DNA from: Candidatus Pelagibacter communis | Lineage (GTDB): Bacteria > Pseudomonadota > Alphaproteobacteria > Pelagibacterales > Pelagibacteraceae | NCBI RefSeq assembly: GCF_001179985.1 | Contig: NZ_CVSI01000058.1 | Coordinates: forward strand, 186,001-250,000 | DNA: 64,000 nucleotides | Direction of reading: 5' to 3' | Shown here: positions 1 to 64,000 of the stretch, in pieces | How positions within the stretch are numbered: position 1 is the stretch's first letter | Layout of the letters: the number at the start of each line of letters is the position of its first letter | Notes under the pieces: model-generated | The model's database searches: none | Told to the model about the DNA's origin: nothing | What the model saw: only the letters and a program-made list of their open reading frames with translations | Position numbers and translations under genes: made by a program

Positions 1-375
1 GTTGGAAAATTATTATATATTTCAGGACAAATTTCTATGAACTCAAACGGTGAGTTAATAAAAGGTAAGTTAGGTAAAGATTTAAATACAGAAGAGGGAT
101 ATAAAGCAGCAGAAAGATGTGCGCTAAGTATTTTAGCTCAAGCAAAGAAAATATTATCTGGAGATCTAGATAAAATCAAATCTTGTGTAAAAATAGTTGG
201 TTTTGTTAATTCGACAAATGATTTTATTGAACAACCAAAAGTAATTAATGGCGCGTCTGATATGTTGGTGAAAATTCTCGAAGATAAAGGAATGCATACT
301 AGAGCGGCAGTTAGTGTTAATAGCTTACCGTTAGGTGTTGCGGTCGAGATTGATGCAATTTTTGAAATAAAATAA
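1..375 (+). CDS. RidA/YjgF-family protein, 5' end outside the window
   Basis: The reading frame is open from base 1, so the N terminus lies outside the window. The visible 124 residues contain the RidA/YjgF/UK114-type pattern: a strand with LLYISGQ near the start, the middle region ending in VKIVGFVNSTNDF, and the closing TRAAVSVNSLPLGVAVEIDAIFE strand that carries the family's Arg. RidA proteins deaminate reactive enamine/imine intermediates, but this looks like the longer-loop subgroup whose substrate is less certain. It converges with ugd, with the stop codons adjacent. Family assignment is firm; exact substrate is unknown. Confidence 0.85.
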   Translation, partial: VGKLLYISGQISMNSNGELIKGKLGKDLNTEEGYKAAERCALSILAQAKKILSGDLDKIKSCVKIVGFVNSTNDFIEQPKVINGASDMLVKILEDKGMHTRAAVSVNSLPLGVAVEIDAIFEIK

Positions 376-1674
376 CTATCTTCCTATACCAAAATAGTTA
401 ATACCTTTTTTTTTCATTGATTTTGGAGAATATAGATTACGCATATCAAACACCTTAAAATTGCTCTTTTTAATTAATTTTTTAAAATTTAAAGTTTTAA
501 ATTCATTCCATTCAGTGTGAAGAATTATTAAATCTGATCTAAGGCATGCTTGAGATACATTTTTACAATATTTAACTCTTTTAAATTTCTTAAATTCATT
601 TTTTTTACCTGACGGATCAAAATAATTGATAATAGCTCCCTTTTTTAATAATTTTGGTATCATATATAAACTCGATGCTTCTCTCATATCGTCAGTGTTA
701 GGCTTAAAAGTAACTCCTAAAAAAGTTATTAATTTATTTTTTAGATTATTATTTAAAATTTTGTATACTTTTTCTGTTAATAATTTTTTTCTATCTTCAT
801 TTGATTTAATTACAGCTTTTATAATTGATAAATTTGATTTGAACTTATTTGAGGTGTCTATTATTGCTCTAGTATCCTTAGGAAAACATGAGCCTCCGTA
901 TGCCGGGCCAGCTCTTAAAAATCTATCCCCTATTCGTTGATCTGAACCCATACCTTGAGAAATTTCTTTAATATCAACATTTGTTTTTTCACAAAGATTT
1001 GCTAATTCATTGATATAGGATATCTTTGTAGCTAGAAAAGCATTTGATGCATATTTAATTAGTTCAGCTCCACGTCTTGAGGTTCTAAAATATCTGCTTG
1101 TCTTTTTAACTATAGGTAAATAAAGGTTCTTAAGATATTTATTTGCCTTATTACTATCAGTTCCGACTACAACTCTATCAGGGCTCAAAAAATCTCTTAT
1201 TGCCTCACCCTCTCTTAAAAATTCAGGATTAGAAACAACATCTACCAATTTTTTTCTTTTTTGTTTTATCAAAATTTTTTCAATTTTATCACCAGTAGTG
1301 ACAGGTACTGTGGACTTTGTGATAACAACTTTGTATTTTTTTATGAGTTTTTTTAAATTATTGGCAACATTAAAAACATATTTCAAATCAGCCGAGTTAC
1401 TATTTTTTTTAGTGGGAGTACCAACACAGATAAATATAATATCAGAGTTTTCTACTGCCTCTTTTAAATTATTAGTAAAAATTAATCTTTTTTGTTTATA
1501 ATTGCGCTTTAGAATTTCCTCTAAACCAGGTTCATATATGGGCACTATTCCTTTATCAAGAGCATTAATTTTTTCAATATCATTATCTACGCAATAAACA
1601 GTATTTCCAAGATCTGAAAAACAAACCCCACTAACCAAGCCAACATAACCTGTTCCTATCATACACAGTTTCAT
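376..1674 (-). CDS. ugd: UDP-glucose 6-dehydrogenase
   Basis: Oxidises UDP-glucose to UDP-glucuronate with two NAD+, feeding envelope polysaccharide synthesis. The N-terminal Rossmann motif GTGYVGLVSG, the STVPVTTG segment, NPEFLREGEA and the catalytic-Cys motif GGSCFPKDT are all present, and the C-terminal UDP-binding domain is complete (432 residues, normal length). The frame is open for 17 more codons upstream, but ATG at 1674 is chosen because the Rossmann strand starts there and it overlaps the galU stop in an ATGA junction, indicating translational coupling. galU, immediately upstream, makes its substrate. Confidence 0.95.
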   Translation of the reverse strand: MKLCMIGTGYVGLVSGVCFSDLGNTVYCVDNDIEKINALDKGIVPIYEPGLEEILKRNYKQKRLIFTNNLKEAVENSDIIFICVGTPTKKNSNSADLKYVFNVANNLKKLIKKYKVVITKSTVPVTTGDKIEKILIKQKRKKLVDVVSNPEFLREGEAIRDFLSPDRVVVGTDSNKANKYLKNLYLPIVKKTSRYFRTSRRGAELIKYASNAFLATKISYINELANLCEKTNVDIKEISQGMGSDQRIGDRFLRAGPAYGGSCFPKDTRAIIDTSNKFKSNLSIIKAVIKSNEDRKKLLTEKVYKILNNNLKNKLITFLGVTFKPNTDDMREASSLYMIPKLLKKGAIINYFDPSGKKNEFKKFKRVKYCKNVSQACLRSDLIILHTEWNEFKTLNFKKLIKKSNFKVFDMRNLYSPKSMKKKGINYFGIGR

Positions 1675-2486
1675 AACTTTGATATTTCTATTCCTGATTT
1701 GATATACCCAGACATACTTCCACAATCTAAATATTTACCACGGAATTTATGTCCAATAAATTTATCCCCGTCGTTTATCAATTTTTTAATTGCATCTGTA
1801 ATATGAATTTCACCACCTTTACCTGGTTTAAGATTTTTTAATTTAGAAAATATTTTTTTTGGAAGAATATATCTACCTATTACTGCATTTGTAGAAGGTG
1901 CTTTTTTAATAGTTGGTTTTTCAATTACATCTTTAATAAAAAAATTATCCTTATTAAGTCTTTTGGATACCGAATATATGCCCCATCTACTTACATTGTT
2001 TTTTTTTACTTTCATACTCGCCATAACGGAACATCTATTTTTCATGCTAATACTAATCATGTCTTTTGAACAATTTTTTTTTACGATTAAATCATCTGGT
2101 AATAACATTAAAAAATATTTATCTTTTATAAATTTTTTTGTTTTAAGTACGGCATCACCAGTACCCAAAGGTTTGTTTTGATATACAAATTTTATCATCT
2201 TTTTATATTTTAGGATTTTTCTATACTCGTTAATTATTCTTTTATCACCCTTTTTTTTAATGATTTTTTTGTAAAAATTATCCTTATAAAAATAATCTTT
2301 TATCATCATTTTGTTTTTGGAAATTATAAATACAACTTCTTTAATTCCAGCATCAATACATTCATCTAATATATATTCGATACCAGCTCGACCATTCATT
2401 GGTAATAATTCTTTGGCAAAAACGCTTGTTAATGGCAGGAGTCTTGTACCAAGACCAGCCAAAGGTATTATTGCTTGTCTAATCAT
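1671..2486 (-). CDS. galU: UTP--glucose-1-phosphate uridylyltransferase
   Basis: Makes UDP-glucose from UTP and glucose-1-phosphate in the cytoplasm. The nucleotidyltransferase signature LAGLGTRLLPLTSVFAKELL is at residues 9-28, LPDDLIV supplies the metal-binding aspartates, and VIEKP plus the late GEIHITDAI motif are typical of GalU. At 271 residues it is slightly short but complete. It overlaps ugd by four bases, so the pair forms a two-gene UDP-glucuronate module. It is divergent from panC with only 29 bases between the starts, so both promoters must lie in or near that gap. Confidence 0.95.
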   Translation of the reverse strand: MIRQAIIPLAGLGTRLLPLTSVFAKELLPMNGRAGIEYILDECIDAGIKEVVFIISKNKMMIKDYFYKDNFYKKIIKKKGDKRIINEYRKILKYKKMIKFVYQNKPLGTGDAVLKTKKFIKDKYFLMLLPDDLIVKKNCSKDMISISMKNRCSVMASMKVKKNNVSRWGIYSVSKRLNKDNFFIKDVIEKPTIKKAPSTNAVIGRYILPKKIFSKLKNLKPGKGGEIHITDAIKKLINDGDKFIGHKFRGKYLDCGSMSGYIKSGIEISKL

Positions 2487-2515
2487 AAATAACTATTATT
2501 AGTGGAGTACCATAA

Positions 2516-3319
2516 ATGATTATTTTTAAAAGCATTAATAAACTTAATAAAGAAGTTAATTTTAAGGCAGATATTGGTTTTGTACCAACTATGGGAGCCC
2601 TACATGAAGGACACGTGAGTTTGATAAAAAAATCACAAAAAAAATGCAAGAAAACATTGGTGAGTATATTTATTAACCCTGCTCAATTTAATAATAAAAA
2701 AGATTATAATAAATATCCAAAAAATATTCAAAATGATCTTAAATTGTTAAATAATCTCAAAGTGGACTATGTTTTAATACCTAGCATTAAAGATGTTTAT
2801 GGAAATAAAAAAAAAAGGAAGTTTAAAATTAGCAAATCGAATAAAATATTATGTGCAAAATATAGACCAGGTCATTTTGAGGGAGTTTTAAGTGTAATTA
2901 ATCAATTCATCAAAAAATTGAAAATAAATAAAATATTTTTAGGTGAAAAGGACTATCAGCAATACATACTAATTAGAGAATTTTTAAAAAAAAATTCGAA
3001 TGTAAAAACCATATTATGCAAAACTATTAGAATGAATAATGGACTTGCTTATTCATCAAGGAACGTATTATTAAATCAAAAATCTATAAAAGAATCCGCT
3101 TTGCTTATTTCAAAAGTAAAAAAATTATTCATCCTGTTAAGAAAAAATTTAAATAATAAACTTATAATAAATAATTTTATAAATAAAAATAAACAATTTA
3201 ATATCGAATATTTAGAATTAAGAAATAAAAATAACTTAAGTAAAAAAATAAATAAAAAAAACGTAAAAATTTTTATAGCTTTCTATATTCAGGGTATAAG
3301 GTTAATTGACAACTTTTAA
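2516..3319 (+). CDS. panC: Pantothenate synthetase
   Basis: Condenses pantoate and beta-alanine with ATP to give pantothenate for coenzyme A. The HIGH-type nucleotide motif is in PTMGALHEGHVSLI (about residues 24-37), followed by INPAQFN, FEGVLSVI, GEKDYQQ and the KMSKS-equivalent LAYSSRN loop. At 267 residues it is near family length; the C-terminal domain is Lys/Asn-rich and degenerate, as usual in this genome. A GGAG ribosome-binding site lies about eight bases before the ATG. It converges on mgtE with a four-base overlap. No panB is beside it in this window. Confidence 0.95.
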   Translation: MIIFKSINKLNKEVNFKADIGFVPTMGALHEGHVSLIKKSQKKCKKTLVSIFINPAQFNNKKDYNKYPKNIQNDLKLLNNLKVDYVLIPSIKDVYGNKKKRKFKISKSNKILCAKYRPGHFEGVLSVINQFIKKLKINKIFLGEKDYQQYILIREFLKKNSNVKTILCKTIRMNNGLAYSSRNVLLNQKSIKESALLISKVKKLFILLRKNLNNKLIINNFINKNKQFNIEYLELRNKNNLSKKINKKNVKIFIAFYIQGIRLIDNF

Positions 3320-4695
3320 TTATAAAAAAAATAAGCGCCTATTCCTAAAAACGAAAGAAAACCAATAACATCTGTAATTGTTGTTACAAAAACACTTGAT
3401 GCTATTGCAGGGTCTATATTAAATTTCTTAAGTGTAACTGGTATCAAAATTCCAAATAAACCAGCTACAATCATATTTAAGATCATAGAGACAGAAATAA
3501 TTATAGATAATATATAATCTTTAAACCATAGCTGTACAATTAACGCACTGATAATTGCAAAGATTATTCCATTTAGAACTCCGATATTAAATTCTTTTAA
3601 AACAATCTTTAAAAAATTACTGTCTGTTAAGTCGTTCGTAGCAATTCCTCTTATGGTTACAGCTAAAGTTTGCATGCCTGCATTACCACCCATTGAAGCA
3701 ACTATAGGCATCAAAAAAGCTAGGGCAACCATTTGTTCTATAGTTGCACCAAATTTACTAATTACCCATGTTGCAAGAAAAGCAGTAAATAAATTTAATA
3801 ATAGCCAATTAAAACGTCTTTGAGTTTTTTTAATAACTCCATCTGTAATCTCTTCATCACCTACCCCTGCCAATCTTAAAGTATCTTCTTCTGCTTCCTC
3901 TTTTAAAACAGTTAATATGTCATCACTTGTGATCATCCCTACTAATTTTCCATTTTTATCTATAACAGCTGCTGAATTTAAGTTATAGTTTTCAAATAAC
4001 CTTCCAACTTCTTCTTTGTCCATTTCTACTGGTATTGTAACTTGCGACTCAAGCATTATATCAATCATTTTTGTTTCTCTTGAAGTTCTCAAAACTTTAG
4101 ATGAAGGAACAGTTCCGAGTGGTTTAAATTCATTGTCTATAATGTAGATTTCTAAAAATTGATCTGGTAAATCTTTATTTTCTCTAAGATAATCAATTGT
4201 TTGACCCACAGACCAGTTGCTAGGAATAGCTGTGAATTCTCTTTGCATAATTCTAGCGGCAGTGTCTTCGGGATAACTTAAACTTTCTAAAAGCACAAAT
4301 CGGTCTTTAGGAGGAAGAGAAGATAGAATTTGGTTTTTATTTTCTTCTTCTATATTTTCTAGTATTTTAATAGCGTCATCTGACTCTAAATTTTTTAGTA
4401 TAAAAACAATAGACTCAGAAGACAGCATTTTTACTATCTCGGATTGAATATTTTCATTTAATTCAACGAATATCTCAGGATTGATATTAAAATTGTTTAA
4501 CTTAATCAAATTTTCACGATCATTCTGATTTAAATGTTCGATAATATCAGCAGCGTCAGCAGGGTGCATTTCCTTAAAGGAATTTGATAGAAAATCGACA
4601 TCATTATTTTGAATTTTTTCTACAATAACTTTTATATATTCTTTATTAAATTCAAAATTTACTTTTTGATCTTTATTTTTTTTCAAAGTGGACAT
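3316..4695 (-). CDS. mgtE: MgtE-family magnesium transporter
   Basis: Inner-membrane Mg2+ channel. The N-terminal helical MgtE_N superhelix (about residues 20-130, with MHPADAADIIEHL and LPPKDRFVLLE) is followed by two CBS domains (about 135-260) that sense Mg2+. The C-terminal five-helix pore domain carries the conserved selectivity-region sequence PIVASMGGNAGMQT. Length 459 is normal. It is a single gene between panC and lipB. Regulation by Mg2+ is expected through the CBS domains (family knowledge); no leader riboswitch is visible, as the upstream gap is only 63 bases. Confidence 0.95.
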   Translation of the reverse strand: MSTLKKNKDQKVNFEFNKEYIKVIVEKIQNNDVDFLSNSFKEMHPADAADIIEHLNQNDRENLIKLNNFNINPEIFVELNENIQSEIVKMLSSESIVFILKNLESDDAIKILENIEEENKNQILSSLPPKDRFVLLESLSYPEDTAARIMQREFTAIPSNWSVGQTIDYLRENKDLPDQFLEIYIIDNEFKPLGTVPSSKVLRTSRETKMIDIMLESQVTIPVEMDKEEVGRLFENYNLNSAAVIDKNGKLVGMITSDDILTVLKEEAEEDTLRLAGVGDEEITDGVIKKTQRRFNWLLLNLFTAFLATWVISKFGATIEQMVALAFLMPIVASMGGNAGMQTLAVTIRGIATNDLTDSNFLKIVLKEFNIGVLNGIIFAIISALIVQLWFKDYILSIIISVSMILNMIVAGLFGILIPVTLKKFNIDPAIASSVFVTTITDVIGFLSFLGIGAYFFYN

Positions 4696-4718
4696 TTTTT
4701 TACTATTTAAAAATTTAT

Positions 4719-4747
4719 TAGAACTATTAATACAAAATACATATAAT
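4719..4747 (+). promoter_or_regulatory. Possible sigma-70 promoter for lipB
   Basis: A perfect TATAAT (4742-4747) sits 17 bases after a weak TAGAAC -35 (4719-4724). Initiation would fall within a few bases of the lipB ATG at 4759, giving a leaderless or nearly leaderless mRNA. The -35 is poor, so this rests on the -10 and spacing alone. Confidence 0.35.
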
Positions 4748-4758
4748 ACAATTTTTAA

Positions 4759-5379
4759 ATGGATATAGAGATCAAAAAATCAATAAAACCGGTATATTAT
4801 AAAACGGCAATTAATATACTAGAAAAAAGAGTCCATAATTTAGCACTAAAAAATGGAAGAGAACTCATATGGTTTTTAGAACATAAATCAATTTTTACAG
4901 CAGGAACAAGTTACAAAGAGAATGATATTATTGAAAAATCAATAAAAATTTTTAAAACAAATAGAGGTGGAAAGATTACATGGCATGGTCCAGGTCAAAT
5001 AATTTGTTATTTGGTTATTGATTTAAATAAAAGAAAAAAAGATATTAGAAGATTTATATCAGCAATAGAAAAAAGTATTATCAATACATTAGAGGAATTA
5101 GATATGAAATCTTTTAATGACAGAAAAAATATTGGAATATGGATAAATCATAATAATCAAATTAAAAAGATTGCAGCAATAGGAATTAGAGTAAAAAAAT
5201 GGATCGCTTTTCACGGATTTTCTATAAATTATTCGAACAGTTTAGAAGAATATAAAAAAATTGTTCCGTGCGGAATAAGAGATAAAGGTATTATAAATAT
5301 AATTAATATCAAAAAAGTAAATAAAGAAAAAATTTTGAATAAATTAAAAAAGAATCTATTAATTAATTTAGATTATTAA
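4759..5379 (+). CDS. lipB: Lipoyl(octanoyl) transferase LipB
   Basis: Transfers octanoate from acyl carrier protein to the lipoyl domains of 2-oxoacid dehydrogenases and the glycine cleavage H protein. The [20 protein letters not shown] motif is at residues 69-88; the catalytic Lys137 lies in [10 protein letters not shown] and the catalytic Cys171 in IVPCGI, the expected acyl-enzyme pair. At 206 residues it is full length. Its 3' end overlaps the convergent pseudouridine synthase by 12 bases. No lipA is adjacent. Confidence 0.95.
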
Positions 5380-6270
5380 TCTTTTTTTATTTAAATAATT
5401 ATTAAAATAATCAGGAAGTTTGGCTTGAAAATTAAATTTCTTGTTATTTATTAAAAATTTTATCTTGTAAGAATGAAGCATTAATTTTTTTTGATCTTTA
5501 TTTTTAGATTTAATATTATTATATTTAACATCTCCGACTATAGGATTACCCATAAACGAAAGTTGTTTTCTTAGTTGATGTTTTCTGCCAGTAACTGGTT
5601 TTAGTTCAAGGAAACTAAAAAAATTGTTAGAACTAATTACATTATAATTGGTAATCGCTAGTTCTGAAATTTTTTTTTCTTTTTCATATTTAATCAAATT
5701 ACCTCTTATTTCACCTTTTTTATTTTTAAATATTCCATGACAAATAGCTAAATATGTTTTATGAACTTTTCTTAATCTAAATAATGAAGTTAATAATTTT
5801 GCACTATTATAATTTTTAGCTATAATCATAACACCTGAGGTTTCCTTGTCTAACCGATGAACTGAATAAGGTTTAGTATCTTTAAATAAATTACTATTAG
5901 AAAAAATGTCTATTAAATTATTTCTAGATTTTGTGCCACCTTGTACGGAAACACCAGCCTTTTTATTTATTACTATAAATTCATCATTATCCTCAATTAA
6001 TGATTTTTCATTTTCATCTAAATTTTTTTTGGAAGGTGTATATTTGATAGATTTTACTTTTTTGAATTCATAATTGAAATTATAAAAACTTACTTCATCT
6101 CCTATTTTTAGTTTATATGAAGAGTTTGTTTTTTTTTTATTTAATTTGATTTTTCCTTTTCTAATTGATTTTTCTAGCAATGATTGAGGGTATTTACCTA
6201 TATTATTTTTAATCCACCTATCTAATCGCATAGTAGCATGAATTGGTTTTATTTTATAAGACCTATTCAT
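5368..6270 (-). CDS. rluC: RluA/RluC-family ribosomal large-subunit pseudouridine synthase
   Basis: Converts specific uridines of 23S rRNA to pseudouridine. An S4 RNA-binding domain covers roughly residues 10-70 (RLDRWIKNN and [12 protein letters not shown]), and the catalytic domain contains [16 protein letters not shown], whose Asp is the nucleophile, and the [20 protein letters not shown] motif. Length 300. The S4 domain and overall layout favour RluC over RluA, but RluD-type activity cannot be excluded by eye. The gene ends the leftward run that starts in the alpha operon, 14 bases after rplQ. Confidence 0.85.
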
Positions 6271-6284
6271 TTATCTTGAGTTGA

Positions 6285-6725
6285 TTATGCTGGTATTTGT
6301 TTTTTGTTTTTATCTTCTGTTTTGGGGTCTTCTTTTTTTTTCTTTTTAAATTTTCTTTTAGCCTCAATATCTCTATCTACAAATTCTATGACTGCCATAG
6401 GTGAATTATCTCCATATCTATAACCAGCTTTAACTATTCTAGTATAACCACCAGCTCTTTTCTCATATCTTTTTGATAGGGTATTTAAGATTTTATTAGC
6501 GTTTGTTTTGTCTTGTAATTTAGAAATTAAAACTCTGGTGTTAGTCAAGTTTTTTTTTTTTCCTAAAGTTATTAGCTTTTCTGCTTGTGGTTTTATAAGC
6601 TTTGCTTTTGGTAAAGTTGTAATTATTTGCTCGTATTTGATTAGTGAATTAAGCATGTTTTTTATTAAGGCTTTTCGATGCTCAGATGTTCTGTTAAGCT
6701 TTTTATACCCTAGTTTGTGTCTCAT
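6285..6725 (-). CDS. rplQ: 50S ribosomal protein L17
   Basis: Large-subunit protein near the exit tunnel. It opens with MRHKLGYKKLNRTSEHRKA, the L17 signature, and continues with the LIKYEQIITTLPKAK and GGYTRIVKAGYRYGDNSPMAVIEFV blocks. At 146 residues it is longer than the ~120-residue core because of a charged tail of Lys, Glu and Asp after residue 125. It directly follows rpoA (start and stop adjacent), as is usual at the end of the alpha operon. Confidence 0.97.
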   Translation of the reverse strand: MRHKLGYKKLNRTSEHRKALIKNMLNSLIKYEQIITTLPKAKLIKPQAEKLITLGKKKNLTNTRVLISKLQDKTNANKILNTLSKRYEKRAGGYTRIVKAGYRYGDNSPMAVIEFVDRDIEAKRKFKKKKKEDPKTEDKNKKQIPA

Positions 6726-7754
6726 TTAGATGCTTTCTTCCAATTTTTTAGATAATTCGGCTATGTTTTCAGGTGGCCAATTAGGTATTTCCATACCAAG
6801 ATATAGTGACATTCCATTAAGAATTTCTTTAATCTCATTCAATGACTTTCTTCCAAAGTTAGGTGTTCTTAACATTTCGCCCTCAGATTTTTGCACTAAA
6901 TCGCCAATATAAATTATATTGTCATTCTTTAAACAGTTCATAGATCTTACTGAAAGTTCAAGTTCGTCAACTTTTCTAAGAAGATTTCTATTAAATTCTG
7001 GTTCTTTAGGAGACTCTGTAATTGCAACCTCTTGAGGCTCATCAAAATTAATAAACATTGAAAGTTGATCTTGAAAAATTCTTGCAGAATAAGCTAAAGC
7101 ATCCTCAGCTGAAATCGAACCGTTTGTTTCTACTTCCATGATAAGTTTATCATAATCAAGTGCCTTACCTTCTCTAGCAGTACTTACTGAATATGAGACT
7201 TTTTTAACTGGGCTAAACAAAGAGTCGATTGGTATTAATCCAAGAGGTGGTTCTTCTGGTTTATTTAAGTCTGCGGATACGTACCCTTTTCCATTTCCAA
7301 CAGTCATCTCCATATGGAAATTGGTATTTTCATCTAAATTACAAATTACAAGATCAGGGTTTAATATTTCGATTTCATTTATCGGTGTTATGTTTGATGC
7401 TTTAATTACACCTGGACCTTTTGCATCTAAGATTAATTTTTTTGTTCCCTCTGAATTACCTTTTAAAGCTAAAGATTTAACGTTTAAAACTATATCTGTG
7501 ACGTCTTCTCTAACACCTTTAATTGAGGTGAATTCATGTAAAACACCATCAATTTGAATTGAGGTAACAGCTGTACCTCTTATCGATGATAATAATATTC
7601 TTCTTAACGAATTTCCTAATGTTAAACCATATCCCTTTTCTAAAGGTTCAGCTGTTATTTTTGCATATGTTTTATCTTCGCTTAAATTAACATCAAGCTT
7701 ACTAGGTTTTATTAATGATTTCCAATTTTTTGGGTTTATTTCAGCGTTTTCCAT
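6726..7754 (-). CDS. rpoA: DNA-directed RNA polymerase subunit alpha
   Basis: Scaffold of RNA polymerase. The N-terminal dimerisation domain contains [21 protein letters not shown], and the C-terminal domain (about residues 260-330) has the helix-hairpin region [25 protein letters not shown] and [16 protein letters not shown] used for UP-element and activator contact. Full length at 342 residues. Its start abuts the rpsK stop, and it is transcribed with rpsM-rpsK-rpoA-rplQ. Confidence 0.98.
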
Positions 7755-8194
7755 TAAACTCTCCTTTTTTTTGGTGGTCTTGTTCCATTATGAGGCATTG
7801 GTGTAGTATCTTTTATTGATAATATTTTAAATCCTCTTGATTGTAATGCTCTAAGAGCTGTTTCTCTACCAGAACCCGGACCTTTTATCTCCACTATTAA
7901 TGTTTTCATACCATATTCTAAAGCTTTTGTTGCAGCAGAGTCTGCCGCAATTTGAGCAGCATAAGGTGTTGATTTTCTTGATCCTTTAAATCCTTTTTGG
8001 CCTGCGGATGACCACGAAATAACGTTACCTTCGCTATCAGCAATTGAAACAATTGTATTATTAAATGTTGATTGTACGTACGCTATGCCATTAGGTATAT
8101 TTTTTTTAACCTTTTTTTTTTTTGAGTAAGAGCTTTTTTTTGCTACTTTCTTGTCTTTAATCTCGTTTTTATTATCAACTTCTTTTTTTGACAT
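7754..8194 (-). CDS. rpsK: 30S ribosomal protein S11
   Basis: Platform protein of the small subunit. After a Lys-rich N-terminal extension of about 30 residues, it follows the S11 core: [54 protein letters not shown] and the C-terminal [16 protein letters not shown]. At 146 residues it exceeds the usual ~128 because of that extension. It lies three bases after rpsM and overlaps rpoA by one base. Confidence 0.98.
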
Positions 8195-8197
8195 AAA

Positions 8198-8581
8198 TTA
8201 TTTTTTTAATGGTGTTAACTTTTTCCCTGCAATAGCTATTGCTTTTCCTTTTCTTGTTCGTGCATTACATCTTGTTCTTTGACCACGGACAGGTAATTTT
8301 TTTTTATGCCTAGAACCTCTATAGCATGCCAAATCAATTAACCTTTTAATACTCATTGAGTAATCTCTTCGTAAATCACCCTCTACAGAAAAATGTTTAT
8401 CTATATATTCTCTTATTTTTAATATTTGATCATCAGTTAGTTGATTAACACGAGTTGGTTTTGCAATATCCAAATCTTTACAAATTTGTTTTGAAAATTT
8501 ATCCCCAATACCATAAATATAAGTAAGTCCTACCTGGACGATTTTGTTTTGCGGAATATTTACACCTGCGATACGAGCCAT
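8198..8581 (-). CDS. rpsM: 30S ribosomal protein S13
   Basis: Head protein of the small subunit that contacts the P-site tRNA and the intersubunit bridge. [26 protein letters not shown] opens the protein and [14 protein letters not shown] closes the core. 127 residues, normal. It is the first gene after a visible promoter, so it leads the rpsM-rpsK-rpoA-rplQ unit. No rpmJ (L36) lies between adk/secY and rpsM. Confidence 0.98.
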
Positions 8582-8604
8582 AATTATGAGATAAAATCTA
8601 GCCT

Positions 8605-8632
8605 TTTATATAAGAAGTTAATTTAATGTCAA
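8605..8632 (-). promoter_or_regulatory. Sigma-70 promoter of the alpha operon
   Basis: On the minus strand TTGACA (8627-8632) and TATAAA (8605-8610) are separated by 16 bases in the 54-base gap between adk and rpsM. This consensus-like pair predicts initiation about 20 bases before the rpsM start, so the alpha operon can be transcribed independently of the upstream ribosomal genes. Confidence 0.65.
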
Positions 8633-8635
8633 CTT

Positions 8636-9199
8636 TTAAACCTCTAAAAAACTGTTGATTTTATTGGTAATTTCAGTGATTTTTAACCCACCATCAATTT
8701 CATTAAAATTAGGTTTGATTGAGTAATAATCTAAAACAGGTTTTGTGGTCTCCATATAAGTGTCATATCTTTTAATAAATGTTTCTAGATTGTCATCAGA
8801 TCTTTTTTCTATAATTTTTCTTTTTTTAATTCTTTCAATGATAATGTTTTTATTTACATTAAGAAAAAAAATAAAATCTATTTTTTGATCTGAGTCTGTT
8901 AACCATGAGTTTAAATTTTTTGCTTGTTCTAATGTCCTAGGATAACCATCAAAAATAAGTTTATTTTTTTTTTGTTTATCAAATATAATTTTTTTTATAA
9001 GTTTATTGATAATTTCATCATCAACGAATTTACCATCGTTCATACAACTAATTATTTTTTTTCCAATTTCAGTTTCTTTTTTTATTTCGTCGCGCAATAT
9101 ATCACCTGTAGAAACTTGGTAATTATTCAATTTATTTTTTAAATATTTAGCTTGAGTTCCTTTACCAGCGCCTGGTGGCCCAAATAAAATTATATTCAC
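8636..9199 (-). CDS. adk: Adenylate kinase (short form)
   Basis: Interconverts AMP, ADP and ATP. The P-loop GPPGAGKGTQAKYLK is at residues 7-21, with DGYPRTLEQA for AMP binding and the late RYDTYMETTKPVLDYY segment. At 187 residues it lacks the zinc/LID insertion of the long forms. It lies three bases after secY, the common secY-adk pairing inside the spc cluster. Confidence 0.96.
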   Translation of the reverse strand: MNIILFGPPGAGKGTQAKYLKNKLNNYQVSTGDILRDEIKKETEIGKKIISCMNDGKFVDDEIINKLIKKIIFDKQKKNKLIFDGYPRTLEQAKNLNSWLTDSDQKIDFIFFLNVNKNIIIERIKKRKIIEKRSDDNLETFIKRYDTYMETTKPVLDYYSIKPNFNEIDGGLKITEITNKINSFLEV

Positions 9200-9201
9200 T
9201 T

Positions 9202-10482
9202 TTATCTTCCAAATTTTGTTTTTTTAATTAATTGTTCGTATTGAGCACTCATTAATCTTGTTTGTATTTGAGTAACTGTGTCTATAGCTACGACTACAAC
9301 AATTAGTATAGATGCACCTCCTAAATAAAAAGGAATGGGATACCTTGAGATTAAAAATTCAGGCATTAAGCAAACTAAAGTTAAATACAAAGCTCCAATG
9401 GTCGTTAATCTTGTTAAAATTTGTTCTATGTAAATAGCTGTACTTTCTCCTGGTCTTATGCCTGGTATAAATCCTCCATACTTTCTTAAGTTCTCAGCAG
9501 TTTCAACTGGGTTAAAAGTTATTGATGTATAAAAAAAAGTAAAAAAAATAATTCCGGTAGCGTATAATAGCATATATAGTGGTTGACCTTGGGTAAAATA
9601 AGACGCAATTGAAGTTACAGTATCATTAGTTGAAAAATTGAAATTCGATAAAGTTACGGGTAAAAGTAATAAAGCTGAAGCAAAAATTGCTGGTATAACT
9701 CCAGCAGTATTAATTTTTAGTGGTAGATGTGAAGACTCACCACCATACATCTTATTGCCCATTTGTCTTTTAGGGTAATTTATCAAAATTTTTCTTAAAG
9801 CTCTTTCCATAAAAACTACGAACATGATAGTGCATATTAATAATATAAATATTAAAATTATCATTACAGTTGAAATTGCTCCTGTTCTACCTAATTCAAA
9901 TGTAGTAACCAATGCTCTAGGTATTTCTGCTACTATGCCAGAAAAAATAATTAAAGAAATTCCGTTACCAATACCTCTTTGGGTAATCTGTTCACCTAAC
10001 CACATTAAGAAAACAGTTCCAGCAACAATTGTTGTAACTGTAGAAATTTTAAAAAATATTCCGGGATTAATTACTAAACCTTGTGATGCCTCAAGACCTA
10101 CAGAAAGACCGTATCCTTGAATAGTTGCAAGTAGAACGGTTCCATATCTAGTTATTTGGGTAATTTTTTTTCTTCCAATCTCGCCTTGGCTTTTTAGATT
10201 TTTAAAATAATCAGAAACTCCTGTTAATAACTGAACTATTATAGCTGAAGAAATGTAAGGCATAATGCCGAGAGCAAAAATAGCCATCCGACTTACTGCA
10301 CCACCTGCAAAAACATTAAACATTCCTAAAAGCCCTTTTTGATTACCCTCCATCATTATTTTTAGCTGATCAGGATCAATACCTGGTAAAGGGACAAAAG
10401 TTCCAAACCTATAAATCGCAAGAATGAATATAGTAAAAATTATACGATTTTTTAAATCTCCAGATTGGGCAATAGAGCTCAT
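9202..10482 (-). CDS. secY: Protein translocase subunit SecY
   Basis: Channel of the Sec translocon. It shows ten hydrophobic segments with the family's FALGIMPYISSAIIVQLLT, TQRGIGNGISLIIFSGIV and GGFIPGIRPGEST motifs. 426 residues, usual for alphaproteobacteria. It follows rplO by seven bases and is co-directional with adk. Its partner secE is also in this window near position 33500; secG is not. Confidence 0.98.
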   Translation of the reverse strand: MSSIAQSGDLKNRIIFTIFILAIYRFGTFVPLPGIDPDQLKIMMEGNQKGLLGMFNVFAGGAVSRMAIFALGIMPYISSAIIVQLLTGVSDYFKNLKSQGEIGRKKITQITRYGTVLLATIQGYGLSVGLEASQGLVINPGIFFKISTVTTIVAGTVFLMWLGEQITQRGIGNGISLIIFSGIVAEIPRALVTTFELGRTGAISTVMIILIFILLICTIMFVVFMERALRKILINYPKRQMGNKMYGGESSHLPLKINTAGVIPAIFASALLLLPVTLSNFNFSTNDTVTSIASYFTQGQPLYMLLYATGIIFFTFFYTSITFNPVETAENLRKYGGFIPGIRPGESTAIYIEQILTRLTTIGALYLTLVCLMPEFLISRYPIPFYLGGASILIVVVVAIDTVTQIQTRLMSAQYEQLIKKTKFGR

Positions 10483-10489
10483 TTTAAAG

Positions 10490-10939
10490 TTATTTATTAA
10501 TAATTTTTATACTTGAACCTGATTGTTCTAACTTGGTTTTTGCTGAGTCTGATAAGAAATTAACTTCAATATTCAATTTTTCTTTGATCTCCCCTTTGCC
10601 AAGTACTTTAAGTTTTTTATATCTCTTTTTAATTATATTTAGTTTCTTTAAAAGAGCCAAATCAATCCTGTCACTTGTTTTTATTTTTTTTTGTTCTATA
10701 AAATATTGAATTTTAGCAAGATTTAGAGCACCTATATCTTTAACTCTTATTGTGTTAAAGCCTCTTTTAGGTAGTCTTCTATATAATGGCATTTGACCAC
10801 CTTCAAAACTTTTAATGGCAACACCAGACCTGGATTTTTGACCTTTTATACCCCTTCCTGAAGTTTTTCCTCTTCCCGATCCTATACCTCTTCCAACTCT
10901 TATTTTTTTTTGTTTAATTTTTTTTAAGTTGTTAAGCAT
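10490..10939 (-). CDS. rplO: 50S ribosomal protein L15
   Basis: Large-subunit assembly protein. The glycine/arginine-rich N-terminal stretch RVGRGIGSGRGKTSGRGIKGQ and FEGGQMPLYRRLPKRGF are diagnostic. 149 residues, normal. Its start abuts the rpsE stop directly: the rpmD (L30) gene that normally separates rpsE and rplO is not there. Confidence 0.97.
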   Translation of the reverse strand: MLNNLKKIKQKKIRVGRGIGSGRGKTSGRGIKGQKSRSGVAIKSFEGGQMPLYRRLPKRGFNTIRVKDIGALNLAKIQYFIEQKKIKTSDRIDLALLKKLNIIKKRYKKLKVLGKGEIKEKLNIEVNFLSDSAKTKLEQSGSSIKIINK

Positions 10940-11437
10940 CTAACCTCTTTTTTCGATTATTTCAGCAATTTTTTTATTTCTAATAATAGATATTTGTTTT
11001 GGTGAATTTTGTTTTTTTAATGCCTTTAAGCAAGCTCTTATAACATTATGTGGGTTTGCAGTGCCTAACGATTTTACGACAATGTCTCTAATACCTAATA
11101 CCTCACAAACTGCTCTTACTGGACCTCCAGCAATTATTCCTGTTCCCTTTGGAGCAGCTCTCATTTTAATTTTTCCTGCACCATCTTTGCCAAATACATC
11201 GTGATGTATTGTCCTACCCTCTCTTAAAGGTATCTGAAATAAATTTCTTCTTGCTAATTCATTTGCTTTTTTTATAGCGTCAGGCACTTGTTTTGCTTTA
11301 GCATGAGCAATCCCAATTTTACCATTTTGATTTCCAACAACAACTAGAGCTGAAAAACCAAATCTTCTCCCACCTTTAACTACTTTAGTTATTCTATTAA
11401 CATGAACTAGTTTTTCTATAAAATCATCATTTTTCAT
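10940..11437 (-). CDS. rpsE: 30S ribosomal protein S5
   Basis: Decoding-accuracy protein of the small subunit. The double-stranded-RNA-binding-like domain starts with EKLVHVNRITKVVKGGRRFGFSALVVVG, and the C-terminal domain has GTGIIAGGPVRAVCEVLGI and SLGTANPHNVIRA. 165 residues, complete. It sits between rplR and rplO with no spacing on either side. Confidence 0.98.
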   Translation of the reverse strand: MKNDDFIEKLVHVNRITKVVKGGRRFGFSALVVVGNQNGKIGIAHAKAKQVPDAIKKANELARRNLFQIPLREGRTIHHDVFGKDGAGKIKMRAAPKGTGIIAGGPVRAVCEVLGIRDIVVKSLGTANPHNVIRACLKALKKQNSPKQISIIRNKKIAEIIEKRG

Positions 11438-11794
11438 CTAAAATTCCATTCCATTTTTTCTTAAAGTTTCAGCAAATTCTTTTACTCGACCATGATATTT
11501 GAATTTACCTCTATCAAAATAGATTTTCTTAATATTTTTATCTAAGGCTTTTTTTGCCAATTTTTCAGCAACAATTTTAGAAAGTGATATTTTGTTTGTT
11601 TTAGGTAATGCTTTAACATCTTTCTCAATAGAAGAGGCTGATAATAATGTTTTATTGTTTACATCATCAATAATTTGAGCAGAAAAATTTTTTAAACTTC
11701 TTGATACACTTAATCGATATCTATCTTTAGTTGCATTTTTTTTAAGTTTATTTCTAATTCTAAATTTTTTTCTTTGAATAGTATCTAGTTTCAT
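11438..11794 (-). CDS. rplR: 50S ribosomal protein L18
   Basis: Binds 5S r[21 protein letters not shown] and the C-terminal [29 protein letters not shown] block are characteristic. 118 residues, normal. It overlaps the rplF stop by one base and abuts rpsE. Confidence 0.97.
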
Positions 11795-12333
11795 TATTTC
11801 TTTTTTCCCTCTTTTTTCAAAACATACTGACCTTTTTCCCTTATACCCTTGCCCTTGTACGGTTCAGGAGGTCTAAATGATTTTATTTTTGATGCAACCA
11901 TTCCTACTTTTTGCTTATTTATCCCAGTAATCTTAATTGTTGTTTGCTTTTCTACACCAATTTTTATTTCATTTGGTATATCAAAGTTAATGTCATGGCT
12001 GAATCCTAGCTGAAGGTTTAATTGATTTCCTTTTAATGCTGCTCTGTATCCTACGCCTGACAATTCAAGCACTTTTTCAAATCCTACACTCGAACCTATT
12101 ATTGCATTATTTAGCAAACTTCTGTTCATTCCCCAAAGTCTTTTAGTAGTTTCATCTATTTTTTTTGGTTTTAAAGAAATATCTTTTCCATCATTTACTT
12201 TTAAATCGAACAAGTCTAAGTTAATCTTAATAGATTGTTTACCTAAAGGTCCCTCAATGTTAACTTCTGATCCAGAAAGTATCACCTTTACTTTATCTGG
12301 TATTGATATATTTATTTTTCCTATTTTTGACAT
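11794..12333 (-). CDS. rplF: 50S ribosomal protein L6
   Basis: Two-domain protein near the factor-binding site. [17 protein letters not shown] opens it; the second domain contains [25 protein letters not shown] and the signature [25 protein letters not shown] at the C terminus. 179 residues, normal. It is one base downstream of rpsH. Confidence 0.98.
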
Positions 12334-12729
12334 TTAAAAAACCTTACAAATAACCTCTCCACCCACTTTTTGCTTTCTTGCTTCTAAGTCGGTCATAACA
12401 CCCTTGGGCGTTGAAACAATAGCAATGCCCAGGCCATTGTTTATTTTCGGTAAACTCTCAGCACTAGAAAATATTCTTCTACCAGGTCTTGAAACCCTTT
12501 CGATAACCGATATGACTGGTGATCCTGAGTTATATTTCAAATCTATTATTAAAATATTTTTATTGTCATTATTATCTACATTAAAGTTATTTATATAACC
12601 TTCGTTCTTTAAAACATCAGCAATTTTAGTTTTAAAAATTGATGAAGGCATCTCCACTTTTTTATGATTTCTCATTTGAGAATTCTTTATTCTAGCTAAC
12701 ATATCTCCGATTGGATCACTTAAACTCAT
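12334..12729 (-). CDS. rpsH: 30S ribosomal protein S8
   Basis: Central-domain 16S rRNA binder and, in E. coli, the translational repressor of the spc operon. DPIGDMLARIKNSQMRNHKKVEMPSS opens it and GLGIAIVSTPKGVMTDLEARKQKVGGEVICKVF closes it. 131 residues. Whether it autoregulates here cannot be read from the sequence. Confidence 0.98.
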   Translation of the reverse strand: MSLSDPIGDMLARIKNSQMRNHKKVEMPSSIFKTKIADVLKNEGYINNFNVDNNDNKNILIIDLKYNSGSPVISVIERVSRPGRRIFSSAESLPKINNGLGIAIVSTPKGVMTDLEARKQKVGGEVICKVF

Positions 12730-12741
12730 AATATTTCCTTT

Positions 12742-13047
12742 CTACCAACTTGATTTTACCATTCCAGGAATTTTTCCTTGAAGTCCCAACTGTCTTAAGG
12801 CAATTCTGGAAATTTTTAGTTTTCTATAAACACCATGAGGTCTACCAGTAATTTGGCACCTATTTCTTACTCTATTTTTTGCTGAGTTTCTTGGTAATTT
12901 AGACAATTTTTGTTGCGCTTTAAATCTCTCCTCTAAAGAAAGTTTTTTATTCATTATTATTTTTTTTAACTTTGTTCTTTTCTTAAAAAACTTTTCTGAA
13001 AGTTTAATCCTTCTATTATTTTTATTTATTGAACTTAGTTTCGCCAT
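12742..13047 (-). CDS. rpsN: 30S ribosomal protein S14
   Basis: Head protein of the small subunit. The 101-residue, zinc-free form ends in RNRCQITGRPHGVYRKLKISRIALRQL followed by GKIPGMVKSSW. ATG at 13047 is preferred over the TTG just before it because the ATG overlaps the rplE TGA in a TGATG junction and is preceded by GGAG at good spacing. Confidence 0.97.
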   Translation of the reverse strand: MAKLSSINKNNRRIKLSEKFFKKRTKLKKIIMNKKLSLEERFKAQQKLSKLPRNSAKNRVRNRCQITGRPHGVYRKLKISRIALRQLGLQGKIPGMVKSSW

Positions 13048-13601
13048 CAATTACTCCTTTCAGATTTAAATGGAAAATTAAATTTTTTTAATAATTCTAA
13101 ACTGTGCTCTTTTGAAATAGATCTGATAACAATCGTGATATCTAATCCTCTGATTTTATCTACTTTATCAAAATTTACTTCAGGAAAAATAATATGTTCC
13201 TTAACACCAAATGTGTAATTACCAAATTTATCAAAACCTTCGGTTGATAAACCTCTAAAATCTTTAATTCTAGGTAACGCAATATTTACTAATCTATCAA
13301 TGAACTCATACATTTTATTTTTTCTTAATGTTACTTTTAAACCAGCCTTAGTAGCTTTTCTGGTTTTAAAATTTGAGATTGATTTTTTGAATTTTGTTGT
13401 AACAGGTTTTTGTCCAGTTATTTTTGACAAATCTTCCTCACATGATTTCATGATCTTGTTATCATTGCCATCTATTCCTAGACCCATGTTAATAACTATC
13501 TTATTTAACTCAGGCGACATATTTAAATTCTTAAAACCATACTTTTCCTTTAGTGAAGTTTTAATTTCTTTTTTATAAAGTTCTTTTAATCTTGGTATCA
13601 T
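13047..13601 (-). CDS. rplE: 50S ribosomal protein L5
   Basis: 5S rRNA-binding protein of the central protuberance. It contains the L5 blocks [34 protein letters not shown] and the loop [20 protein letters not shown]. 184 residues. The start lies inside the end of rplX (29-base overlap), suggesting coupled translation. Confidence 0.97.
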
Positions 13602-13842
13602 TTTTGTTTATTTGATTCTTTTTTTTTTCATTTTTTAAAATAGAGATGTTAGAAATATGTATAAAGTTTTCTTTTTCAAATATGCCACCTTTTTTATCCT
13701 TCGTTGTCTTTACGTGTTTTTTAATCATATTTGCTCCTTTAATTTTCACACGATTATTATTTCTATCAACTTCTATAATTTCACCTGTTTTGTTTTTATC
13801 TTTGCCAGTTAATATTTTTACGTTTATTCCTTTTGTGATCAC
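13573..13842 (-). CDS. rplX: 50S ribosomal protein L24
   Basis: Assembly-initiator protein. A KOW-type start with [37 protein letters not shown] is recognised. At 89 residues it is short (typical 100-105), and its Lys-rich tail runs 29 bases into rplE, so the usual C-terminal strand has been replaced or trimmed. The core is intact. Confidence 0.94.
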
Positions 13843-14210
13843 TATATTACCTCCGGAGCTAGTGATATAATTTTCATTTGACCTCTTCCACGTAACTCTC
13901 TTGTTACTGGGCCAAAAATTCTTGTGCCTATTGGCTCGCCTTTGTCGTCAGTCAAAACTGCAGCATTATTATCAAATTTTACTTTTGAACCGTCATCCCG
14001 ATGAATTCCTTTTTTTACTCTTACTACAACAGCTTTATGAACAGATCCTTTTTTAACTTTGCCTTTTGGTATTGCCTCTTTAACAGCAACAACAATAGTA
14101 TCACCTATACTGGCATATCTTCTTTTTGATCCACCTAGAACTTTGATGCACTCAATTCTTTTTGCACCAGTGTTATCAGCAACACCTAACTCGGTTTGTA
14201 CTTGAATCAT
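13842..14210 (-). CDS. rplN: 50S ribosomal protein L14
   Basis: Highly conserved intersubunit-bridge protein. [27 protein letters not shown] at the start and [17 protein letters not shown] near the end are typical. 122 residues, exact family length. It overlaps rpsQ by four bases and rplX by one. Confidence 0.98.
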
Positions 14211-14443
14211 CTTTTGTCCTCCATAACTTGAAATTTTTTAGTTTTTGAATAAGGTTTGCATTCAATAATTTTAACTTTATCTCCATTTTTAAATATATTT
14301 TTTTCATCATGAGCACTAAATTTTTTTCTTACTTTTATTACTTTTTTAAATAAAGGATGTTGATATTTTCTTTCAACTAAAACTGTGACTGTTTTATTTG
14401 GTTTATCACTTACCACTATTCCACTTAGAATTTTTTTAGGCAT
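14207..14443 (-). CDS. rpsQ: 30S ribosomal protein S17
   Basis: Primary 16S rRNA-binding protein of OB-fold type. The core [42 protein letters not shown] is clear. 78 residues. Overlaps rpmC by eight bases and rplN by four, as in a tightly coupled operon. Confidence 0.97.
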
Positions 14444-14627
14444 TTTTTTTCCTATCTATAAATGTTAACAATTTAGCAATTGTTTTCTTAGTTGAGTTAA
14501 ATTTAGAAGTATTAGTTAATTGACCATTGGTTTTTTGAAATCTTAAATTAAATAGATCCTTTTTATTTTTCTCAAGATCTTTTTTTGCTTTATCTAATGT
14601 TAATTTCTTAAATTCACTTTTTTTCAT
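14436..14627 (-). CDS. rpmC: 50S ribosomal protein L29
   Basis: Small helical protein at the exit tunnel, a docking site for trigger factor and [29 protein letters not shown] matches the L29 coiled-coil signature. 63 residues. It sits between rplP and rpsQ in the conserved order. Confidence 0.94.
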
Positions 14628-15037
14628 TATGCAAACCTCCTAATAAATTTTGTTTTAATAGGTAATTTTGCTGAAGCTTTATAAAGTGCCTCTTTTGCAA
14701 TTTGTTCTGATACACCATCTACTTCAAATAAAATTCTACCAGGCTTAACTCTACAAGCCCAAAATTCAGGTGATCCTTTGCCTTTTCCCATTCTAACTTC
14801 TGTAGGTTTTTTTGAAACTGGTATATTTGGAAATACTCTTGTCCAAACTCTACCTTGTCTTTTCATATGTCTTGTTAAAGCAACTCTGGCTGCTTCAATT
14901 TGTTTTGATATAACTCTATCAGGTTGTAATGCTTTTAAACCAAAAGAACCATAATTCATTATATTGCATCTTGAAGCATTACCGTGAATTCTGCCTTTAT
15001 GAGCTTTTCTAAATTTTGTTCTGGTTGGCTGTAACAT
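14627..15037 (-). CDS. rplP: 50S ribosomal protein L16
   Basis: Contacts A-site tRNA. Opens [19 protein letters not shown] and has the signature [28 protein letters not shown]. 136 residues, normal. Two bases after rpsC and one base overlap with rpmC. Confidence 0.98.
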
Positions 15038-15039
15038 AA

Positions 15040-15699
15040 TTATTTTTTATTTGTCTCCTGATTGAATTCTCTTGAAAAAATTTCTCCTTTGTAGATCCAT
15101 ACTTTTATTCCTATTATGCCATAAGTTGTCAATGCTTCGGATTCTGCATAATCAATATCTGCTCTAAGTGTGTGTGAGGGTATACTTCCTTCTCTTAGCC
15201 ATTCGGTTCTCGCAATTTCATTTCCTCCCAATCTTCCACTAACAGAAACTTTTATACCTTTAGCACCTAATCTTAATGCAGACTGCATAGCTCTTTTCAT
15301 TGCTCTTCTATATGATATTCTTTTAACTAATTGTTGGGCAATATTTTCTGCAACAAGAAAACCATTCGTCTCAGGTTTTTTAACTTCTTTAATATTTAAA
15401 TTTACTTCATTTGTTGTTAAAGCTGAAAGTTTATTTTTAATTTTTTCTATATCGCTACCCTTTTTGCCAATTACGAAACCAGGTCTTGATGTATAAATAG
15501 TTACAAAGCATTTTTTTGATGTTCTTTCTATCATAACTTTAGATACACCAGAATTAATGACGTTTTTTTTTATATATTCTCTAATTTTAAAATCTTCTAT
15601 TAAGAATTTACCAAAATCTTTTTTTTTAGCATACCAAACAGAGTCCCAACCTCTGTTAACGCCAAGTCTATATCCTACAGGATTAACCTTTTGTCCCAT
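15040..15699 (-). CDS. rpsC: 30S ribosomal protein S3
   Basis: mRNA-entry protein. [24 protein letters not shown] at the start, a KH domain with [18 protein letters not shown], and the C-terminal [28 protein letters not shown]. 219 residues. It overlaps the end of rplV by 17 bases. Confidence 0.98.
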
Positions 15700-16081
15700 G
15701 TTTATCCTTCTGATCTTTTGTTGATTCTGATAATATTATAGTTAAATTCGAATAAGGTTTCATTATTGGAGAAGCTCTGCCTTTTGCTCTTGGTCTAAAT
15801 CTTTTCATTACAACCTGTTTTCCACAATAAGCCTCTTTAATAATCAATTTATCTATATCATATTGAAAATTATTTTCTGCATTAGCAATAGCAGATGAAA
15901 GAGTTTTTTTTACTTCACCACATATTCTTTTATTTGAAAACTCTAAGTCTCTAAGTGCAAAGTCGACTTTTTTGCCAACTAATGATTTTAAAATTGGTTT
16001 TAATTTTCTTGTGCTCGATCTAACATTTTTGTTAACTGATCTAACTAAATTAATTCCATTATTTTTGTTTGCTTTATCCAT
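15683..16081 (-). CDS. rplV: 50S ribosomal protein L22
   Basis: Lines the exit tunnel. The core includes [39 protein letters not shown] and the tunnel-loop region [27 protein letters not shown]. 132 residues including a short N-terminal extension. Located between rpsS and rpsC. Confidence 0.97.
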
Positions 16082-16381
16082 CTATTTTTTTTCCTTACTT
16101 TCATCCTCTTTAGCTTTTTTATCTGCTGGAGTATGGCCAAAAAATTGTCTTGTAGGAGCAAACTCTCCAAATTTATGGCCAACCATGTCCTCAGAAATTG
16201 TTAATGGTATAAATTTTTTTCCATTATATATCAAAAAACTCAACCCAATAAAATCAGGAATAATTGTAGACTTTCTTGACCAGGTTTTTATTGGCTTTTT
16301 ATTAGTGTCATTTTTTTGTTTCTCAACCTTTTTAATCAAGCTTTCTTCAACAAATGGACCTTTCCAAACTGACCTTGCCAT
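16082..16381 (-). CDS. rpsS: 30S ribosomal protein S19
   Basis: Head protein of the small subunit. [21 protein letters not shown], then [28 protein letters not shown] and [16 protein letters not shown]. 99 residues with a charged Lys/Glu tail. Abuts rplV and is three bases after rplB. Confidence 0.98.
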
Positions 16382-16384
16382 AAA

Positions 16385-17218
16385 TTATCCCTTCTTCGTT
16401 TTCCTTCTTCTAATTATATATTTATCTGTTCTTTTATTGTCTCTTGTCTTTAAACCCTTAGCTGATTGACCTGTTCGTGACACTGGATGTCTTCCACCAG
16501 CAGATTTACCCTCACCACCGCCATGAGGATGATCAACTGGGTTCATGACTACACCTCTGGTGTGAGGTCTTCTTCCAAGCCATCTTGATCTTCCAGCTTT
16601 ACCTATTTTAATATTTTTTTGATCAGGGTTTGAGAGAACTCCAATTGTAGCTAACGATCTAGAGTCAATTCTTCTTACTTCACCTGAGGCCATTTTAATA
16701 ATAGAATAATTTCCATCTGTTCCTGAAATTGAAACCGAGGTACCAGCTGATCTTGCAATTTTTCCACCTCCGCCTGGATTAATCTCTACATTGTGAATAT
16801 TTATTCCAACAGGTATTTCAGATAATGGCAAGCAGTTTCCAACTTTTATCTCTGAGTCACCACCATTTGATACCTTGTCTCCAATCTTTATTCCTTGCGG
16901 TGCCAAATAATAATATTTTTCACCATCTTCAAATTTTACTAACATAATATGACATGATCTGTTAGGATCATATTCAACTCTTTCAACTTCCGCCATCAAT
17001 CCTTTTTTTTTTCTATAAAAATCTATTAATCTATATTTTTGTTTATGACCACCACCTATATTCCTTGCTGTAATCCTTCCTTGATTATTTCTTCCACTTG
17101 ATGAGTATTTAACAGATGTAAGAGGTTTGTAAGGTTTGCCTTTCCAAACTTTATTTCTGTCAACAAGAATTGTACCTCTTGAAGATTTTGTATATGGTTT
17201 AAATGTTTTTAAGCTCAT
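16385..17218 (-). CDS. rplB: 50S ribosomal protein L2
   Basis: Peptidyl-transferase-region protein. Contains RNNQGRITARNIGGGHKQKYRLIDF, EYDPNRSCHIMLVKFEDGEKYY and the C-terminal signature RGVVMNPVDHPHGGGEGKSAGGRHPVS, with the histidine (in DHPHGGGE) implicated in activity. 277 residues. Its ATG overlaps the rplW stop by one base. Confidence 0.99.
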   Translation of the reverse strand: MSLKTFKPYTKSSRGTILVDRNKVWKGKPYKPLTSVKYSSSGRNNQGRITARNIGGGHKQKYRLIDFYRKKKGLMAEVERVEYDPNRSCHIMLVKFEDGEKYYYLAPQGIKIGDKVSNGGDSEIKVGNCLPLSEIPVGINIHNVEINPGGGGKIARSAGTSVSISGTDGNYSIIKMASGEVRRIDSRSLATIGVLSNPDQKNIKIGKAGRSRWLGRRPHTRGVVMNPVDHPHGGGEGKSAGGRHPVSRTGQSAKGLKTRDNKRTDKYIIRRRKTKKG

Positions 17219-17510
17219 TAAATACCTGTTGTTAAATCAATACTTTGACCTTTTTTAAGAGTGATAATCGCCTTTTTGTAACCTTTGACTTTGACTTTTC
17301 TCCCTCTCGTAAATTTAGTTCTGTTTCTTTTATTAATAATATTTATTTTTGTAATGTTAACTTTAAAAATTTTTTCTATATTTTTTTTAAATTTTTTTTA
17401 TTAGCAGAGTCAATTACTTTAAACACAATTTTATTTAGAGATGATAAATTAGTAGACTTTTCAGTAATAACTGGACCAACTATTGAGTCATATAAATTAA
17501 TTTTAGTCAT
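17218..17510 (-). CDS. rplW: 50S ribosomal protein L23, reading frame interrupted by an apparent one-base frameshift
   Basis: Exit-tunnel protein lying exactly between rplD and rplB. The first frame reads from ATG 17510 through MTKINLYDSIVGPVITEKST and KIVFKVIDSANKK, then hits TAG. The remainder (IEKIFKVNITKINIINKR, TRGRKVKVKGYKKAIITLKKG, stop at 17218) is in another frame. The switch falls in two A8 tracts on the minus strand, separated by TTT, at about 17380-17400. One extra A in either tract restores a normal ~98-residue L23. The gene is essential and both halves look conserved, so a sequencing indel or transcriptional slippage is more likely than true loss. It is missed by simple ORF calling. 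Confidence 0.88.
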
Positions 17511-18134
17511 TTAGTTATACCTTTTTTCTAATTCTTTTAATGATGTTTCGGTAAAAATAATTTTTTTGTACTTAACTATATCAAATGCACTGAAATGATT
17601 TATATCAGTACACTTTACATTTGGAATATTTCTAACAGCTTTATCAATGTTATTTTTTGAGGACTTGTCTAAAATAAGAATACTATTTATAGCGTGGAAT
17701 TTTTTTAAAATTAAATTCATTTCTTTTGTTTTTTTAATTACTTTTGAGAAATCATTAAATATTATTAAGTCATTTAATTTATGTTTTTTTGTCAATATTG
17801 AAGCGATACTTAATCTCTTTTCATTTTTATTTAACTTTCTTTTCTTATATTTTGTTTCACCTTTTGGACCATGAGCAACACCTCCACCAACAAATATTGG
17901 GGCTTTTCTACTTGCATGTCTAGCGTTACCTGTACCTTTTTGAGCATATATTTTAGATGTGGATCCAATAATCTCATTTTTTTGTTTTGTTTTAGATTTT
18001 CTACCTTTGTAATTTGCATTTGTTTTATAAATCACTTTACTTATTAACTTTTCATTAACTTTAGATGAGAAGATTTTATCCATAACTTCAATTGATGTTT
18101 TTTTTCCGTCTAAACTAATTTTGTCTAACTTCAT
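17511..18134 (-). CDS. rplD: 50S ribosomal protein L4
   Basis: Tunnel-constriction protein; in E. coli it also represses the S10 operon. The extended loop KQKNEIIGSTSKIYAQKGTGNARHASRKAPIFVGGGVAHGPKG is unmistakable. 207 residues. It abuts rplC at its start and rplW at its end. Operon autoregulation is family knowledge only; no leader structure was assessed. Confidence 0.97.
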   Translation of the reverse strand: MKLDKISLDGKKTSIEVMDKIFSSKVNEKLISKVIYKTNANYKGRKSKTKQKNEIIGSTSKIYAQKGTGNARHASRKAPIFVGGGVAHGPKGETKYKKRKLNKNEKRLSIASILTKKHKLNDLIIFNDFSKVIKKTKEMNLILKKFHAINSILILDKSSKNNIDKAVRNIPNVKCTDINHFSAFDIVKYKKIIFTETSLKELEKRYN

Positions 18135-18845
18135 TTATTTTTTCTTTTTTTCTGGTATTTTTTTTAATTTCTCAATTTTCTCAATTTTTTCACTCATTGT
18201 AAGTTTTCTTACATTTTTAACAGACTCTTTTACTACAACCTGGGTATTTTTTGAGCCAGGTATTGACCCTTTTAAAAATAATAAATTATTTTCAGGATCA
18301 GATTTAATTATTTCAATATTTTGCATTGTTCTAATTTTATCACCCATATGTCCCGCCATTTTCTTGTTTTTAAATACTTTTCCTGGATCTTGGTTTTGAC
18401 CTGTTGATCCGTGTGCTCTATGCGATATTGAAACTCCGTGGGATGCTCTTAATCCCGCAAAATTGTGTCTTTTCATAGCTCCTGCAAAGCCTTTTCCAAT
18501 TGTTTTTGATTTAATGTCTACAAATTTTGTATCTTTAAATATTTCTATACCTATTTCATTTCCCTCTTTAAAATTTTCTAAACTTTTAACTCTAAATTCC
18601 TTTAATACTTTTTTTGGCTCAGTATTTTTTTTTGCAAAATATCCCTTCATTTGTTTCGATAGTTTTGAATTTTTAATTTTTCCAAAACCTATTTGAACAG
18701 CATTGTATCCATTTTTTTCCTTTGATAGTAATTGTATCACTCTACCTGTATCAAATTTGATTACAGTTACAGGGACAGATTGCCCAGTTTTGTAAAATTC
18801 TCTAGTCATTCCAATTTTTTTTCCAATTAAGCCTATTTCAGTCAT
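18135..18845 (-). CDS. rplC: 50S ribosomal protein L3
   Basis: Early assembly protein near the peptidyl transferase centre. [29 protein letters not shown] starts the protein and FAGAMKRHNFAGLRASHGVSISHRAHGSTGQNQDPGKVFKNKKMAGHMGD is the conserved loop with the Gln that is methylated in many bacteria. 236 residues; the C-terminal ~25 residues are a Lys-rich extension. Confidence 0.98.
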   Translation of the reverse strand: MTEIGLIGKKIGMTREFYKTGQSVPVTVIKFDTGRVIQLLSKEKNGYNAVQIGFGKIKNSKLSKQMKGYFAKKNTEPKKVLKEFRVKSLENFKEGNEIGIEIFKDTKFVDIKSKTIGKGFAGAMKRHNFAGLRASHGVSISHRAHGSTGQNQDPGKVFKNKKMAGHMGDKIRTMQNIEIIKSDPENNLLFLKGSIPGSKNTQVVVKESVKNVRKLTMSEKIEKIEKLKKIPEKKKK

Positions 18846-19153
18846 TAAATTTTAATCTCCACATCTACACCTGAGGCTAAATCTAATTTCATTAATGCCT
18901 CTACAGTTTGTGGTGTTGGTTCAATAATATCTATTAATCTTTTATGAGTTCTTGTTTCAAATTGTTCCCTACTTTTTTTGTCAATATGAGGGGATTTCAA
19001 AACGGTATATCTTTCGATTTTAGTTGGTAAGGGTATTGGGCCTTTAATATTAGCACCGGTTCTTTTAACAGTATTTACTATTTCCTCGGTTGACTGATCT
19101 AAAACCTTATTATCATATGCCCTTAACTTAATTCTAATATTTTGTTTTTCCAT
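18845..19153 (-). CDS. rpsJ: 30S ribosomal protein S10 (NusE)
   Basis: Small-subunit head protein that also acts as NusE in antitermination. Contains [57 protein letters not shown] and the closing SGVDVEIKI. 102 residues. Three bases after fusA, with no tuf between them; tuf lies at 33694-34884. Confidence 0.98.
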
Positions 19154-19156
19154 TTA

Positions 19157-21235
19157 TTAAGATCCTGTTTTTTTTGTCACTTCATCTTGAACATTTTGAG
19201 GAACTTTATCATAATGGTCAAAGAACATTGAATATTGAGCTCTACCTTGTGACATTGATCGTAGAGCGTTTATGTAGCCAAACATATTAGCTAAAGGTAC
19301 CATTGCGGTAATAACTGTTGCATTACCTCTTTGCTCTTGAGTATTTATTTGACCTCTTCTACTGTTTAAGTCTCCTATGACATCTCCCATGTAGTCCTCT
19401 GGAGTTACTACTTCTACTCTCATAATGGGCTCTAATAGTTTTAATGTTGCTCTATTACATGCTTCTTTAAAACATTGTCTTGAAGCTAGTTCAAAGGCCA
19501 GAACACTTGAGTCAACGTCATGATGCAATCCATCTAAGATGGTCACTTTATAATCAATTATTGGAAAGCCTGCTAAAATACCAGAGTCTGAAACACTTTC
19601 TATTCCTTTTTCAACACCTGGAATAAATTCTTTTGGAATTGCTCCACCTTTAATTTTGCTTTCAACTTCTCTACCTTTTCCGGGCTCCAAAGGTTCAACA
19701 GATAATTTCACCCTAGCAAATTGACCTGCTCCACCACTTTGTTTTTTATGTGTATAATCAAACTCTGAATTTTTTAAAATTGTTTCTCTATATGCTACTT
19801 GAGGTGCACCAATATTTGCTTCAACTTTGAATTCTCTTTTCATTCTGTCAACTATAATATCTAAATGAAGTTCGCCCATACCTTTAATTATTGTTTGTCC
19901 TGACTCCTCATCTGATGTAACTCTAAATGATGGATCTTCTTTAGCTAGTCTTCCTAAGGCTTCACCCATTTTTTCTTGGTCACCTTTAGTTTTGGGCTCT
20001 ACAGCAATTTCAATTACTGGATCTGGAAACTCCATTGGCTCAAGTAAAACTGGACTGTCCTCATCAGCTAATGTGTGTCCTGTTATAGTATATTTTAATC
20101 CTGCTAAAGCAACGATATCGCCAGCATTAGCTTCTTTTATGTCCTCTCTAGAGTTCGCATGCATCAACAACATTCTACCAACCCTTTCTTCTTTGTCCTT
20201 AGAGGTATTATAAATTCCAGTCCCAGATTTTACTGTTCCAGAATAAATTCTTATAAATGTTAAAGAACCTACAAAAGGATCATTTGCAACTTTAAATGCT
20301 AATGCAGAAAAAGGCGCATTATCCTCAAATTTCATTTCTACAATATCCTCGGAATTTGGTTTAGTTCCATTAATCGAACCTATGTCAACTGGGCTTGGTA
20401 AGTAATCTACTACAGCATCTAATAGAGGTTGGACACCCTTATTTTTAAAGGCTGATCCAGTCAAAACAGGGACAAAATTAAAACTTAAGCATCCTTTTCT
20501 TATACATTTTTTTAAATCTTCTGATTTTATCTCTTCTCCATTCAAATAACTTTCCATTAACTTTTCGTCTTGTTCAACTGCTGTTTCTACTAATTCTTGT
20601 CTATATTTATCCGTGATTTCTTTTAAATCTGAAGGTATATCTTTTTCCTCCCAAGCAGCTCCTAAATCTTCGTTTTTCCATACGATTGCTTTCATTTTTA
20701 CAAGGTCAACTACTCCTTGCAGTGAGGCCTCAATACCAATAGGAATTTGCATTACCAAAGGTTTTGCACCAAGTCTATCTTTAATCATATCTACACATCT
20801 AAAAAAATCTGCACCAGTTCTATCAAGTTTATTGACAAAACATATTCTTGGTACTTTATATTTATCTGCTTGTCTCCATACTGTTTCTGATTGAGGCTCA
20901 ACACCTGCAACTCCATCAAAAACAGCAACTGCTCCATCGAGTACCTTTAAAGATCTCTCAACTTCAATTGTAAAATCCACGTGACCAGGTGTGTCGATGA
21001 TATTAATTCTATGATCTTTCCAAAAACAAGTAGTTGCTGCTGAAGTTATAGTAATACCTCTTTCTTGCTCTTGTTCCATCCAATCCATGGTAGCAGCACC
21101 GTCATGTACCTCACCAATTTTATGACTTTTTCCAGTATAGTATAAAATTCTTTCAGTAGTTGTTGTTTTTCCAGCATCGATATGTGCCATAATACCAATG
21201 TTTCTATATTTATCTAATTTGTGTGTTCGTGTCAT
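19157..21235 (-). CDS. fusA: Elongation factor G
   Basis: Ribosomal translocase. G-domain motifs: G1 [16 protein letters not shown]3 DTPGHVDF, G4 NKLD; domain IV contains YRETI and the loop with [16 protein letters not shown]-like sequence; domain V is complete. 692 residues, normal. It lies seven bases after rpsG in the rpsL-rpsG-fusA string operon, which runs straight into rpsJ and the S10 genes. Confidence 0.99.
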
Positions 21236-21241
21236 TTAATA

Positions 21242-21712
21242 TTACCATCTAAAATGAGCAAAAGCTTTGTTAGACTCTGCCATTTTGTGAGTGTCCTCTT
21301 TTTTTTTAATTGCTGATCCTCTGTTTTGATATGCATCATAAATTTCATTAAAAATTTTATCAGACATTTTTTTATCTTTTCTTTTTCTTGATGCATCTAT
21401 AAGCCATCTTATCGCTAATGCTTGTGATCTTTTAGATTTAACCTCAACAGGAACTTGATAAGTAGCTCCACCTACACGTCTTGATCTAACTTCAACAGTT
21501 GGTTTAATATTCGTAATTGCTTGATTGAATATTGTTATAGGCTCATCTTTAGATTTGGATTTAATTTTTTCTATGGCATCATATACAATTTTTTCAGCAA
21601 TAGTTTTTTTGCCATCATACATAAGAGAATTTATTAATTTTGGAATTATCGCAGATTTATATTTTGCATCTAATGAAATATTTTTTTTTGAGGAGCTTTT
21701 TTTACGAGACAT
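21242..21712 (-). CDS. rpsG: 30S ribosomal protein S7
   Basis: Nucleates the 30S head. The core has SLMYDGKKTIAEKIVYDAIEKI, VEVRSRRVGGATYQVPVEVKSKRSQALAIRWLI and the C-terminal HKMAESNKAFAHFRW. 156 residues. One base after rpsL. A Ser/Lys-rich N terminus replaces the usual short arm. Confidence 0.98.
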   Translation of the reverse strand: MSRKKSSSKKNISLDAKYKSAIIPKLINSLMYDGKKTIAEKIVYDAIEKIKSKSKDEPITIFNQAITNIKPTVEVRSRRVGGATYQVPVEVKSKRSQALAIRWLIDASRKRKDKKMSDKIFNEIYDAYQNRGSAIKKKEDTHKMAESNKAFAHFRW

Positions 21713-21713
21713 T

Positions 21714-22085
21714 TTATTTACCTTTTTTTGCTCCGTATTTAGATCTTTGCTGTTTTCTTGCTGTTACACCCTGTGTATCTAAATTACCTCTCAAGATATG
21801 ATATCTTACCCCTGGTAAATCTTTTACTCTGCCACCTCTGATAAGAACAACCGAGTGTTCTTGCAAATTATGACCTTCGCCAGGTATATAAGATGTTACT
21901 TCGTGTCCATTAGATAATCTTACTCTTGCTACTTTTCTTAATGCAGAATTTGGTTTCTTAGGTGTGGTTGTATAAACTTTTAGACATACACCTCTTTTCT
22001 GGGGAGATTTTTCAAGCGCAGGAACTCTGTCTCTAGCCTTTGGTCTAGTCCTTCTTTTTTTCAACAATTGATTTATCGTCGGCAT
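21714..22085 (-). CDS. rpsL: 30S ribosomal protein S12
   Basis: Decoding-centre protein. [12 protein letters not shown] at the start, then [22 protein letters not shown] and [17 protein letters not shown]. Both Lys positions that confer streptomycin sensitivity when wild type (in KKPNS and RVKDL) are Lys here. 123 residues. First gene after the string promoter. Confidence 0.99.
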
Positions 22086-22181
22086 AATATAGTAATGATT
22101 AAGGAAGAAATTAAAGTAGTCTAATGTCTGTGGTCGCGTTTAGTACCTAAATAGCACTACTATCCAACCAAAATCTTGGTG

Positions 22182-22209
22182 AAAATACTATAGTTTTTGA
22201 AATTGTCAA
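22182..22209 (-). promoter_or_regulatory. Sigma-70 promoter of the rpsL-rpsG-fusA-S10 gene run
   Basis: On the minus strand TTGACA (22204-22209) and TATTTT (22182-22187) are 16 bases apart in the 153-base gap between rpoC and rpsL. Initiation would leave a leader of about 90 bases before the rpsL ATG at 22085, long enough for a regulatory structure, though none was resolved by eye. Confidence 0.6.
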
Positions 22210-22218
22210 ATTAAAACA

Positions 22219-22258
22219 ATAAAAAAAACGCTCTATTATTATGGATTTGCAGGCGTTT
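22219..22258 (-). terminator. Possible weak terminator at the end of rpoC
   Basis: On the minus strand AAACGC (22253-22258, inside the last rpoC codons) can pair with GCGTTT (22226-22231), which runs into eight Ts. The loop is over 20 bases, so the hairpin would be weak. It is noted because it is the only T-rich, GC-anchored site between rpoC and the rpsL promoter. Confidence 0.3.
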
Positions 22259-25200
22259 CAGCTTGTTCTACTTTTTCTTGCTCAGATAAGAATTTTTGAT
22301 CGTCTTCTAATGCTTTTTTATTCCATTTGTTTTTAATTGAACCGGTTCCAGCAGGAACTAATCTTCCAACAATTACATTTTCTTTTAATCCAGCTAAAGT
22401 ATCAACTTTTCCTTTTATAGCAGCGTCTGTGAGAACTCTTGTTGTTTCTTGGAAAGATGCAGCTGATATAAACGACTCTGTTTGTAAAGATGCTTTTGTT
22501 ATTCCCATTAATACTCTCTCTCCAACAGCTGGTTTTTTTCCATTTTTAACTAATTCTTCATTCACATTTTCCAATTTAAACCTATCTATAATTTCACCAG
22601 GTAGATAATCTGAGTCTCCAGAGTTTTTTATTTCAACTTTTTTAAGCATTTGTCTTAAAATAGTTTCGATGTGCTTATCATTAATTATAACACCTTGTAG
22701 TCTATAAACTTCTTGAACTTGATTTACAAAATATTCTGTTAGTTCTTTAATACCTAAAATTCTCAATATATCGTGTGGTAATGGTTGACCATCTAAAAGA
22801 TATTCTCCCTTTTTGATTTCTTCACCAGGATTAAAATTAATATGTTTTCCTTTTGGTATTAGGTAATTTGAAGTTTCACCAGAGTCTGATACGATTGATA
22901 CTTTTTGTTTTCCTCTTACTTCTTTTCCAAACATAACTTTACCATCGTTTTCTGCTATGATTGCACTGTCTTTAGCTTTTCTTGCTTCAAACAATTCAGC
23001 TACTCGTGGCAATCCTCCTGTAATATCTTTCGTCTTTGAAGTTTCCTTAGGTAATCTTGCAATTACGTCTCCAGCGCTTATTTTTTGTCCATCTTTTACT
23101 GATAAGATTGAATCTGGAACTAAATAATATCTGGCTTCATTATCGTCTGCTTTTTTAACAACATTACCTTTTTCGTCTCTTAGAGTAATTCTAGGTTTTA
23201 GCTCAGTATTTTTAGATTGAGATCTCCAATCAATAACTGATTTGGAAGATATACCTGTTGTATCATCTTGAGTTTCAGAAAGAGAAACTCCATCTATTAA
23301 ATCTACGAAATTAACTATACCGCTTTTTTCAGCGATAACTGGTGTTGTATACGGATCCCATTCACAAACTTTTGAATTTTTTTTAACTTTGTCTCCATTT
23401 TTAAAGAAAAGTTTTGATCCGTAAGGAACTTTATAAATTGCAATCTGCATTCCTTTTTCATCTTCCAAAGAAATTTGTGTATTTCTTCCCATTACTATTT
23501 GGTTTTTTTTGGAATCCTCTAATAAGTTTGTATTAATTATTTTTAAAACACCATCGTTTTTAACAACTATTTGAGAGTCTTGTTTAATTTGAGCGGTACC
23601 ACCAACGTGAAAAGTTCTCATTGTTAATTGTGTACCTGGTTCACCAATTGATTGTGCTGAAATCATTCCTATAGCTTCACCTACGTTAACCATTTGACCT
23701 CTTGAAAGATCTCTTCCATAACACATCGCACAAACACCTTCTTTAGAACCACAAGTTATAACAGAGTATACATTTATAGCTTTAACACCAGCTGCATCAA
23801 TTTTTTCACAACCAGCCTCATCTATCATTTCACCTTTTTTAATTATAACTTCACCAGATATTGGATTTTTGACATTATCAGCAACGACTCTTCCTAGAGC
23901 TCTTTCTGATAAACTGACGATAATATTTCCACCTTCAATTATTTCAGATAAAGTAATACTTCCTTTACTTTTACAATCACAATCTTTTTTTGTGATTGTT
24001 AAATCCTGAGCAACATCACATAATCTCCTAGTTAAATATCCTGAATTAGCAGTTTTTAATGCAGTATCTGCAAGACCTTTTCTGGCACCGTGAGTAGAGT
24101 TAAAGTATTCAAGCGCAGTTAGGCCTTCTTTAAAATTGGAAGTAATTGGTGACTCGATAATCTCACCAGATGGCTTTGCTATTAAACCTCTCATCCCTGC
24201 TAATTGTTTCATTTGAGCAGCAGAACCTCTGGCACCTGAATCTGCCATCATAAATACAGAGTTTATATTAAGTCCTTCATCGGTTTTTTCCGTAGCAGAT
24301 ATACCTTTCATCATTTCAGATGCAACATTGTCTGTACATTTTGACCAAGCATCGACAACTTTATTATATTTTTCACCTCTTGTAATTAAACCCTCTGAAT
24401 ATTGATTTTCGTAGTCTTTAATTAATTTTTTTGTTTCCTCTATTAATGATTCTTTGCTATTCGGGATAATCAAATCATCTTTACCAAAAGATATTCCCGC
24501 TTTAAAAGCATGCTTAAATCCTAAGTCTTTAAGTTTATCACAAAATATAACTGTACTTTTTTGGCCAGTAAATCTAAAAACAATATCTATTATTTCAGAG
24601 ACAACTTTTTTAGGAAGTATTCTATCAATTAGACTGAAGGTGATGTCTTTGTCTTTAGGTAATAGATTGGCTAATAAGAATCTTCCAGCTGTACTTGTAT
24701 GTTTTTCAAATTTTATTTTACCATTTTCATCAACAGTCTCAAATCTAGATATAATTCTTGAATGAATTTTTATACTGCCAGATTCTAAAGCTTGTTCAAT
24801 TTCAGAATTATTTACAAAATAACCTTCAACTTTTTTTTCCTGGTATGGAGGCAAAGACAAGTAATAAATTCCTAATATCATATCTTGACTAGGTACAATT
24901 ATAGGTTTTCCATTAGAAGGGCTTAAAATATTATTTGTTGACATCATTAATACTCTTGCTTCAAGTTGTGCCTCTAAACTTAGAGGTATATGAACTGCCA
25001 TCTGATCACCATCAAAGTCTGCATTAAAAGCTGCGCAGGTTAATGGATGTAATTCGATAGCATCTCCCTCTATCAATTTAGGTTCAAAAGCTTGAACACC
25101 AAGTCTGTGTAGTGTTGGAGCTCTATTTAGTATAACAGGGTGCTCTCTCACAATAAGTTCTAATGCATCCCAAACTGCATTTGTCTCTCTTTCAACTAAT

Positions 25201-26408
25201 TTTTTTGCTTGTTTAATTGTTGAAGCTAAGCCTAATTTATTTAATCTTGCGTATAAAAATGGTTTAAACAATTCTAAAGCCATTTTTTTTGGAAGCCCAC
25301 ACTCATGCAATTTTAAATCTGGCCCAACTACAATTACAGATCTACCTGAATAATCAACTCTTTTTCCAAGCAAGTTCTGTCTAAATCTACCTTGTTTACC
25401 CTTAAGCATCTCTGCTAAAGATTTTAATGGTCTTTTTCCAGTTCCAGTTATTACTCTACCGCGTCTACCATTATCAAAAAGGGCATCGACAGATTCTTGT
25501 AACATTCTTTTTTCATTTCTAACTATTATGTCTGGAGCCTTTAAATCCATTAATCTTTTTAAACGATTATTTCTGTTTATTACTCTTCTATATAAATCAT
25601 TTAAATCTGAAGTAGCAAATCTACCACCGTCTAATGGTACTAAAGGTCTTAACTCTGGAGGAATTACAGGTATTACGGTAAGAATCATCCACTCTGGTTT
25701 GTTTCCTGTTTTAATAAAGGAGTCAATTAACTTTAAACGTTTTATAGATCTTTCCTCAGAAACTTTAGATTTTGTCTCATTAATCGTCTTGACCAATATT
25801 TCTTTTTCTTGCTCAAGATTTATCGATTTTAAAATTTCTAAAATAGCTTCGGCGCCTATTCCAGCAGTAAAAGATTCTTCTCCAAATTCGTCTTGATATT
25901 TAATTAACTCCTCCTCAGATAGCAATTGGTTTTTCTTTAGACCAGTTAATCCAGGTTCAATTACAATAAAATTTTCAAAGTATAATACTCTCTCCACTTC
26001 TTTCAATTTCATATCGACTGCTAAAGATATTCTGCTTGGTAGCGATTTTAAGAACCATATATGAGCAACAGGTGTTGCTAGATTTATATGTCCCATTCTC
26101 TCTCGTCTTACATTTGATTTTGTTACTTCAACACCACATTTTTCGCAGATTATGCCTCTAAATTTCATTCTTTTATATTTTCCACATAAACACTCATAAT
26201 CTTTGATCGGACCAAATATTCTTGCACAGAACAAACCGTCTTTTTCAGGTCTAAAGGTTCTATAGTTTATAGTTTCAGGTTTCTTAATTTCTCCATAAGT
26301 CCATGATTTAATTTTTTCAGGACTCGCTAGAGAAATCTTAATACTATTAAAATTTTGAACATCTGATATCTCACTACTTTTAAAAATGTTACTTAAATCT
26401 TTTTTCAT
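22239..26408 (-). CDS. rpoC: DNA-directed RNA polymerase subunit beta'
   Basis: Catalytic RNA polymerase subunit. The N-terminal zinc site is in [23 protein letters not shown], the catalytic Mg2+ aspartates are in [16 protein letters not shown], and the second zinc site uses CDCKSKG with VCAMCYGRD. The bridge-helix/trigger-loop region [15 protein letters not shown] is present. 1389 residues, complete. Unusually, its start is two bases after a cytochrome c gene rather than after rpoB. Confidence 0.99.
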
Positions 26409-26410
26409 AA

Positions 26411-26719
26411 TTATTGCACGAATGAACTAAGTTTATTTTTCCAATTTTTTCCTTCTTTTGATACAAATAATGCTACTGCTTCTATTTCTTTTTCAGATAA
26501 TTTATCTTTATAAGCTGGCATCACGCCATATCCATTGGTTACTATATTTACAACATGTTCCTTTGAAAGTTGATTGTTTCCACCATCAGCTGCATTTAAA
26601 ATATGACAATTTACACAAGCTTCTTTGTTGTAAAATATTTCTTGTCCAATTTTTATAAAATCTTCAGCGAATAGATTTGTAGGCATTAATAATAAAGTTA
26701 ATAAAGTTATTTTTCTCAT
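26411..26719 (-). CDS. Small secreted class I cytochrome c between rpoB and rpoC
   Basis: A 102-residue periplasmic cytochrome c. Residues 1-18 form a Sec signal peptide ([18 protein letters not shown], cut before ED). The haem attachment motif CVNCH is at residues 35-39, and Met67 in YGVMPAYKD is the probable axial ligand. The C-terminal helix [17 protein letters not shown] is typical of mono-haem c-type domains. It is two bases from each of rpoB and rpoC on the same strand, so it must be co-transcribed with RNA polymerase genes. An electron-carrier role is inferred from the family; a specific partner is not visible here. Confidence 0.92.
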
Positions 26720-26721
26720 AA

Positions 26722-29700
26722 TTAATTTAATTCGACATTTAATGCTAAGGATTTTATTTCTTTAACCAAAACGTTAAATGACTCAGGTATTCCTGACTCA
26801 AAATTTTCTTCACCCTTAACAATTGTTTCATAAACTTTTACTCTTCCAGCTACATCATCTGATTTAACAGTTAATATTTCTTGCAATGTGTATGATGCTC
26901 CATAAGCTTCTAAAGCCCAAACTTCCATTTCACCAAATCTCTGACCACCAAGTTGTGCTTTACCACCTAGAGGTTGCTGTGTTACTAAACTATATGGTCC
27001 TGTCGATCTAGCATGAATTTTATCTTCGACTAAGTGATGAAGTTTTAGCATATAAATTGTTCCAACAGTTACGGGTCTATCAAATTTTTCACCTGTTCTA
27101 CCATCCCAAAGATCTGTTTGACCTGAATTGGGTAACTTTGCTATTTCTAACATCTTGGTTACATCTCTCTCTTTTGCTCCATCAAAAACTGGAGTCGAAA
27201 TTGGAACACCATTCATAAGATTTTCACATAGATCTGAAAATTCAGTTTTAGATAATTTTTCAATTGAATTTCCAAGTATTTCTTGACCATAGATTGATTT
27301 TAAAAATTCTTTTATTTTTTGATTTAACTCAAATTTTTTTTGATTTTCGGTGATTAGTGATTTTAATTTTTCTCCTAACTCAGTACATGCCCATCCTAAA
27401 TGAGTTTCTAAAATTTGACCAACATTCATTCGACTTGGTACACCCAGAGGATTTAATACTATATCCACAGGTTTGCCATTTTGTCTGTAAGGCATATCTT
27501 CAACAGGGACAATTTTACTTACAACTCCCTTATTTCCATGTCTACCAGACATCTTATCTCCAGGTCTAAGCCTTCTTTTAATTGCAACAAAAACTTTTAC
27601 CATTTTCATAACGCTAGGTAAAAGGTCATCGCCTTGTCTAATTTTTAAAACTTTATCTTCAAACCTTTCTTTTATATCGAGACTAGCCTCATCGTACTGA
27701 TCTTTGAGTTTGCTAAGTATTTCATTCTTCTTTAAATCATTTAGATCTATTTTAAAAATATCTGAAATTGATAAATCTGCGATATTTTGCTGATTAATTT
27801 CGTCACCTTGATTTAAATTTTTAATTTTTTTTGCTAATCTATGACCGTTCAAAATTTGAAGTGTTCTTTGTTTGATACTCCTGTTTAAAATTTCTTCTTC
27901 AACAATTCTATCTTGCTGAACTAGATCAATCTCTGCTCTTTCTATAGTAATTGATCTCTCATCTTTTTCTATACCGTGTCTGTTAAAAACTCTTACGTCT
28001 ATAACTGTTCCACCACTTCCACTAGGCATTTTTAGAGAAGTATCAGTAACATCAATGGCTTTTTCACCAAATATAGATCTTAATAATTTTTCCTCTGGCC
28101 CTGAAGCAGTATCACCTTTAGGGGTTACTTTTCCTACAAGTATGTCCCCAGGTTTTACTTCGGCACCTATATAAACAATTCCAGACTCATCTAAGTTTTT
28201 TAAAGCTTCCTCGTTTACATTGGGGATATCTCTTGTGATGTCTTCTTCACCTAATTTTGTGTCCCTTGCCATTACTTCATACTCTTCAATATGGACAGAG
28301 GTAAAGACATCGTCAGTTACACATCTTTCAGAAATTAAAATCGAATCTTCGAAATTATATCCCTGCCAAGGCATAAAGGCTACTGTAACATTTTTTCCAA
28401 GAGCAAGTTCACCAATTTTGGTGGAAGGTCCATCAGCAATTATATCTCCATTTTTTACTTTATCACCCACCCTGACTAAAGGTTTCTGATTTATACAAGT
28501 ATTTTGGTTCGATCTTTTAAACTTTTGTAAATTGTAAATATCAACACCAGATTTAGAGTAATCAGTCTCACCCGTAGCCTTTATAACAATTCTTTTTCCA
28601 TCAATTTTATCTACAATACCGTCTCTTTTTGCAACAATTGTTACGCCTGAATCTAAGGCTACATCACTTTCAATTCCTGTTCCTACTAATGGAGACTCTG
28701 GTTTAAGTAATGGAACTGCTTGTCTCATCATATTAGATCCCATTAACGCTCTGTTTGCATCGTCATTTTCTAAAAATGGTATTAAAGATGCAGCTACAGA
28801 AACTAACTGCTTTGGAGATACGTCAATGTAATCAATATTTTCAGGTTTAGATAAAATAAAGTTCAAATTTTGTCTGCTTGATACCAAATCTTCTGTTAAT
28901 TTTCCGTTTTTATCAATTTTTGAATTTGCTTGAGCGATTGTATATTTGGTCTCTTCCATAGCTGATAAATATTCTATTTTTTCCTGAACAACTCCATCAA
29001 CAACTTTTCTATAAGGAGACTCTATAAAACCATATTTGTTAATTTTTGAGTATGTTGATAAGCTATTTATTAATCCAATATTTGGTCCTTCTGGTGTTTC
29101 GATTGGACATATTCTTCCATAATGTGTTGGGTGAACGTCTCTTACTTCAAAGCCAGCTCTTTCTCTTGTTAAGCCTCCAGGACCTAATGCAGAAACTCTT
29201 CTTTTGTGTGTAATTTCAGATAATGGATTTGTTTGATCCATGAATTGAGAAAGTTGAGACGTAGCAAAAAAATCTTTCAAAGAAATTGTCAATGGTTTAG
29301 CATTAATCAAATCTTGTGGCATAGCAGACTCAACATCAAGAGTTGTCATTTTTTCTTTAATTGCTCTTTCCATACGATAAACACCAATTCTAGCCTGATT
29401 TTCTACAAGCTCACCAACTGATCTAACTCTCCTATTTCCTAGGTGATCAATATCATCAACCTCATCTTTACCATCTCTGAGATCGAGCATTTTTTTAACT
29501 ATTGAGATAATATCATCGTTTCTTAATATTGTAATTTTATCAGAACAATCTAAATTTAATCTTGAATTTAATTTAACTCTTCCAACATCTGATAAATCGT
29601 ATCTGTCAGAACTAAAAAATAAATTATTAAAAATCTGTGAAGCTATTTCAATTGTCGGAGGTTCACCAGGTCGCAATACTTTATAAATTTCATTTATTGC

Positions 29701-30804
29701 TTCATGTTTTGTCTCATTTTTATCATTAAAAATCGTTTGTAACAAATAAGGACCTTTATTAATAGAACTTGTAAAAGCAGTTTCAATAATAGTAAGGTTT
29801 TCCTCAATAGCTTTTTCTATTATGGTTTCATTTATTTCGGTTCCAATTTTAAAAACATCTTTACCTAGAGAAAATTGTTTAACAATGTATTTGCCATATA
29901 AAAACTGGCTATCAACATATATTTCTTTTAGTCCATCGGAATGTAATTTTTTTGCTTTTAAGTAATTAATTTTTTCACCTTTTTTAATAATTATTTTATT
30001 TGTTTTTGCGTCAATTATTTCTTCTGAAAAGTTTTTTGATTTGAAATGGTCTGGATTAAATTTTGTTTTCCATTTTTTTAATTTACTATCAAAATGATAA
30101 GTTTCTTTATCATAAAATTCATTTATCATATCTGATTTACTAAAACCCAATGCTAATAATAAAGTTGAGACAAGGATTTTCTTTTTTCTATCTACTCTAA
30201 AATATAATAAATCTTTAACATCATACTCAAAATCTAACCACGATCCTCTGTTTGGTATTACTCTACAATTAAATAATAATTTTCCACTTGCATGAGATTT
30301 CCCTTTATCATGATCAAAGAACACACCGGGACTTCGGTGCATTTGATTCACGACAACTCTTTGAACACCGTTAGTAATGAAGGTTCCACTATTTGTCATC
30401 ATAGGAACTTCACCCATATACACTTCTTGTTCTTTGGCTGATAAAATATCTTTTGTATTATTTTCCTGATTTATTTCATAAACAACCAATCTTAACATAC
30501 ACTTTAATGCAGAAGAGTAAGTAAGACCTCTTTGTATACATTCATCAACGTCAAATTTAGGTTTTTCAAGTTTATAGCTTACATATTCAAGTGTTGCTTT
30601 ATCATTAAGATCCTCTATAGGAAAAATACTTTTAAAAACTCTATCAAAACCTTTGATAAACTGTGGATCTACATCTTTTTTAAATTCGGTAAGTTCTTTG
30701 TATGAGTTTTTTTGGACCTCTATAAGATTTGGAATAGAAAGACCTTCTTTTAATTTTCCAAAGTTCTTTCTAATATTTTTCTTTTTAGTAAAAGATAATT
30801 CCAT
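26722..30804 (-). CDS. rpoB: DNA-directed RNA polymerase subunit beta
   Basis: RNA polymerase core subunit, 1360 residues. The rifampicin region is intact and sensitive-looking: [30 protein letters not shown], with Thr where E. coli has Asn after DQ. Also seen are [20 protein letters not shown], the [17 protein letters not shown] motif and the C-terminal clamp segment with [24 protein letters not shown]. It is 51 bases after rplL and two bases before the cytochrome gene. Confidence 0.99.
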
Positions 30805-30855
30805 TTAATATCAACCGTTAAAAATCAAATTAACAGCTTTTTTTATAAATTTTGT

Positions 30856-31230
30856 TTATTTAAGTTCTACTTTTGCACCAGCTGCTTCGAGTTTTTTTTT
30901 CATCTCTTCAGCATCTTTTTTATTAACACCCGATTTAATTTCTTTTGGTGCTGCCTCAACTAAATCTTTTGCTTCTTTTAAGCCTAATGTAGTAATAGCT
31001 CTAACTTCTTTTATTACATTAATTTTTTTGTCTCCTGCTGAAGCTAAAAAAATTGTAAATTCATCTTTTTCTTCTGCGGGTGCACCTCCAGCTGCAGCTC
31101 CTGCTGCTGGCGCTGCTACAGCTGCTGCTGCAGTAACTCCCCATTTTTCCTCTAATTGTTTTGATAATTCTGCTGCCTCAACAACAGTAAGTTTCGATAG
31201 TTCGTCTATGATTTTGTTTAGATCTGCCAT
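30856..31230 (-). CDS. rplL: 50S ribosomal protein L7/L12
   Basis: Stalk protein that recruits translation GTPases. An N-terminal dimerisation region ([18 protein letters not shown]), an Ala/Gly-rich hinge (residues 33-52) and the C-terminal domain [34 protein letters not shown]. 124 residues. The hinge is much more GC-rich than surrounding DNA. Fourteen bases downstream of rplJ. Confidence 0.98.
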
Positions 31231-31243
31231 ACTTCTTCCAAGG

Positions 31244-31753
31244 TTATTTTTTTGATTTTTCGAGCGCTAAAATAGCGATTTTTGAGGCTGGCGCAAGTAA
31301 AATACTTGCGATTTTTTGAGCTGGAGACCTCAATATTCCTACAATTTTAGCCCTTGCCTCATCCAGAGAAGGTAATGTTGCAACATTTTTTACTCCAGCA
31401 ACATCTAAAATGTCTCCTCCCATGATTCCACCAAGAATTTTTAAATGAGAGTTTTCTTTTGAAAAGTTTGTTAAAATTTTTGCTGACGTAATAGCATCAG
31501 AAGATAAAGCAACTGCAGTAGGTCCTGTAAAAAATTTTGACAATTCTTTACACTTTGTTTTTTCTAAAGCTAGTTTGGTAATCCTATTTTTAGTAATCTT
31601 GAATTGAATACCATGTTCTCTCATTTTTTTTCTTAATTCATCTAATTGTTTTACTGTAAGTCCTTGATAATGAGCGACTATAACAGCCTCAGATTTATCA
31701 AATTGATCTGTCATCTCTTTTATATAAATTTGTTTTTTTTCTTTACTTATCAT
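31244..31753 (-). CDS. rplJ: 50S ribosomal protein L10
   Basis: Stalk base that binds L7/L12 dimers through its C-terminal helix. Contains [40 protein letters not shown] and [20 protein letters not shown]. 169 residues. In E. coli it represses its own operon; only two bases separate it from rplA here, so any leader would be inside rplA. Confidence 0.97.
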
Positions 31754-31755
31754 TA

Positions 31756-32445
31756 CTATATACTCTTACCTATTTTAACTTTATAAGAAACACCCATTGT
31801 TGAGGTTATAAAAACATTCTTTATTAAATCACCTTTAATTGTTAGGTTCGATTTCTCTTTTTCTAAAGTATCTATCACTGTATTAAAATTTTTGATCAGA
31901 TTCTCATCAGAGAATGATTTTTTTCCAAAACTTAGACCAATATTCCCATCTTTGTCATTCTTAAGTTCAATTTGTCCTGCTTTTGCATTTTTAACTGCGT
32001 CTGAAATATTATCTGTTACCGATCCTAACTTTGGGTTTGGCATTAAGCCTTTTGGTCCTAAAATTTTACCAAGTTTCGAAAGTTTAAGCATCATCGATGT
32101 TGTGCTGATTAATTTTTCAAAATCCAATTCCCCACTTTTGATTTTTTCAATTAAATCATCTCCACCAACTAGATCAGCGCCTGCATCTTTTGCTTCTTTT
32201 TGTTTAACTTCTTCAGCTACAACAGCCACTTTTGTTTTTTTTCCTGAGCCACTAGGAAGATTAACCGCTGTTCTAATATTTATTTCACTTTTTTTTTGTT
32301 TATTGTTAATTAAAATGTTTAGATCTATTGATTCATCAAATTTTGTTGTACAATTTTTTTTAACAATCGGTATCAAATTGTCTATTGACTGAGGTTTTTC
32401 TAAATTAGTTTTTTTTGGTAATTTTTTATATCTCTTTGAATTCAT
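31756..32445 (-). CDS. rplA: 50S ribosomal protein L1
   Basis: L1-stalk protein and, in E. coli, repressor of the L11 operon. The family signature KLGKILGPKGLMPNPKLGSVT and NLPSGSGKKTKVAVV are present. 229 residues. ATG at 32445 is chosen over the preceding TTG because it overlaps the rplK stop (TGATG), the same junction type seen at rpsN and nusG. Confidence 0.97.
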   Translation of the reverse strand: MNSKRYKKLPKKTNLEKPQSIDNLIPIVKKNCTTKFDESIDLNILINNKQKKSEINIRTAVNLPSGSGKKTKVAVVAEEVKQKEAKDAGADLVGGDDLIEKIKSGELDFEKLISTTSMMLKLSKLGKILGPKGLMPNPKLGSVTDNISDAVKNAKAGQIELKNDKDGNIGLSFGKKSFSDENLIKNFNTVIDTLEKEKSNLTIKGDLIKNVFITSTMGVSYKVKIGKSI

Positions 32446-32873
32446 CAATCTTTTACCTCTATTCCCATAGATCTTGCTGATCCTGCTATAATTTTAACTG
32501 CCTCATCAATATCATGAGCATTAAGGTCTTCCATTTTCTTTTTTGCTATTTCCTCAGCTTGTTTTTTTGTAATTGATGCCACAATATTTCTTCCAGGTTC
32601 TTGAGATCCACTTTTTAATTTTGCTGCCTCCTTAATAAAGTGTGAAGCTGGTGGAGATTTAATTACAAAGTCAAATTTTTTATCTTTATAAACTGTGATG
32701 ATTACAGGTACTGGCTTTCCCATGAAATTTTTAGTTTTATCATTAAAAGCTTTACAAAATTCCATTATATTTATTCCTCTTTGTCCTAAAGCCGGTCCAA
32801 CTGGCGGTGCTGGATTTGCTTGTCCGCCCTTAATTTGTAATTTTACATATCCGCTTATTTCTTTTTTTGCCAT
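32445..32873 (-). CDS. rplK: 50S ribosomal protein L11
   Basis: GTPase-centre protein needed for stringent-response signalling. [38 protein letters not shown] opens it, and the C-terminal RNA-binding domain ends [20 protein letters not shown]. 142 residues. Overlaps the nusG stop by one base. Confidence 0.98.
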
Positions 32874-33403
32874 TAGCTTACCTTTTCGATTTGATTAAAT
32901 TCTAGATCAACTGGTGTTGGTCTACCAAAAATAGAAACTGAAACTTTCACTCTAAGTTTTTCTTCATCTATATCTTCAATTAATCCTGAGAATGATGCGA
33001 ACGGTCCGTCGACAACTTGAACTTTTTCCCCCACTGAATAATCAATAGTAGATTTAGGCTGTGCTACACCATCTTTCATTTGTCCTAAAATCTTTTCAAT
33101 CTCTTTATCAGAAACTGGAACTGGTATGCCTTTAGATCCTAAAAATCCACTTACTTTTTTTATTCCTTTGATCATATGATAAATATTATTATCCATTTCA
33201 CTTTTTATTAACACATATCCTGGAAAATACTTTTTTTTTCTTTGTACTCTTTTTCCTCTTTTTACCTCGGTTACATCATGTGTTGGAACGACAATTTCCT
33301 CAATTTTGTCTGATATTTTAGCTTTATCAGCCTCCTCCTTTATTAATTGGGCTACTTTGTTTTCAAAACTTGAGTGTGATTGAACTATGTACCAGTTTTT
33401 CAT
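32873..33403 (-). CDS. nusG: Transcription termination/antitermination factor NusG
   Basis: Links RNA polymerase to Rho or ribosomes. The NGN domain begins [24 protein letters not shown] and has [12 protein letters not shown]; the C-terminal KOW domain is [48 protein letters not shown]. 176 residues from the ATG at 33403, which overlaps the secE TGA. Confidence 0.98.
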
Positions 33404-33594
33404 CAAAATCCTATTTTTAATATTAATCCCAAAACAAATTGAAAAAATTGATCTAAAAGTAAAAAGAAAATTGATGCTATGATAGCCATCGCAGCAACCA
33501 TTAAAGTTCCTTGTAATGTTTCTTTACCCGTTGGCCAAGTAACTTTAAATGCTTCTTGTTTTACCTCTTGTAAAAATTTAACAGGGTTTTTCAT
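33403..33594 (-). CDS. secE: Protein translocase subunit SecE
   Basis: Single-span clamp of the SecY channel. The 63-residue protein starts MKNPVKFLQEVKQEAFKVTWPTGKETLQGT, the amphipathic SecE signature, followed by one transmembrane helix. The frame stays open 25 codons upstream, but that stretch is antisense-free tRNA-Trp sequence read as protein, so ATG 33594 (with GGAAG nearby) is the start. nusG follows with a one-base overlap. Confidence 0.96.
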   Translation of the reverse strand: MKNPVKFLQEVKQEAFKVTWPTGKETLQGTLMVAAMAIIASIFFLLLDQFFQFVLGLILKIGF

Positions 33595-33608
33595 ATCTTC
33601 CTTTAATC

Positions 33609-33684
33609 TGGCAGGAGCGGAGGGACTTGAACCCCCAACCTCCGGTTTTGGAGACCGGCGCTCTACCAATTGAGCTACACTCCT
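33609..33684 (-). tRNA. tRNA-Trp (anticodon CCA)
   Basis: Cloverleaf on the minus strand: acceptor AGGAGTG pairs with CGCTCCT, the anticodon stem CCGGT/ACCGG holds CCA, and the T loop is GTTCAAG. The terminal CCA is encoded. It lies between tuf and secE, the usual place in alphaproteobacteria. Confidence 0.97.
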
Positions 33685-33693
33685 ATAGGTAGC

Positions 33694-34884
33694 TTACTTA
33701 ATTATTTTTGTTACTACTCCTGCACCTACAGTTTTACCACCCTCACGAATAGCAAAATTTAACTTTTCACTCATAGCAATAGGTGTAATTAATTTGACTG
33801 TAAATTTAGCATCGTCACCAGGCATAACCATTTCTGTGCCAGAGGGAAGTTCAACTTCTCCTGTAACATCTGTCGTTCTAAAATAAAATTGAGGTCTATA
33901 CTTAGTAAAGAAAGGAGTATGTCTACCACCCTCTTCTTTTTTTAAAACATATGCTTGAGCCTCAAATTCTGTGTGTGGAGTTACAGAGCCAGGTTTCGCT
34001 AACACTTGACCTCTCTCAACATCTGTTCTTTCAACACCTCTTAATAGTGCTCCAATATTATCTCCGGCTTCTCCGGTGTCTAAAATTTTTCTGAACATTT
34101 CAACACCAGTACAAACTGTTTTTTTAGTGTCTCTAATACCAACAATTTCTATTTCTTCACCTGTTTTTACAACGCCTTGTTCAACTCTACCAGTTACAAC
34201 TGTACCTCTTCCTGAAATTGAAAATACGTCTTCAACTGGCATCAAAAAAGGTTTGTCTTTTGGTCTATCAGGTTGTGGGATGTGTTCATCAACCGCCTTC
34301 ATTAGTTCCATTATAGCTTTTTTACCAATTTCCTCATCTTTACCTTCTACGGCAGCTAAAGCTGATCCTTTAATAATTGGAGTTTTGTCACCAGGGAATT
34401 TGTAAGAAGTTAATAACTCTTTTATTTCCTCTTCAACAAGTTCAATTAATTCTTTATCTTTTACTTGATCAACTTTATTTAAAAAAACAACAATAGCTGG
34501 TACTCCAACTTGTCTTGCTAAAAGAATATGTTCTCTAGTTTGAGGCATTGGACCATCTGCAGCATTAACTACTAATATTGCACCATCCATTTGAGCTGCT
34601 CCTGTAATCATGTTTTTAACATAGTCGGCGTGACCTGGACAATCTACGTGAGCGTAATGCCTTTTTTCAGTTTCATATTCAACGTGAGCAGTTGAAATTG
34701 TAATTCCTCTTTCTTTTTCCTCTGGGGCTTTGTCAATTTGATCATATGCTGTAAATTGAGCTCCACCAGTCTCCGATAATACTTTTGTTATCGCAGCAGT
34801 TAGTGTTGTTTTACCATGGTCTACGTGCCCAATTGTGCCAATGTTACAATGTGGCTTGGACCTATTAAATTTTTCCTTTGACAT
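33694..34884 (-). CDS. tuf: Elongation factor Tu
   Basis: Delivers aminoacyl-tRNA to the ribosome. G1 [16 protein letters not shown]3 [27 protein letters not shown]4 NKVD; domains II and III are complete, ending [16 protein letters not shown]. 396 residues. It is the only tuf in the window and lies between tRNA-Gly and tRNA-Trp rather than beside fusA. Confidence 0.99.
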
Positions 34885-34919
34885 TACTGTTTTACCTCAC
34901 TTTAATTTTTTTAATATTT

Positions 34920-34993
34920 TGGAGCGGGTAAAGGGAATCGAACCCTTACATCCAGCTTGGAAGGCTAGCGTTCTACCATTGAACTACACCCGC
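34920..34993 (-). tRNA. tRNA-Gly (anticodon TCC)
   Basis: Minus-strand cloverleaf: acceptor GCGGGTG with TACCCGC, anticodon stem CTAGC/GCTGG with TCC in the loop, T arm GGGTTCGATTCCC. CCA is encoded. Co-directional with tRNA-Tyr and tuf and probably on one transcript. Confidence 0.97.
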
Positions 34994-35037
34994 ATACCCA
35001 AGTTAATACTCCAAGTTATTTTATTACTTTAAAAGAA

Positions 35038-35123
<86 letters not shown>

Positions 35124-35258
35124 TAAATAATAGGAGTAGCGTCACCTTGTTCAATTAAAGCTTTAAACAACAGGGGTTTTATATATTTTTATTGAACAAA
35201 TGCAATATGAGAAATAACAAGAAAATGAGTAAAAAATTAAGTAAAATTAAGGAAAATT

Positions 35259-36005
35259 ATGTCAAATTCTAACTTTTATATCGTTGGGAAACATCCAGTT
35301 ATTGAGGCTTTAAAAAATCCAAATAGAAAAGTAACTAAACTTTTTCTTACAGAGGAAAGCAAAAAAGCAATTCATAGGGAAAACAACAAGGTAAATCTTT
35401 TAAAAGATATTAAAGTTTATTTCAAAACTAAGAAGGAGCTAGATAAATATTGTAAGAATGAAAATATTTTACACCAAGGGTACGTCGCGGAAATAGAAAA
35501 ACTAGAGGATTTATCTTTAAAAGAGTTTATCAAAATGAAAAAAAATAAAACTCTATTGTGCCTACAGGGGGTTACAGATCCGAGAAATATAGGTTCAATT
35601 ATTAGAAGTGCTCTAGCATTTAAAATTGATGGTATTGTAGTTAAACAGAGACATTATCCTGAAACAAGTAAGACAATGTATAAAGCAAGCAGTGGAAGTA
35701 TTGAGTATATGAATATATTTAAAGTATCTAATATTAATACGACTTTAAAATTTCTTAGAGAAAAAAATTTTTGGGTGTATGGTTTTGACTCTCATGCAAA
35801 TAAAGATTTTTCAGAGGTTGAATGGAAAGGTGATAATGTTCTCTTATTTGGGTCAGAAGGTTTTGGATTAAACGAAAAGACTGAAAAGTATGTTGATTAT
35901 TTTGTGAAAATAAAAATTAACAAAGACTTAGAAAGCTTGAATATATCTAATAGTGCATCAATAGTTTTTTTTCATATAAACAAAGCAAAAAAAATTGTTG
36001 ATTAG
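35259..36005 (+). CDS. rlmB: 23S rRNA 2'-O-methyltransferase RlmB (TrmH/SpoU family)
   Basis: Predicted to methylate G2251 of 23S rRNA. The N-terminal substrate-binding domain (YIVGKHPVIEALKNPNRKVTKLFL) is followed by the SPOUT knot motifs: CLQGVTDPRNIGSIIRSALAF, VLLFGSEGFGLNE and the C-terminal LNISNSASIVFFHI. 248 residues. An AAGGA ribosome-binding site precedes the ATG. It is divergent from tRNA-Tyr and 29 bases upstream of tRNA-Thr. Confidence 0.93.
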   Translation: MSNSNFYIVGKHPVIEALKNPNRKVTKLFLTEESKKAIHRENNKVNLLKDIKVYFKTKKELDKYCKNENILHQGYVAEIEKLEDLSLKEFIKMKKNKTLLCLQGVTDPRNIGSIIRSALAFKIDGIVVKQRHYPETSKTMYKASSGSIEYMNIFKVSNINTTLKFLREKNFWVYGFDSHANKDFSEVEWKGDNVLLFGSEGFGLNEKTEKYVDYFVKIKINKDLESLNISNSASIVFFHINKAKKIVD

Positions 36006-36034
36006 TGCTAAATATATTATAAAAAACATGCAAT

Positions 36035-36110
36035 GCCCTTGTAGCTCAGCTGGTAGAGCAATTGATTTGTAATCAATAGGTCCGCGGTTCGAATCCGTGC
36101 GGGGGCACCA
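36035..36110 (+). tRNA. tRNA-Thr (anticodon TGT), attachment site of island 1
   Basis: Acceptor GCCCTTG pairs with CGGGGGC (two G-T pairs), the anticodon stem ATTGA/TCAAT holds TTTGTAA, and CCA is encoded at 36108-36110. From 36061 to its end it is repeated at 38022-38068, so it is the intact side of a tRNA-anchored insertion. Confidence 0.97.
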
Positions 36111-36173
36111 TCACTCAATAAAATCAACGTTAATTTTTTTAAAAATTTTATTTTTAATCAAATTTCTATTTTA

Positions 36174-36192
36174 ACTGTGACGCTAGTGTGAC
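36174..36192. repeat. Subterminal direct repeat of island 1, left copy
   Basis: ACTGTGACGCTAGTGTGAC, identical to 37945-37963. Internally it is two GTGAC half-sites starting 11 bp apart, one helical turn. It lies four bases beyond the stop of the last cargo gene. Confidence 0.85.
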
Positions 36193-36196
36193 GAAT

Positions 36197-36904
36197 TTAT
36201 AAACTGAATTTGAAGTTTTTAATTCTCTTGTTTCGAGAAACTACAAAATTCGACAAACTTTCTTTATATAATCTATATTGGTTTGTGTCACTTGGAAGAG
36301 AAGACTCCTCAAAACTCTTAAATGGGATAAAATATTTTATTTCTGAATAGTTATTATCAACTAAGTCTTGTAATAAAAAAAAGTCAACGTAGCCTTGAAA
36401 ATTAACAAACAACGTAAAAAATGATGAATATCTTTTTAATGTTTCATTTAATGGGTTATCTTCGTCTCTATAATATCTTCTAATACACTCTAAAGTTAAA
36501 TCAAATCTATCCCGAATTTTTTTATTTATACCTCTGGCTCCATTAATTGTCATTTTATTGTTTATTCTTTCAGATGGAAAAATTATGTATCCACCAATAG
36601 TACTACATAAAGAGACAAATTTTTTTATCTCTTCCGTTTTTATATTTTTGATAATATTTTGTGTGCTTTTAATTTTGCTATAGGTGTTTGCAATAGAGTC
36701 ACTTGATAAAATAAACTCACCTGACTCTGATTTGTGATAGAGACGCATTGAAATAGTCTCATTTAGTTTAAATAATGTTCCATTGGGAAGTATTTTGCTC
36801 CATAAGTTTTTATGATAATTTCTTAAGGTAGGACTATAGCTATCTGGATCCTTCCCTTTTGGTGTGTCTGAATAAACGTTAAAGTTAATATCTATATTCA
36901 CCAA
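36197..36904 (-). CDS. Uncharacterised protein, partner of the HNH nuclease (DUF6994-like)
   Basis: 235 residues, soluble, no signal peptide or membrane segment. The N-terminal part reads FNVYSDTPKGKDPDSYSPTL then RNYHKNLWSKILPNG and later GEFILSSDSIANTYS, which resembles the family I know as DUF6994; the match is from memory. No catalytic motif is evident to me. It starts nine bases after the nuclease stop, so the two are one operon, and both lie inside the tRNA-Thr island. A role as accessory or immunity component of the nuclease is inference from position only. Confidence 0.6.
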   Translation of the reverse strand: MVNIDINFNVYSDTPKGKDPDSYSPTLRNYHKNLWSKILPNGTLFKLNETISMRLYHKSESGEFILSSDSIANTYSKIKSTQNIIKNIKTEEIKKFVSLCSTIGGYIIFPSERINNKMTINGARGINKKIRDRFDLTLECIRRYYRDEDNPLNETLKRYSSFFTLFVNFQGYVDFFLLQDLVDNNYSEIKYFIPFKSFEESSLPSDTNQYRLYKESLSNFVVSRNKRIKNFKFSL

Positions 36905-36913
36905 AAAGCTCTA

Positions 36914-37930
36914 TCACTTATTTTTTAAAAAGTTTTTATAATCAACTTGTATTTTTTCTTTAAATTCTTCCAAGCTAGGGCATCCATACTTATGGATCAT
37001 TCTATGACAGTTCGCACATAGTATAGCAAAATCTTTTTCATCTCTACCTAACTCCTCATTTAAATCTATTTTCTTCAATATTTCTGACTTAGGAACTATG
37101 TGATGTGCTTCAACATAATCCAATTTATCGTTATACTTTCCATAAATCTTCTCAAATTTTAGATTGCAAGCCTGGCAAGTATAATCAAATTTTTTCTTTA
37201 AACTTTTGATAAACTTTGGGTCAGTTTTAATATAATACTTTTCGTGTTCTCTATGTTTCTTTAAAGCTTTTTTTTCTGATCCACTTAAATCTTTTATAAT
37301 TTCTACTTCTTCTGGATCAATATTTTCGATTAATTCACTAGTACCACCTCTTTGAATAATATTTTCATAAATGTTTAGAATATTTTTAGCATCGTTAATT
37401 AATTCATTATTAGACGGCAAATTTTTAACATCATAGATTTTGCCAAAGGCACAAGACTTAACCCAAACTTCTCTTTCTTTATCACTTTTAAGTGTGATTT
37501 TAGTTCCGTGTACATTTTTAAATCCAAACTTTTTAAAATCACCTGCTTTATTCTTTAAAATTATCCCTCTAGATATTAAGATATCATCTGCTTCATTTTT
37601 ATATTCTGATTTTATATCTCTGTATCCTTGGCCTAACGAAAGCATAATTTTTTTTCCATTCTCAAAAAAAGAATAGACTGGATAATACCCTCTAGTAGCA
37701 GTCTCTGACACTCTAGGGTCTAACAACACTATCCAAGCAACCCTACTCCAATTTCCAGCATGTTTAGCAACAAGCACTTTGTATTTTGAAATGATATAAC
37801 CTAAATCATTTTTAAAAGATTTCGGAACTTCGGATCTAATAAATTTAGCTAAAGGATGATTTTTTAATGTTTGTTTCTTCGCTTCAGGGTATTCTTTTGC
37901 AATTTTTTCAAATACAGATCTAATATCCAT
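36914..37930 (-). CDS. MrcB_N-like (DUF3578) domain fused to an HNH endonuclease, probable type IV restriction enzyme
   Basis: 338 residues. The N-terminal half has the MrcB_N/DUF3578 pattern around residues 58-102: AGNWSRVAWIVLLDP, ATRGYYPVYSFF, LSLGQG. The C-terminal HNH domain has zinc cysteines C252/C255 and C305/C308 and the catalytic EAHHIVP (H276, H277) and NCH (307-309). Such fusions, like ScoMcrA-type enzymes, cleave modified DNA, so this is a likely anti-phage nuclease; the modification recognised cannot be read. It is first in a two-gene operon, with a 19-bp repeat starting 14 bases before its start codon and a TTGACA (minus strand, 37979-37984) further upstream. Confidence 0.85.
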   Translation of the reverse strand: MDIRSVFEKIAKEYPEAKKQTLKNHPLAKFIRSEVPKSFKNDLGYIISKYKVLVAKHAGNWSRVAWIVLLDPRVSETATRGYYPVYSFFENGKKIMLSLGQGYRDIKSEYKNEADDILISRGIILKNKAGDFKKFGFKNVHGTKITLKSDKEREVWVKSCAFGKIYDVKNLPSNNELINDAKNILNIYENIIQRGGTSELIENIDPEEVEIIKDLSGSEKKALKKHREHEKYYIKTDPKFIKSLKKKFDYTCQACNLKFEKIYGKYNDKLDYVEAHHIVPKSEILKKIDLNEELGRDEKDFAILCANCHRMIHKYGCPSLEEFKEKIQVDYKNFLKNK

Positions 37931-37944
37931 TTTAAAACTCTATC

Positions 37945-37963
37945 ACTGTGACGCTAGTGTGAC
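37945..37963. repeat. Subterminal direct repeat of island 1, right copy
   Basis: Perfect copy of 36174-36192 in the same orientation. It lies between a possible TTGACA -35 and the nuclease start codon, so it could act as an operator as well as a recombination site. Confidence 0.85.
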
Positions 37964-38021
37964 TAGATCTAAGTTAAATGTCAAATTTCGTTGGAAATAA
38001 ATATCTATTTAAAGTTTTATC

Positions 38022-38068
38022 ATTGATTTCTAATCAATAGGTCCGCGGTTCGAATCCGTGCGGGGTCA
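38022..38068 (+). repeat. tRNA-Thr 3' fragment (right attachment repeat of island 1)
   Basis: Matches tRNA-Thr 36061-36107 with two mismatches (C for G at 38030, T for G at 38066), including the anticodon arm 3' side, variable loop and T arm. The first mismatch destroys the anticodon and there is no 5' half, so it is not a tRNA gene. Confidence 0.9.
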
Positions 38069-38086
38069 TCACGATTATTTTGATAA

Positions 38087-39277
38087 TCAGGTTTTAAATT
38101 TTAATTCTAAGTGTTTATTAATTACTTTTGAAAAATGAATACAAACAAAGGTAAATAATAAAATCTTAATAGAATGAACAATAAATGCTTTTACTGCGTA
38201 AATTAAAGTGTACCTATCTCCCCCCTCTATATAAAGGCTATTTATACAGATAAATATCAAAAATAAATAAATGTACTTAAATTTGACATTTGATTTTATA
38301 ATGAAAGGCAATGTAAAAATTAAAAACACTAAACCGTAATCCCAATTCGAAAAGAAAAGAACTCTACCAATAAAAATACCACCACCACAAATAAAAAGTT
38401 TTTCTTCTAAATTAAATTCATTAGATGTCTTTTTTTTACCAAAATCAAAATTGTAGTAAAATATTGCAATTGAATAAATACAAGCCAGAAAAATAGCTAA
38501 ATTTTTAAAGTAAATATAATTATTTTCATTAATAAATAAATCATATCTTATTGAAAAGTAGGAAATTCCTTTAATAATAGATGTTATGCCGTGAACGATT
38601 ATCAATGCATAATCTACAGAGTTTTTCATAATAAAGAAAATTTCCTCTCGAATTAAAAGTAAAAAAAACAGTGATAAAACTATAATTGTATAAAAAATTA
38701 TTTGTTTTTTCATAAAAACAAAAATTGAAAAAATAGGATATAACTTTAAATAAATTGAAAAAAAGAAAATTGGAATCTTTAAATAATTATTATTAATAAT
38801 ACAGGTTAGGTAAATTAATATAACTATTGCTATTTCAATATTTAATCTTTCTAACAATAATAAATTAGATGTTGAAAAAAAAAATAAAACTAAGAAAAAA
38901 GAAAATATTCTTGAATTAAATTTAAAAGCTAAATCAACTAAAATGAGAGTGTAAAAATATATTAATATAAAATTGAATATTCTGAATTTTGTAGGATCAT
39001 TAAATCCAAAAAATTCAAAAATAATTAACCAGATTTTAGTATAGGAATATGGTTTTTGAATAAGATCATAAGGATTATAAAGATAAGGATCGAAACCTTC
39101 TGAACTTGCTTTCAATGCTCTTGAGATTGAATCCAAGTCTGAAAATGGAGGTATTTGATATGGTATATTTACAAATTTCCAAAAAACTTTCCAGTTTTCA
39201 ATATCCAAAGATATGTAAACTACAAAAGATGAAACTAAGAGAGGAATTAAAAACAGAGAGCAATATTTTAATTTCAT
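38087..39277 (-). CDS. Polytopic membrane glycosyltransferase, GT87/DUF2029-like
   Basis: 396 residues with about nine or ten hydrophobic helices. After the first helix comes a periplasmic loop with PFSDLDSISRALKASSEGFDPY and YNPYD, the acidic pattern typical of GT-C enzymes that use polyprenyl-phosphate sugars (GT87/DUF2029-like). LERLNIEIAIVILIYL and IYLKLYPIFSIFVF fit the same family. It is the last gene of a four-gene envelope-sugar run and follows the GT2 gene by four bases, which could make the lipid-linked donor. Family is moderately sure; the acceptor is unknown. Confidence 0.65.
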   Translation of the reverse strand: MKLKYCSLFLIPLLVSSFVVYISLDIENWKVFWKFVNIPYQIPPFSDLDSISRALKASSEGFDPYLYNPYDLIQKPYSYTKIWLIIFEFFGFNDPTKFRIFNFILIYFYTLILVDLAFKFNSRIFSFFLVLFFFSTSNLLLLERLNIEIAIVILIYLTCIINNNYLKIPIFFFSIYLKLYPIFSIFVFMKKQIIFYTIIVLSLFFLLLIREEIFFIMKNSVDYALIIVHGITSIIKGISYFSIRYDLFINENNYIYFKNLAIFLACIYSIAIFYYNFDFGKKKTSNEFNLEEKLFICGGGIFIGRVLFFSNWDYGLVFLIFTLPFIIKSNVKFKYIYLFLIFICINSLYIEGGDRYTLIYAVKAFIVHSIKILLFTFVCIHFSKVINKHLELKFKT

Positions 39278-39281
39278 AAAT

Positions 39282-40010
39282 TTATTTTTTAATTTTGTAT
39301 CTTTTTTTTATAATGAAAAGTTTTATTAATCCTATAAACGAGTTAACAATTAACTTAAAATTAACACTACTCTCACCTCTGATCCTATTAACAAAAATAG
39401 TGTTCGTTTCTCCAATGCGTAGTTTATTAATATTTAAAGCTAAAAGAAATTCCGATAGGATAATAAAACCGTCACCAATTTTACCGCACTTATTTAAAAT
39501 AATATATACAGCCTTACTTGAGTAAATTCTAAATCCATTCGTGTAATCACTAACATTAACTCTTAATACTAATTTGGCTAAAATGTTTGATAACTTTGAA
39601 AAAATTTTCCTAGATATAGGCCAGTTAATTATTTTACTATTTTTTAAATATCTACTTGAAATTAATAAATCATAATTTTTTTTTTTGAATAATTCGATAT
39701 TTTTTTTTAGCTCAACCGGTCTATGAGAAAAATCAGCATCCATTTCTATAAAAATACATTTTTTACCTTTGCTAAAATTTTTTCTTAAACCAAATAAAAC
39801 AGCTGAACCCCTACCTCTGGCATTTTTTCTATGATAATAATTAACGCGTAAATATTTATTTTTTTTAACAATTTTGCCAATTTCGTTATCTATTGAATCG
39901 TCAACTATTACAATGTGAGCTTTTGGTACTACTTTTTTTATGTTTTTGATTAAACGATGAATATTTTCTTTTTCATTAAATGTTGGAATAATTATACTTA
40001 TGTCTTTCAT
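39282..40010 (-). CDS. Family 2 glycosyltransferase, dolichol-phosphate-mannose-synthase-like
   Basis: 242 residues. ISIIIPTFNEKENIHRLIKNI, VIVDDSID and the metal-binding EMDADFSHRP (DXD-type) define a GT2/DPM1 fold, with LLISSRYL and the FRIYSSKA segment also DPM-like. The C-terminal helix is short. It probably charges polyprenyl phosphate with a sugar for the adjacent GT87-like enzyme. It overlaps the epimerase gene by one base. Confidence 0.82.
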   Translation of the reverse strand: MKDISIIIPTFNEKENIHRLIKNIKKVVPKAHIVIVDDSIDNEIGKIVKKNKYLRVNYYHRKNARGRGSAVLFGLRKNFSKGKKCIFIEMDADFSHRPVELKKNIELFKKKNYDLLISSRYLKNSKIINWPISRKIFSKLSNILAKLVLRVNVSDYTNGFRIYSSKAVYIILNKCGKIGDGFIILSEFLLALNINKLRIGETNTIFVNRIRGESSVNFKLIVNSFIGLIKLFIIKKRYKIKK

Positions 40011-40828
40011 TAATAAAAGTATTTAATATTATCTTTAAATCTTGATGGACGCCATTTTGTTTTTAAAAGTTTATTATTATTAGAAATTAGATAAGTTGGT
40101 CTATGTGTATTTTTAAAAACAATATCTTTATTTTTTTTGTTAAATAATTTGACAATTTTTCTCAAATCAAATTTTTTTCCGCTTCCTATATTGTATATAC
40201 CAAATTTAGAAGTTTTCATTAGTATATAAATAGCCGATATAATATCATTAGTATTCAAAAAATCTCTGAAGTGATTTATATTTTCAAAAATTATTTTCTT
40301 TTTTGAATTATTCAATTTTTTTTTTATAGCAGGAATGACAAAAGGCTCTTTCTGTTTTTTATCAGTAAAGCTAAAAATTCTACCAATACATACCTTAATT
40401 GGATATTTCTTTAATTTTTTTAACAATAATTTTTCAGCTAATATTTTAGTTTTTCCATATTTACTAGCAGGATTTAATTTTGATTTTTCAGAAATTTTTT
40501 TAAATTTATCTAATGGTTTATAGACATGAGATGTTGAAGAAAAAAAAAGCCATTTTGGCTTATTTTCTTTTTTTTTTAATGAATTTATTAAATTATTTGT
40601 ACCAATAACATTTACTTTATATGCTTTTTTGTAATTTTTATTAACTAAATTGGTTGGTACTAATGCAGCAAGATGAATTAATATATCGAAATCTTTTTTT
40701 TGTATCCATTGATTAACTTTTTTTTTGCTCGTTATGTCTCCACGAAATTCATAAAATTTTAATGGTAACTTTTTTTTTAGTTTTGAACCTAAAACTCCTC
40801 TAGATCCTGTTATTGCACAAGTAAGCAT
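40010..40828 (-). CDS. NAD-dependent epimerase/dehydratase (extended SDR)
   Basis: 272 residues with the N-terminal Rossmann motif TGSRGVLGSKL, LIHLAALVP and the active-site YGKTKILAEKLL (YxxxK), and a C-terminal substrate domain ending FKDNIKYFY. It looks like a nucleotide-sugar epimerase or 4-reductase (RmlD/GalE-like). Its neighbour on the upstream side is a DegT-family dehydrase with His at the active site, so a reductase acting on a keto-deoxy sugar is a reasonable guess. Substrate is not determinable. Confidence 0.8.
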   Translation of the reverse strand: MLTCAITGSRGVLGSKLKKKLPLKFYEFRGDITSKKKVNQWIQKKDFDILIHLAALVPTNLVNKNYKKAYKVNVIGTNNLINSLKKKENKPKWLFFSSTSHVYKPLDKFKKISEKSKLNPASKYGKTKILAEKLLLKKLKKYPIKVCIGRIFSFTDKKQKEPFVIPAIKKKLNNSKKKIIFENINHFRDFLNTNDIISAIYILMKTSKFGIYNIGSGKKFDLRKIVKLFNKKNKDIVFKNTHRPTYLISNNNKLLKTKWRPSRFKDNIKYFY

Positions 40829-40829
40829 T

Positions 40830-42053
40830 TTAAATTTTAGAAACTTTTAATAATAATTCTGCCAATTTTTTAGCCACAATGTCCGAAAGCTTTGTGGTTG
40901 GCAATCCAATAAAAAAACCTCTCTTATCAATTTGTTTAGAGTTTTGTAATTTTTTTAAATTGTAACTTATATTATATAACTTGATAGCAGGCTGATTTAC
41001 AAAATTTCCGCTAATGATAGGTCTGGTTTCAACTTTATTTTTATTTAAATAATTCAAAAATTTTTCCTTTTTTTTAATATATTTTGTATCAAGTAAAATC
41101 GGTAAACCAAACCAACTTGGTTTTAAATTTTTATGTGGGTAAAAAAAACTAAATTGTTTATGCCAATTTTTTGATTTTTTAATAAAATTTATTATCTTAT
41201 TTCGATTATAATTTCTTATGGACATCATTTTTGAAAGTCTTTTGAATTGATTTAATCCTATCGCCGCAGAGATTTCTAAAGGCCTTAAATTAAAACCTGA
41301 GTTTATAAAGTTAAATTTTTTATTAACTCTTTCTTTTTGAATATCTCTATCCCAACCATGTGCCCTTAAGGTTTTGAGTAATAAATAATCATCTTTAGTT
41401 TTACAAGCAATCATACCACCTTCACCTGAAGTTACTTGATGTGAATAATAAAATGAAAATGAGCTAAAATCACCAAAAGAACCTAAATATTTATTTTTAT
41501 ATTTTGATCCTAATGACTCGCAATTATCCTCAATCAAATATATTTTTTTCTTATTAGCAAACTTTTTAATCTCATCTATATTTGAAGTATTTCCTAAAAC
41601 GTTAATTATCACTATAGCTTTAGTTTTTTTTGTTACATTTTTTTTTATAGTGTCTAAATTTATGGTAAAAGTGTTTATATCTACATCAATTAATTTTGGT
41701 TTAAGTCCAGCTTGAACTACGGGCCACAATGAAGTAGACCAGCAAATTGATGGCACTAAACATTCATCACCTTGATTTAATCTATTTTTTTTCTTTGGAT
41801 TAATTAATGCAAATAAAGCTAATAAATTTGCAGAAGAACCAGAGTTAACCATCATGCAGTAATTAAGTTTAAGTTTTTTCTTGAAATATTCTTCAAACTG
41901 TTTAGTTTTTTTTGACATTGTGAGCTGCCTACTTTGTAAGACTTTAAACCCTTCAGCCAAATCATCTTTACTTAATGCATTCTCATGCAGTGGGTAATGA
42001 AATCTATTATTATTATCTTTTTTTATTAAAAGTTTTAATATTTTTTTTTTCAA
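40830..42053 (-). CDS. DegT/DnrJ-family PLP enzyme with His replacing the catalytic Lys (3-dehydrase-like)
   Basis: 407 residues, fold type I PLP enzyme. The PLP-binding residues are seen in NSGSSANLLAL (residues 70-80) and IEDNCESLGS (D176). At the Schiff-base position the sequence is SFSFYYSHQVTSGEGG, with His205 where aminotransferases have Lys. This His is the hallmark of sugar 3-dehydrases (ColD; RfbH/E1). The cysteine cluster of the iron-sulfur RfbH type is absent, favouring the ColD-like class. It likely deoxygenates C3 of a nucleotide sugar for an envelope glycan. The start of the four-gene run. Confidence 0.8.
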   Translation of the reverse strand: MKKKILKLLIKKDNNNRFHYPLHENALSKDDLAEGFKVLQSRQLTMSKKTKQFEEYFKKKLKLNYCMMVNSGSSANLLALFALINPKKKNRLNQGDECLVPSICWSTSLWPVVQAGLKPKLIDVDINTFTINLDTIKKNVTKKTKAIVIINVLGNTSNIDEIKKFANKKKIYLIEDNCESLGSKYKNKYLGSFGDFSSFSFYYSHQVTSGEGGMIACKTKDDYLLLKTLRAHGWDRDIQKERVNKKFNFINSGFNLRPLEISAAIGLNQFKRLSKMMSIRNYNRNKIINFIKKSKNWHKQFSFFYPHKNLKPSWFGLPILLDTKYIKKKEKFLNYLNKNKVETRPIISGNFVNQPAIKLYNISYNLKKLQNSKQIDKRGFFIGLPTTKLSDIVAKKLAELLLKVSKI

Positions 42054-42077
42054 AATTTATCCTTGTATCTATTATTG

Positions 42078-42848
42078 CTAATTTATCTCTTTTCGAATTT
42101 GTTCTAACTTAATTTTTTTTTGTAAACTTCTACTAATGTCGTAAAGTAAATTAAACTTTAATCTTTTATTTGTTTTAATTTTAATTGTCCTAGCATTTCT
42201 TACTTCGATGTTATCAGCAACTGCACTAATAGGTCTTTTTTTGATATTTAAGTTTGTAATTGTAATTTCAGAATTATCACTTACTATTTTCCCTTTCCAG
42301 CGTCTGGGTCTAAACGGACTGATAGGAGAAATAGAAAGTTTTTTTGAGTTTAAATTAAGAATGGGCCCATGAACAGAAAGATTATAAGCTGTACTTCCGG
42401 CGGGAGTTGAAACTAGAACACCATCAGAAATTAACTTTTTGATAATATCTTTTTTTCCATTTTTAATTGATAAATTAGCAGCTTGTCTACTTTGTCTTAA
42501 AATTGAGACTTCATTTATTGCTATTGAAGTTTTTGAGAGACCAGTTTTATTTGTGACTCTCATTTCAAGAGGAGAGATTGAAATCAATTTTGCTTTTTTT
42601 AAGTTATTTAAAATATTCTTTTGTGAAAATTTATTCATTAAAAAGCCATAGTTTCCAGAGTTAATACCGTAAAAAAATTTTGAACTACCTTTATTTTTTT
42701 TTAAAGTTTTCAGCATAAAGCCATCACCACCTATTACTATATTCAAGTTGTCATGTTTCAGATTATTATTTTTTAAAATTTTGAGTAGTTTTAATTTAAT
42801 TCTTAAAGATGACTTATTTTTGTCAGAGGTAATAACAATTTTTTTCAT
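42078..42848 (-). CDS. nadK: NAD kinase
   Basis: Phosphorylates NAD to NADP. The GGDGFMLKTLKK motif (DGxx family) and GINSGNYGFLMN are conserved, followed by LVSTPAGSTAYNLSVHGPIL and the beta-rich C-terminal domain with ISPFRPRRWKG. 256 residues, complete. It is a core gene caught between the glycan group and tRNA-Leu, four bases from the tRNA 3' end. Confidence 0.93.
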   Translation of the reverse strand: MKKIVITSDKNKSSLRIKLKLLKILKNNNLKHDNLNIVIGGDGFMLKTLKKNKGSSKFFYGINSGNYGFLMNKFSQKNILNNLKKAKLISISPLEMRVTNKTGLSKTSIAINEVSILRQSRQAANLSIKNGKKDIIKKLISDGVLVSTPAGSTAYNLSVHGPILNLNSKKLSISPISPFRPRRWKGKIVSDNSEITITNLNIKKRPISAVADNIEVRNARTIKIKTNKRLKFNLLYDISRSLQKKIKLEQIRKEIN

Positions 42849-42852
42849 TTAA

Positions 42853-42938
42853 TGGTGCCCTCGGCCAGACTCGAACTGGCACTCCATAAATGGCAAGGAT
42901 TTTAAGTCCTTTGTGTCTACCAATTTCACCACGAGGGC
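42853..42938 (-). tRNA. tRNA-Leu (anticodon TAA), attachment site of island 2
   Basis: Class II tRNA: acceptor GCCCTCG pairs with CGAGGGC, the anticodon stem AAGGA/TCCTT encloses CTTAAAA (TAA), a long variable arm follows, and CCA is encoded. From the anticodon loop to the 5' end it is identical to 48066-48106. Confidence 0.97.
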
Positions 42939-42970
42939 ATTAATGAATTTCATGAGTGTTTATGCCAATA

Positions 42971-42999
42971 TTTATAATTGAACAAGAGGAATAAGTAAA
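42971..42999 (-). promoter_or_regulatory. Promoter of tRNA-Leu
   Basis: Minus strand TTTACT (42994-42999), 17-base spacer, TATAAA (42971-42976), about 33 bases before the tRNA 5' end. The whole arrangement is conserved in the duplicate at 48137-48165. Confidence 0.5.
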
Positions 43000-43021
43000 T
43001 TTTTTTTATTTTATCTTTTTA

Positions 43022-43040
43022 GGTACTGGTCTGGTACTGG
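43022..43040. repeat. Period-11 direct repeat of island 2, left copy
   Basis: GGTACTGGTCTGGTACTGG: two GGTACTGG half-sites starting 11 bp apart. It lies 34 bases past the restriction-modification stop codon and differs by one base from 47922-47940. Confidence 0.85.
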
Positions 43041-43074
43041 TTATCCTAGAAGGTCCTATAACTTATATAAAGGT

Positions 43075-46000
43075 TTATATTAAATTAATTTTTGGAATTT
43101 TTTTTATCAATTTTTGTGTTTCCACTGAAATATGAATTATTTTTAACAATAAATTAAAAGAATAAGACGGATCTTTCATAGCTTCTTTGTTAAATTCATT
43201 AATATCATTTGTAAAACCAGTTTTATCATCCTTTTTAACTGAATGTCGTTCCATTATCCATTCGATAGCAGATTTTCCACTTAATCTATAATCATAAGCC
43301 TCAAGTGGTATATCTTTAATAGTAATATAATTATTAAATTTAATTTGAGTTTTATCAGGACTAGATCTTGTACCAACAAAATTTATTTGAGATATATTGT
43401 AAAACTCTTCTTTGGGATATTTTTTTTTGTTATTATGAAAATCCACATTAAATTTTGCACTATATAATCTTTGATTATCAAAATCTAAATGTAGGTTTGA
43501 TAGTTTTTTTCCTATATCATTGATTTGCATAAAATCTTTATACTTTACTATTGGAATTCTAGGCATTCCCTTTATTAAATTATTATGAAATTTTTTCCTG
43601 TAATGATCTGAATGTAAAATTCCATATACATAATAAAAAATTTGGTCCTCAGTTACTTTTTTATTTAATTTTTTTTTAAAAAGAGAGACTATTTCTGGAT
43701 TTAAGTTATTTACTACAGTAGATTTGTCTTGGAATAAACTACTCTGACTATCATCCTCATTATTATTTTTATCATTGTAATAAATATACCTTGGAAATGT
43801 ATGTGAAGTATTAAGTAGATGATATTCAAAAGGTTTATTTACCATTAAACAACTAAATTCACTAAAACCAGTGGTAATAACTATCGACATATTTTTATGT
43901 TTTTTTGGAAAGATTTGTTGGTGTTTTCTAGGTCTTGATACAATAAAATTATCTAAATAACACCATGTAGAAACAAATGGTCGATACAAAACTTTTTGAA
44001 TTTTTTTTTCATCAAATCTATATTTTTGTTTTCTCCTAAATTGAGCTTCTAATGTACTATCCCACTTTATATCTTTATCCTTAAAATTAATCTTATTATA
44101 ATTTATTTTTTGATCAATTAAGCTATTAAATTTTTTTGTCATATTTCTTGTTATATTTATTAATTTTGATTTAGAAAAATTAATAGCATACGAGTCTCTT
44201 GCTGATGCAAAACCACTTGATGTAATTGAAAAAAGATAATTTTTAAAATCTACATCATTTTTGTTAATTGAAATATATTTATCAAATTCTTTGTTGGTTT
44301 GGTTAATCCAATCATTATTTTTATCAGGTGTAATTGATACAAAAAGATTCTTATCTTCGATATTCTTTATAGATTTTAAATTAAATATTTTATTTAATTT
44401 TTGTTCTTTTGTTAAATAATCTCCAATATCATAATATTTAATATCAGCTTTTTTATTTTGTTTATTTTTATTTTTAACAAGAATTGTAATTGCGACTGGT
44501 GTCCTCGAACCCTCACCAAAAACATTACCTTTTTCCTTACGTCTTATTTCACCTTGAGTTCTCGCATTTCCTCTCAGATTAAATATATAAATACTGCTAA
44601 ATTCTTCTTCAAAACATTTTCTTAATCCATCTGTTGCATTAGCATCTATCCAACTTGCATTGGTAACAAATCCTATAATACCCTCATCTTTTATTCTATC
44701 TGATGCCCATCTAAATGCCCTTATATAACTATCATATATCTTATTTTTATTTGAAGAATTTGAGTTCTTCACATAGGTTTCATAGATTTTTGAATCTAAA
44801 TTTCTATAAGAAACGTTTGCAGCATCATCACTAAAAGATTTTTGACCAGCTGAATATGGTGGATTACCAATTATCACTCTAATATCTCTTTTTTTTTGAT
44901 TAGTTCTTCTGTTAGAATTATCAGGTAGTAAATCAGCTATTAAATCTCTATCTTGTTCATACAACTGAAAAGTATCAGTCAACACTGACCCACTAAAAGG
45001 TCGATACGAGTTCTCTTTAATTATTTCTTGGTAAACAGACTCGATATTAATACCAGCGATATAGTATGCTAATAGAACAATTTCATTACAATGTATTTCG
45101 TTTATGAATTTATGTTTTAAATTTTTCTTATCAATCAATTTCGATTGAATTAATCTTGTTATAAAGGTTCCAGTTCCTGCAAACGGATCCAAAATATGTA
45201 TATTTTTTTCAGATAAAGATGAATTAAAATCTCGAATAAGTACATCATTAATAGATTTTAATATAAAATCTACTACTTCAACTGGAGTATAAACTATTCC
45301 AAGTTTATTAGTTGTTATTGGAAATGCATTTTTGAAAAATCTTTCATACAACTCATTAATTAATGTTGTTCTTCCTTTGGATGTTACTATATCTGAAGCT
45401 CTTCTTTTTACGCTGTCATAAAATTTTTCAAGTGATTTTGTCTCAACTTTTATATTATAATCATAAATATTTGTTAAAACATTGTGAATTGCTTTTGAAA
45501 CTGCATTATCTTTTACGAATTCATTTCCTTGAAATAATGTATCAAAAACGGGTTTTGTTATTATATGTTGAGCCAGCATTTCAATTGCATCATTTTCAGA
45601 TATTTCAGGATTCAAATCGTCTCTAATTTCTCTTAGAAACAGTTCAAATGTTTTCCTTTCTTTAGACTTTTTATTTACTAAAATTGAATTTAATCTTGAA
45701 ATATGTGTCTGAGCTATTTTGGCGATATCATTTGCCCAATTTTCCCAATAATCTCTTGTTCCGCATTTATCAACTATTTTTGCCTTAATTGCTTTGGATA
45801 AATCATTTATTTCAAAAGATAATTGATTTGTTTCTAAATCATCATCTTTTTTATTTTCAATATTTATAAGATTATCATCAGTATCTGGTATTACTTTTGC
45901 TGAGGTTTTAATGTCATCAATTTCAGCAGTTAAGGACTCAAGTTCATCATTATAGTTAATTATATCTATTTTATCTGAAACATCTTCGCCTAACTTTATT

Positions 46001-47901
46001 TTGTTAATTGTACTATCTAGTCTTTCATCATGTGCTCTAAGAGCATTTAAAATTTGCCATACAACACTGTATTTCTCGTTATTATCAAGAGCTCTTTCAG
46101 GTGTTACACCTGGTGCGATTGTGACAGGTATCACCACATAACCAATATCTTTTCCCTCTGCTTTTCTCATTACCCTTCCAACAGACTGAACAACATCTAC
46201 TTGACTTTTTTTGGGGTGAAGAAACATTATTGCATCAAGAGATGGTACATCTACTCCTTCAGATAAACACCTAACATTTGATAAAATCCTACATTGATCA
46301 TCTGGAATTTCTTCTTTAAGCCAATTTAAATGTTCTGTTCTCCTATCAGCATTAAAGGTTCCATCAATATGTTTTACATCAATATTAAGTTCTATTTTTT
46401 CATTTTTGTTCTTGTAGGTATAATCTTTAATTACATTTTTAAATTCACTTTCAAAAATTTTGGAAATTTCTATATTTTGGGAAAAGGCTAGAGCTCTTTT
46501 TATTGGGCTATGATTATTATTATCAAAACCAACTTTAGCTAAGGCTTTATAGCAACCAATAATTTTTGTAGCATCGTCAAGTCTAAGCTCTGAGCCGTCT
46601 TCAAATGATTTTTGAAGATCTCTACTTACCTTTGTTTCATCTATTGCAAGAATAACTACTTTATAGTCTGATAAAAGATTATTTTCTACAGCCCAATTAA
46701 ATCCTCTAAAAAAAAGTGTTTCACCATAAATTTTTTTATCATCCATTGAAGCTAACGCAATATCCTCTCCTTTTGCTTTAGATTTAGCTTTCTCTCCATA
46801 AATTTTTGGTGTAGCAGTCATGTAAAGTCTTTTTTTTCCTTTAATAACTGCATTGTCATGAATTTTTACAAAATTAGATTCATCTTCATCAAATAAAGTC
46901 GCACCTGTAGTTCTGTGAGCTTCATCACAAATAATTAAATCAAAGTCTGGGATATCAAATTGTTTTTGAGCTTTTTCTATAACATCAATTGATTGGTAGG
47001 TCGAAAAAATAACTATCATTTTATTTTTTTCACAATTTTTAATTTGTTTTGATAAATCCTCTGAATTTGTTGTCGCTGGAAATGCAAGATCATTCAATGA
47101 TATTTCAATTTTATCATCTGATGGTTTTCTTTTTCCCACTTTCACATCTGAACAAGCTGAAAAAGCATAAAAATCATCAATAGAATCGTTTTTCCATTCT
47201 CTTACAGTTTGAGACATGAGTGCTAAAGATGGAACAATATATAAAATCAATTTATTTTTTGATTTTAATTTTTCAGCGATATTTAAGGCTGTGAAAGTTT
47301 TTCCAGTACCACAAGCCATAATAAGTTTACCACGATCTTTTTTATTTAAACCAGATAACACAGCATCCACTGCTTTAATTTGATGGTCCCGTAATTCTTT
47401 TTTTTTGTTTAATACAACTTTTTCATCTTTTAAATATGATAACCAATCAATCCGACTCTCTTGTAATTCATTCAATTGAATTCTTTGATATTTTTTGTCT
47501 AAATTATTAAATACTTTTTTTGCATTTATTCCTATATCTTGAGAAGAAGTATCTATAAGAATTAGTCTTTCAAAATCATCAGTTGAAGAAGCTGAAATAA
47601 AAGAGTCTATATCTGATTTAGAAATAGTATGTTCAGATTGATAACACTTACATTGAATTGCACAAAATTTATCACTTCCATTTATTTTTGCTACTAAATC
47701 TATTCCGATGTCTGATTTAGAATAATTTTTGTTTGCTTTTGACCAATCTTTATAATGCCAAATTTTTGAAAATTGTTGTTTTTGTAATGGATCATTTTCA
47801 AAAAAAATTTTACACATTTTTTCAAAAACATCCCCTAGATCTTTATCATTTTTAGCTTTTTTTCGGATAATTTTAATAGCTTCTGAAAAATTTGAGTCCA
47901 T
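43075..47901 (-). CDS. Type ISP-like single-polypeptide restriction-modification enzyme (nuclease-helicase-methyltransferase)
   Basis: A 1608-residue protein with the whole restriction system in one chain. An Mrr-like PD-(D/E)xK nuclease domain lies at residues ~20-110 (GIDLVA with D68, AIQCKCY with K85). The superfamily II helicase has Walker A ACGTGKT (197-203), DEAH (326-329) and motif VI QSVGRVMRK (572-580). The gamma-class N6-adenine methyltransferase has DPFAGTGT (905-912) and NPPY (1013-1016), and the C-terminal ~450 residues should be the target-recognition part. The layout matches LlaGI/LlaBIII-type enzymes. It is alone in the tRNA-Leu island, with no separate antirestriction or regulator gene. 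Confidence 0.93.
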   Translation of the reverse strand: MDSNFSEAIKIIRKKAKNDKDLGDVFEKMCKIFFENDPLQKQQFSKIWHYKDWSKANKNYSKSDIGIDLVAKINGSDKFCAIQCKCYQSEHTISKSDIDSFISASSTDDFERLILIDTSSQDIGINAKKVFNNLDKKYQRIQLNELQESRIDWLSYLKDEKVVLNKKKELRDHQIKAVDAVLSGLNKKDRGKLIMACGTGKTFTALNIAEKLKSKNKLILYIVPSLALMSQTVREWKNDSIDDFYAFSACSDVKVGKRKPSDDKIEISLNDLAFPATTNSEDLSKQIKNCEKNKMIVIFSTYQSIDVIEKAQKQFDIPDFDLIICDEAHRTTGATLFDEDESNFVKIHDNAVIKGKKRLYMTATPKIYGEKAKSKAKGEDIALASMDDKKIYGETLFFRGFNWAVENNLLSDYKVVILAIDETKVSRDLQKSFEDGSELRLDDATKIIGCYKALAKVGFDNNNHSPIKRALAFSQNIEISKIFESEFKNVIKDYTYKNKNEKIELNIDVKHIDGTFNADRRTEHLNWLKEEIPDDQCRILSNVRCLSEGVDVPSLDAIMFLHPKKSQVDVVQSVGRVMRKAEGKDIGYVVIPVTIAPGVTPERALDNNEKYSVVWQILNALRAHDERLDSTINKIKLGEDVSDKIDIINYNDELESLTAEIDDIKTSAKVIPDTDDNLINIENKKDDDLETNQLSFEINDLSKAIKAKIVDKCGTRDYWENWANDIAKIAQTHISRLNSILVNKKSKERKTFELFLREIRDDLNPEISENDAIEMLAQHIITKPVFDTLFQGNEFVKDNAVSKAIHNVLTNIYDYNIKVETKSLEKFYDSVKRRASDIVTSKGRTTLINELYERFFKNAFPITTNKLGIVYTPVEVVDFILKSINDVLIRDFNSSLSEKNIHILDPFAGTGTFITRLIQSKLIDKKNLKHKFINEIHCNEIVLLAYYIAGINIESVYQEIIKENSYRPFSGSVLTDTFQLYEQDRDLIADLLPDNSNRRTNQKKRDIRVIIGNPPYSAGQKSFSDDAANVSYRNLDSKIYETYVKNSNSSNKNKIYDSYIRAFRWASDRIKDEGIIGFVTNASWIDANATDGLRKCFEEEFSSIYIFNLRGNARTQGEIRRKEKGNVFGEGSRTPVAITILVKNKNKQNKKADIKYYDIGDYLTKEQKLNKIFNLKSIKNIEDKNLFVSITPDKNNDWINQTNKEFDKYISINKNDVDFKNYLFSITSSGFASARDSYAINFSKSKLINITRNMTKKFNSLIDQKINYNKINFKDKDIKWDSTLEAQFRRKQKYRFDEKKIQKVLYRPFVSTWCYLDNFIVSRPRKHQQIFPKKHKNMSIVITTGFSEFSCLMVNKPFEYHLLNTSHTFPRYIYYNDKNNNEDDSQSSLFQDKSTVVNNLNPEIVSLFKKKLNKKVTEDQIFYYVYGILHSDHYRKKFHNNLIKGMPRIPIVKYKDFMQINDIGKKLSNLHLDFDNQRLYSAKFNVDFHNNKKKYPKEEFYNISQINFVGTRSSPDKTQIKFNNYITIKDIPLEAYDYRLSGKSAIEWIMERHSVKKDDKTGFTNDINEFNKEAMKDPSYSFNLLLKIIHISVETQKLIKKIPKINLI

Positions 47902-47909
47902 GAAACTAT

Positions 47910-47915
47910 ATTATA
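47910..47915 (-). promoter_or_regulatory. TATAAT -10 box just before the restriction-modification start
   Basis: A perfect minus-strand TATAAT ends nine bases before the ATG at 47901, implying a leaderless or nearly leaderless mRNA. The -35 position (47933-47938) falls inside the period-11 repeat, which has no good -35, so that repeat may be an operator or activator site. Confidence 0.45.
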
Positions 47916-47921
47916 TCTTTA

Positions 47922-47940
47922 GGTACTGGTTTGGTACTGG
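47922..47940. repeat. Period-11 direct repeat of island 2, right copy
   Basis: GGTACTGGTTTGGTACTGG, one base different from 43022-43040 and in the same orientation. It starts 21 bases upstream of the restriction-modification ATG, overlapping the promoter. Confidence 0.85.
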
Positions 47941-48136
47941 TTTTAAAGATCAATATACTGAGATTCTTTATGAAAATGTTTACAAATTATAAAGATGCTA
48001 ATGTTTAAAAGAATTTAAGACTACGTTAGACTACCACGGACTGACTCACTTGTGAATCCCTCGGCTTTTAAGTCCTTTGTGTCTACCAATTTCACCACGA
48101 GGGCATCTGTTATTTTCATTAGTGTTTATGCCAATA

Positions 48137-48165
48137 TTTATAATTGAACAAGGCTAATAAGTAAA
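48137..48165 (-). promoter_or_regulatory. Orphan copy of the tRNA-Leu promoter facing the restriction-modification gene
   Basis: TTTACT (48160-48165), 17 bases, TATAAA (48137-48142), the same as at tRNA-Leu. Transcription from it would read the orphan tRNA half and then into the restriction-modification gene, whose start is 236 bases away with no terminator obvious between. Confidence 0.45.
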
Positions 48166-48187
48166 TTTTTTTTATTTTATCTCCCTA

Positions 48188-48206
48188 GGTACAAGTCTAG
48201 TACAAG
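48188..48206. repeat. Variant period-11 direct repeat beyond island 2
   Basis: GGTACAAGTCTAGTACAAG. It is positionally equivalent to 43022-43040 in the duplicated flank, but the CTGG of both half-sites has become CAAG, so the half-sites changed together. Confidence 0.8.
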
Positions 48207-48230
48207 TTCTCCTATAAAATCCTATATCTA

Positions 48231-48256
48231 AAAAGTTCTATTAGAGTGAAGGCTTT
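48231..48256 (-). pseudogene. Remnant of a pilin gene 5' end
   Basis: These ~26 bases match the codons for the GFTLIELL segment of the neighbouring pilin genes with only a few differences, in the same orientation, but no pilin follows. It lies 15 bases beyond the last intact pilin stop and next to the island 2 boundary. It looks like the scar of a deletion or recombination through the conserved pilin start. Confidence 0.6.
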
Positions 48257-48270
48257 GTTATTCATTTTTA

Positions 48271-48786
48271 TTAATTTGTAATTGCTATATAGCCACTCTC
48301 TATATATCCTACATCTTTACCTTTGCATGGTTCTAAAAAGCACGTTCCAACTTCCATTGTTGTTGGACCATGATCTCTCAAATTAACAACTCCTCCAGAC
48401 CCTGTACTTTGATAGTTATATGGTTGACATGTACCGTTACGTGATGAACAAACTGCAGGCAAAGATGGGTTGACTGGATTTTTTAGTTTATTTTTTAAAG
48501 CTTTTTCAGCTGCATTTATTATTACCGGAACAGGCGTTGATGTATTTAAGTTACTACAAATTAAGTTTCCATCCATTGCTGAGGTGTCACCTAGATCACA
48601 TTTTTTTGTTTCTGACATAATGTATTTAATAATATTTGCTTGTTGAGCTTTAACAGCATTCTTTTTTGCACTTGCAGTATATCCATTATAAGCAACCACC
48701 CCTACTGCAGCAAGAATACCGATGATTGCTACTACGACTAAAAGTTCTATTAGAGTAAAGCCTTTTAATTTACGTATATTATGCAT
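48271..48786 (-). CDS. Type IV pilin-like protein, array member 11
   Basis: 171 residues from ATG 48786, chosen because it gives a short leader (MHNIRKLKG) before FTLIEL; upstream codons lie inside member 10. The prepilin cut is after Gly, with Glu5 in FTLIEL and the hydrophobic helix VVVAIIGILAAVGVVAYNGY. The variable part has a Cys pair in KKCDLG and LICSNL, a KNPVNPS segment and a late CFLEPC pair, a pattern shared with other members. It overlaps member 10 by 22 bases. The last intact gene of the array. Confidence 0.9.
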   Translation of the reverse strand: MHNIRKLKGFTLIELLVVVAIIGILAAVGVVAYNGYTASAKKNAVKAQQANIIKYIMSETKKCDLGDTSAMDGNLICSNLNTSTPVPVIINAAEKALKNKLKNPVNPSLPAVCSSRNGTCQPYNYQSTGSGGVVNLRDHGPTTMEVGTCFLEPCKGKDVGYIESGYIAITN

Positions 48787-49244
48787 TGGTCTACATTTTT
48801 GGTGTTTGGTGTGGTTTGAGCAGGACATGTGCTGTCCCAACAAGTTCTAACATGTATTTCTTTTTTACTGTATTTACCTATGCCTATATCACCTGGTACA
48901 TCATTATTATGAAACAAAGTAACTGCTGAGCTTTTATTATCGTAAGCGTTTTTTGCAAAATTAGAAAGGTCTGTTGCTACTGCTCTTGCTACTCTGTCAG
49001 AGTTATTTCCAACAGACAAGTCACTACAATTTAAATTTTTATCAAATATAGACTTCTCACCTAAATCACATCTTCTAATTTCAGCTGCAATGTATTTACA
49101 GACTGCACTATGATTAGACTTTGAAGTATTTTTTTTGGCACTACTCGTATATCCATTATAGGCAACTACACCTACCGCAGCAAGAATACCAATGATAGCT
49201 ACCACGACTAAAAGTTCTATAAGTGTGAAGCCTTTTTGTTTCAT
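48765..49244 (-). CDS. Type IV pilin-like protein, array member 10
   Basis: 159 residues: leader MKQKG, cut before FTLIELL, then the shared helix and YNGYTSSAKK. The globular part has RRCDLG and NCSDL cysteines and a C-terminal CWDSTC pair. It is closest to members 4 and 11 in the CDLG/CNLG region but otherwise different. Its start abuts the member 9 stop, with no spacing. Confidence 0.92.
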   Translation of the reverse strand: MKQKGFTLIELLVVVAIIGILAAVGVVAYNGYTSSAKKNTSKSNHSAVCKYIAAEIRRCDLGEKSIFDKNLNCSDLSVGNNSDRVARAVATDLSNFAKNAYDNKSSAVTLFHNNDVPGDIGIGKYSKKEIHVRTCWDSTCPAQTTPNTKNVDQCIIYVN

Positions 49245-49787
49245 TTAAAAATTTGGATCAATAATTGCAAAATCTTGCATTTGTTTATTATCCCACCACC
49301 ACATTACTTTAAATTTGCCAGAGTTACCGGAACAATATGGATTTCTTGGACAGACAACCATAGTAACTTCTCCATCATCCTCACCATCTCCAGCACCTAC
49401 TCCTTTAGAACCTTTCATTTTGACAGCACAATTTCCGGAGGGATGATTATATGATCTTCCGCTATAACTTTTTGCGTCTGTATCTAGTGGATTTGCTAAA
49501 CCATATTTATGGGTTAAAGTTATAGCAGCACAACTCCACTGCTTATTTTTAAATATATCATTACAAGGAACTCCTGGATCACCAAATATTCTAGTCGATG
49601 TATCAATTCCACACTTTGCAAATTCACCCTGCATATAACTAACAGTTGTTCTAAAATTTTGTTTTACAACCGCTTTTTTTGCTGAAGATGTATATCCATT
49701 GTAAGCAACTACTCCCACTGCAGCAAGAATACCGATGATTGCTACTACGACTAAGAGTTCTATTAGGGTGAAGCCTTTTTGATTCAT
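49245..49787 (-). CDS. Type IV pilin-like protein, array member 9
   Basis: 180 residues: leader MNQKG, FTLIEL, shared helix. The tail is Gly/Asp-rich in the middle (GSKGVGAGDGEDDGEV), with Cys in AKCGID, VPCNDI, WSCAAI, NCAVK and VVCPRNPYC, more cysteines than most members. The KYGLANPLDTD segment is its version of the NP[FY] motif. Two bases separate it from member 8. Confidence 0.92.
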   Translation of the reverse strand: MNQKGFTLIELLVVVAIIGILAAVGVVAYNGYTSSAKKAVVKQNFRTTVSYMQGEFAKCGIDTSTRIFGDPGVPCNDIFKNKQWSCAAITLTHKYGLANPLDTDAKSYSGRSYNHPSGNCAVKMKGSKGVGAGDGEDDGEVTMVVCPRNPYCSGNSGKFKVMWWWDNKQMQDFAIIDPNF

Positions 49788-49788
49788 A

Positions 49789-50292
49789 TTAAAATCCTGT
49801 TGGCACTTGTAACTGATCTAAAGTTTTTTTAGTTCCGCTTTCATCATAAGAGGCATCTATTAAAAAACAGGGGTCAGTTTTACATTGGTTCCATCCTACT
49901 AAAACAATTTCACCAGCATTTCTAGTCGGGCCACTATTTAATAGACCACTTGGGTTGCTAGGAGTTGTATTATAAGGATTTTTAATTTTAGTTTGGAAAA
50001 CGTCTATGAAATATTGTGCCCAAACATTGCTGTTTAAATTTCCAGCACCTCCAGTTGAACACGAAGTTATATGTTTGCTTACAGTTGGGCCTTCGGTAAG
50101 ATTTGTTCCCATCTGACATTTAGCAATTTCAGCCATTGCATATTTTTGAATCATTTTTTGATTACTCTCCATCGTTTTCTTTTTAGCGCTAGCAGTATAC
50201 CCATTATAAGCAACTACTCCCACTGCAGCTAGAATACCTATGATTGCTACTACGACTAAAAGTTCTATTAGGGTGAAGCCTTTTTGTTTCAT
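49789..50292 (-). CDS. Type IV pilin-like protein, array member 8
   Basis: 167 residues: leader MKQKG, FTLIEL, shared helix and YNGYTASAKK. The tail has AKCQMG and ITSCSTG, the KNPYNTTPSNP segment and the CKTDPC pair near the end. Its ATG overlaps the member 7 stop by four bases, so the two are translationally coupled. Confidence 0.92.
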   Translation of the reverse strand: MKQKGFTLIELLVVVAIIGILAAVGVVAYNGYTASAKKKTMESNQKMIQKYAMAEIAKCQMGTNLTEGPTVSKHITSCSTGGAGNLNSNVWAQYFIDVFQTKIKNPYNTTPSNPSGLLNSGPTRNAGEIVLVGWNQCKTDPCFLIDASYDESGTKKTLDQLQVPTGF

Positions 50293-50804
50293 TGAACTTT
50301 GAACTTTGTGATCATACTTTCACTTGGTGAAATATTTGTACCAACTATTATTTCATCATTCTGTTGTCTTGTAATACAAGTTCCACCACCACTTCCATTG
50401 TTATTATAAACAGTGTTTCCACTAACAGAGCACACGCTGGTAGCATACCATTGTTGCTCGTAAACATTCTTATATCCTATTGCTTTAAAGTGGTAATCAA
50501 ATGCCTCAACAACACTATAACTATTATTGCCTTTGGTAATATTGTTAACTTTTGAACATAAATCTGATTGATTGACTACATTTCCTGAAGATATTTTTTT
50601 TAAAATCAATGGTTCTGAAACAGTACATTTCATGATTTCAGTTTGGATAAATTTTGCTATTGTCTTATGTTGATTTTTAGCTGCATTTTTTTTTGCACTT
50701 GATGTATACCCATTATAAGCAACCACTCCTACTGCAGCTAGGATACCTATGATAGCTACAACGACTAAGAGTTCTATTAATGTGAAGCCTTTTTGTTTTA
50801 TCAT
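50289..50804 (-). CDS. Type IV pilin-like protein, array member 7
   Basis: 171 residues from ATG 50804 (leader MIKQKG); a TTG three codons earlier is a weaker alternative. FTLIEL and the shared helix follow. The tail lacks the KNP segment, has MKCTVS, DLCSKV, a Gly/Asn-rich loop (NNNGSGGGTC) and ends in SMITKFKVQ. It is among the most divergent tails. Confidence 0.9.
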   Translation of the reverse strand: MIKQKGFTLIELLVVVAIIGILAAVGVVAYNGYTSSAKKNAAKNQHKTIAKFIQTEIMKCTVSEPLILKKISSGNVVNQSDLCSKVNNITKGNNSYSVVEAFDYHFKAIGYKNVYEQQWYATSVCSVSGNTVYNNNGSGGGTCITRQQNDEIIVGTNISPSESMITKFKVQ

Positions 50805-50825
50805 TTTTATCAAATAATAATTAAG

Positions 50826-51314
50826 TTAACACCAGCTTTCTAAATTAAAAAAAACATTTTTATATACCAGGCTTTGATTATAGTCTTTAGAAACAAAGGT
50901 TCTAATACTAATTTGGCATGGTCTATTTCCAGGACTAAGATCTACTGTAATTGCCTCTTCAAGATATCCTCCAGTTATTTCCATGCAGCCTCTATGATCT
51001 CTGTAAAGGTTTTCACAAATATGATTGTTAACATGTTCTCGTAATTTATTTGCAAAATCACTTTTGTTTGTCGAATTACATTTATATGTAACTTTTGCAC
51101 CGGAAGCATTTTTGAATTCAATCTCATCTTTTAATTCACAACTTGCTTTTTGTGCATATAAATATTTGATTACAGTGTCGTGACTTTGCTTTAAAACAGT
51201 ATCTTTTGCTTTAGCTGTATACCCATTATAAGCAACCACTCCTACTGCAGCTAGAATACCGATGATAGCTACAACAACTAAGAGTTCTATTAGGGTGAAG
51301 CCTTTTTGTTTCAT
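50826..51314 (-). CDS. Type IV pilin-like protein, array member 6
   Basis: 162 residues: leader MKQKG, FTLIEL, shared helix, then YNGYTAKAKD instead of the usual SAKK. The tail has ASCELKDE, YKCNST, HICENLY, GCMEI, RPCQIS and a C-terminal Trp-Cys. Six bases downstream of member 5. No KNP segment. Confidence 0.92.
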   Translation of the reverse strand: MKQKGFTLIELLVVVAIIGILAAVGVVAYNGYTAKAKDTVLKQSHDTVIKYLYAQKASCELKDEIEFKNASGAKVTYKCNSTNKSDFANKLREHVNNHICENLYRDHRGCMEITGGYLEEAITVDLSPGNRPCQISIRTFVSKDYNQSLVYKNVFFNLESWC

Positions 51315-51320
51315 TTTAAT

Positions 51321-51857
51321 TTATTCGGGTACAGTTATAATTTCAGTAATTATATCATTAGATCCAGATCCATATCTAGTTGAGATTTTATAACCTTTAC
51401 CAGTACCTCCATCAAAATTCATATAGGTGTAGCCAACTTTATTTGGGGGTGGTATTGAATAACTAGATACAAAAGCATTACCATTATCTTCAAATGGATT
51501 TTTGATCATTGAATAATACTCAAAAGGACATTTGGCGGTGTCAAAGTATGCTCCTGGATTACTTTTAGGACTTCCTATTGATTTCAAACTATTACAATTT
51601 TTATTGGTTGAGCAATTCGTGCTTGGATTTGACTGAAAAGTTTTATTAGTGATCGAGTCAAATTCAACATCAAGGTTATAACATTTGTTTATTTCATTAA
51701 TAATATAATTTTTAACTGTATTATGATTCTTTTTTACTACGCTAATCTTAGCACTAGCTGTATACCCATTATAAGCAACTACTCCCACTGCAGCTAGAAT
51801 ACCGATGATTGCTACTACGACTAGAAGTTCTATTAGGGTGAAGCCTTTTTGTTTCAT
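51321..51857 (-). CDS. Type IV pilin-like protein, array member 5
   Basis: 178 residues from ATG 51857, which gives the standard MKQKG leader; the open frame upstream belongs to the end of member 4. FTLIEL and the shared helix follow. The tail has NKCYNLD, NCSTNKNC, KCPFEYY and the KNPFEDNG segment, and ends in a Gly/Ser-rich region with STRYGSGSND. Seven bases after member 4. Confidence 0.92.
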   Translation of the reverse strand: MKQKGFTLIELLVVVAIIGILAAVGVVAYNGYTASAKISVVKKNHNTVKNYIINEINKCYNLDVEFDSITNKTFQSNPSTNCSTNKNCNSLKSIGSPKSNPGAYFDTAKCPFEYYSMIKNPFEDNGNAFVSSYSIPPPNKVGYTYMNFDGGTGKGYKISTRYGSGSNDIITEIITVPE

Positions 51858-51864
51858 TTCTAAA

Positions 51865-52338
51865 TCAATCCATGTAAACATAACTGATAGTTCTGTTATT
51901 AGCATTACTACATGGAGTCTCGTGACATGTAGCAATTAATACATTGTTCCATGCATTCTGACCCATTAATGTTCTTCCAAGATTAGCATCGTTATTATAA
52001 TCGTACCAACTAATATTAATAGCGCTCTCATCAGTATTGAAGGGATTCTTAAAAGCTGCGGATATACCTGCTCCAGGTTTGTGAATAGCCTGAATAATTT
52101 GACTTGAATTTGTTATTGGACAAGATAATTGACCTGACATTGCAGTTCTTTCTCCTAAATTACATTTTTGAATTTCAGCGGACATAAATTTTACTATTGA
52201 TGAATGATTTGATTTGGCCGAAGATTTTTTAGCACTACTCGTATACCCATTATAAGCAACTACACCTACTGCAGCTAAGATACCAATAATGGCTACAACA
52301 ACTAAGAGTTCTATTAGGGTGAAGCCTTTTTGTTTCAT
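51865..52338 (-). CDS. Type IV pilin-like protein, array member 4
   Basis: 157 residues: MKQKG leader, FTLIEL, shared helix, YNGYTSSAKK. The tail includes QKCNLGERTAMSG, LSCPIT, KNPFNTDE and the CHETPC pair followed by SNANNRTISYVYMD, which resembles the ends of members 2 and 3. The ATG overlaps the member 3 stop by one base. Confidence 0.92.
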   Translation of the reverse strand: MKQKGFTLIELLVVVAIIGILAAVGVVAYNGYTSSAKKSSAKSNHSSIVKFMSAEIQKCNLGERTAMSGQLSCPITNSSQIIQAIHKPGAGISAAFKNPFNTDESAINISWYDYNNDANLGRTLMGQNAWNNVLIATCHETPCSNANNRTISYVYMD

Positions 52339-52853
52339 TAATAACCAATCCTTTTTTGAAATCTGTTAGCTGAGTCCGAACACGGTGTTTTAAAACAACC
52401 ATTAAATACTAGATCTCCTCTATTATTGTCCCAACACGCAGTTACTTGACCAACATATTGATCTTTAGTTGTATTTATAAAACACTGAGTTGTAAAAAAA
52501 TTTCCTTGCGGTTTATAAATATTTAAGATCGGTTGACCAAATCCATAATTATTATTTGCTCCAAAATAGTTTGATATTATTCCTGCTACTCTTGCAACAT
52601 CACTACTTGAGGAACTTAATAGTACATGACATTGTGTTTTATTCCACATAGCACTTTCATTACCACCTTTTACCTCACATAAGGCTTTTTCATTTAACCA
52701 AGTTTTATAAATCACATCCATATTTGCTTTTGATGTATTGGCTTTGGCGCTTGTTGTATACCCATTATAAGCAACAACTCCTACTGCAGCTAGAATACCT
52801 ATGATTGCTACAACGACTAAGAGTTCAATTAGCGTAAAGCCCTTTTGTTTCAT
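52338..52853 (-). CDS. Type IV pilin-like protein, array member 3
   Basis: 171 residues: MKQKG leader, FTLIEL, shared helix, YNGYTTSAKA. The tail has ALCEVKG, TQCHVL, QCFINTT, TACWDNN and the CFKTPC pair before SDSANRFQK. One base after member 2. The late CxxxPC-Ser-Asp-Ser-Ala-Asn pattern is shared with member 2 (CCHTTPCKDSAN). Confidence 0.92.
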   Translation of the reverse strand: MKQKGFTLIELLVVVAIIGILAAVGVVAYNGYTTSAKANTSKANMDVIYKTWLNEKALCEVKGGNESAMWNKTQCHVLLSSSSSDVARVAGIISNYFGANNNYGFGQPILNIYKPQGNFFTTQCFINTTKDQYVGQVTACWDNNRGDLVFNGCFKTPCSDSANRFQKRIGY

Positions 52854-52854
52854 T

Positions 52855-53367
52855 TTAAGGAATTATATTTAATCTTGTATGATTTGCACTATCTTTACAA
52901 GGAGTAGTATGACAACAATATAAATCTATTCCTGTATTGTTATCACTTATAAACACATAACCCAGATGATTGTCGTTAATTGTTCCCCAATTATTAAATA
53001 CAACCAAGGATTTTTCCTGCTTAAAAGGATTTTTCATTGTGCAAAAAGAACATCTGGAATAACCAACGTAATTAATAAATGCATTTTTCGCAATTCTTCC
53101 AGGATTTTGTACTCTTAGAGGACAGAGAAAGTTTAAACTATTGGTTTGATCAAATATATAATCTGTCATCCCTGTGTTACATTTCATAGTTTCAAGACGT
53201 ATAAATTTTTCAATTGATTTACATGTAGATTTTATGTTTGAGGATTTGGCACTATTTGTATATCCATTATATGCAACAACCCCTACTGCAGCAAGAATAC
53301 CGATGATTGCTACTACGACTAAGAGTTCTATTAGGGTGAAGCCTTTTTGTTTAATTACACCAACCAT
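52855..53367 (-). CDS. Type IV pilin-like protein, array member 2
   Basis: 170 residues: leader MVGVIKQKG, slightly longer because the start is displaced into member 1 (17-base overlap). FTLIEL and the shared helix follow. The tail has MKCNTG, FLCPL, RCSFC, KNPFKQEK and CCHTTPCKDSAN. The KNPF and CxxxPC motifs mark the common globular core. Confidence 0.92.
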   Translation of the reverse strand: MVGVIKQKGFTLIELLVVVAIIGILAAVGVVAYNGYTNSAKSSNIKSTCKSIEKFIRLETMKCNTGMTDYIFDQTNSLNFLCPLRVQNPGRIAKNAFINYVGYSRCSFCTMKNPFKQEKSLVVFNNWGTINDNHLGYVFISDNNTGIDLYCCHTTPCKDSANHTRLNIIP

Positions 53368-53869
53368 CTTTAGCTATTGTTACATTATAGTATTCTTTAT
53401 GAGTTTTTACCCAAAGAGCTATTTTTTTTTTTGAAGCGCCTGAATAACATTCTGTTTCATCAAATCTCATCCTCCCATCAGTATCATTTCTACCGTTTCT
53501 AGCAGTGTGTACAACAACAACATCCTTATCATAAGGATTTGTGTAACCTTGATCTAAAAAATATTGCATAAAAACAGCATTTAAAGAATTAATTCCCGAG
53601 GCATTATTTGTTACATTGCAGTTAATAGTTCTTTTATCACTTAACTTTAACGTAGCTGTGCCCTCAACATCACAAAGTTTAAGTGATTGATTTATAAATT
53701 TGACTGCTTGTTCATGTTGTTGAAGCGTAGCATTTCTTTTAGCACTAGCCGTATAACCATTATAAGCAACTACTCCTACCGCAGCTAAGATACCGATAAT
53801 AGCTACAACAACTAAAAGTTCTATTAATGTAAAAGCCTTGAGGTTATCTCTTTCAATTGCTTGCGACAT
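53351..53869 (-). CDS. Type IV pilin-like protein, array member 1 (first in the run)
   Basis: 172 residues: leader MSQAIERDNLKA, cut before FTLIEL, so the -1 residue is Ala rather than the Gly of all other members. The shared helix and YNGYTASAKR follow. The tail has KLCDVEG, INCNVT, TNPYDKD, ECYSG and a C-terminal DGWCN. As the promoter-proximal member with a distinct leader, it may be the founding or least exchanged copy (inference). Confidence 0.92.
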   Translation of the reverse strand: MSQAIERDNLKAFTLIELLVVVAIIGILAAVGVVAYNGYTASAKRNATLQQHEQAVKFINQSLKLCDVEGTATLKLSDKRTINCNVTNNASGINSLNAVFMQYFLDQGYTNPYDKDVVVVHTARNGRNDTDGRMRFDETECYSGASKKKIALWVKTHKEYYNVTIAKDGWCN

Positions 53870-53892
53870 TAGCAGTTTGATATAAGTTTAAT

Positions 53893-54501
53893 TTAAAACT
53901 TTATTCTAAATGCTATAGAATTGTATTTACTATCAAATTCGTCAGCATTATAAGCGTCACCATCTGATGTGGTTCCGCTACCACCCTCAACTTCTCCAAA
54001 ATTAGAATGTTTAAATACTAACTCATAATTGTCAGAACCTAATCCTAATATTAATTGATATGCAAAATTAAAAGTGTTCTGGTCACCATTGAATGTGTTA
54101 CTTCCAGACCTATAACTAGTATCTACCATTGAATAACCAAAACCAGCACCTCCCCCTATGATACCATAAAACTCACTTTCACCTGGTGTTGCCATAGCAT
54201 TAAACATTGAAGCAATGGTTGACACATCGACAGTAACATCTGATGTTAATTTTTGTGATACTTCGCTATAGTAATTTGTCTCAATTTCAGTACTTATACC
54301 ATTAGATCTTTGTCCAAAAGCAATTCCTAAAACAAATCCATTCTCTTCAGGGTCTTTAAAATAAGTTGTGCCACCAGAGTCGTGCGGATCTTCAGCAATA
54401 TGCTTTGTGTAGCCTAAGGACATCATAGAGTAATTTTCTGCTACAGATACATTTATAGCTGAAAAAAATATTGCAAAAATCGTAATTAACAGTCTACGCA
54501 T
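53893..54501 (-). CDS. Outer-membrane beta-barrel protein
   Basis: 202 residues with a signal peptide (MRRLLITIFAIFFSAINVSVA, cut before ENY). The mature part alternates hydrophobic and polar residues in strands such as NGFVLGIAFGQRS, GISTEIETNYYSE, FYGIIGGGAGFGYSMVD, FAYQLILGLGSDNYELVFKHSNF, and ends with an aromatic Phe (IAFRIKF), typical of small OmpA/OmpW-like barrels. Gly-rich loops carry acidic residues. It lies 23 bases upstream of the first pilin gene and could share its transcript. Function beyond a barrel is unknown. Confidence 0.8.
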   Translation of the reverse strand: MRRLLITIFAIFFSAINVSVAENYSMMSLGYTKHIAEDPHDSGGTTYFKDPEENGFVLGIAFGQRSNGISTEIETNYYSEVSQKLTSDVTVDVSTIASMFNAMATPGESEFYGIIGGGAGFGYSMVDTSYRSGSNTFNGDQNTFNFAYQLILGLGSDNYELVFKHSNFGEVEGGSGTTSDGDAYNADEFDSKYNSIAFRIKF

Positions 54502-54525
54502 AGATCTATAATATCATAAATTATC

Positions 54526-54828
54526 TTATCTTTTAAATACTTTTTCAAAGATATTATAAAAAAAGGCAATTAAAAAACCTGCTATAAAACCATGAACAAA
54601 ACCCCATAAACCAGCTAAAATTGTACTTACAGGGTCAATAGCCCAACCAGGATAAGGTAAACCAAATATTCCTCTAAATATAACAACAGAATTTACAATA
54701 TTTTCGTGCCAGTTGGAATTATACCCATCTTTTAAAATATACATTGCAAAAAAACCAGTTGAAATTATTGCAATCATCCAAGCTAAACCAATAGCTATAC
54801 CTAATGCAAACTTAGAAAATTTATTCAT
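54526..54828 (-). CDS. Small integral membrane protein, two or three helices
   Basis: 100 residues. A first helix at about residues 8-31 (LGIAIGLAWMIAIISTGFFAMYIL), a loop with PYPGWAIDPVSTI, and a closing helical hairpin LAGLWGFVHGFIAGFLIAFFYNIF. The Gly-spaced GLWGFVHGFIAGF resembles proteins annotated as 'bacteriophage holin' or DUF5676 in bacterial genomes. No holin function is implied by its context; it lies between the lipoprotein and barrel genes. Role unknown. Confidence 0.6.
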   Translation of the reverse strand: MNKFSKFALGIAIGLAWMIAIISTGFFAMYILKDGYNSNWHENIVNSVVIFRGIFGLPYPGWAIDPVSTILAGLWGFVHGFIAGFLIAFFYNIFEKVFKR

Positions 54829-54842
54829 AAATTTAAATTTTT

Positions 54843-55208
54843 TTATTTTACAGGTACTACAAAGTTAGGTGTATATGTTCTATGTTTATCAGTTATAGAG
54901 TCTGTAATTCCTAAGTCTATAAGAACACTTCCAGCAAGTTTTGCATCTTCAATTTCGCTTGGTATACTTCCAAAAGAGGTCTTGCCACTTTCGGTTTTGC
55001 AATCGTATCTTAAAGCGTCATCTGAACGTCTTACCATTTGTGTTCCAGGTACTTCAACTTCATACTGGGCTCTTTTATTAGAAAGTTTACAAGTTCCAGA
55101 GCTACCATCGCTAAATGAGAGTGTAACCGGAACGTCAGGGTCGTTAACTATTGATGCACAGGATGTTAAAAACACTAAAAGTAAAATTGAAGCTAGATGT
55201 TTTGCCAT
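54843..55208 (-). CDS. Small lipoprotein
   Basis: 121 residues. A lipobox LTSC at residues 13-16 after a short hydrophobic segment predicts lipidation at Cys16. The mature start CASIVNDPDVPVTL resembles the SCA-(S/T)-IV family of small outer-membrane lipoproteins, with a Cys pair (GTCKLSN, RYDCKTE) and a Ser/Gly turn. The predicted sorting is to the outer membrane (no Asp at +2). It probably works with the neighbouring barrel, but that is positional inference. Confidence 0.75.
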   Translation of the reverse strand: MAKHLASILLLVFLTSCASIVNDPDVPVTLSFSDGSSGTCKLSNKRAQYEVEVPGTQMVRRSDDALRYDCKTESGKTSFGSIPSEIEDAKLAGSVLIDLGITDSITDKHRTYTPNFVVPVK

Positions 55209-55259
55209 TTCATATCATACCACAAATGTAAGTGGTCTGTACATGTTTATTTCAACAAT

Positions 55260-58163
55260 TTAAAACTTTTTAGATAGTGAAATATTAGCATTTTTATCAG
55301 ATGAGTCCTTAAATGCTTGTCTTGCATTGAAATTTAGATGCAATCCATTAACATTTCTTGTTACATCAACTACAGCGGCTAAATCATTGTTTCCACCAAT
55401 ATTAAATGAATAATCTGTTTTTCTCATTGATCTATAATTAAAACCAAATCTTAAAGCGTCTGTTCTTTCACTCTCATTTCCTTGTATTCGTTTATAGCTT
55501 GATGTTAGTTTAATGTTATCTCTAGCCTCAAAATAAAACCCTATTTCTGATGATGCTAAATGTGTAGAACTTACACCTTGTACAAATGTGTATGTCGTTG
55601 CTGTATCAGAGGCATAATTCATTTTTACATCAGAAGAGTTACTAAAATCTAAACTATATTCAATTACTCCAAATGGTTTTAATGAACTATCAGAAAACTT
55701 AATTACATCATTAATCTCCATTCCAATTGATCCAAGTGCACTTTCAAAAGTCTGTTTAGAATAAGATAATGCGTCTGTTCCTGTTTCAGTATAAGAATCT
55801 AATTCAGTATAACCTAAATCAAGCCTTACAATTGGTGTTGCACTAAATTCACCTTGACCATAAGTTTTACCATAATTAATTGATCCAAATAATTGATTAC
55901 CATTTCTTGAACCTGTTAATGTATTTCCAGAACTTTTTCTAACACTATCAGACTCGATTATTCCAAATCCAATTAGACCTTGCATAAAGTTATTATCATT
56001 GAAAGGTTTCGTTCTATATATAGTTAGGCTTAGACTTTCAGTATCAATACCAGTGCCATCACTTCCTATATCAGCATCACTCAATCCATATTGAATAGCA
56101 AAACCTAAAAGATCACTCTCATTAATTTTTTTATCAAAACCAAAAGCCACATTTTGACTATCAGTTTCTTTTGGAGAGTTTTCTGAACTACCACCATCAC
56201 CAATTCTAGAAACACTTATAGAACCTTCGCTCCACAACGACCAATCATCAGGTACAAAATTTGGTTGTGTATAAGTTGATATTGGTATTGTTTCCATCAA
56301 AGAAGCCAAAAGAGTATTATCAAAATCTAATTTAATATTATTATTGGTAAAGTTATTGTTAGTTCTATTTTGTCTTAAATAATTTAGTCTGCTTGTAACA
56401 ATACCAACTGACGTAGTAAATGATGTTTTAACTTGTTCTGTAAGTGATTTAATTGAACCAGTTACTTTTTTATCTGTTGTAGGATCAGTTTTTGAATTTG
56501 ATGTAAAACTTAGGGCAGTTGTTGAGCTAATTCCTGCATAAGAATTACTTGAGGCATCATCAAAAGCTGTTGCATCTATTAAAACATAATATTCTACACC
56601 TGGGTCAAAATCAGATGAAGGATTAACTGTTATTTGACTTGAGCCTGACCCTGTAACCTGACCACTTGTTACATCAATTTGCTCGACAGTACTATCATCG
56701 GATGTCTTTTTAATTGTAATATTTCCGCTTTCTGCATCAACACTTTCATTAAAATTTAAAATAATGTTGGCATCGAGCTCTACATCTGTTGCATCATCTG
56801 CAGGAATTGAAGATGAAAGTGTAGGATTAGCATTATCAACTGAGGTAAAACTTAATGCTGTTGTGGAACTTATTCCAGCATAAGCATTATTTGCGCCATC
56901 TTCAAATGCAGTTGCGTCAATTAATAAATAATATTCAGTGGAACTATCAAAATCACTAGAGGGATTTATTGTAATTTGATCCCCACCTGCTTGACCCATT
57001 GGACCTTGGGCCCCATTACCTGTAACCTGACCACTTGTAACACCTATTTGTTCAACTGTACTATTATCAGATGTTTTTTTAATAGTTACATTTCCAGATG
57101 TTGCACTAACACTCTCACTGAATGTAAGAACGATATTAGCATTGACTGCAACTCCAGTAGCATTATCAGCCGGTACTGAAGAAGAAAGAGTTGGCGCGAT
57201 ATTATCCTCTGTTGTAAAACTTAATGCCGTTGTAGAGCTTATACCTGCATAAGAATTACCTGTTGCATCATCAAAAGCTGTTGCATCTATTAACACATAA
57301 TATTCTGTCGATCCTGTTAAATCAGATGATGGGTTGACAGTTATTTGAGTTGAACCTGATCCAGTAACTTGACCCCCTGTAACATCAATTGTTTCAACCG
57401 TACTATTATCAGATGTTTTTTTTATAGTTATATTTCCACTCTCTGCATCAACATTTTCACTAAAATTTAAAACTATATTATCTGAAACTGAAACATCAGT
57501 TGCATCATCAGCTGGAGTTGATGAGCTTAAAGTCGGAGTAGCATCTGCTGTTCCAAAATATTCAATTTCATTAATTTGGTGCATACCACCACTCACAACT
57601 GAGGTAGCGTAATATCTAAAATAAGAGTAAGGAGCAGGAGTATCAAAGTCATCGCCACCGCCAGTCCATTTGATTACTTGATATCTAGTTGAGCCCCATG
57701 GAGAGGTTCCATTATTACTATATGAATAAATATCAGTCCAATCACTACCATTGTTTGAACCTTGTATTTTAAAAATATCTGGATCTCTACTTGCAACATC
57801 ATTACCAGATGTAATTGTAAAATGAGTTAAGACATAGGCTTGAGAAAATCCTACCGATATCCATTGTGTTGGTCCGTTACAACACCACTTATCACTACTA
57901 CTACCAACCTTATTGTCAAATACGTTGTAAGAACCTTCCGCATGCCAATATTTTTCAGAACTTGCATCTATAGACGACCAATTCCAATTTGTATTAGAAC
58001 CATCAACACCATTATTTTCAGGATCTGTGAGGTCTCCACCAAGTAAAGCACTAGTACCAGTGCCTAAAACCGTATAAGCTTGCGCTTGATTATTCCAACA
58101 CCCCAAAATTACTAAAAAAAAAATAATTTTGATAAAATTGCTTATTGAGTCTTTAATGTCCAT
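55260..58163 (-). CDS. Large autotransporter-like surface protein with discoidin-like and three Ig-like domains
   Basis: 967 residues. A signal peptide ends near residue 29 (NNQAQA, cut before YT). Residues ~45-205 look like a discoidin (F5/8 C) carbohydrate-binding domain, with Trp/Cys-rich KWCCNGPTQWISVGF and IQGSNNGSDWTDIYSYSN. Three Ig-like (SbsA/Big-like) repeats follow at ~208-320, ~323-442 and ~446-555, each with PTLSSS-P, ITIKKTSD-STVE and YAGISSTTALSFT. Repeat 2 alone has a collagen-like insert GAQGPMGQAGG (384-394). From ~680 to the terminal Phe is a beta-barrel-type C terminus homologous to that of the next protein. A surface adhesin is likely; the ligand is unknown. Confidence 0.82.
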   Translation of the reverse strand: MDIKDSISNFIKIIFFLVILGCWNNQAQAYTVLGTGTSALLGGDLTDPENNGVDGSNTNWNWSSIDASSEKYWHAEGSYNVFDNKVGSSSDKWCCNGPTQWISVGFSQAYVLTHFTITSGNDVASRDPDIFKIQGSNNGSDWTDIYSYSNNGTSPWGSTRYQVIKWTGGGDDFDTPAPYSYFRYYATSVVSGGMHQINEIEYFGTADATPTLSSSTPADDATDVSVSDNIVLNFSENVDAESGNITIKKTSDNSTVETIDVTGGQVTGSGSTQITVNPSSDLTGSTEYYVLIDATAFDDATGNSYAGISSTTALSFTTEDNIAPTLSSSVPADNATGVAVNANIVLTFSESVSATSGNVTIKKTSDNSTVEQIGVTSGQVTGNGAQGPMGQAGGDQITINPSSDFDSSTEYYLLIDATAFEDGANNAYAGISSTTALSFTSVDNANPTLSSSIPADDATDVELDANIILNFNESVDAESGNITIKKTSDDSTVEQIDVTSGQVTGSGSSQITVNPSSDFDPGVEYYVLIDATAFDDASSNSYAGISSTTALSFTSNSKTDPTTDKKVTGSIKSLTEQVKTSFTTSVGIVTSRLNYLRQNRTNNNFTNNNIKLDFDNTLLASLMETIPISTYTQPNFVPDDWSLWSEGSISVSRIGDGGSSENSPKETDSQNVAFGFDKKINESDLLGFAIQYGLSDADIGSDGTGIDTESLSLTIYRTKPFNDNNFMQGLIGFGIIESDSVRKSSGNTLTGSRNGNQLFGSINYGKTYGQGEFSATPIVRLDLGYTELDSYTETGTDALSYSKQTFESALGSIGMEINDVIKFSDSSLKPFGVIEYSLDFSNSSDVKMNYASDTATTYTFVQGVSSTHLASSEIGFYFEARDNIKLTSSYKRIQGNESERTDALRFGFNYRSMRKTDYSFNIGGNNDLAAVVDVTRNVNGLHLNFNARQAFKDSSDKNANISLSKKF

Positions 58164-58201
58164 TTTAGGCTATTTTTAATTTAAAATGACACTTATGTAA
58201 A

Positions 58202-58230
58202 ATTATAAACTGCGAGCGAAGGTATAAGAA
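58202..58230 (-). promoter_or_regulatory. Sigma-70 promoter of the adhesin gene
   Basis: Minus strand TTCTTA (58225-58230), 17 bases, TATAAT (58202-58207), about 40 bases before the ATG at 58163. It lies in the 119-base gap after the upstream autotransporter-like gene and may also serve the lipoprotein, barrel and pilin genes downstream. Confidence 0.5.
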
Positions 58231-58282
58231 AAATGTATATGTGTTATGAGTATTTGAGATAAGGCCAGTTATTACTATCTAT

Positions 58283-60472
58283 TTAAAAGGTATTAGATAA
58301 TTGGAGATTTAAACCATAACCAGGATTTTCATCCATGAAAGAGTAATTGGTATCCAGTTTTAAATCAAAGTAGTTGTAATGTTTAAGATAACTTAAGTTA
58401 GCTGTATTATTGGTTAGCGGGTCAAAGTTAAAAGCAATATCGGTATTATTCTCTCTTAGATATCCAAACTTAAAGAAAAGACTTTGAAGATGACTGCTTT
58501 CATCAAGTCCTTGAAGTCTTTCAAAATTTAGTCCAAACGTGTGACCGCTCTCAGATACACTTTCCATCCCAAAATTTACTTTAAGATTATGTAATGAGTG
58601 TCTTTTAACGGATTTACGTTGAGATGTAAGATCACTGTGACTTTTCACTGTATATCCAATATTAGATGATAAATCTTGTATGTATTCAATACTTCCATTT
58701 CTAAATAAATTAAAATTGGTTTTTTCAACTAATTTATCAAATTTTAGACCAGCAGTTATGTTTCCGGTATTAAAAACTAAAGTGTCGTAAATATCTTGAA
58801 CAGAAGATGTATTGAAATCTGTATAACTTGAAAGACTAGTAATTCCGAACATAAATCCACCTGTTGGTCTGATATTAAATTCTCCGTAACCACTGTCACT
58901 ATTCATATTTATAGCAGTAAATAGTTGCTTACCATTTCGGTTACCAGTTACTTGGTCAGATGAATTTAGTTGATCAATTTTTAAAAAACTTAATCCTAAA
59001 AGTGTGTTTAAATTTAATTTACTGTCTAATTGGTTTGTGCTGTATAAATTTAAAGTTAATGTTTCTGAGTCTAATTTAAAACCATCAGATGTTTTGTTAT
59101 AAGTATTTCCTTGGCCATATCTAATTGCAGCACCTACAAATTTATTATTTTTAAGTTTTTTATCTACTCCAAACATTAAACCACCAACTTTAAGTGTTTG
59201 CGGTGTTGTTGTTGCTTTATCACCTGTCCTACCAATTGAAATATCTCCGTGAGACCAAAAAGATAAATTCTTAAAATTACTTCTTGTTTCTTTTTTCTTT
59301 TTTACAGAAGCTTTTGTATATTTTTGATTGAAAGTATTTTTTAGAGTATCACTTAATGCAGATAAAATAGGATTATTTATATTCAGATTAATATTATTAG
59401 TATTAAGATTATTGTTACCTTCGTTACGTCTTAACCAATCAAATCTTTTAAATATAACAGAAGAGTTTTGATGTATTACTTGTTTAGCAACATCAACTTG
59501 AGCACTAGTATTAGAAACAGTATCTTCTTCACAAATTACAATTCCGTAAGGGCAACTTAGGTCGTACTCATGAACTCTATCACGAGCACCAACTGCGCCA
59601 TCTTGGTAAGTAACTTGGTAAAGTTTCATTCCATCTTCGGAGAAACCCATACCGAGAGGAGTACCATTAGTTCCATCAGCTCCTAAACTTTCGAATACTT
59701 GTTGAACTTTTCCTGCAAACTTTGCTGTCGTTATATCAAATCCTGTGCTTAGTTTATAAACATAGATGAATCTCGCAGCTGCTCCAGTGCTAGATTCGAT
59801 TACATACATTCTTGTTCCATCATCATCAAATGAAAAATCTTGAAGGATTGTTGATGCAACACTAATTGTAAAACTATTTCCTTCAGTAACTGTGCTGGTG
59901 TCATAGGGTGTAGATAAATTAAACTCAATTATTCTTCTACCTGAAGAATTAACCCAAACATCAATTAGAAACATTTTTGTTCCATCATTATTAAATTTAA
60001 CAGATCTGTTGTTGCCTATATCTGGATCTGGACCAGTTTTAAAATGAAAACCATCATCAGCGATAGTAGTTGCACTTGAAAAATCATAGGGGATTGAAAG
60101 CGAATTGGCATTGAAACCACCTCCATCATTGATAGCAAAAACTTTTGTTCCATCGTTATTAAACTCAAAACCTTGTGGTTGCGTTATGTTGTCAACGCCT
60201 CCATTAGTAGCTAATGTTACTTTACTATCAAAATCGATTGTAGAAATATTAAAAGGGGTATCAACATCGTATTGTATCAAAACATTTTGTCCAGAACGAA
60301 AATCAGAAAAAAAAATTTTAGTTCCAGCTGGATTAAATCGTACATCAGATGGAGATTTTACAATATTATTTAAACTAACTGTTCTTAACAAAGTAGGTTT
60401 TACTTCTGCTTTCAAATTTGTAAATTGAAATAAAATTAAAGAAAATACAAAGATTTTTATTAATTTTTTCAT
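58283..60472 (-). CDS. Autotransporter-like outer-membrane protein with beta-propeller-like N-terminal domain
   Basis: 729 residues. The signal peptide is MKKLIKIFVFSLILFQFTNLKA. Residues ~30-305 contain repeated blocks of the type FNNDGTKMFLIDV, FDDDGTRMYVIES and FSEDGMKLYQVTY, spaced about 50-60 residues, like the blades of a YVTN-type propeller. From ~340 a linker (DWLRRNEGNNNLNTNNINL) leads to a barrel domain ending in aromatic NTF. The linker and barrel closely parallel residues ~590-967 of the adjacent 967-residue protein, so the two are paralogues with exchanged passengers. Surface role inferred. Confidence 0.8.
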   Translation of the reverse strand: MKKLIKIFVFSLILFQFTNLKAEVKPTLLRTVSLNNIVKSPSDVRFNPAGTKIFFSDFRSGQNVLIQYDVDTPFNISTIDFDSKVTLATNGGVDNITQPQGFEFNNDGTKVFAINDGGGFNANSLSIPYDFSSATTIADDGFHFKTGPDPDIGNNRSVKFNNDGTKMFLIDVWVNSSGRRIIEFNLSTPYDTSTVTEGNSFTISVASTILQDFSFDDDGTRMYVIESSTGAAARFIYVYKLSTGFDITTAKFAGKVQQVFESLGADGTNGTPLGMGFSEDGMKLYQVTYQDGAVGARDRVHEYDLSCPYGIVICEEDTVSNTSAQVDVAKQVIHQNSSVIFKRFDWLRRNEGNNNLNTNNINLNINNPILSALSDTLKNTFNQKYTKASVKKKKETRSNFKNLSFWSHGDISIGRTGDKATTTPQTLKVGGLMFGVDKKLKNNKFVGAAIRYGQGNTYNKTSDGFKLDSETLTLNLYSTNQLDSKLNLNTLLGLSFLKIDQLNSSDQVTGNRNGKQLFTAINMNSDSGYGEFNIRPTGGFMFGITSLSSYTDFNTSSVQDIYDTLVFNTGNITAGLKFDKLVEKTNFNLFRNGSIEYIQDLSSNIGYTVKSHSDLTSQRKSVKRHSLHNLKVNFGMESVSESGHTFGLNFERLQGLDESSHLQSLFFKFGYLRENNTDIAFNFDPLTNNTANLSYLKHYNYFDLKLDTNYSFMDENPGYGLNLQLSNTF

Positions 60473-60574
60473 GTAATTAATTTATAAAATTTACAAAAAG
60501 TTTTTATCAAAAAGAAAAAAAAAATCTATATTTCATAAGTTTAAAAAATGAGTAAAATACCCCTAATGTAGGCA

Positions 60575-63262
60575 TTATCCTGTATTTTTTATAGCTGCCG
60601 ATATTCCGGCAATACTAGTCATCAAAGCATCGTTTAAATAGTCTTTATTTTCTCTTTTATTATTTTTTTTTGATAGCTTCATCATTACAGTTGCCTGCAG
60701 AATATTTAACACTTCAGAATAAAGGTTTCTTATAATTGCTGGACTTCTAAAAATTTTTCTTTGTTGTAAAATTTCTCTCGGTGTAATCTTTTTATTAAGT
60801 GTTTTAAGTGCATCAAATTGAAATCTTAGTTTTTTTCCAACTCTTTTTAAATTTTCATCTGCTAAATTTTCTTCATAAATTTTGGAAATTTCAGGATCTA
60901 CCTTAGAGATTACCATATCTAATAAGTCCATTGTAGAATTAAAGAAAGGCCAATTTTTTTCCATATCTATTAAAGTTTTTCTAAATTTTTTTATTGAGGA
61001 ATATCTTAAAGCTTCAGCTGTACCTAACCATGCTGGCAACATTAATCTAATTTGTGTCCATGCAAATACCCAAGGTATTGCCCTTAAACTTTTTATACTA
61101 TCTACTTGTTTTCTTTTAGATGGACGGGATCCAATTGAAAGTTTGCCCAATGCTAAATGAGGTGTAACAGTTTTAAAATATCTAATGAATTCCGAGTTTG
61201 ATGTTAAATTTTTTCTATATGAGCTTTTAGATATATCAGACATATTTTCTATTAAATTTCTCCAATTATTTTTTGGTTCTGGTGGTGGAATTAATGTTGC
61301 AAGCATTACCGAACTTATGTAGCTACATAAATTATATTTAGCTAATGGCTCATAACCATACTTTTGTTGAATTACTTCACCTTGATCAGTAATTCTAATT
61401 TTACCATTAACAGATCCAGGAGGTTGAGATCTTAGTGTTGCTTGAATTGGTCCTCCCCCTCTTCCTGCAGAACCTCCTCTTCCATGAAAGAAAGATACAT
61501 TAATTTTAAATTTTTTTGATAGAGCTAAAATTTCTTCTTGTAATTTATATTGATGCCAGCTTGCACATAATTTACCTGCATCCTTACTTGAGTCTGAGTA
61601 GCCAATCATAATTTCTTGATTATGTTTAATTAAATTTCGATACCATCTTAATTTATATAAAGAGGACATAATCTTTCCTCCATTTATTAAATCGTCTAAG
61701 GTTTCAAATAAAGGTACAACTCTCAATTTATCTTTTATATTTGCTTCTTTTTGTAAAAGAATAACTGAAAGAATATCTGATGCTGAGGATGTCATTGATA
61801 TAATATAGGCTCCTAAACATTCTTTTGGTTGACGTGCTAATTCTTTAAAAGTTAACCAAACTTCTAAGTTTTCTTTATCTTTAAATTGAAAATTCTTAAA
61901 AAAGTTTTTACCTTTTATTTTTTTTGATAAAAACTTTATTTTCTCTTCCTCTGTCCAAGAATTATAATTCTTTTTAAATTTTCTTTTTACAATTTCAGTA
62001 ATAAGTTTTGTATGTCTTGAAGATTCTTGTCTAATGTCTAATCTTGCTAAGTTAATTCCAAAACATTTTGCCCTTCGCATTAAATCTAATAATTCACCAC
62101 TTGCTATATTTTCATTTTGTGTTTCTTCTAAAGACTCTCTAACTACTCTTAATGGTTTTAAAATACTTTCCCTAGAGGAAATTAAATCTTTTTGGTTCAG
62201 TGGTTTTTTATTAACTAAATGTTGCTCAATCATTCTATGGGTTTTTCTCATTTTATCTCTAAGGGGTCTTAAATAAACTCTATAGGGTTCATATGAAAAG
62301 CCAGTATATTTTAAAATCTTTTTTGAACATTTTTGCATTGAAAAAGATCTAATTAATTTTGTTAAGGATTTTTCATAAAGTTTTGCAGCTTCCCATCTAG
62401 ATAAGAGTAAAACCTCTTTTGTAACTTCTGATGTAACAAATGGATTTCCATCCCTATCACCTCCCATCCATGAACCAAATTCAATTGGATTAAAATTCTT
62501 AGGTAAGTTTCTGTTCATATTTTTCACAAATATTTCATTTAATCTTCTGTAAACTTTTGGAATTGTTTCCCATAAACTATCTTCAATAATTGCCAAACCC
62601 CATCTTGCCTCATCAAAAGGCGAAGGCTTAAATCTCTTAAGTTCATCAGTGTTCCAAATAATAGTTATTTCATCGAACATTTTTTTATCTAAAACTTTTA
62701 ATTTAGATGGATAATTTTTAAGTAAATTTCTTTGTTCTAATATTTCAGTTAAAGTATGGTATTTCTGAATTAAAGTTCTTCTTTTAACTTCAGTTGGGTG
62801 TGCAGTTAAAACTATTCCAATATTAAGCTTTTTAGCAAGGTCATAAATTTTATTATTAGAAATATTTTTATTTTTGAAAAAATTTTCAAATATTTCCTCA
62901 ATAAAAATATTCTTATTTTTTTTATTTTTATCGGAGTTTTCATATTGATCTAATGTTCTTGAGGCATCAACAGACTCTGCTAAATTATATAAATTCATAA
63001 AGTGACTGTAAGCTCTACTTAATTTGAGTAGATCTTTAGGATTTTGTTTTTTTATTTCTTTAGATAAACTTTTAAAAGGGTTTTTGAGATTTTTATTAGC
63101 AATATTTGCTTTAGAAATAAGTCTTGTTTTTTCAACTAATTTAAAAAATTTAACTCCTTCCTGTTCCTTTATAACTTTTCCTAATATATTACCAAGGTAT
63201 CTAACATCATCTCTTAAGCTTTTTGTTGGAATTCTTTCATAATAGAGATCTCTTTTTATCAT
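60575..63262 (-). CDS. ppc: Phosphoenolpyruvate carboxylase
   Basis: Carboxylates PEP to oxaloacetate to refill the TCA cycle. Catalytic motifs are all present: VLTAHPTEVKRRT, GGDRDGNPFVT, GYSDSSKDAGK and FHGRGGSAGRGGGP, and the C terminus ends AAIKNTG as expected (usually QNTG). 895 residues, close to the bacterial length. It marks the return to core genome and its upstream side is the COG3484-like peptidase, 26 bases away. Confidence 0.97.
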   Translation of the reverse strand: MIKRDLYYERIPTKSLRDDVRYLGNILGKVIKEQEGVKFFKLVEKTRLISKANIANKNLKNPFKSLSKEIKKQNPKDLLKLSRAYSHFMNLYNLAESVDASRTLDQYENSDKNKKNKNIFIEEIFENFFKNKNISNNKIYDLAKKLNIGIVLTAHPTEVKRRTLIQKYHTLTEILEQRNLLKNYPSKLKVLDKKMFDEITIIWNTDELKRFKPSPFDEARWGLAIIEDSLWETIPKVYRRLNEIFVKNMNRNLPKNFNPIEFGSWMGGDRDGNPFVTSEVTKEVLLLSRWEAAKLYEKSLTKLIRSFSMQKCSKKILKYTGFSYEPYRVYLRPLRDKMRKTHRMIEQHLVNKKPLNQKDLISSRESILKPLRVVRESLEETQNENIASGELLDLMRRAKCFGINLARLDIRQESSRHTKLITEIVKRKFKKNYNSWTEEEKIKFLSKKIKGKNFFKNFQFKDKENLEVWLTFKELARQPKECLGAYIISMTSSASDILSVILLQKEANIKDKLRVVPLFETLDDLINGGKIMSSLYKLRWYRNLIKHNQEIMIGYSDSSKDAGKLCASWHQYKLQEEILALSKKFKINVSFFHGRGGSAGRGGGPIQATLRSQPPGSVNGKIRITDQGEVIQQKYGYEPLAKYNLCSYISSVMLATLIPPPEPKNNWRNLIENMSDISKSSYRKNLTSNSEFIRYFKTVTPHLALGKLSIGSRPSKRKQVDSIKSLRAIPWVFAWTQIRLMLPAWLGTAEALRYSSIKKFRKTLIDMEKNWPFFNSTMDLLDMVISKVDPEISKIYEENLADENLKRVGKKLRFQFDALKTLNKKITPREILQQRKIFRSPAIIRNLYSEVLNILQATVMMKLSKKNNKRENKDYLNDALMTSIAGISAAIKNTG

Positions 63263-63288
63263 TTAAAAGTTATTTTATTAAAACTCAA

Positions 63289-64000
63289 TTATTTTTCCCA
63301 ATCAAATCTTGGAAAAGAGTCAAAAATTTTAAATATACCCTCGGACCATTCTTTAGAAACTTTTGAAAATTCTTGATCATTAAGGTTTAAACATTTTTGA
63401 GATGCAATTTTATATTGATCTTTTTTATAAACAACAAAGTCTATAGGAGGTCCAACTGTTAAGTCACTTTTTAATGTAGAATCCATTGATATTAAAGCGC
63501 ATCTTGATGCATCTCCAATAGATACATCAGGAGTTATAACTCTATCCAAAATTGGTTTTCCGTATTTAACTTCTCCAATTACTAAATACGGTTTACTATC
63601 AGCAGGCTTAATATAATTTCCTTGAGGATAAATTAAAAAAAGTTCCATTGGTTTACCCTTAATTTGACCACCAACAATAAATGTTGATCCTAATAAAACA
63701 GTGTCGGTGTTCATGCCCTTTGGTGATGAATGTTTTAAGTTCAATGCACCAATATATTTTGCCACTTGATCAAAATCTTCACATGTGTTTAAATTTTTTT
63801 TTCCTGAATTGTCTTCAAGATCTTTTTCAATTGACTTATAAACAGCTTGTGAAGTTCCTAAATTACCAGAAGTAACTATTAAAACAGTTCTATCACCAAC
63901 ATCGTAAGTGAACATTTTTGAGTAAATATTAACATTATCTAGTCCTGCATTAGTTCTAGAATCTGAAGCTACAACAATTCCATCTTTTGTTTTTATACCA
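63289..64000 (-). CDS. Proteasome-type peptidase (COG3484-like), 5' end outside the window
   Basis: The frame is open through the window edge: upstream of the internal Met at 63915 it continues with GIKTKDGIVVASDSRTNAGLDNVNIYSK, the typical start of bacterial proteasome-type Ntn-hydrolase-like proteins (COG3484), so that Met is not the start. Later motifs include LIVTSGNLGTSQAVYKS, LLGSTFIVGGQIKG and CALISMDSTLKSDLTVGPPIDFVVYKK. About 237 residues are visible. The N-terminal nucleophile is not in the window. Family is fairly sure; the substrate is unknown, though these genes often sit with transglutaminase-like genes. Confidence 0.85.
   Translation of the reverse strand, partial: GIKTKDGIVVASDSRTNAGLDNVNIYSKMFTYDVGDRTVLIVTSGNLGTSQAVYKSIEKDLEDNSGKKNLNTCEDFDQVAKYIGALNLKHSSPKGMNTDTVLLGSTFIVGGQIKGKPMELFLIYPQGNYIKPADSKPYLVIGEVKYGKPILDRVITPDVSIGDASRCALISMDSTLKSDLTVGPPIDFVVYKKDQYKIASQKCLNLNDQEFSKVSKEWSEGIFKIFDSFPRFDWEK

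What the first reader, a model, noticed from the sequence alone, without database searches (positions are those of the whole stretch)
48231..53869. Array of eleven tandem type IV pilin-like genes with a constant start and variable tails
Seen: eleven leftward genes, spaced from 22-base overlaps to a 21-base gap, each encoding the prepilin core FTLIELLVVVAIIG and the following helix to YNGYT with almost the same DNA over the first ~110 bases, then tails of 100-140 residues that share little but a KNP[FY] segment and scattered cysteine pairs (CxxxPC). Known: the conserved N-terminal helix packs pili and the globular part faces outside, where it is exposed to phage, antibodies or surfaces. Inferred: the array is a combinatorial or hypervariable pilus repertoire, in which the near-identical 5' blocks are recombination substrates (see the remnant at 48231). 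No pilus assembly gene is in the window, so machinery elsewhere must be used. A tandem array this large in a streamlined genome would be unusual.
Basis: partly seen in the sequence, partly recalled or inferred. Interest (0 to 1): 0.9.

Follow-up and report, generated by a model that had tools for sequence, protein, structure and literature searches.

The report
SAR11 pilin array with exchanged tails
A small-genome ocean bacterium carries eleven side-by-side pilus-protein genes with one shared start and very different exposed ends, and the ends look as if they are traded with related species by recombination through the shared start.

Summary
The array is real: eleven complete leftward prepilin genes (48271-53869) share an invariant 28-residue head, carry divergent tails, and are followed by a truncated twelfth head. 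The genome is SAR11-like, 75.5% complete, with type IV pilus machinery on other contigs. Arrays recur: 12 of 151 congeneric genomes, own included, have 12 or more prepilin hits. In stretches fetched from 30 host genomes, 203 pilins carry the head. Seven of the eleven window tails have a 60%-or-better relative in another genome; order is not kept. In cross-genome pairs with near-identical tails, synonymous identity is low in the head (0.52-0.64) and steps up to about 0.8 in the tail (26 pairs), so heads and tails have separate histories. The exchanged unit looks like a tail plus the next gene's leader. Tails are under purifying selection (median dN/dS 0.07), against silent donors. Best reading: a multi-pilin repertoire whose tails are exchanged between SAR11 genomes by homologous recombination through the head. 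Expression, pilus composition and ecological role are untested; fold support is weak. Side findings: relatives of pelagiphages carrying a pilin, and an array-end element with covarying direct repeats. Verdict: new variant of a known kind.

The parts
53351..53869 (-). array pilin g1 (172 aa)
   Evidence: ORF, N_methyl over cut-off; tail 384/384 nt but head 79/84 nt identical in G069
52855..53367 (-). array pilin g2; start codon uncertain
   Evidence: ORF, N_methyl
52338..52853 (-). array pilin g3
   Evidence: ORF, N_methyl
51865..52338 (-). array pilin g4; AF2 models
   Evidence: ORF, N_methyl, models
51321..51857 (-). array pilin g5 (ATG start taken at 51857)
   Evidence: ORF, N_methyl; tail 90% aa in G110
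50826..51314 (-). array pilin g6
   Evidence: ORF, N_methyl
50289..50804 (-). array pilin g7 (ATG start taken at 50804)
   Evidence: ORF, N_methyl
49789..50292 (-). array pilin g8; tail 89.6% aa like the pilin next to pilD, head nearest to g5 (81/84 nt)
   Evidence: ORF, N_methyl
49245..49787 (-). array pilin g9
   Evidence: ORF, N_methyl
48765..49244 (-). array pilin g10
   Evidence: ORF, N_methyl
48271..48786 (-). array pilin g11; tail 100% aa identical in G106
   Evidence: ORF, N_methyl
48212..48265 (-). truncated twelfth pilin start (leader plus 21 nt of head, short reading frame)
48189..48230 (-). array-end element with direct repeat ACTTGTAC-TAG-ACTTGTAC
53893..54501 (-). 202-aa ORF next to g1; missing at this place in G069, inside the pilin array in G110; possible passenger gene
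   Evidence: no Pfam match at E<=1

Best explanation
The array is a repertoire of functional type IV prepilins, probably co-transcribed and assembled by pilus machinery encoded on other contigs. The invariant head serves two ends: it packs the pilus core (established knowledge of pilins), and its DNA is a shared homology arm. Homologous recombination through two successive heads inserts, deletes or replaces the stretch between them, that is one tail plus the leader of the next gene. Tails thereby move between SAR11 genomes and between at least three pilin loci while the head stays local. Shown here by sequence: array structure, machinery, shared tails, head-tail mosaicism, purifying selection on tails. 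Inferred: expression, RecA-dependence, route of DNA entry, mixed pili, and that phage, grazer or surface recognition favours tail diversity.
For: Machinery: ORFs read as pilQ, pilB, pilC and pilD, PilY1, PilX, PilW, PilV, FimT, PilT on other contigs; RecA present. Shared tails: 7 of 11 window tails have a relative of at least 60% in another fetched genome, order not kept. Mosaicism: in 40 cross-genome pairs with tails of at least 90% aa, codon identity on A,V,G,T,L,I,S is 0.61 in the head and 0.76 in the tail, lower in the head in 32 of 40, Wilcoxon 1e-6; step between codons 28 and 37 (26 pairs); chosen on the distal tail only, head 0.62, proximal tail 0.87, distal 0.82, head lower in 24 of 27; one pair per tail family, 15 of 17, p=0.0007. 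Head identity across genomes hardly depends on whether tails match (0.575 against 0.566). Unit: the 18 nt after the stop are at least 0.8 alike in 16 of 26 pairs, the stretch -45 to -16 before the head in 2 of 26. g11 and G106: tail 374/390 nt with no amino-acid change, head 74/84. Selection: median dN/dS 0.073, maximum 0.19, 80 pairs. Operon-like spacing: 123 of 151 neighbouring gaps within 40 nt.
Against: 8 of 40 pairs do not show a lower head and 25 of 40 are not significant singly. The excess of head identity within genomes is small (0.603 against 0.566; 0 of 1000 label shuffles reach it) and genome-specific codon use could add to it. No expression data. No allele pair of the same array in near-identical strains: in the closest relative (G069) the array is broken by contig ends. 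Fold comparison of the tail gives no significant match and a best Z of 5.3 in a second look. ComEC was not found in 61 of 61 genus genomes nor DprA in the own genome, so how DNA enters is unknown.
Confidence: 0.68

Rival explanations
1. Silent reservoir: the array is a set of donor cassettes that convert one expressed pilin, as pilS does pilE in Neisseria.
For: Tandem pilin copies with shared sequence; the tail of g8 recurs at the pilin next to pilD (89.6% aa over 134).
Against: All 11 members are complete genes with leader and head; pilS cassettes are partial genes (PMC4023411, passages). Tails are under strong purifying selection. g8 and the pilD-linked pilin are old relatives (in the g8-G069 pair, whose pilin is 99% like it, dS 0.71). 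The pilin next to pilC is no copy of an array tail (best 30.5% to g11). No G-quadruplex in the window.
Confidence: 0.1
2. Plain tandem duplication with divergence inside each lineage, the head being kept by protein constraint and local gene conversion, with little exchange between genomes.
For: Tandem layout; heads are slightly more alike within genomes.
Against: Identical or near-identical tails in genomes whose NAD kinase is only about 73% identical (g11 and G106), on different heads and with different neighbours. It would still need local conversion of heads after whole-gene transfer, which my data cannot fully separate from tail exchange.
Confidence: 0.12
3. Site-specific cassette system: a recombinase acts at the array-end element and adds or removes pilin genes there, integron-like.
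For: 7 array ends share a truncated head joined to the element; 24 of 29 elements have an exact 8-mer direct repeat with 20 different 8-mers.
Against: One tyrosine recombinase hit in the genome, about 50 kb before the window start, none near the array; breakpoints map to the head inside genes throughout arrays, not only at the end; the element also lies at sites without pilins.
Confidence: 0.07
4. The members are specialised minor pilins or type II secretion pseudopilins rather than interchangeable pilus subunits.
For: Profile matches to solved pilins are strongest through the head; Wilhelm et al. 2007 label one HVR1 gene pseudo-pilin pulG.
Against: A minor-pilin set (FimT-, PilV-, PilW-, PilX-like) is encoded separately; the array head is the same as that of the pilin next to pilC.
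Confidence: 0.05

Closest known systems
SAR11 hypervariable region 1, genes SAR11_0053/0054 of HTCC1062 (Wilhelm et al. 2007, PMC2217521; passages and tables read)
   Same: Pilin-type genes beside autotransporter genes in a variable region; the paper also notes loss and gain of tandem duplicates in HVR1
   Different: Two pilin-type genes listed there; here eleven plus a stub, with tail exchange through the head. That the loci correspond is inferred from gene order.
PilA1-PilA6 of Haloferax volcanii (review PMC4371748; passages read)
   Same: Several pilins with an almost identical hydrophobic head and different tails; each can form pili alone
   Different: Archaeal, six genes; exchange of tails between species is not part of what I read there
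PilA1 and the six-pilin cluster of marine Synechococcus WH7803 (PMC7994388; passages read)
   Same: Marine planktonic cells with conserved N-terminal ~50 residues and tails that differ even between close strains; several pilin genes together
   Different: One main pilA1 per strain; no array of same-head genes or head-tail mosaicism in the passages read
Neisseria pilE/pilS antigenic variation (PMC4023411; passages read)
   Same: Tandem pilin sequences, constant N-terminus, recombination makes variants
   Different: pilS are partial silent donors for one expression locus in the same cell; here complete genes under selection, shared between species
Replacement flexible genomic islands of aquatic bacteria (López-Pérez et al. 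2014; seen only as a reference title, content recalled)
   Same: Homologous recombination at shared flanks swaps surface-structure genes between lineages
   Different: There whole gene clusters are swapped; here part of a coding sequence, with the arm inside the gene

Membership tests
Type IV prepilins (N_methyl, PF07963) | Class III signal: short leader, G or A before F1, E5, hydrophobic helix | tested here: met
   All 11 over the PF07963 cut-off in the genome scan and 8 of 8 scanned as proteins; G (10) or A (g1) before F, E at +5 in all
Type IV prepilins (N_methyl, PF07963) | Pilin fold of the whole subunit (long helix, loop, antiparallel sheet) | tested here: inconclusive
   AF2 gives helix, loop and strands at pLDDT 84.4 and 89.1; 20 solved chains match by profile, nearly all through the head; second look: 4 of 8 rows are pilins, best Z 5.3, rmsd 9.5 over 106; Foldseek no significant match
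Type IV prepilins (N_methyl, PF07963) | Prepilin peptidase and assembly ATPase in the genome | tested here: met
   ORFs read as PilD, PilB, PilC, PilQ, PilT by sequence (names from my reading, not from a family scan)
Type IV prepilins (N_methyl, PF07963) | Incorporation into pili | not testable with these tools
   needs culture or proteomics
Neisseria-type pilE/pilS system | Partial, promoterless silent cassettes lacking the 5' end | tested here: not met
   All 11 are complete ORFs with leader and head; promoters not tested
Neisseria-type pilE/pilS system | Guanine quartet by the expressed gene | tested here: inconclusive
   No G3 quadruplex in the window; the loci next to pilC and pilD were not scanned
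Neisseria-type pilE/pilS system | Expressed gene carries sequence of the donors | tested here: inconclusive
   Pilin next to pilC: best array tail 30.5%, no copy; pilin next to pilD: tail 89.6% like g8, but an old divergence. Which gene is expressed is unknown
Integron cassette array | Integrase gene next to the array and recombination sites between cassettes | tested here: not met
   One PF00589 hit in the genome, about 50 kb before the window start (genome 75.5% complete); gaps between array genes are -22 to +21 nt, which leaves little room for attC sites; attC was not searched by model
Naturally transformable bacteria | ComEC channel and DprA | tested here: not met
   ComEC 0 of 61 genus genomes, 10 of them at least 90% complete, 10 of 14 controls ring; DprA 0 in the own 75.5% complete genome only

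The most novel reading that the evidence does not exclude
SAR11 populations hold a common pool of exposed protein tails, and the DNA that encodes conserved secretion or assembly heads is the adaptor through which tails pass between species. Pilin heads serve one class; a conserved MKKLLGI-type signal peptide may serve a second. Phages take part by carrying pilins of the same type, and an element with covarying direct repeats marks where arrays end.
Probability: 0.3. Interest if true: 0.9.

Novelty: new variant of a known kind. Interest (0 to 1): 0.72.

Why it matters
SAR11 is the most abundant heterotroph group of the surface ocean. Its best known source of surface variation is the sugar region HVR2. 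Pilin arrays with exchangeable tails would be a second, protein-based source, with a plain rule (constant head, exchanged tail) that can be tested in any long-read marine dataset. It would tie pili, recombination and phage pressure together in cells in which the usual DNA-uptake channel gene was not found, and would ask how tails travel between species.

Tried and rejected
Natural transformation as the route: ComEC not found in 61 of 61 genus genomes, DprA not found in the own genome, so no route is claimed. RNA families in 42500-54500: only tRNA at 42856-42938 matched at E<=1. G-quadruplex: none in the window. Fold searches: no match with E<=0.001 in PDB or viral models; no pilin among the 50 rows shown of the two PDB lists, which does not exclude the fold. 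The viral-contig pilin has no match at E<=1e-5 in 50,697 phage records. The third-position comparison is open to amino-acid bias because the head is rich in fourfold codons, so it was redone on the same amino acids. A first idea that the pilin next to pilC is conserved in all genomes was dropped: the own one is only 42-43% like that of AH-287-D11, G092 and G106.

Rows dropped and limits: host statistics leave out the 7 phage pilins of 210. Of 217 host motif hits 7 are short (one cut by the edge of its stretch), 210 long, 203 with the head. Pilins under about 110 residues were left out; pairs between G000 and G069 were left out. One search used 29 of the 32 sites; G047, G121 and G050, which show no repeat, were left out as chance pattern hits. 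One search scanned 8 of 11 array genes. One search used 18 chosen stretches. Named single-cell genomes and unnamed G genomes could overlap in part. Pairs in one tail family are not independent; one search also gives one pair per family. Machinery names (pilB and so on) are my reading of translated ORFs.

Papers: PMC2217521, PMC3090418, PMC6811365, PMC4371748, PMC12636525, PMC5069720, PMC7994388, PMC4023411, PMC10872708 and PMC7318151 were read as passages around search terms only. PMC3448164 and PMC5244296 are not held. That I found no description of such arrays in SAR11 rests on searches in an open-licence library; for phage pilins on search 47, listing only.
Full report
Where it lies. The window is G000:C58:186001-250000 of a 945 kb, 74-contig assembly, 75.5% complete. 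It has no name; the best named matches of the array are Pelagibacteraceae single-cell genomes (L061-L069), so SAR11 is well supported. On the higher-coordinate side lie small ORFs, two large ORFs that I read as autotransporters, and ppc; on the lower side a type ISP restriction enzyme, tRNA-Leu and NAD kinase. This resembles hypervariable region 1 of HTCC1062, where Wilhelm et al. 2007 list autotransporters and then two pilin-type genes (tables read); the correspondence is inferred from gene order.

Eleven complete prepilin ORFs sit head to tail with gaps of -22 to +21. The 28-residue head is invariant; its DNA is 0.878 identical on average against 0.802 (sd 0.009) expected from the protein and local codon usage. 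Identity falls to about 0.3 in the tail. Head DNA has more G+C (0.38) than the array (0.33) and the window (0.30). A truncated twelfth start follows g11.

Machinery. The genome holds 18 N_methyl hits: 11 in the array and 7 elsewhere. On C14, ORFs that I read as pilQ, pilB and pilC precede two pilins. On C24, a pilD-like ORF and a lipase precede two pilins, and PilY1-, PilX-, PilW-, PilV-, FimT- and PilT-like ORFs follow. Three of these four pilins carry the array's head.

Spread. Of 151 genus genomes, own included, 76 have N_methyl hits at E<=0.001 (14 of 22 among the most complete), and 12 have 12 or more, up to 21; two single-contig genomes have 4 each. Fetched stretches show arrays with the same head at three kinds of place: around NAD kinase between ppc and SpoU, behind pilC, and near pilD or PilY1. 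Other genes ride in arrays: the 202-aa ORF next to g1 is inside the array of G110. In G069, whose ppc is 98% identical, that ORF and the 121-aa ORF are missing between otherwise matching neighbours.

Shared tails. Of 210 full pilins (203 host, 7 on phage contigs), tails form 116 families at 60% identity, 75 of them singletons. Seven of eleven window tails have such a relative in another fetched genome; order is not kept. The clearest case is g11. Its tail is 100% identical in protein in G106, with 16 synonymous changes, 374/390 nt, while the head is 74/84 nt identical, no more than any two heads; the NAD kinases of the two genomes are 73% identical. The DNA match runs over the stop codon into the next gene's leader and ends where the window's stub ends.

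Heads and tails have separate histories. In 40 cross-genome pairs with tails of at least 90% aa, codon identity on A,V,G,T,L,I,S is 0.61 in the head and 0.76 in the tail; lower in the head in 32 of 40 (Wilcoxon 1e-6); 15 of 40 are significant singly at 0.05 and 3 at 0.001. Over 26 pairs the profile is 0.60, 0.60, 0.52 and 0.64 over codons 1-28, 0.71 at 29-36 and 0.78-0.85 beyond. When pairs are picked on the distal tail alone, the proximal tail stays high (0.87) and the head low (0.62) in 27 pairs; with one pair per tail family the head is lower in 15 of 17. Head identity across genomes hardly depends on whether tails match (0.575 against 0.566) and is slightly higher within genomes (0.603). 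In the closest relative g1 has an identical tail (384/384 nt) but 79/84 nt in the head. The stretch after the stop codon, the next leader, is at least 0.8 alike in 16 of 26 pairs, the stretch before the head in 2 of 26.

Function kept. Tails have median dN/dS 0.073 and maximum 0.19 in 80 pairs. All array proteins have an even number of cysteines. The AF2 models of g4 show a long helix, a loop and strands at mean pLDDT 84.4 (whole) and 89.1 (tail). A profile of 28 pilins matches 20 solved chains, nearly all through the head. Structural comparison is weak: no significant Foldseek match, and in a second look at 283 ranked chains the best is a heteropolymeric type 4 pilus at Z 5.3, rmsd 9.5 over 106 residues, with three more pilins among 8 rows.

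How it probably works. Two successive heads bracket one tail plus the next leader. Recombination through them trades tails between genomes and loci and leaves each tail on the recipient's head. RecA is present. The only tyrosine recombinase hit lies about 50 kb before the window start. How foreign DNA enters is open: ComEC was not found in 61 of 61 genomes. Pili have been seen on dark-starved HTCC1062 with pilA up-regulated (PMC3090418, passages). Whole-gene transfer followed by local conversion of the head would leave a similar trace and is not fully excluded; it too makes the head the recombining part.

Phages. Eight IMG/VR contigs carry a related pilin; six have a full gene with phage-type neighbours in the ORFs read. 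On L141 the RNA polymerase is 66.9% identical to that of Pelagibacter phages Aegir and Kolga; ORFs of L141, L142 and L145 match phage SSB, terminase and DNA polymerase families. No pilin is annotated within 7 kb of the Kolga polymerase gene, and the pilin has no match in the phage collection. Its tail is 29-33% identical to the nearest host tails. That it changes host pili during infection is speculation.

Array end. At 7 of 32 sites a truncated pilin head runs into a conserved element. Of 29 elements counted, 24 have two identical 8-mers, with 20 different first 8-mers; copies agree at 7.6 of 8 positions within elements and 5.1 between genomes. At 17 of 32 sites a tRNA-Leu start follows 126-128 nt on. 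Found in 29 of 151 genomes, with one hit for the reversed control pattern. Its role is unknown.

Verdict. Real, under selection and mosaic. It is a new variant of type IV pilin variation: complete genes instead of silent donors, exchange between species instead of within one cell, and the coding head as the arm. Expression and function remain to be shown.

Noticed in passing
window 48189-48230 and the other 31 sites: Element with an 8-mer direct repeat (3-4 nt spacer) whose sequence differs between genomes while both copies agree (24 of 29 exact, 20 different 8-mers). It lies 126-128 nt before a tRNA-Leu start at 17 of 32 sites and before another conserved ORF (MNKENASKLWKIIQEAG type) at about 9. 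Recombinase arm sites or an operator are guesses.
   Followed up: partly
L141:3442-3972, L142:1332-1889, L143:7983-8513, L144:1071-1649, L145:5251-5781, L146:6184-6765; L148:5003-5503: Uncultured relatives of pelagiphages Kolga/Aegir carry one pilin gene with a SAR11-like head; a second kind of phage contig (L148) carries another.
   Followed up: partly
L041:17037, L045:6223, L045:9814, L049:11880, L050:9731, L222:6063, L232:6304(-), L247:592, L256:2688(-), L271:1484(-): Second constant-head, variable-tail family: secreted proteins starting MKKLLGIVVLGLLL, head 36 nt 0.82 alike, nt 76-165 0.33, in 11 ORFs of which two are one gene held twice; no tail shared between the 10 genes at E<=1e-5. They were found by a head motif, so part of the head likeness is by construction. 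A 15-residue stub of this type precedes the repeat element at L248:1467.
   Followed up: partly
window 42853-48104: A type ISP restriction enzyme ORF (43075-47901) sits between intact tRNA-Leu (42853-42938) and a 39-nt copy of its 5' half with upstream letters (48104-48066), as after integration at the tRNA; G064 and G123 show a similar partial copy with other cargo.
   Followed up: partly
window 42078-42848 and 60575-63262: NAD kinase is 74% identical to that of G069 while ppc is 98% identical, so the edge of the variable region may itself have been replaced.
   Followed up: no
window 53893-54501 and 54843-55208: The 202-aa and 121-aa ORFs are missing between otherwise matching neighbours in G069; the 202-aa ORF lies inside the pilin array in G110 (L043:13073-13681).
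   Followed up: partly
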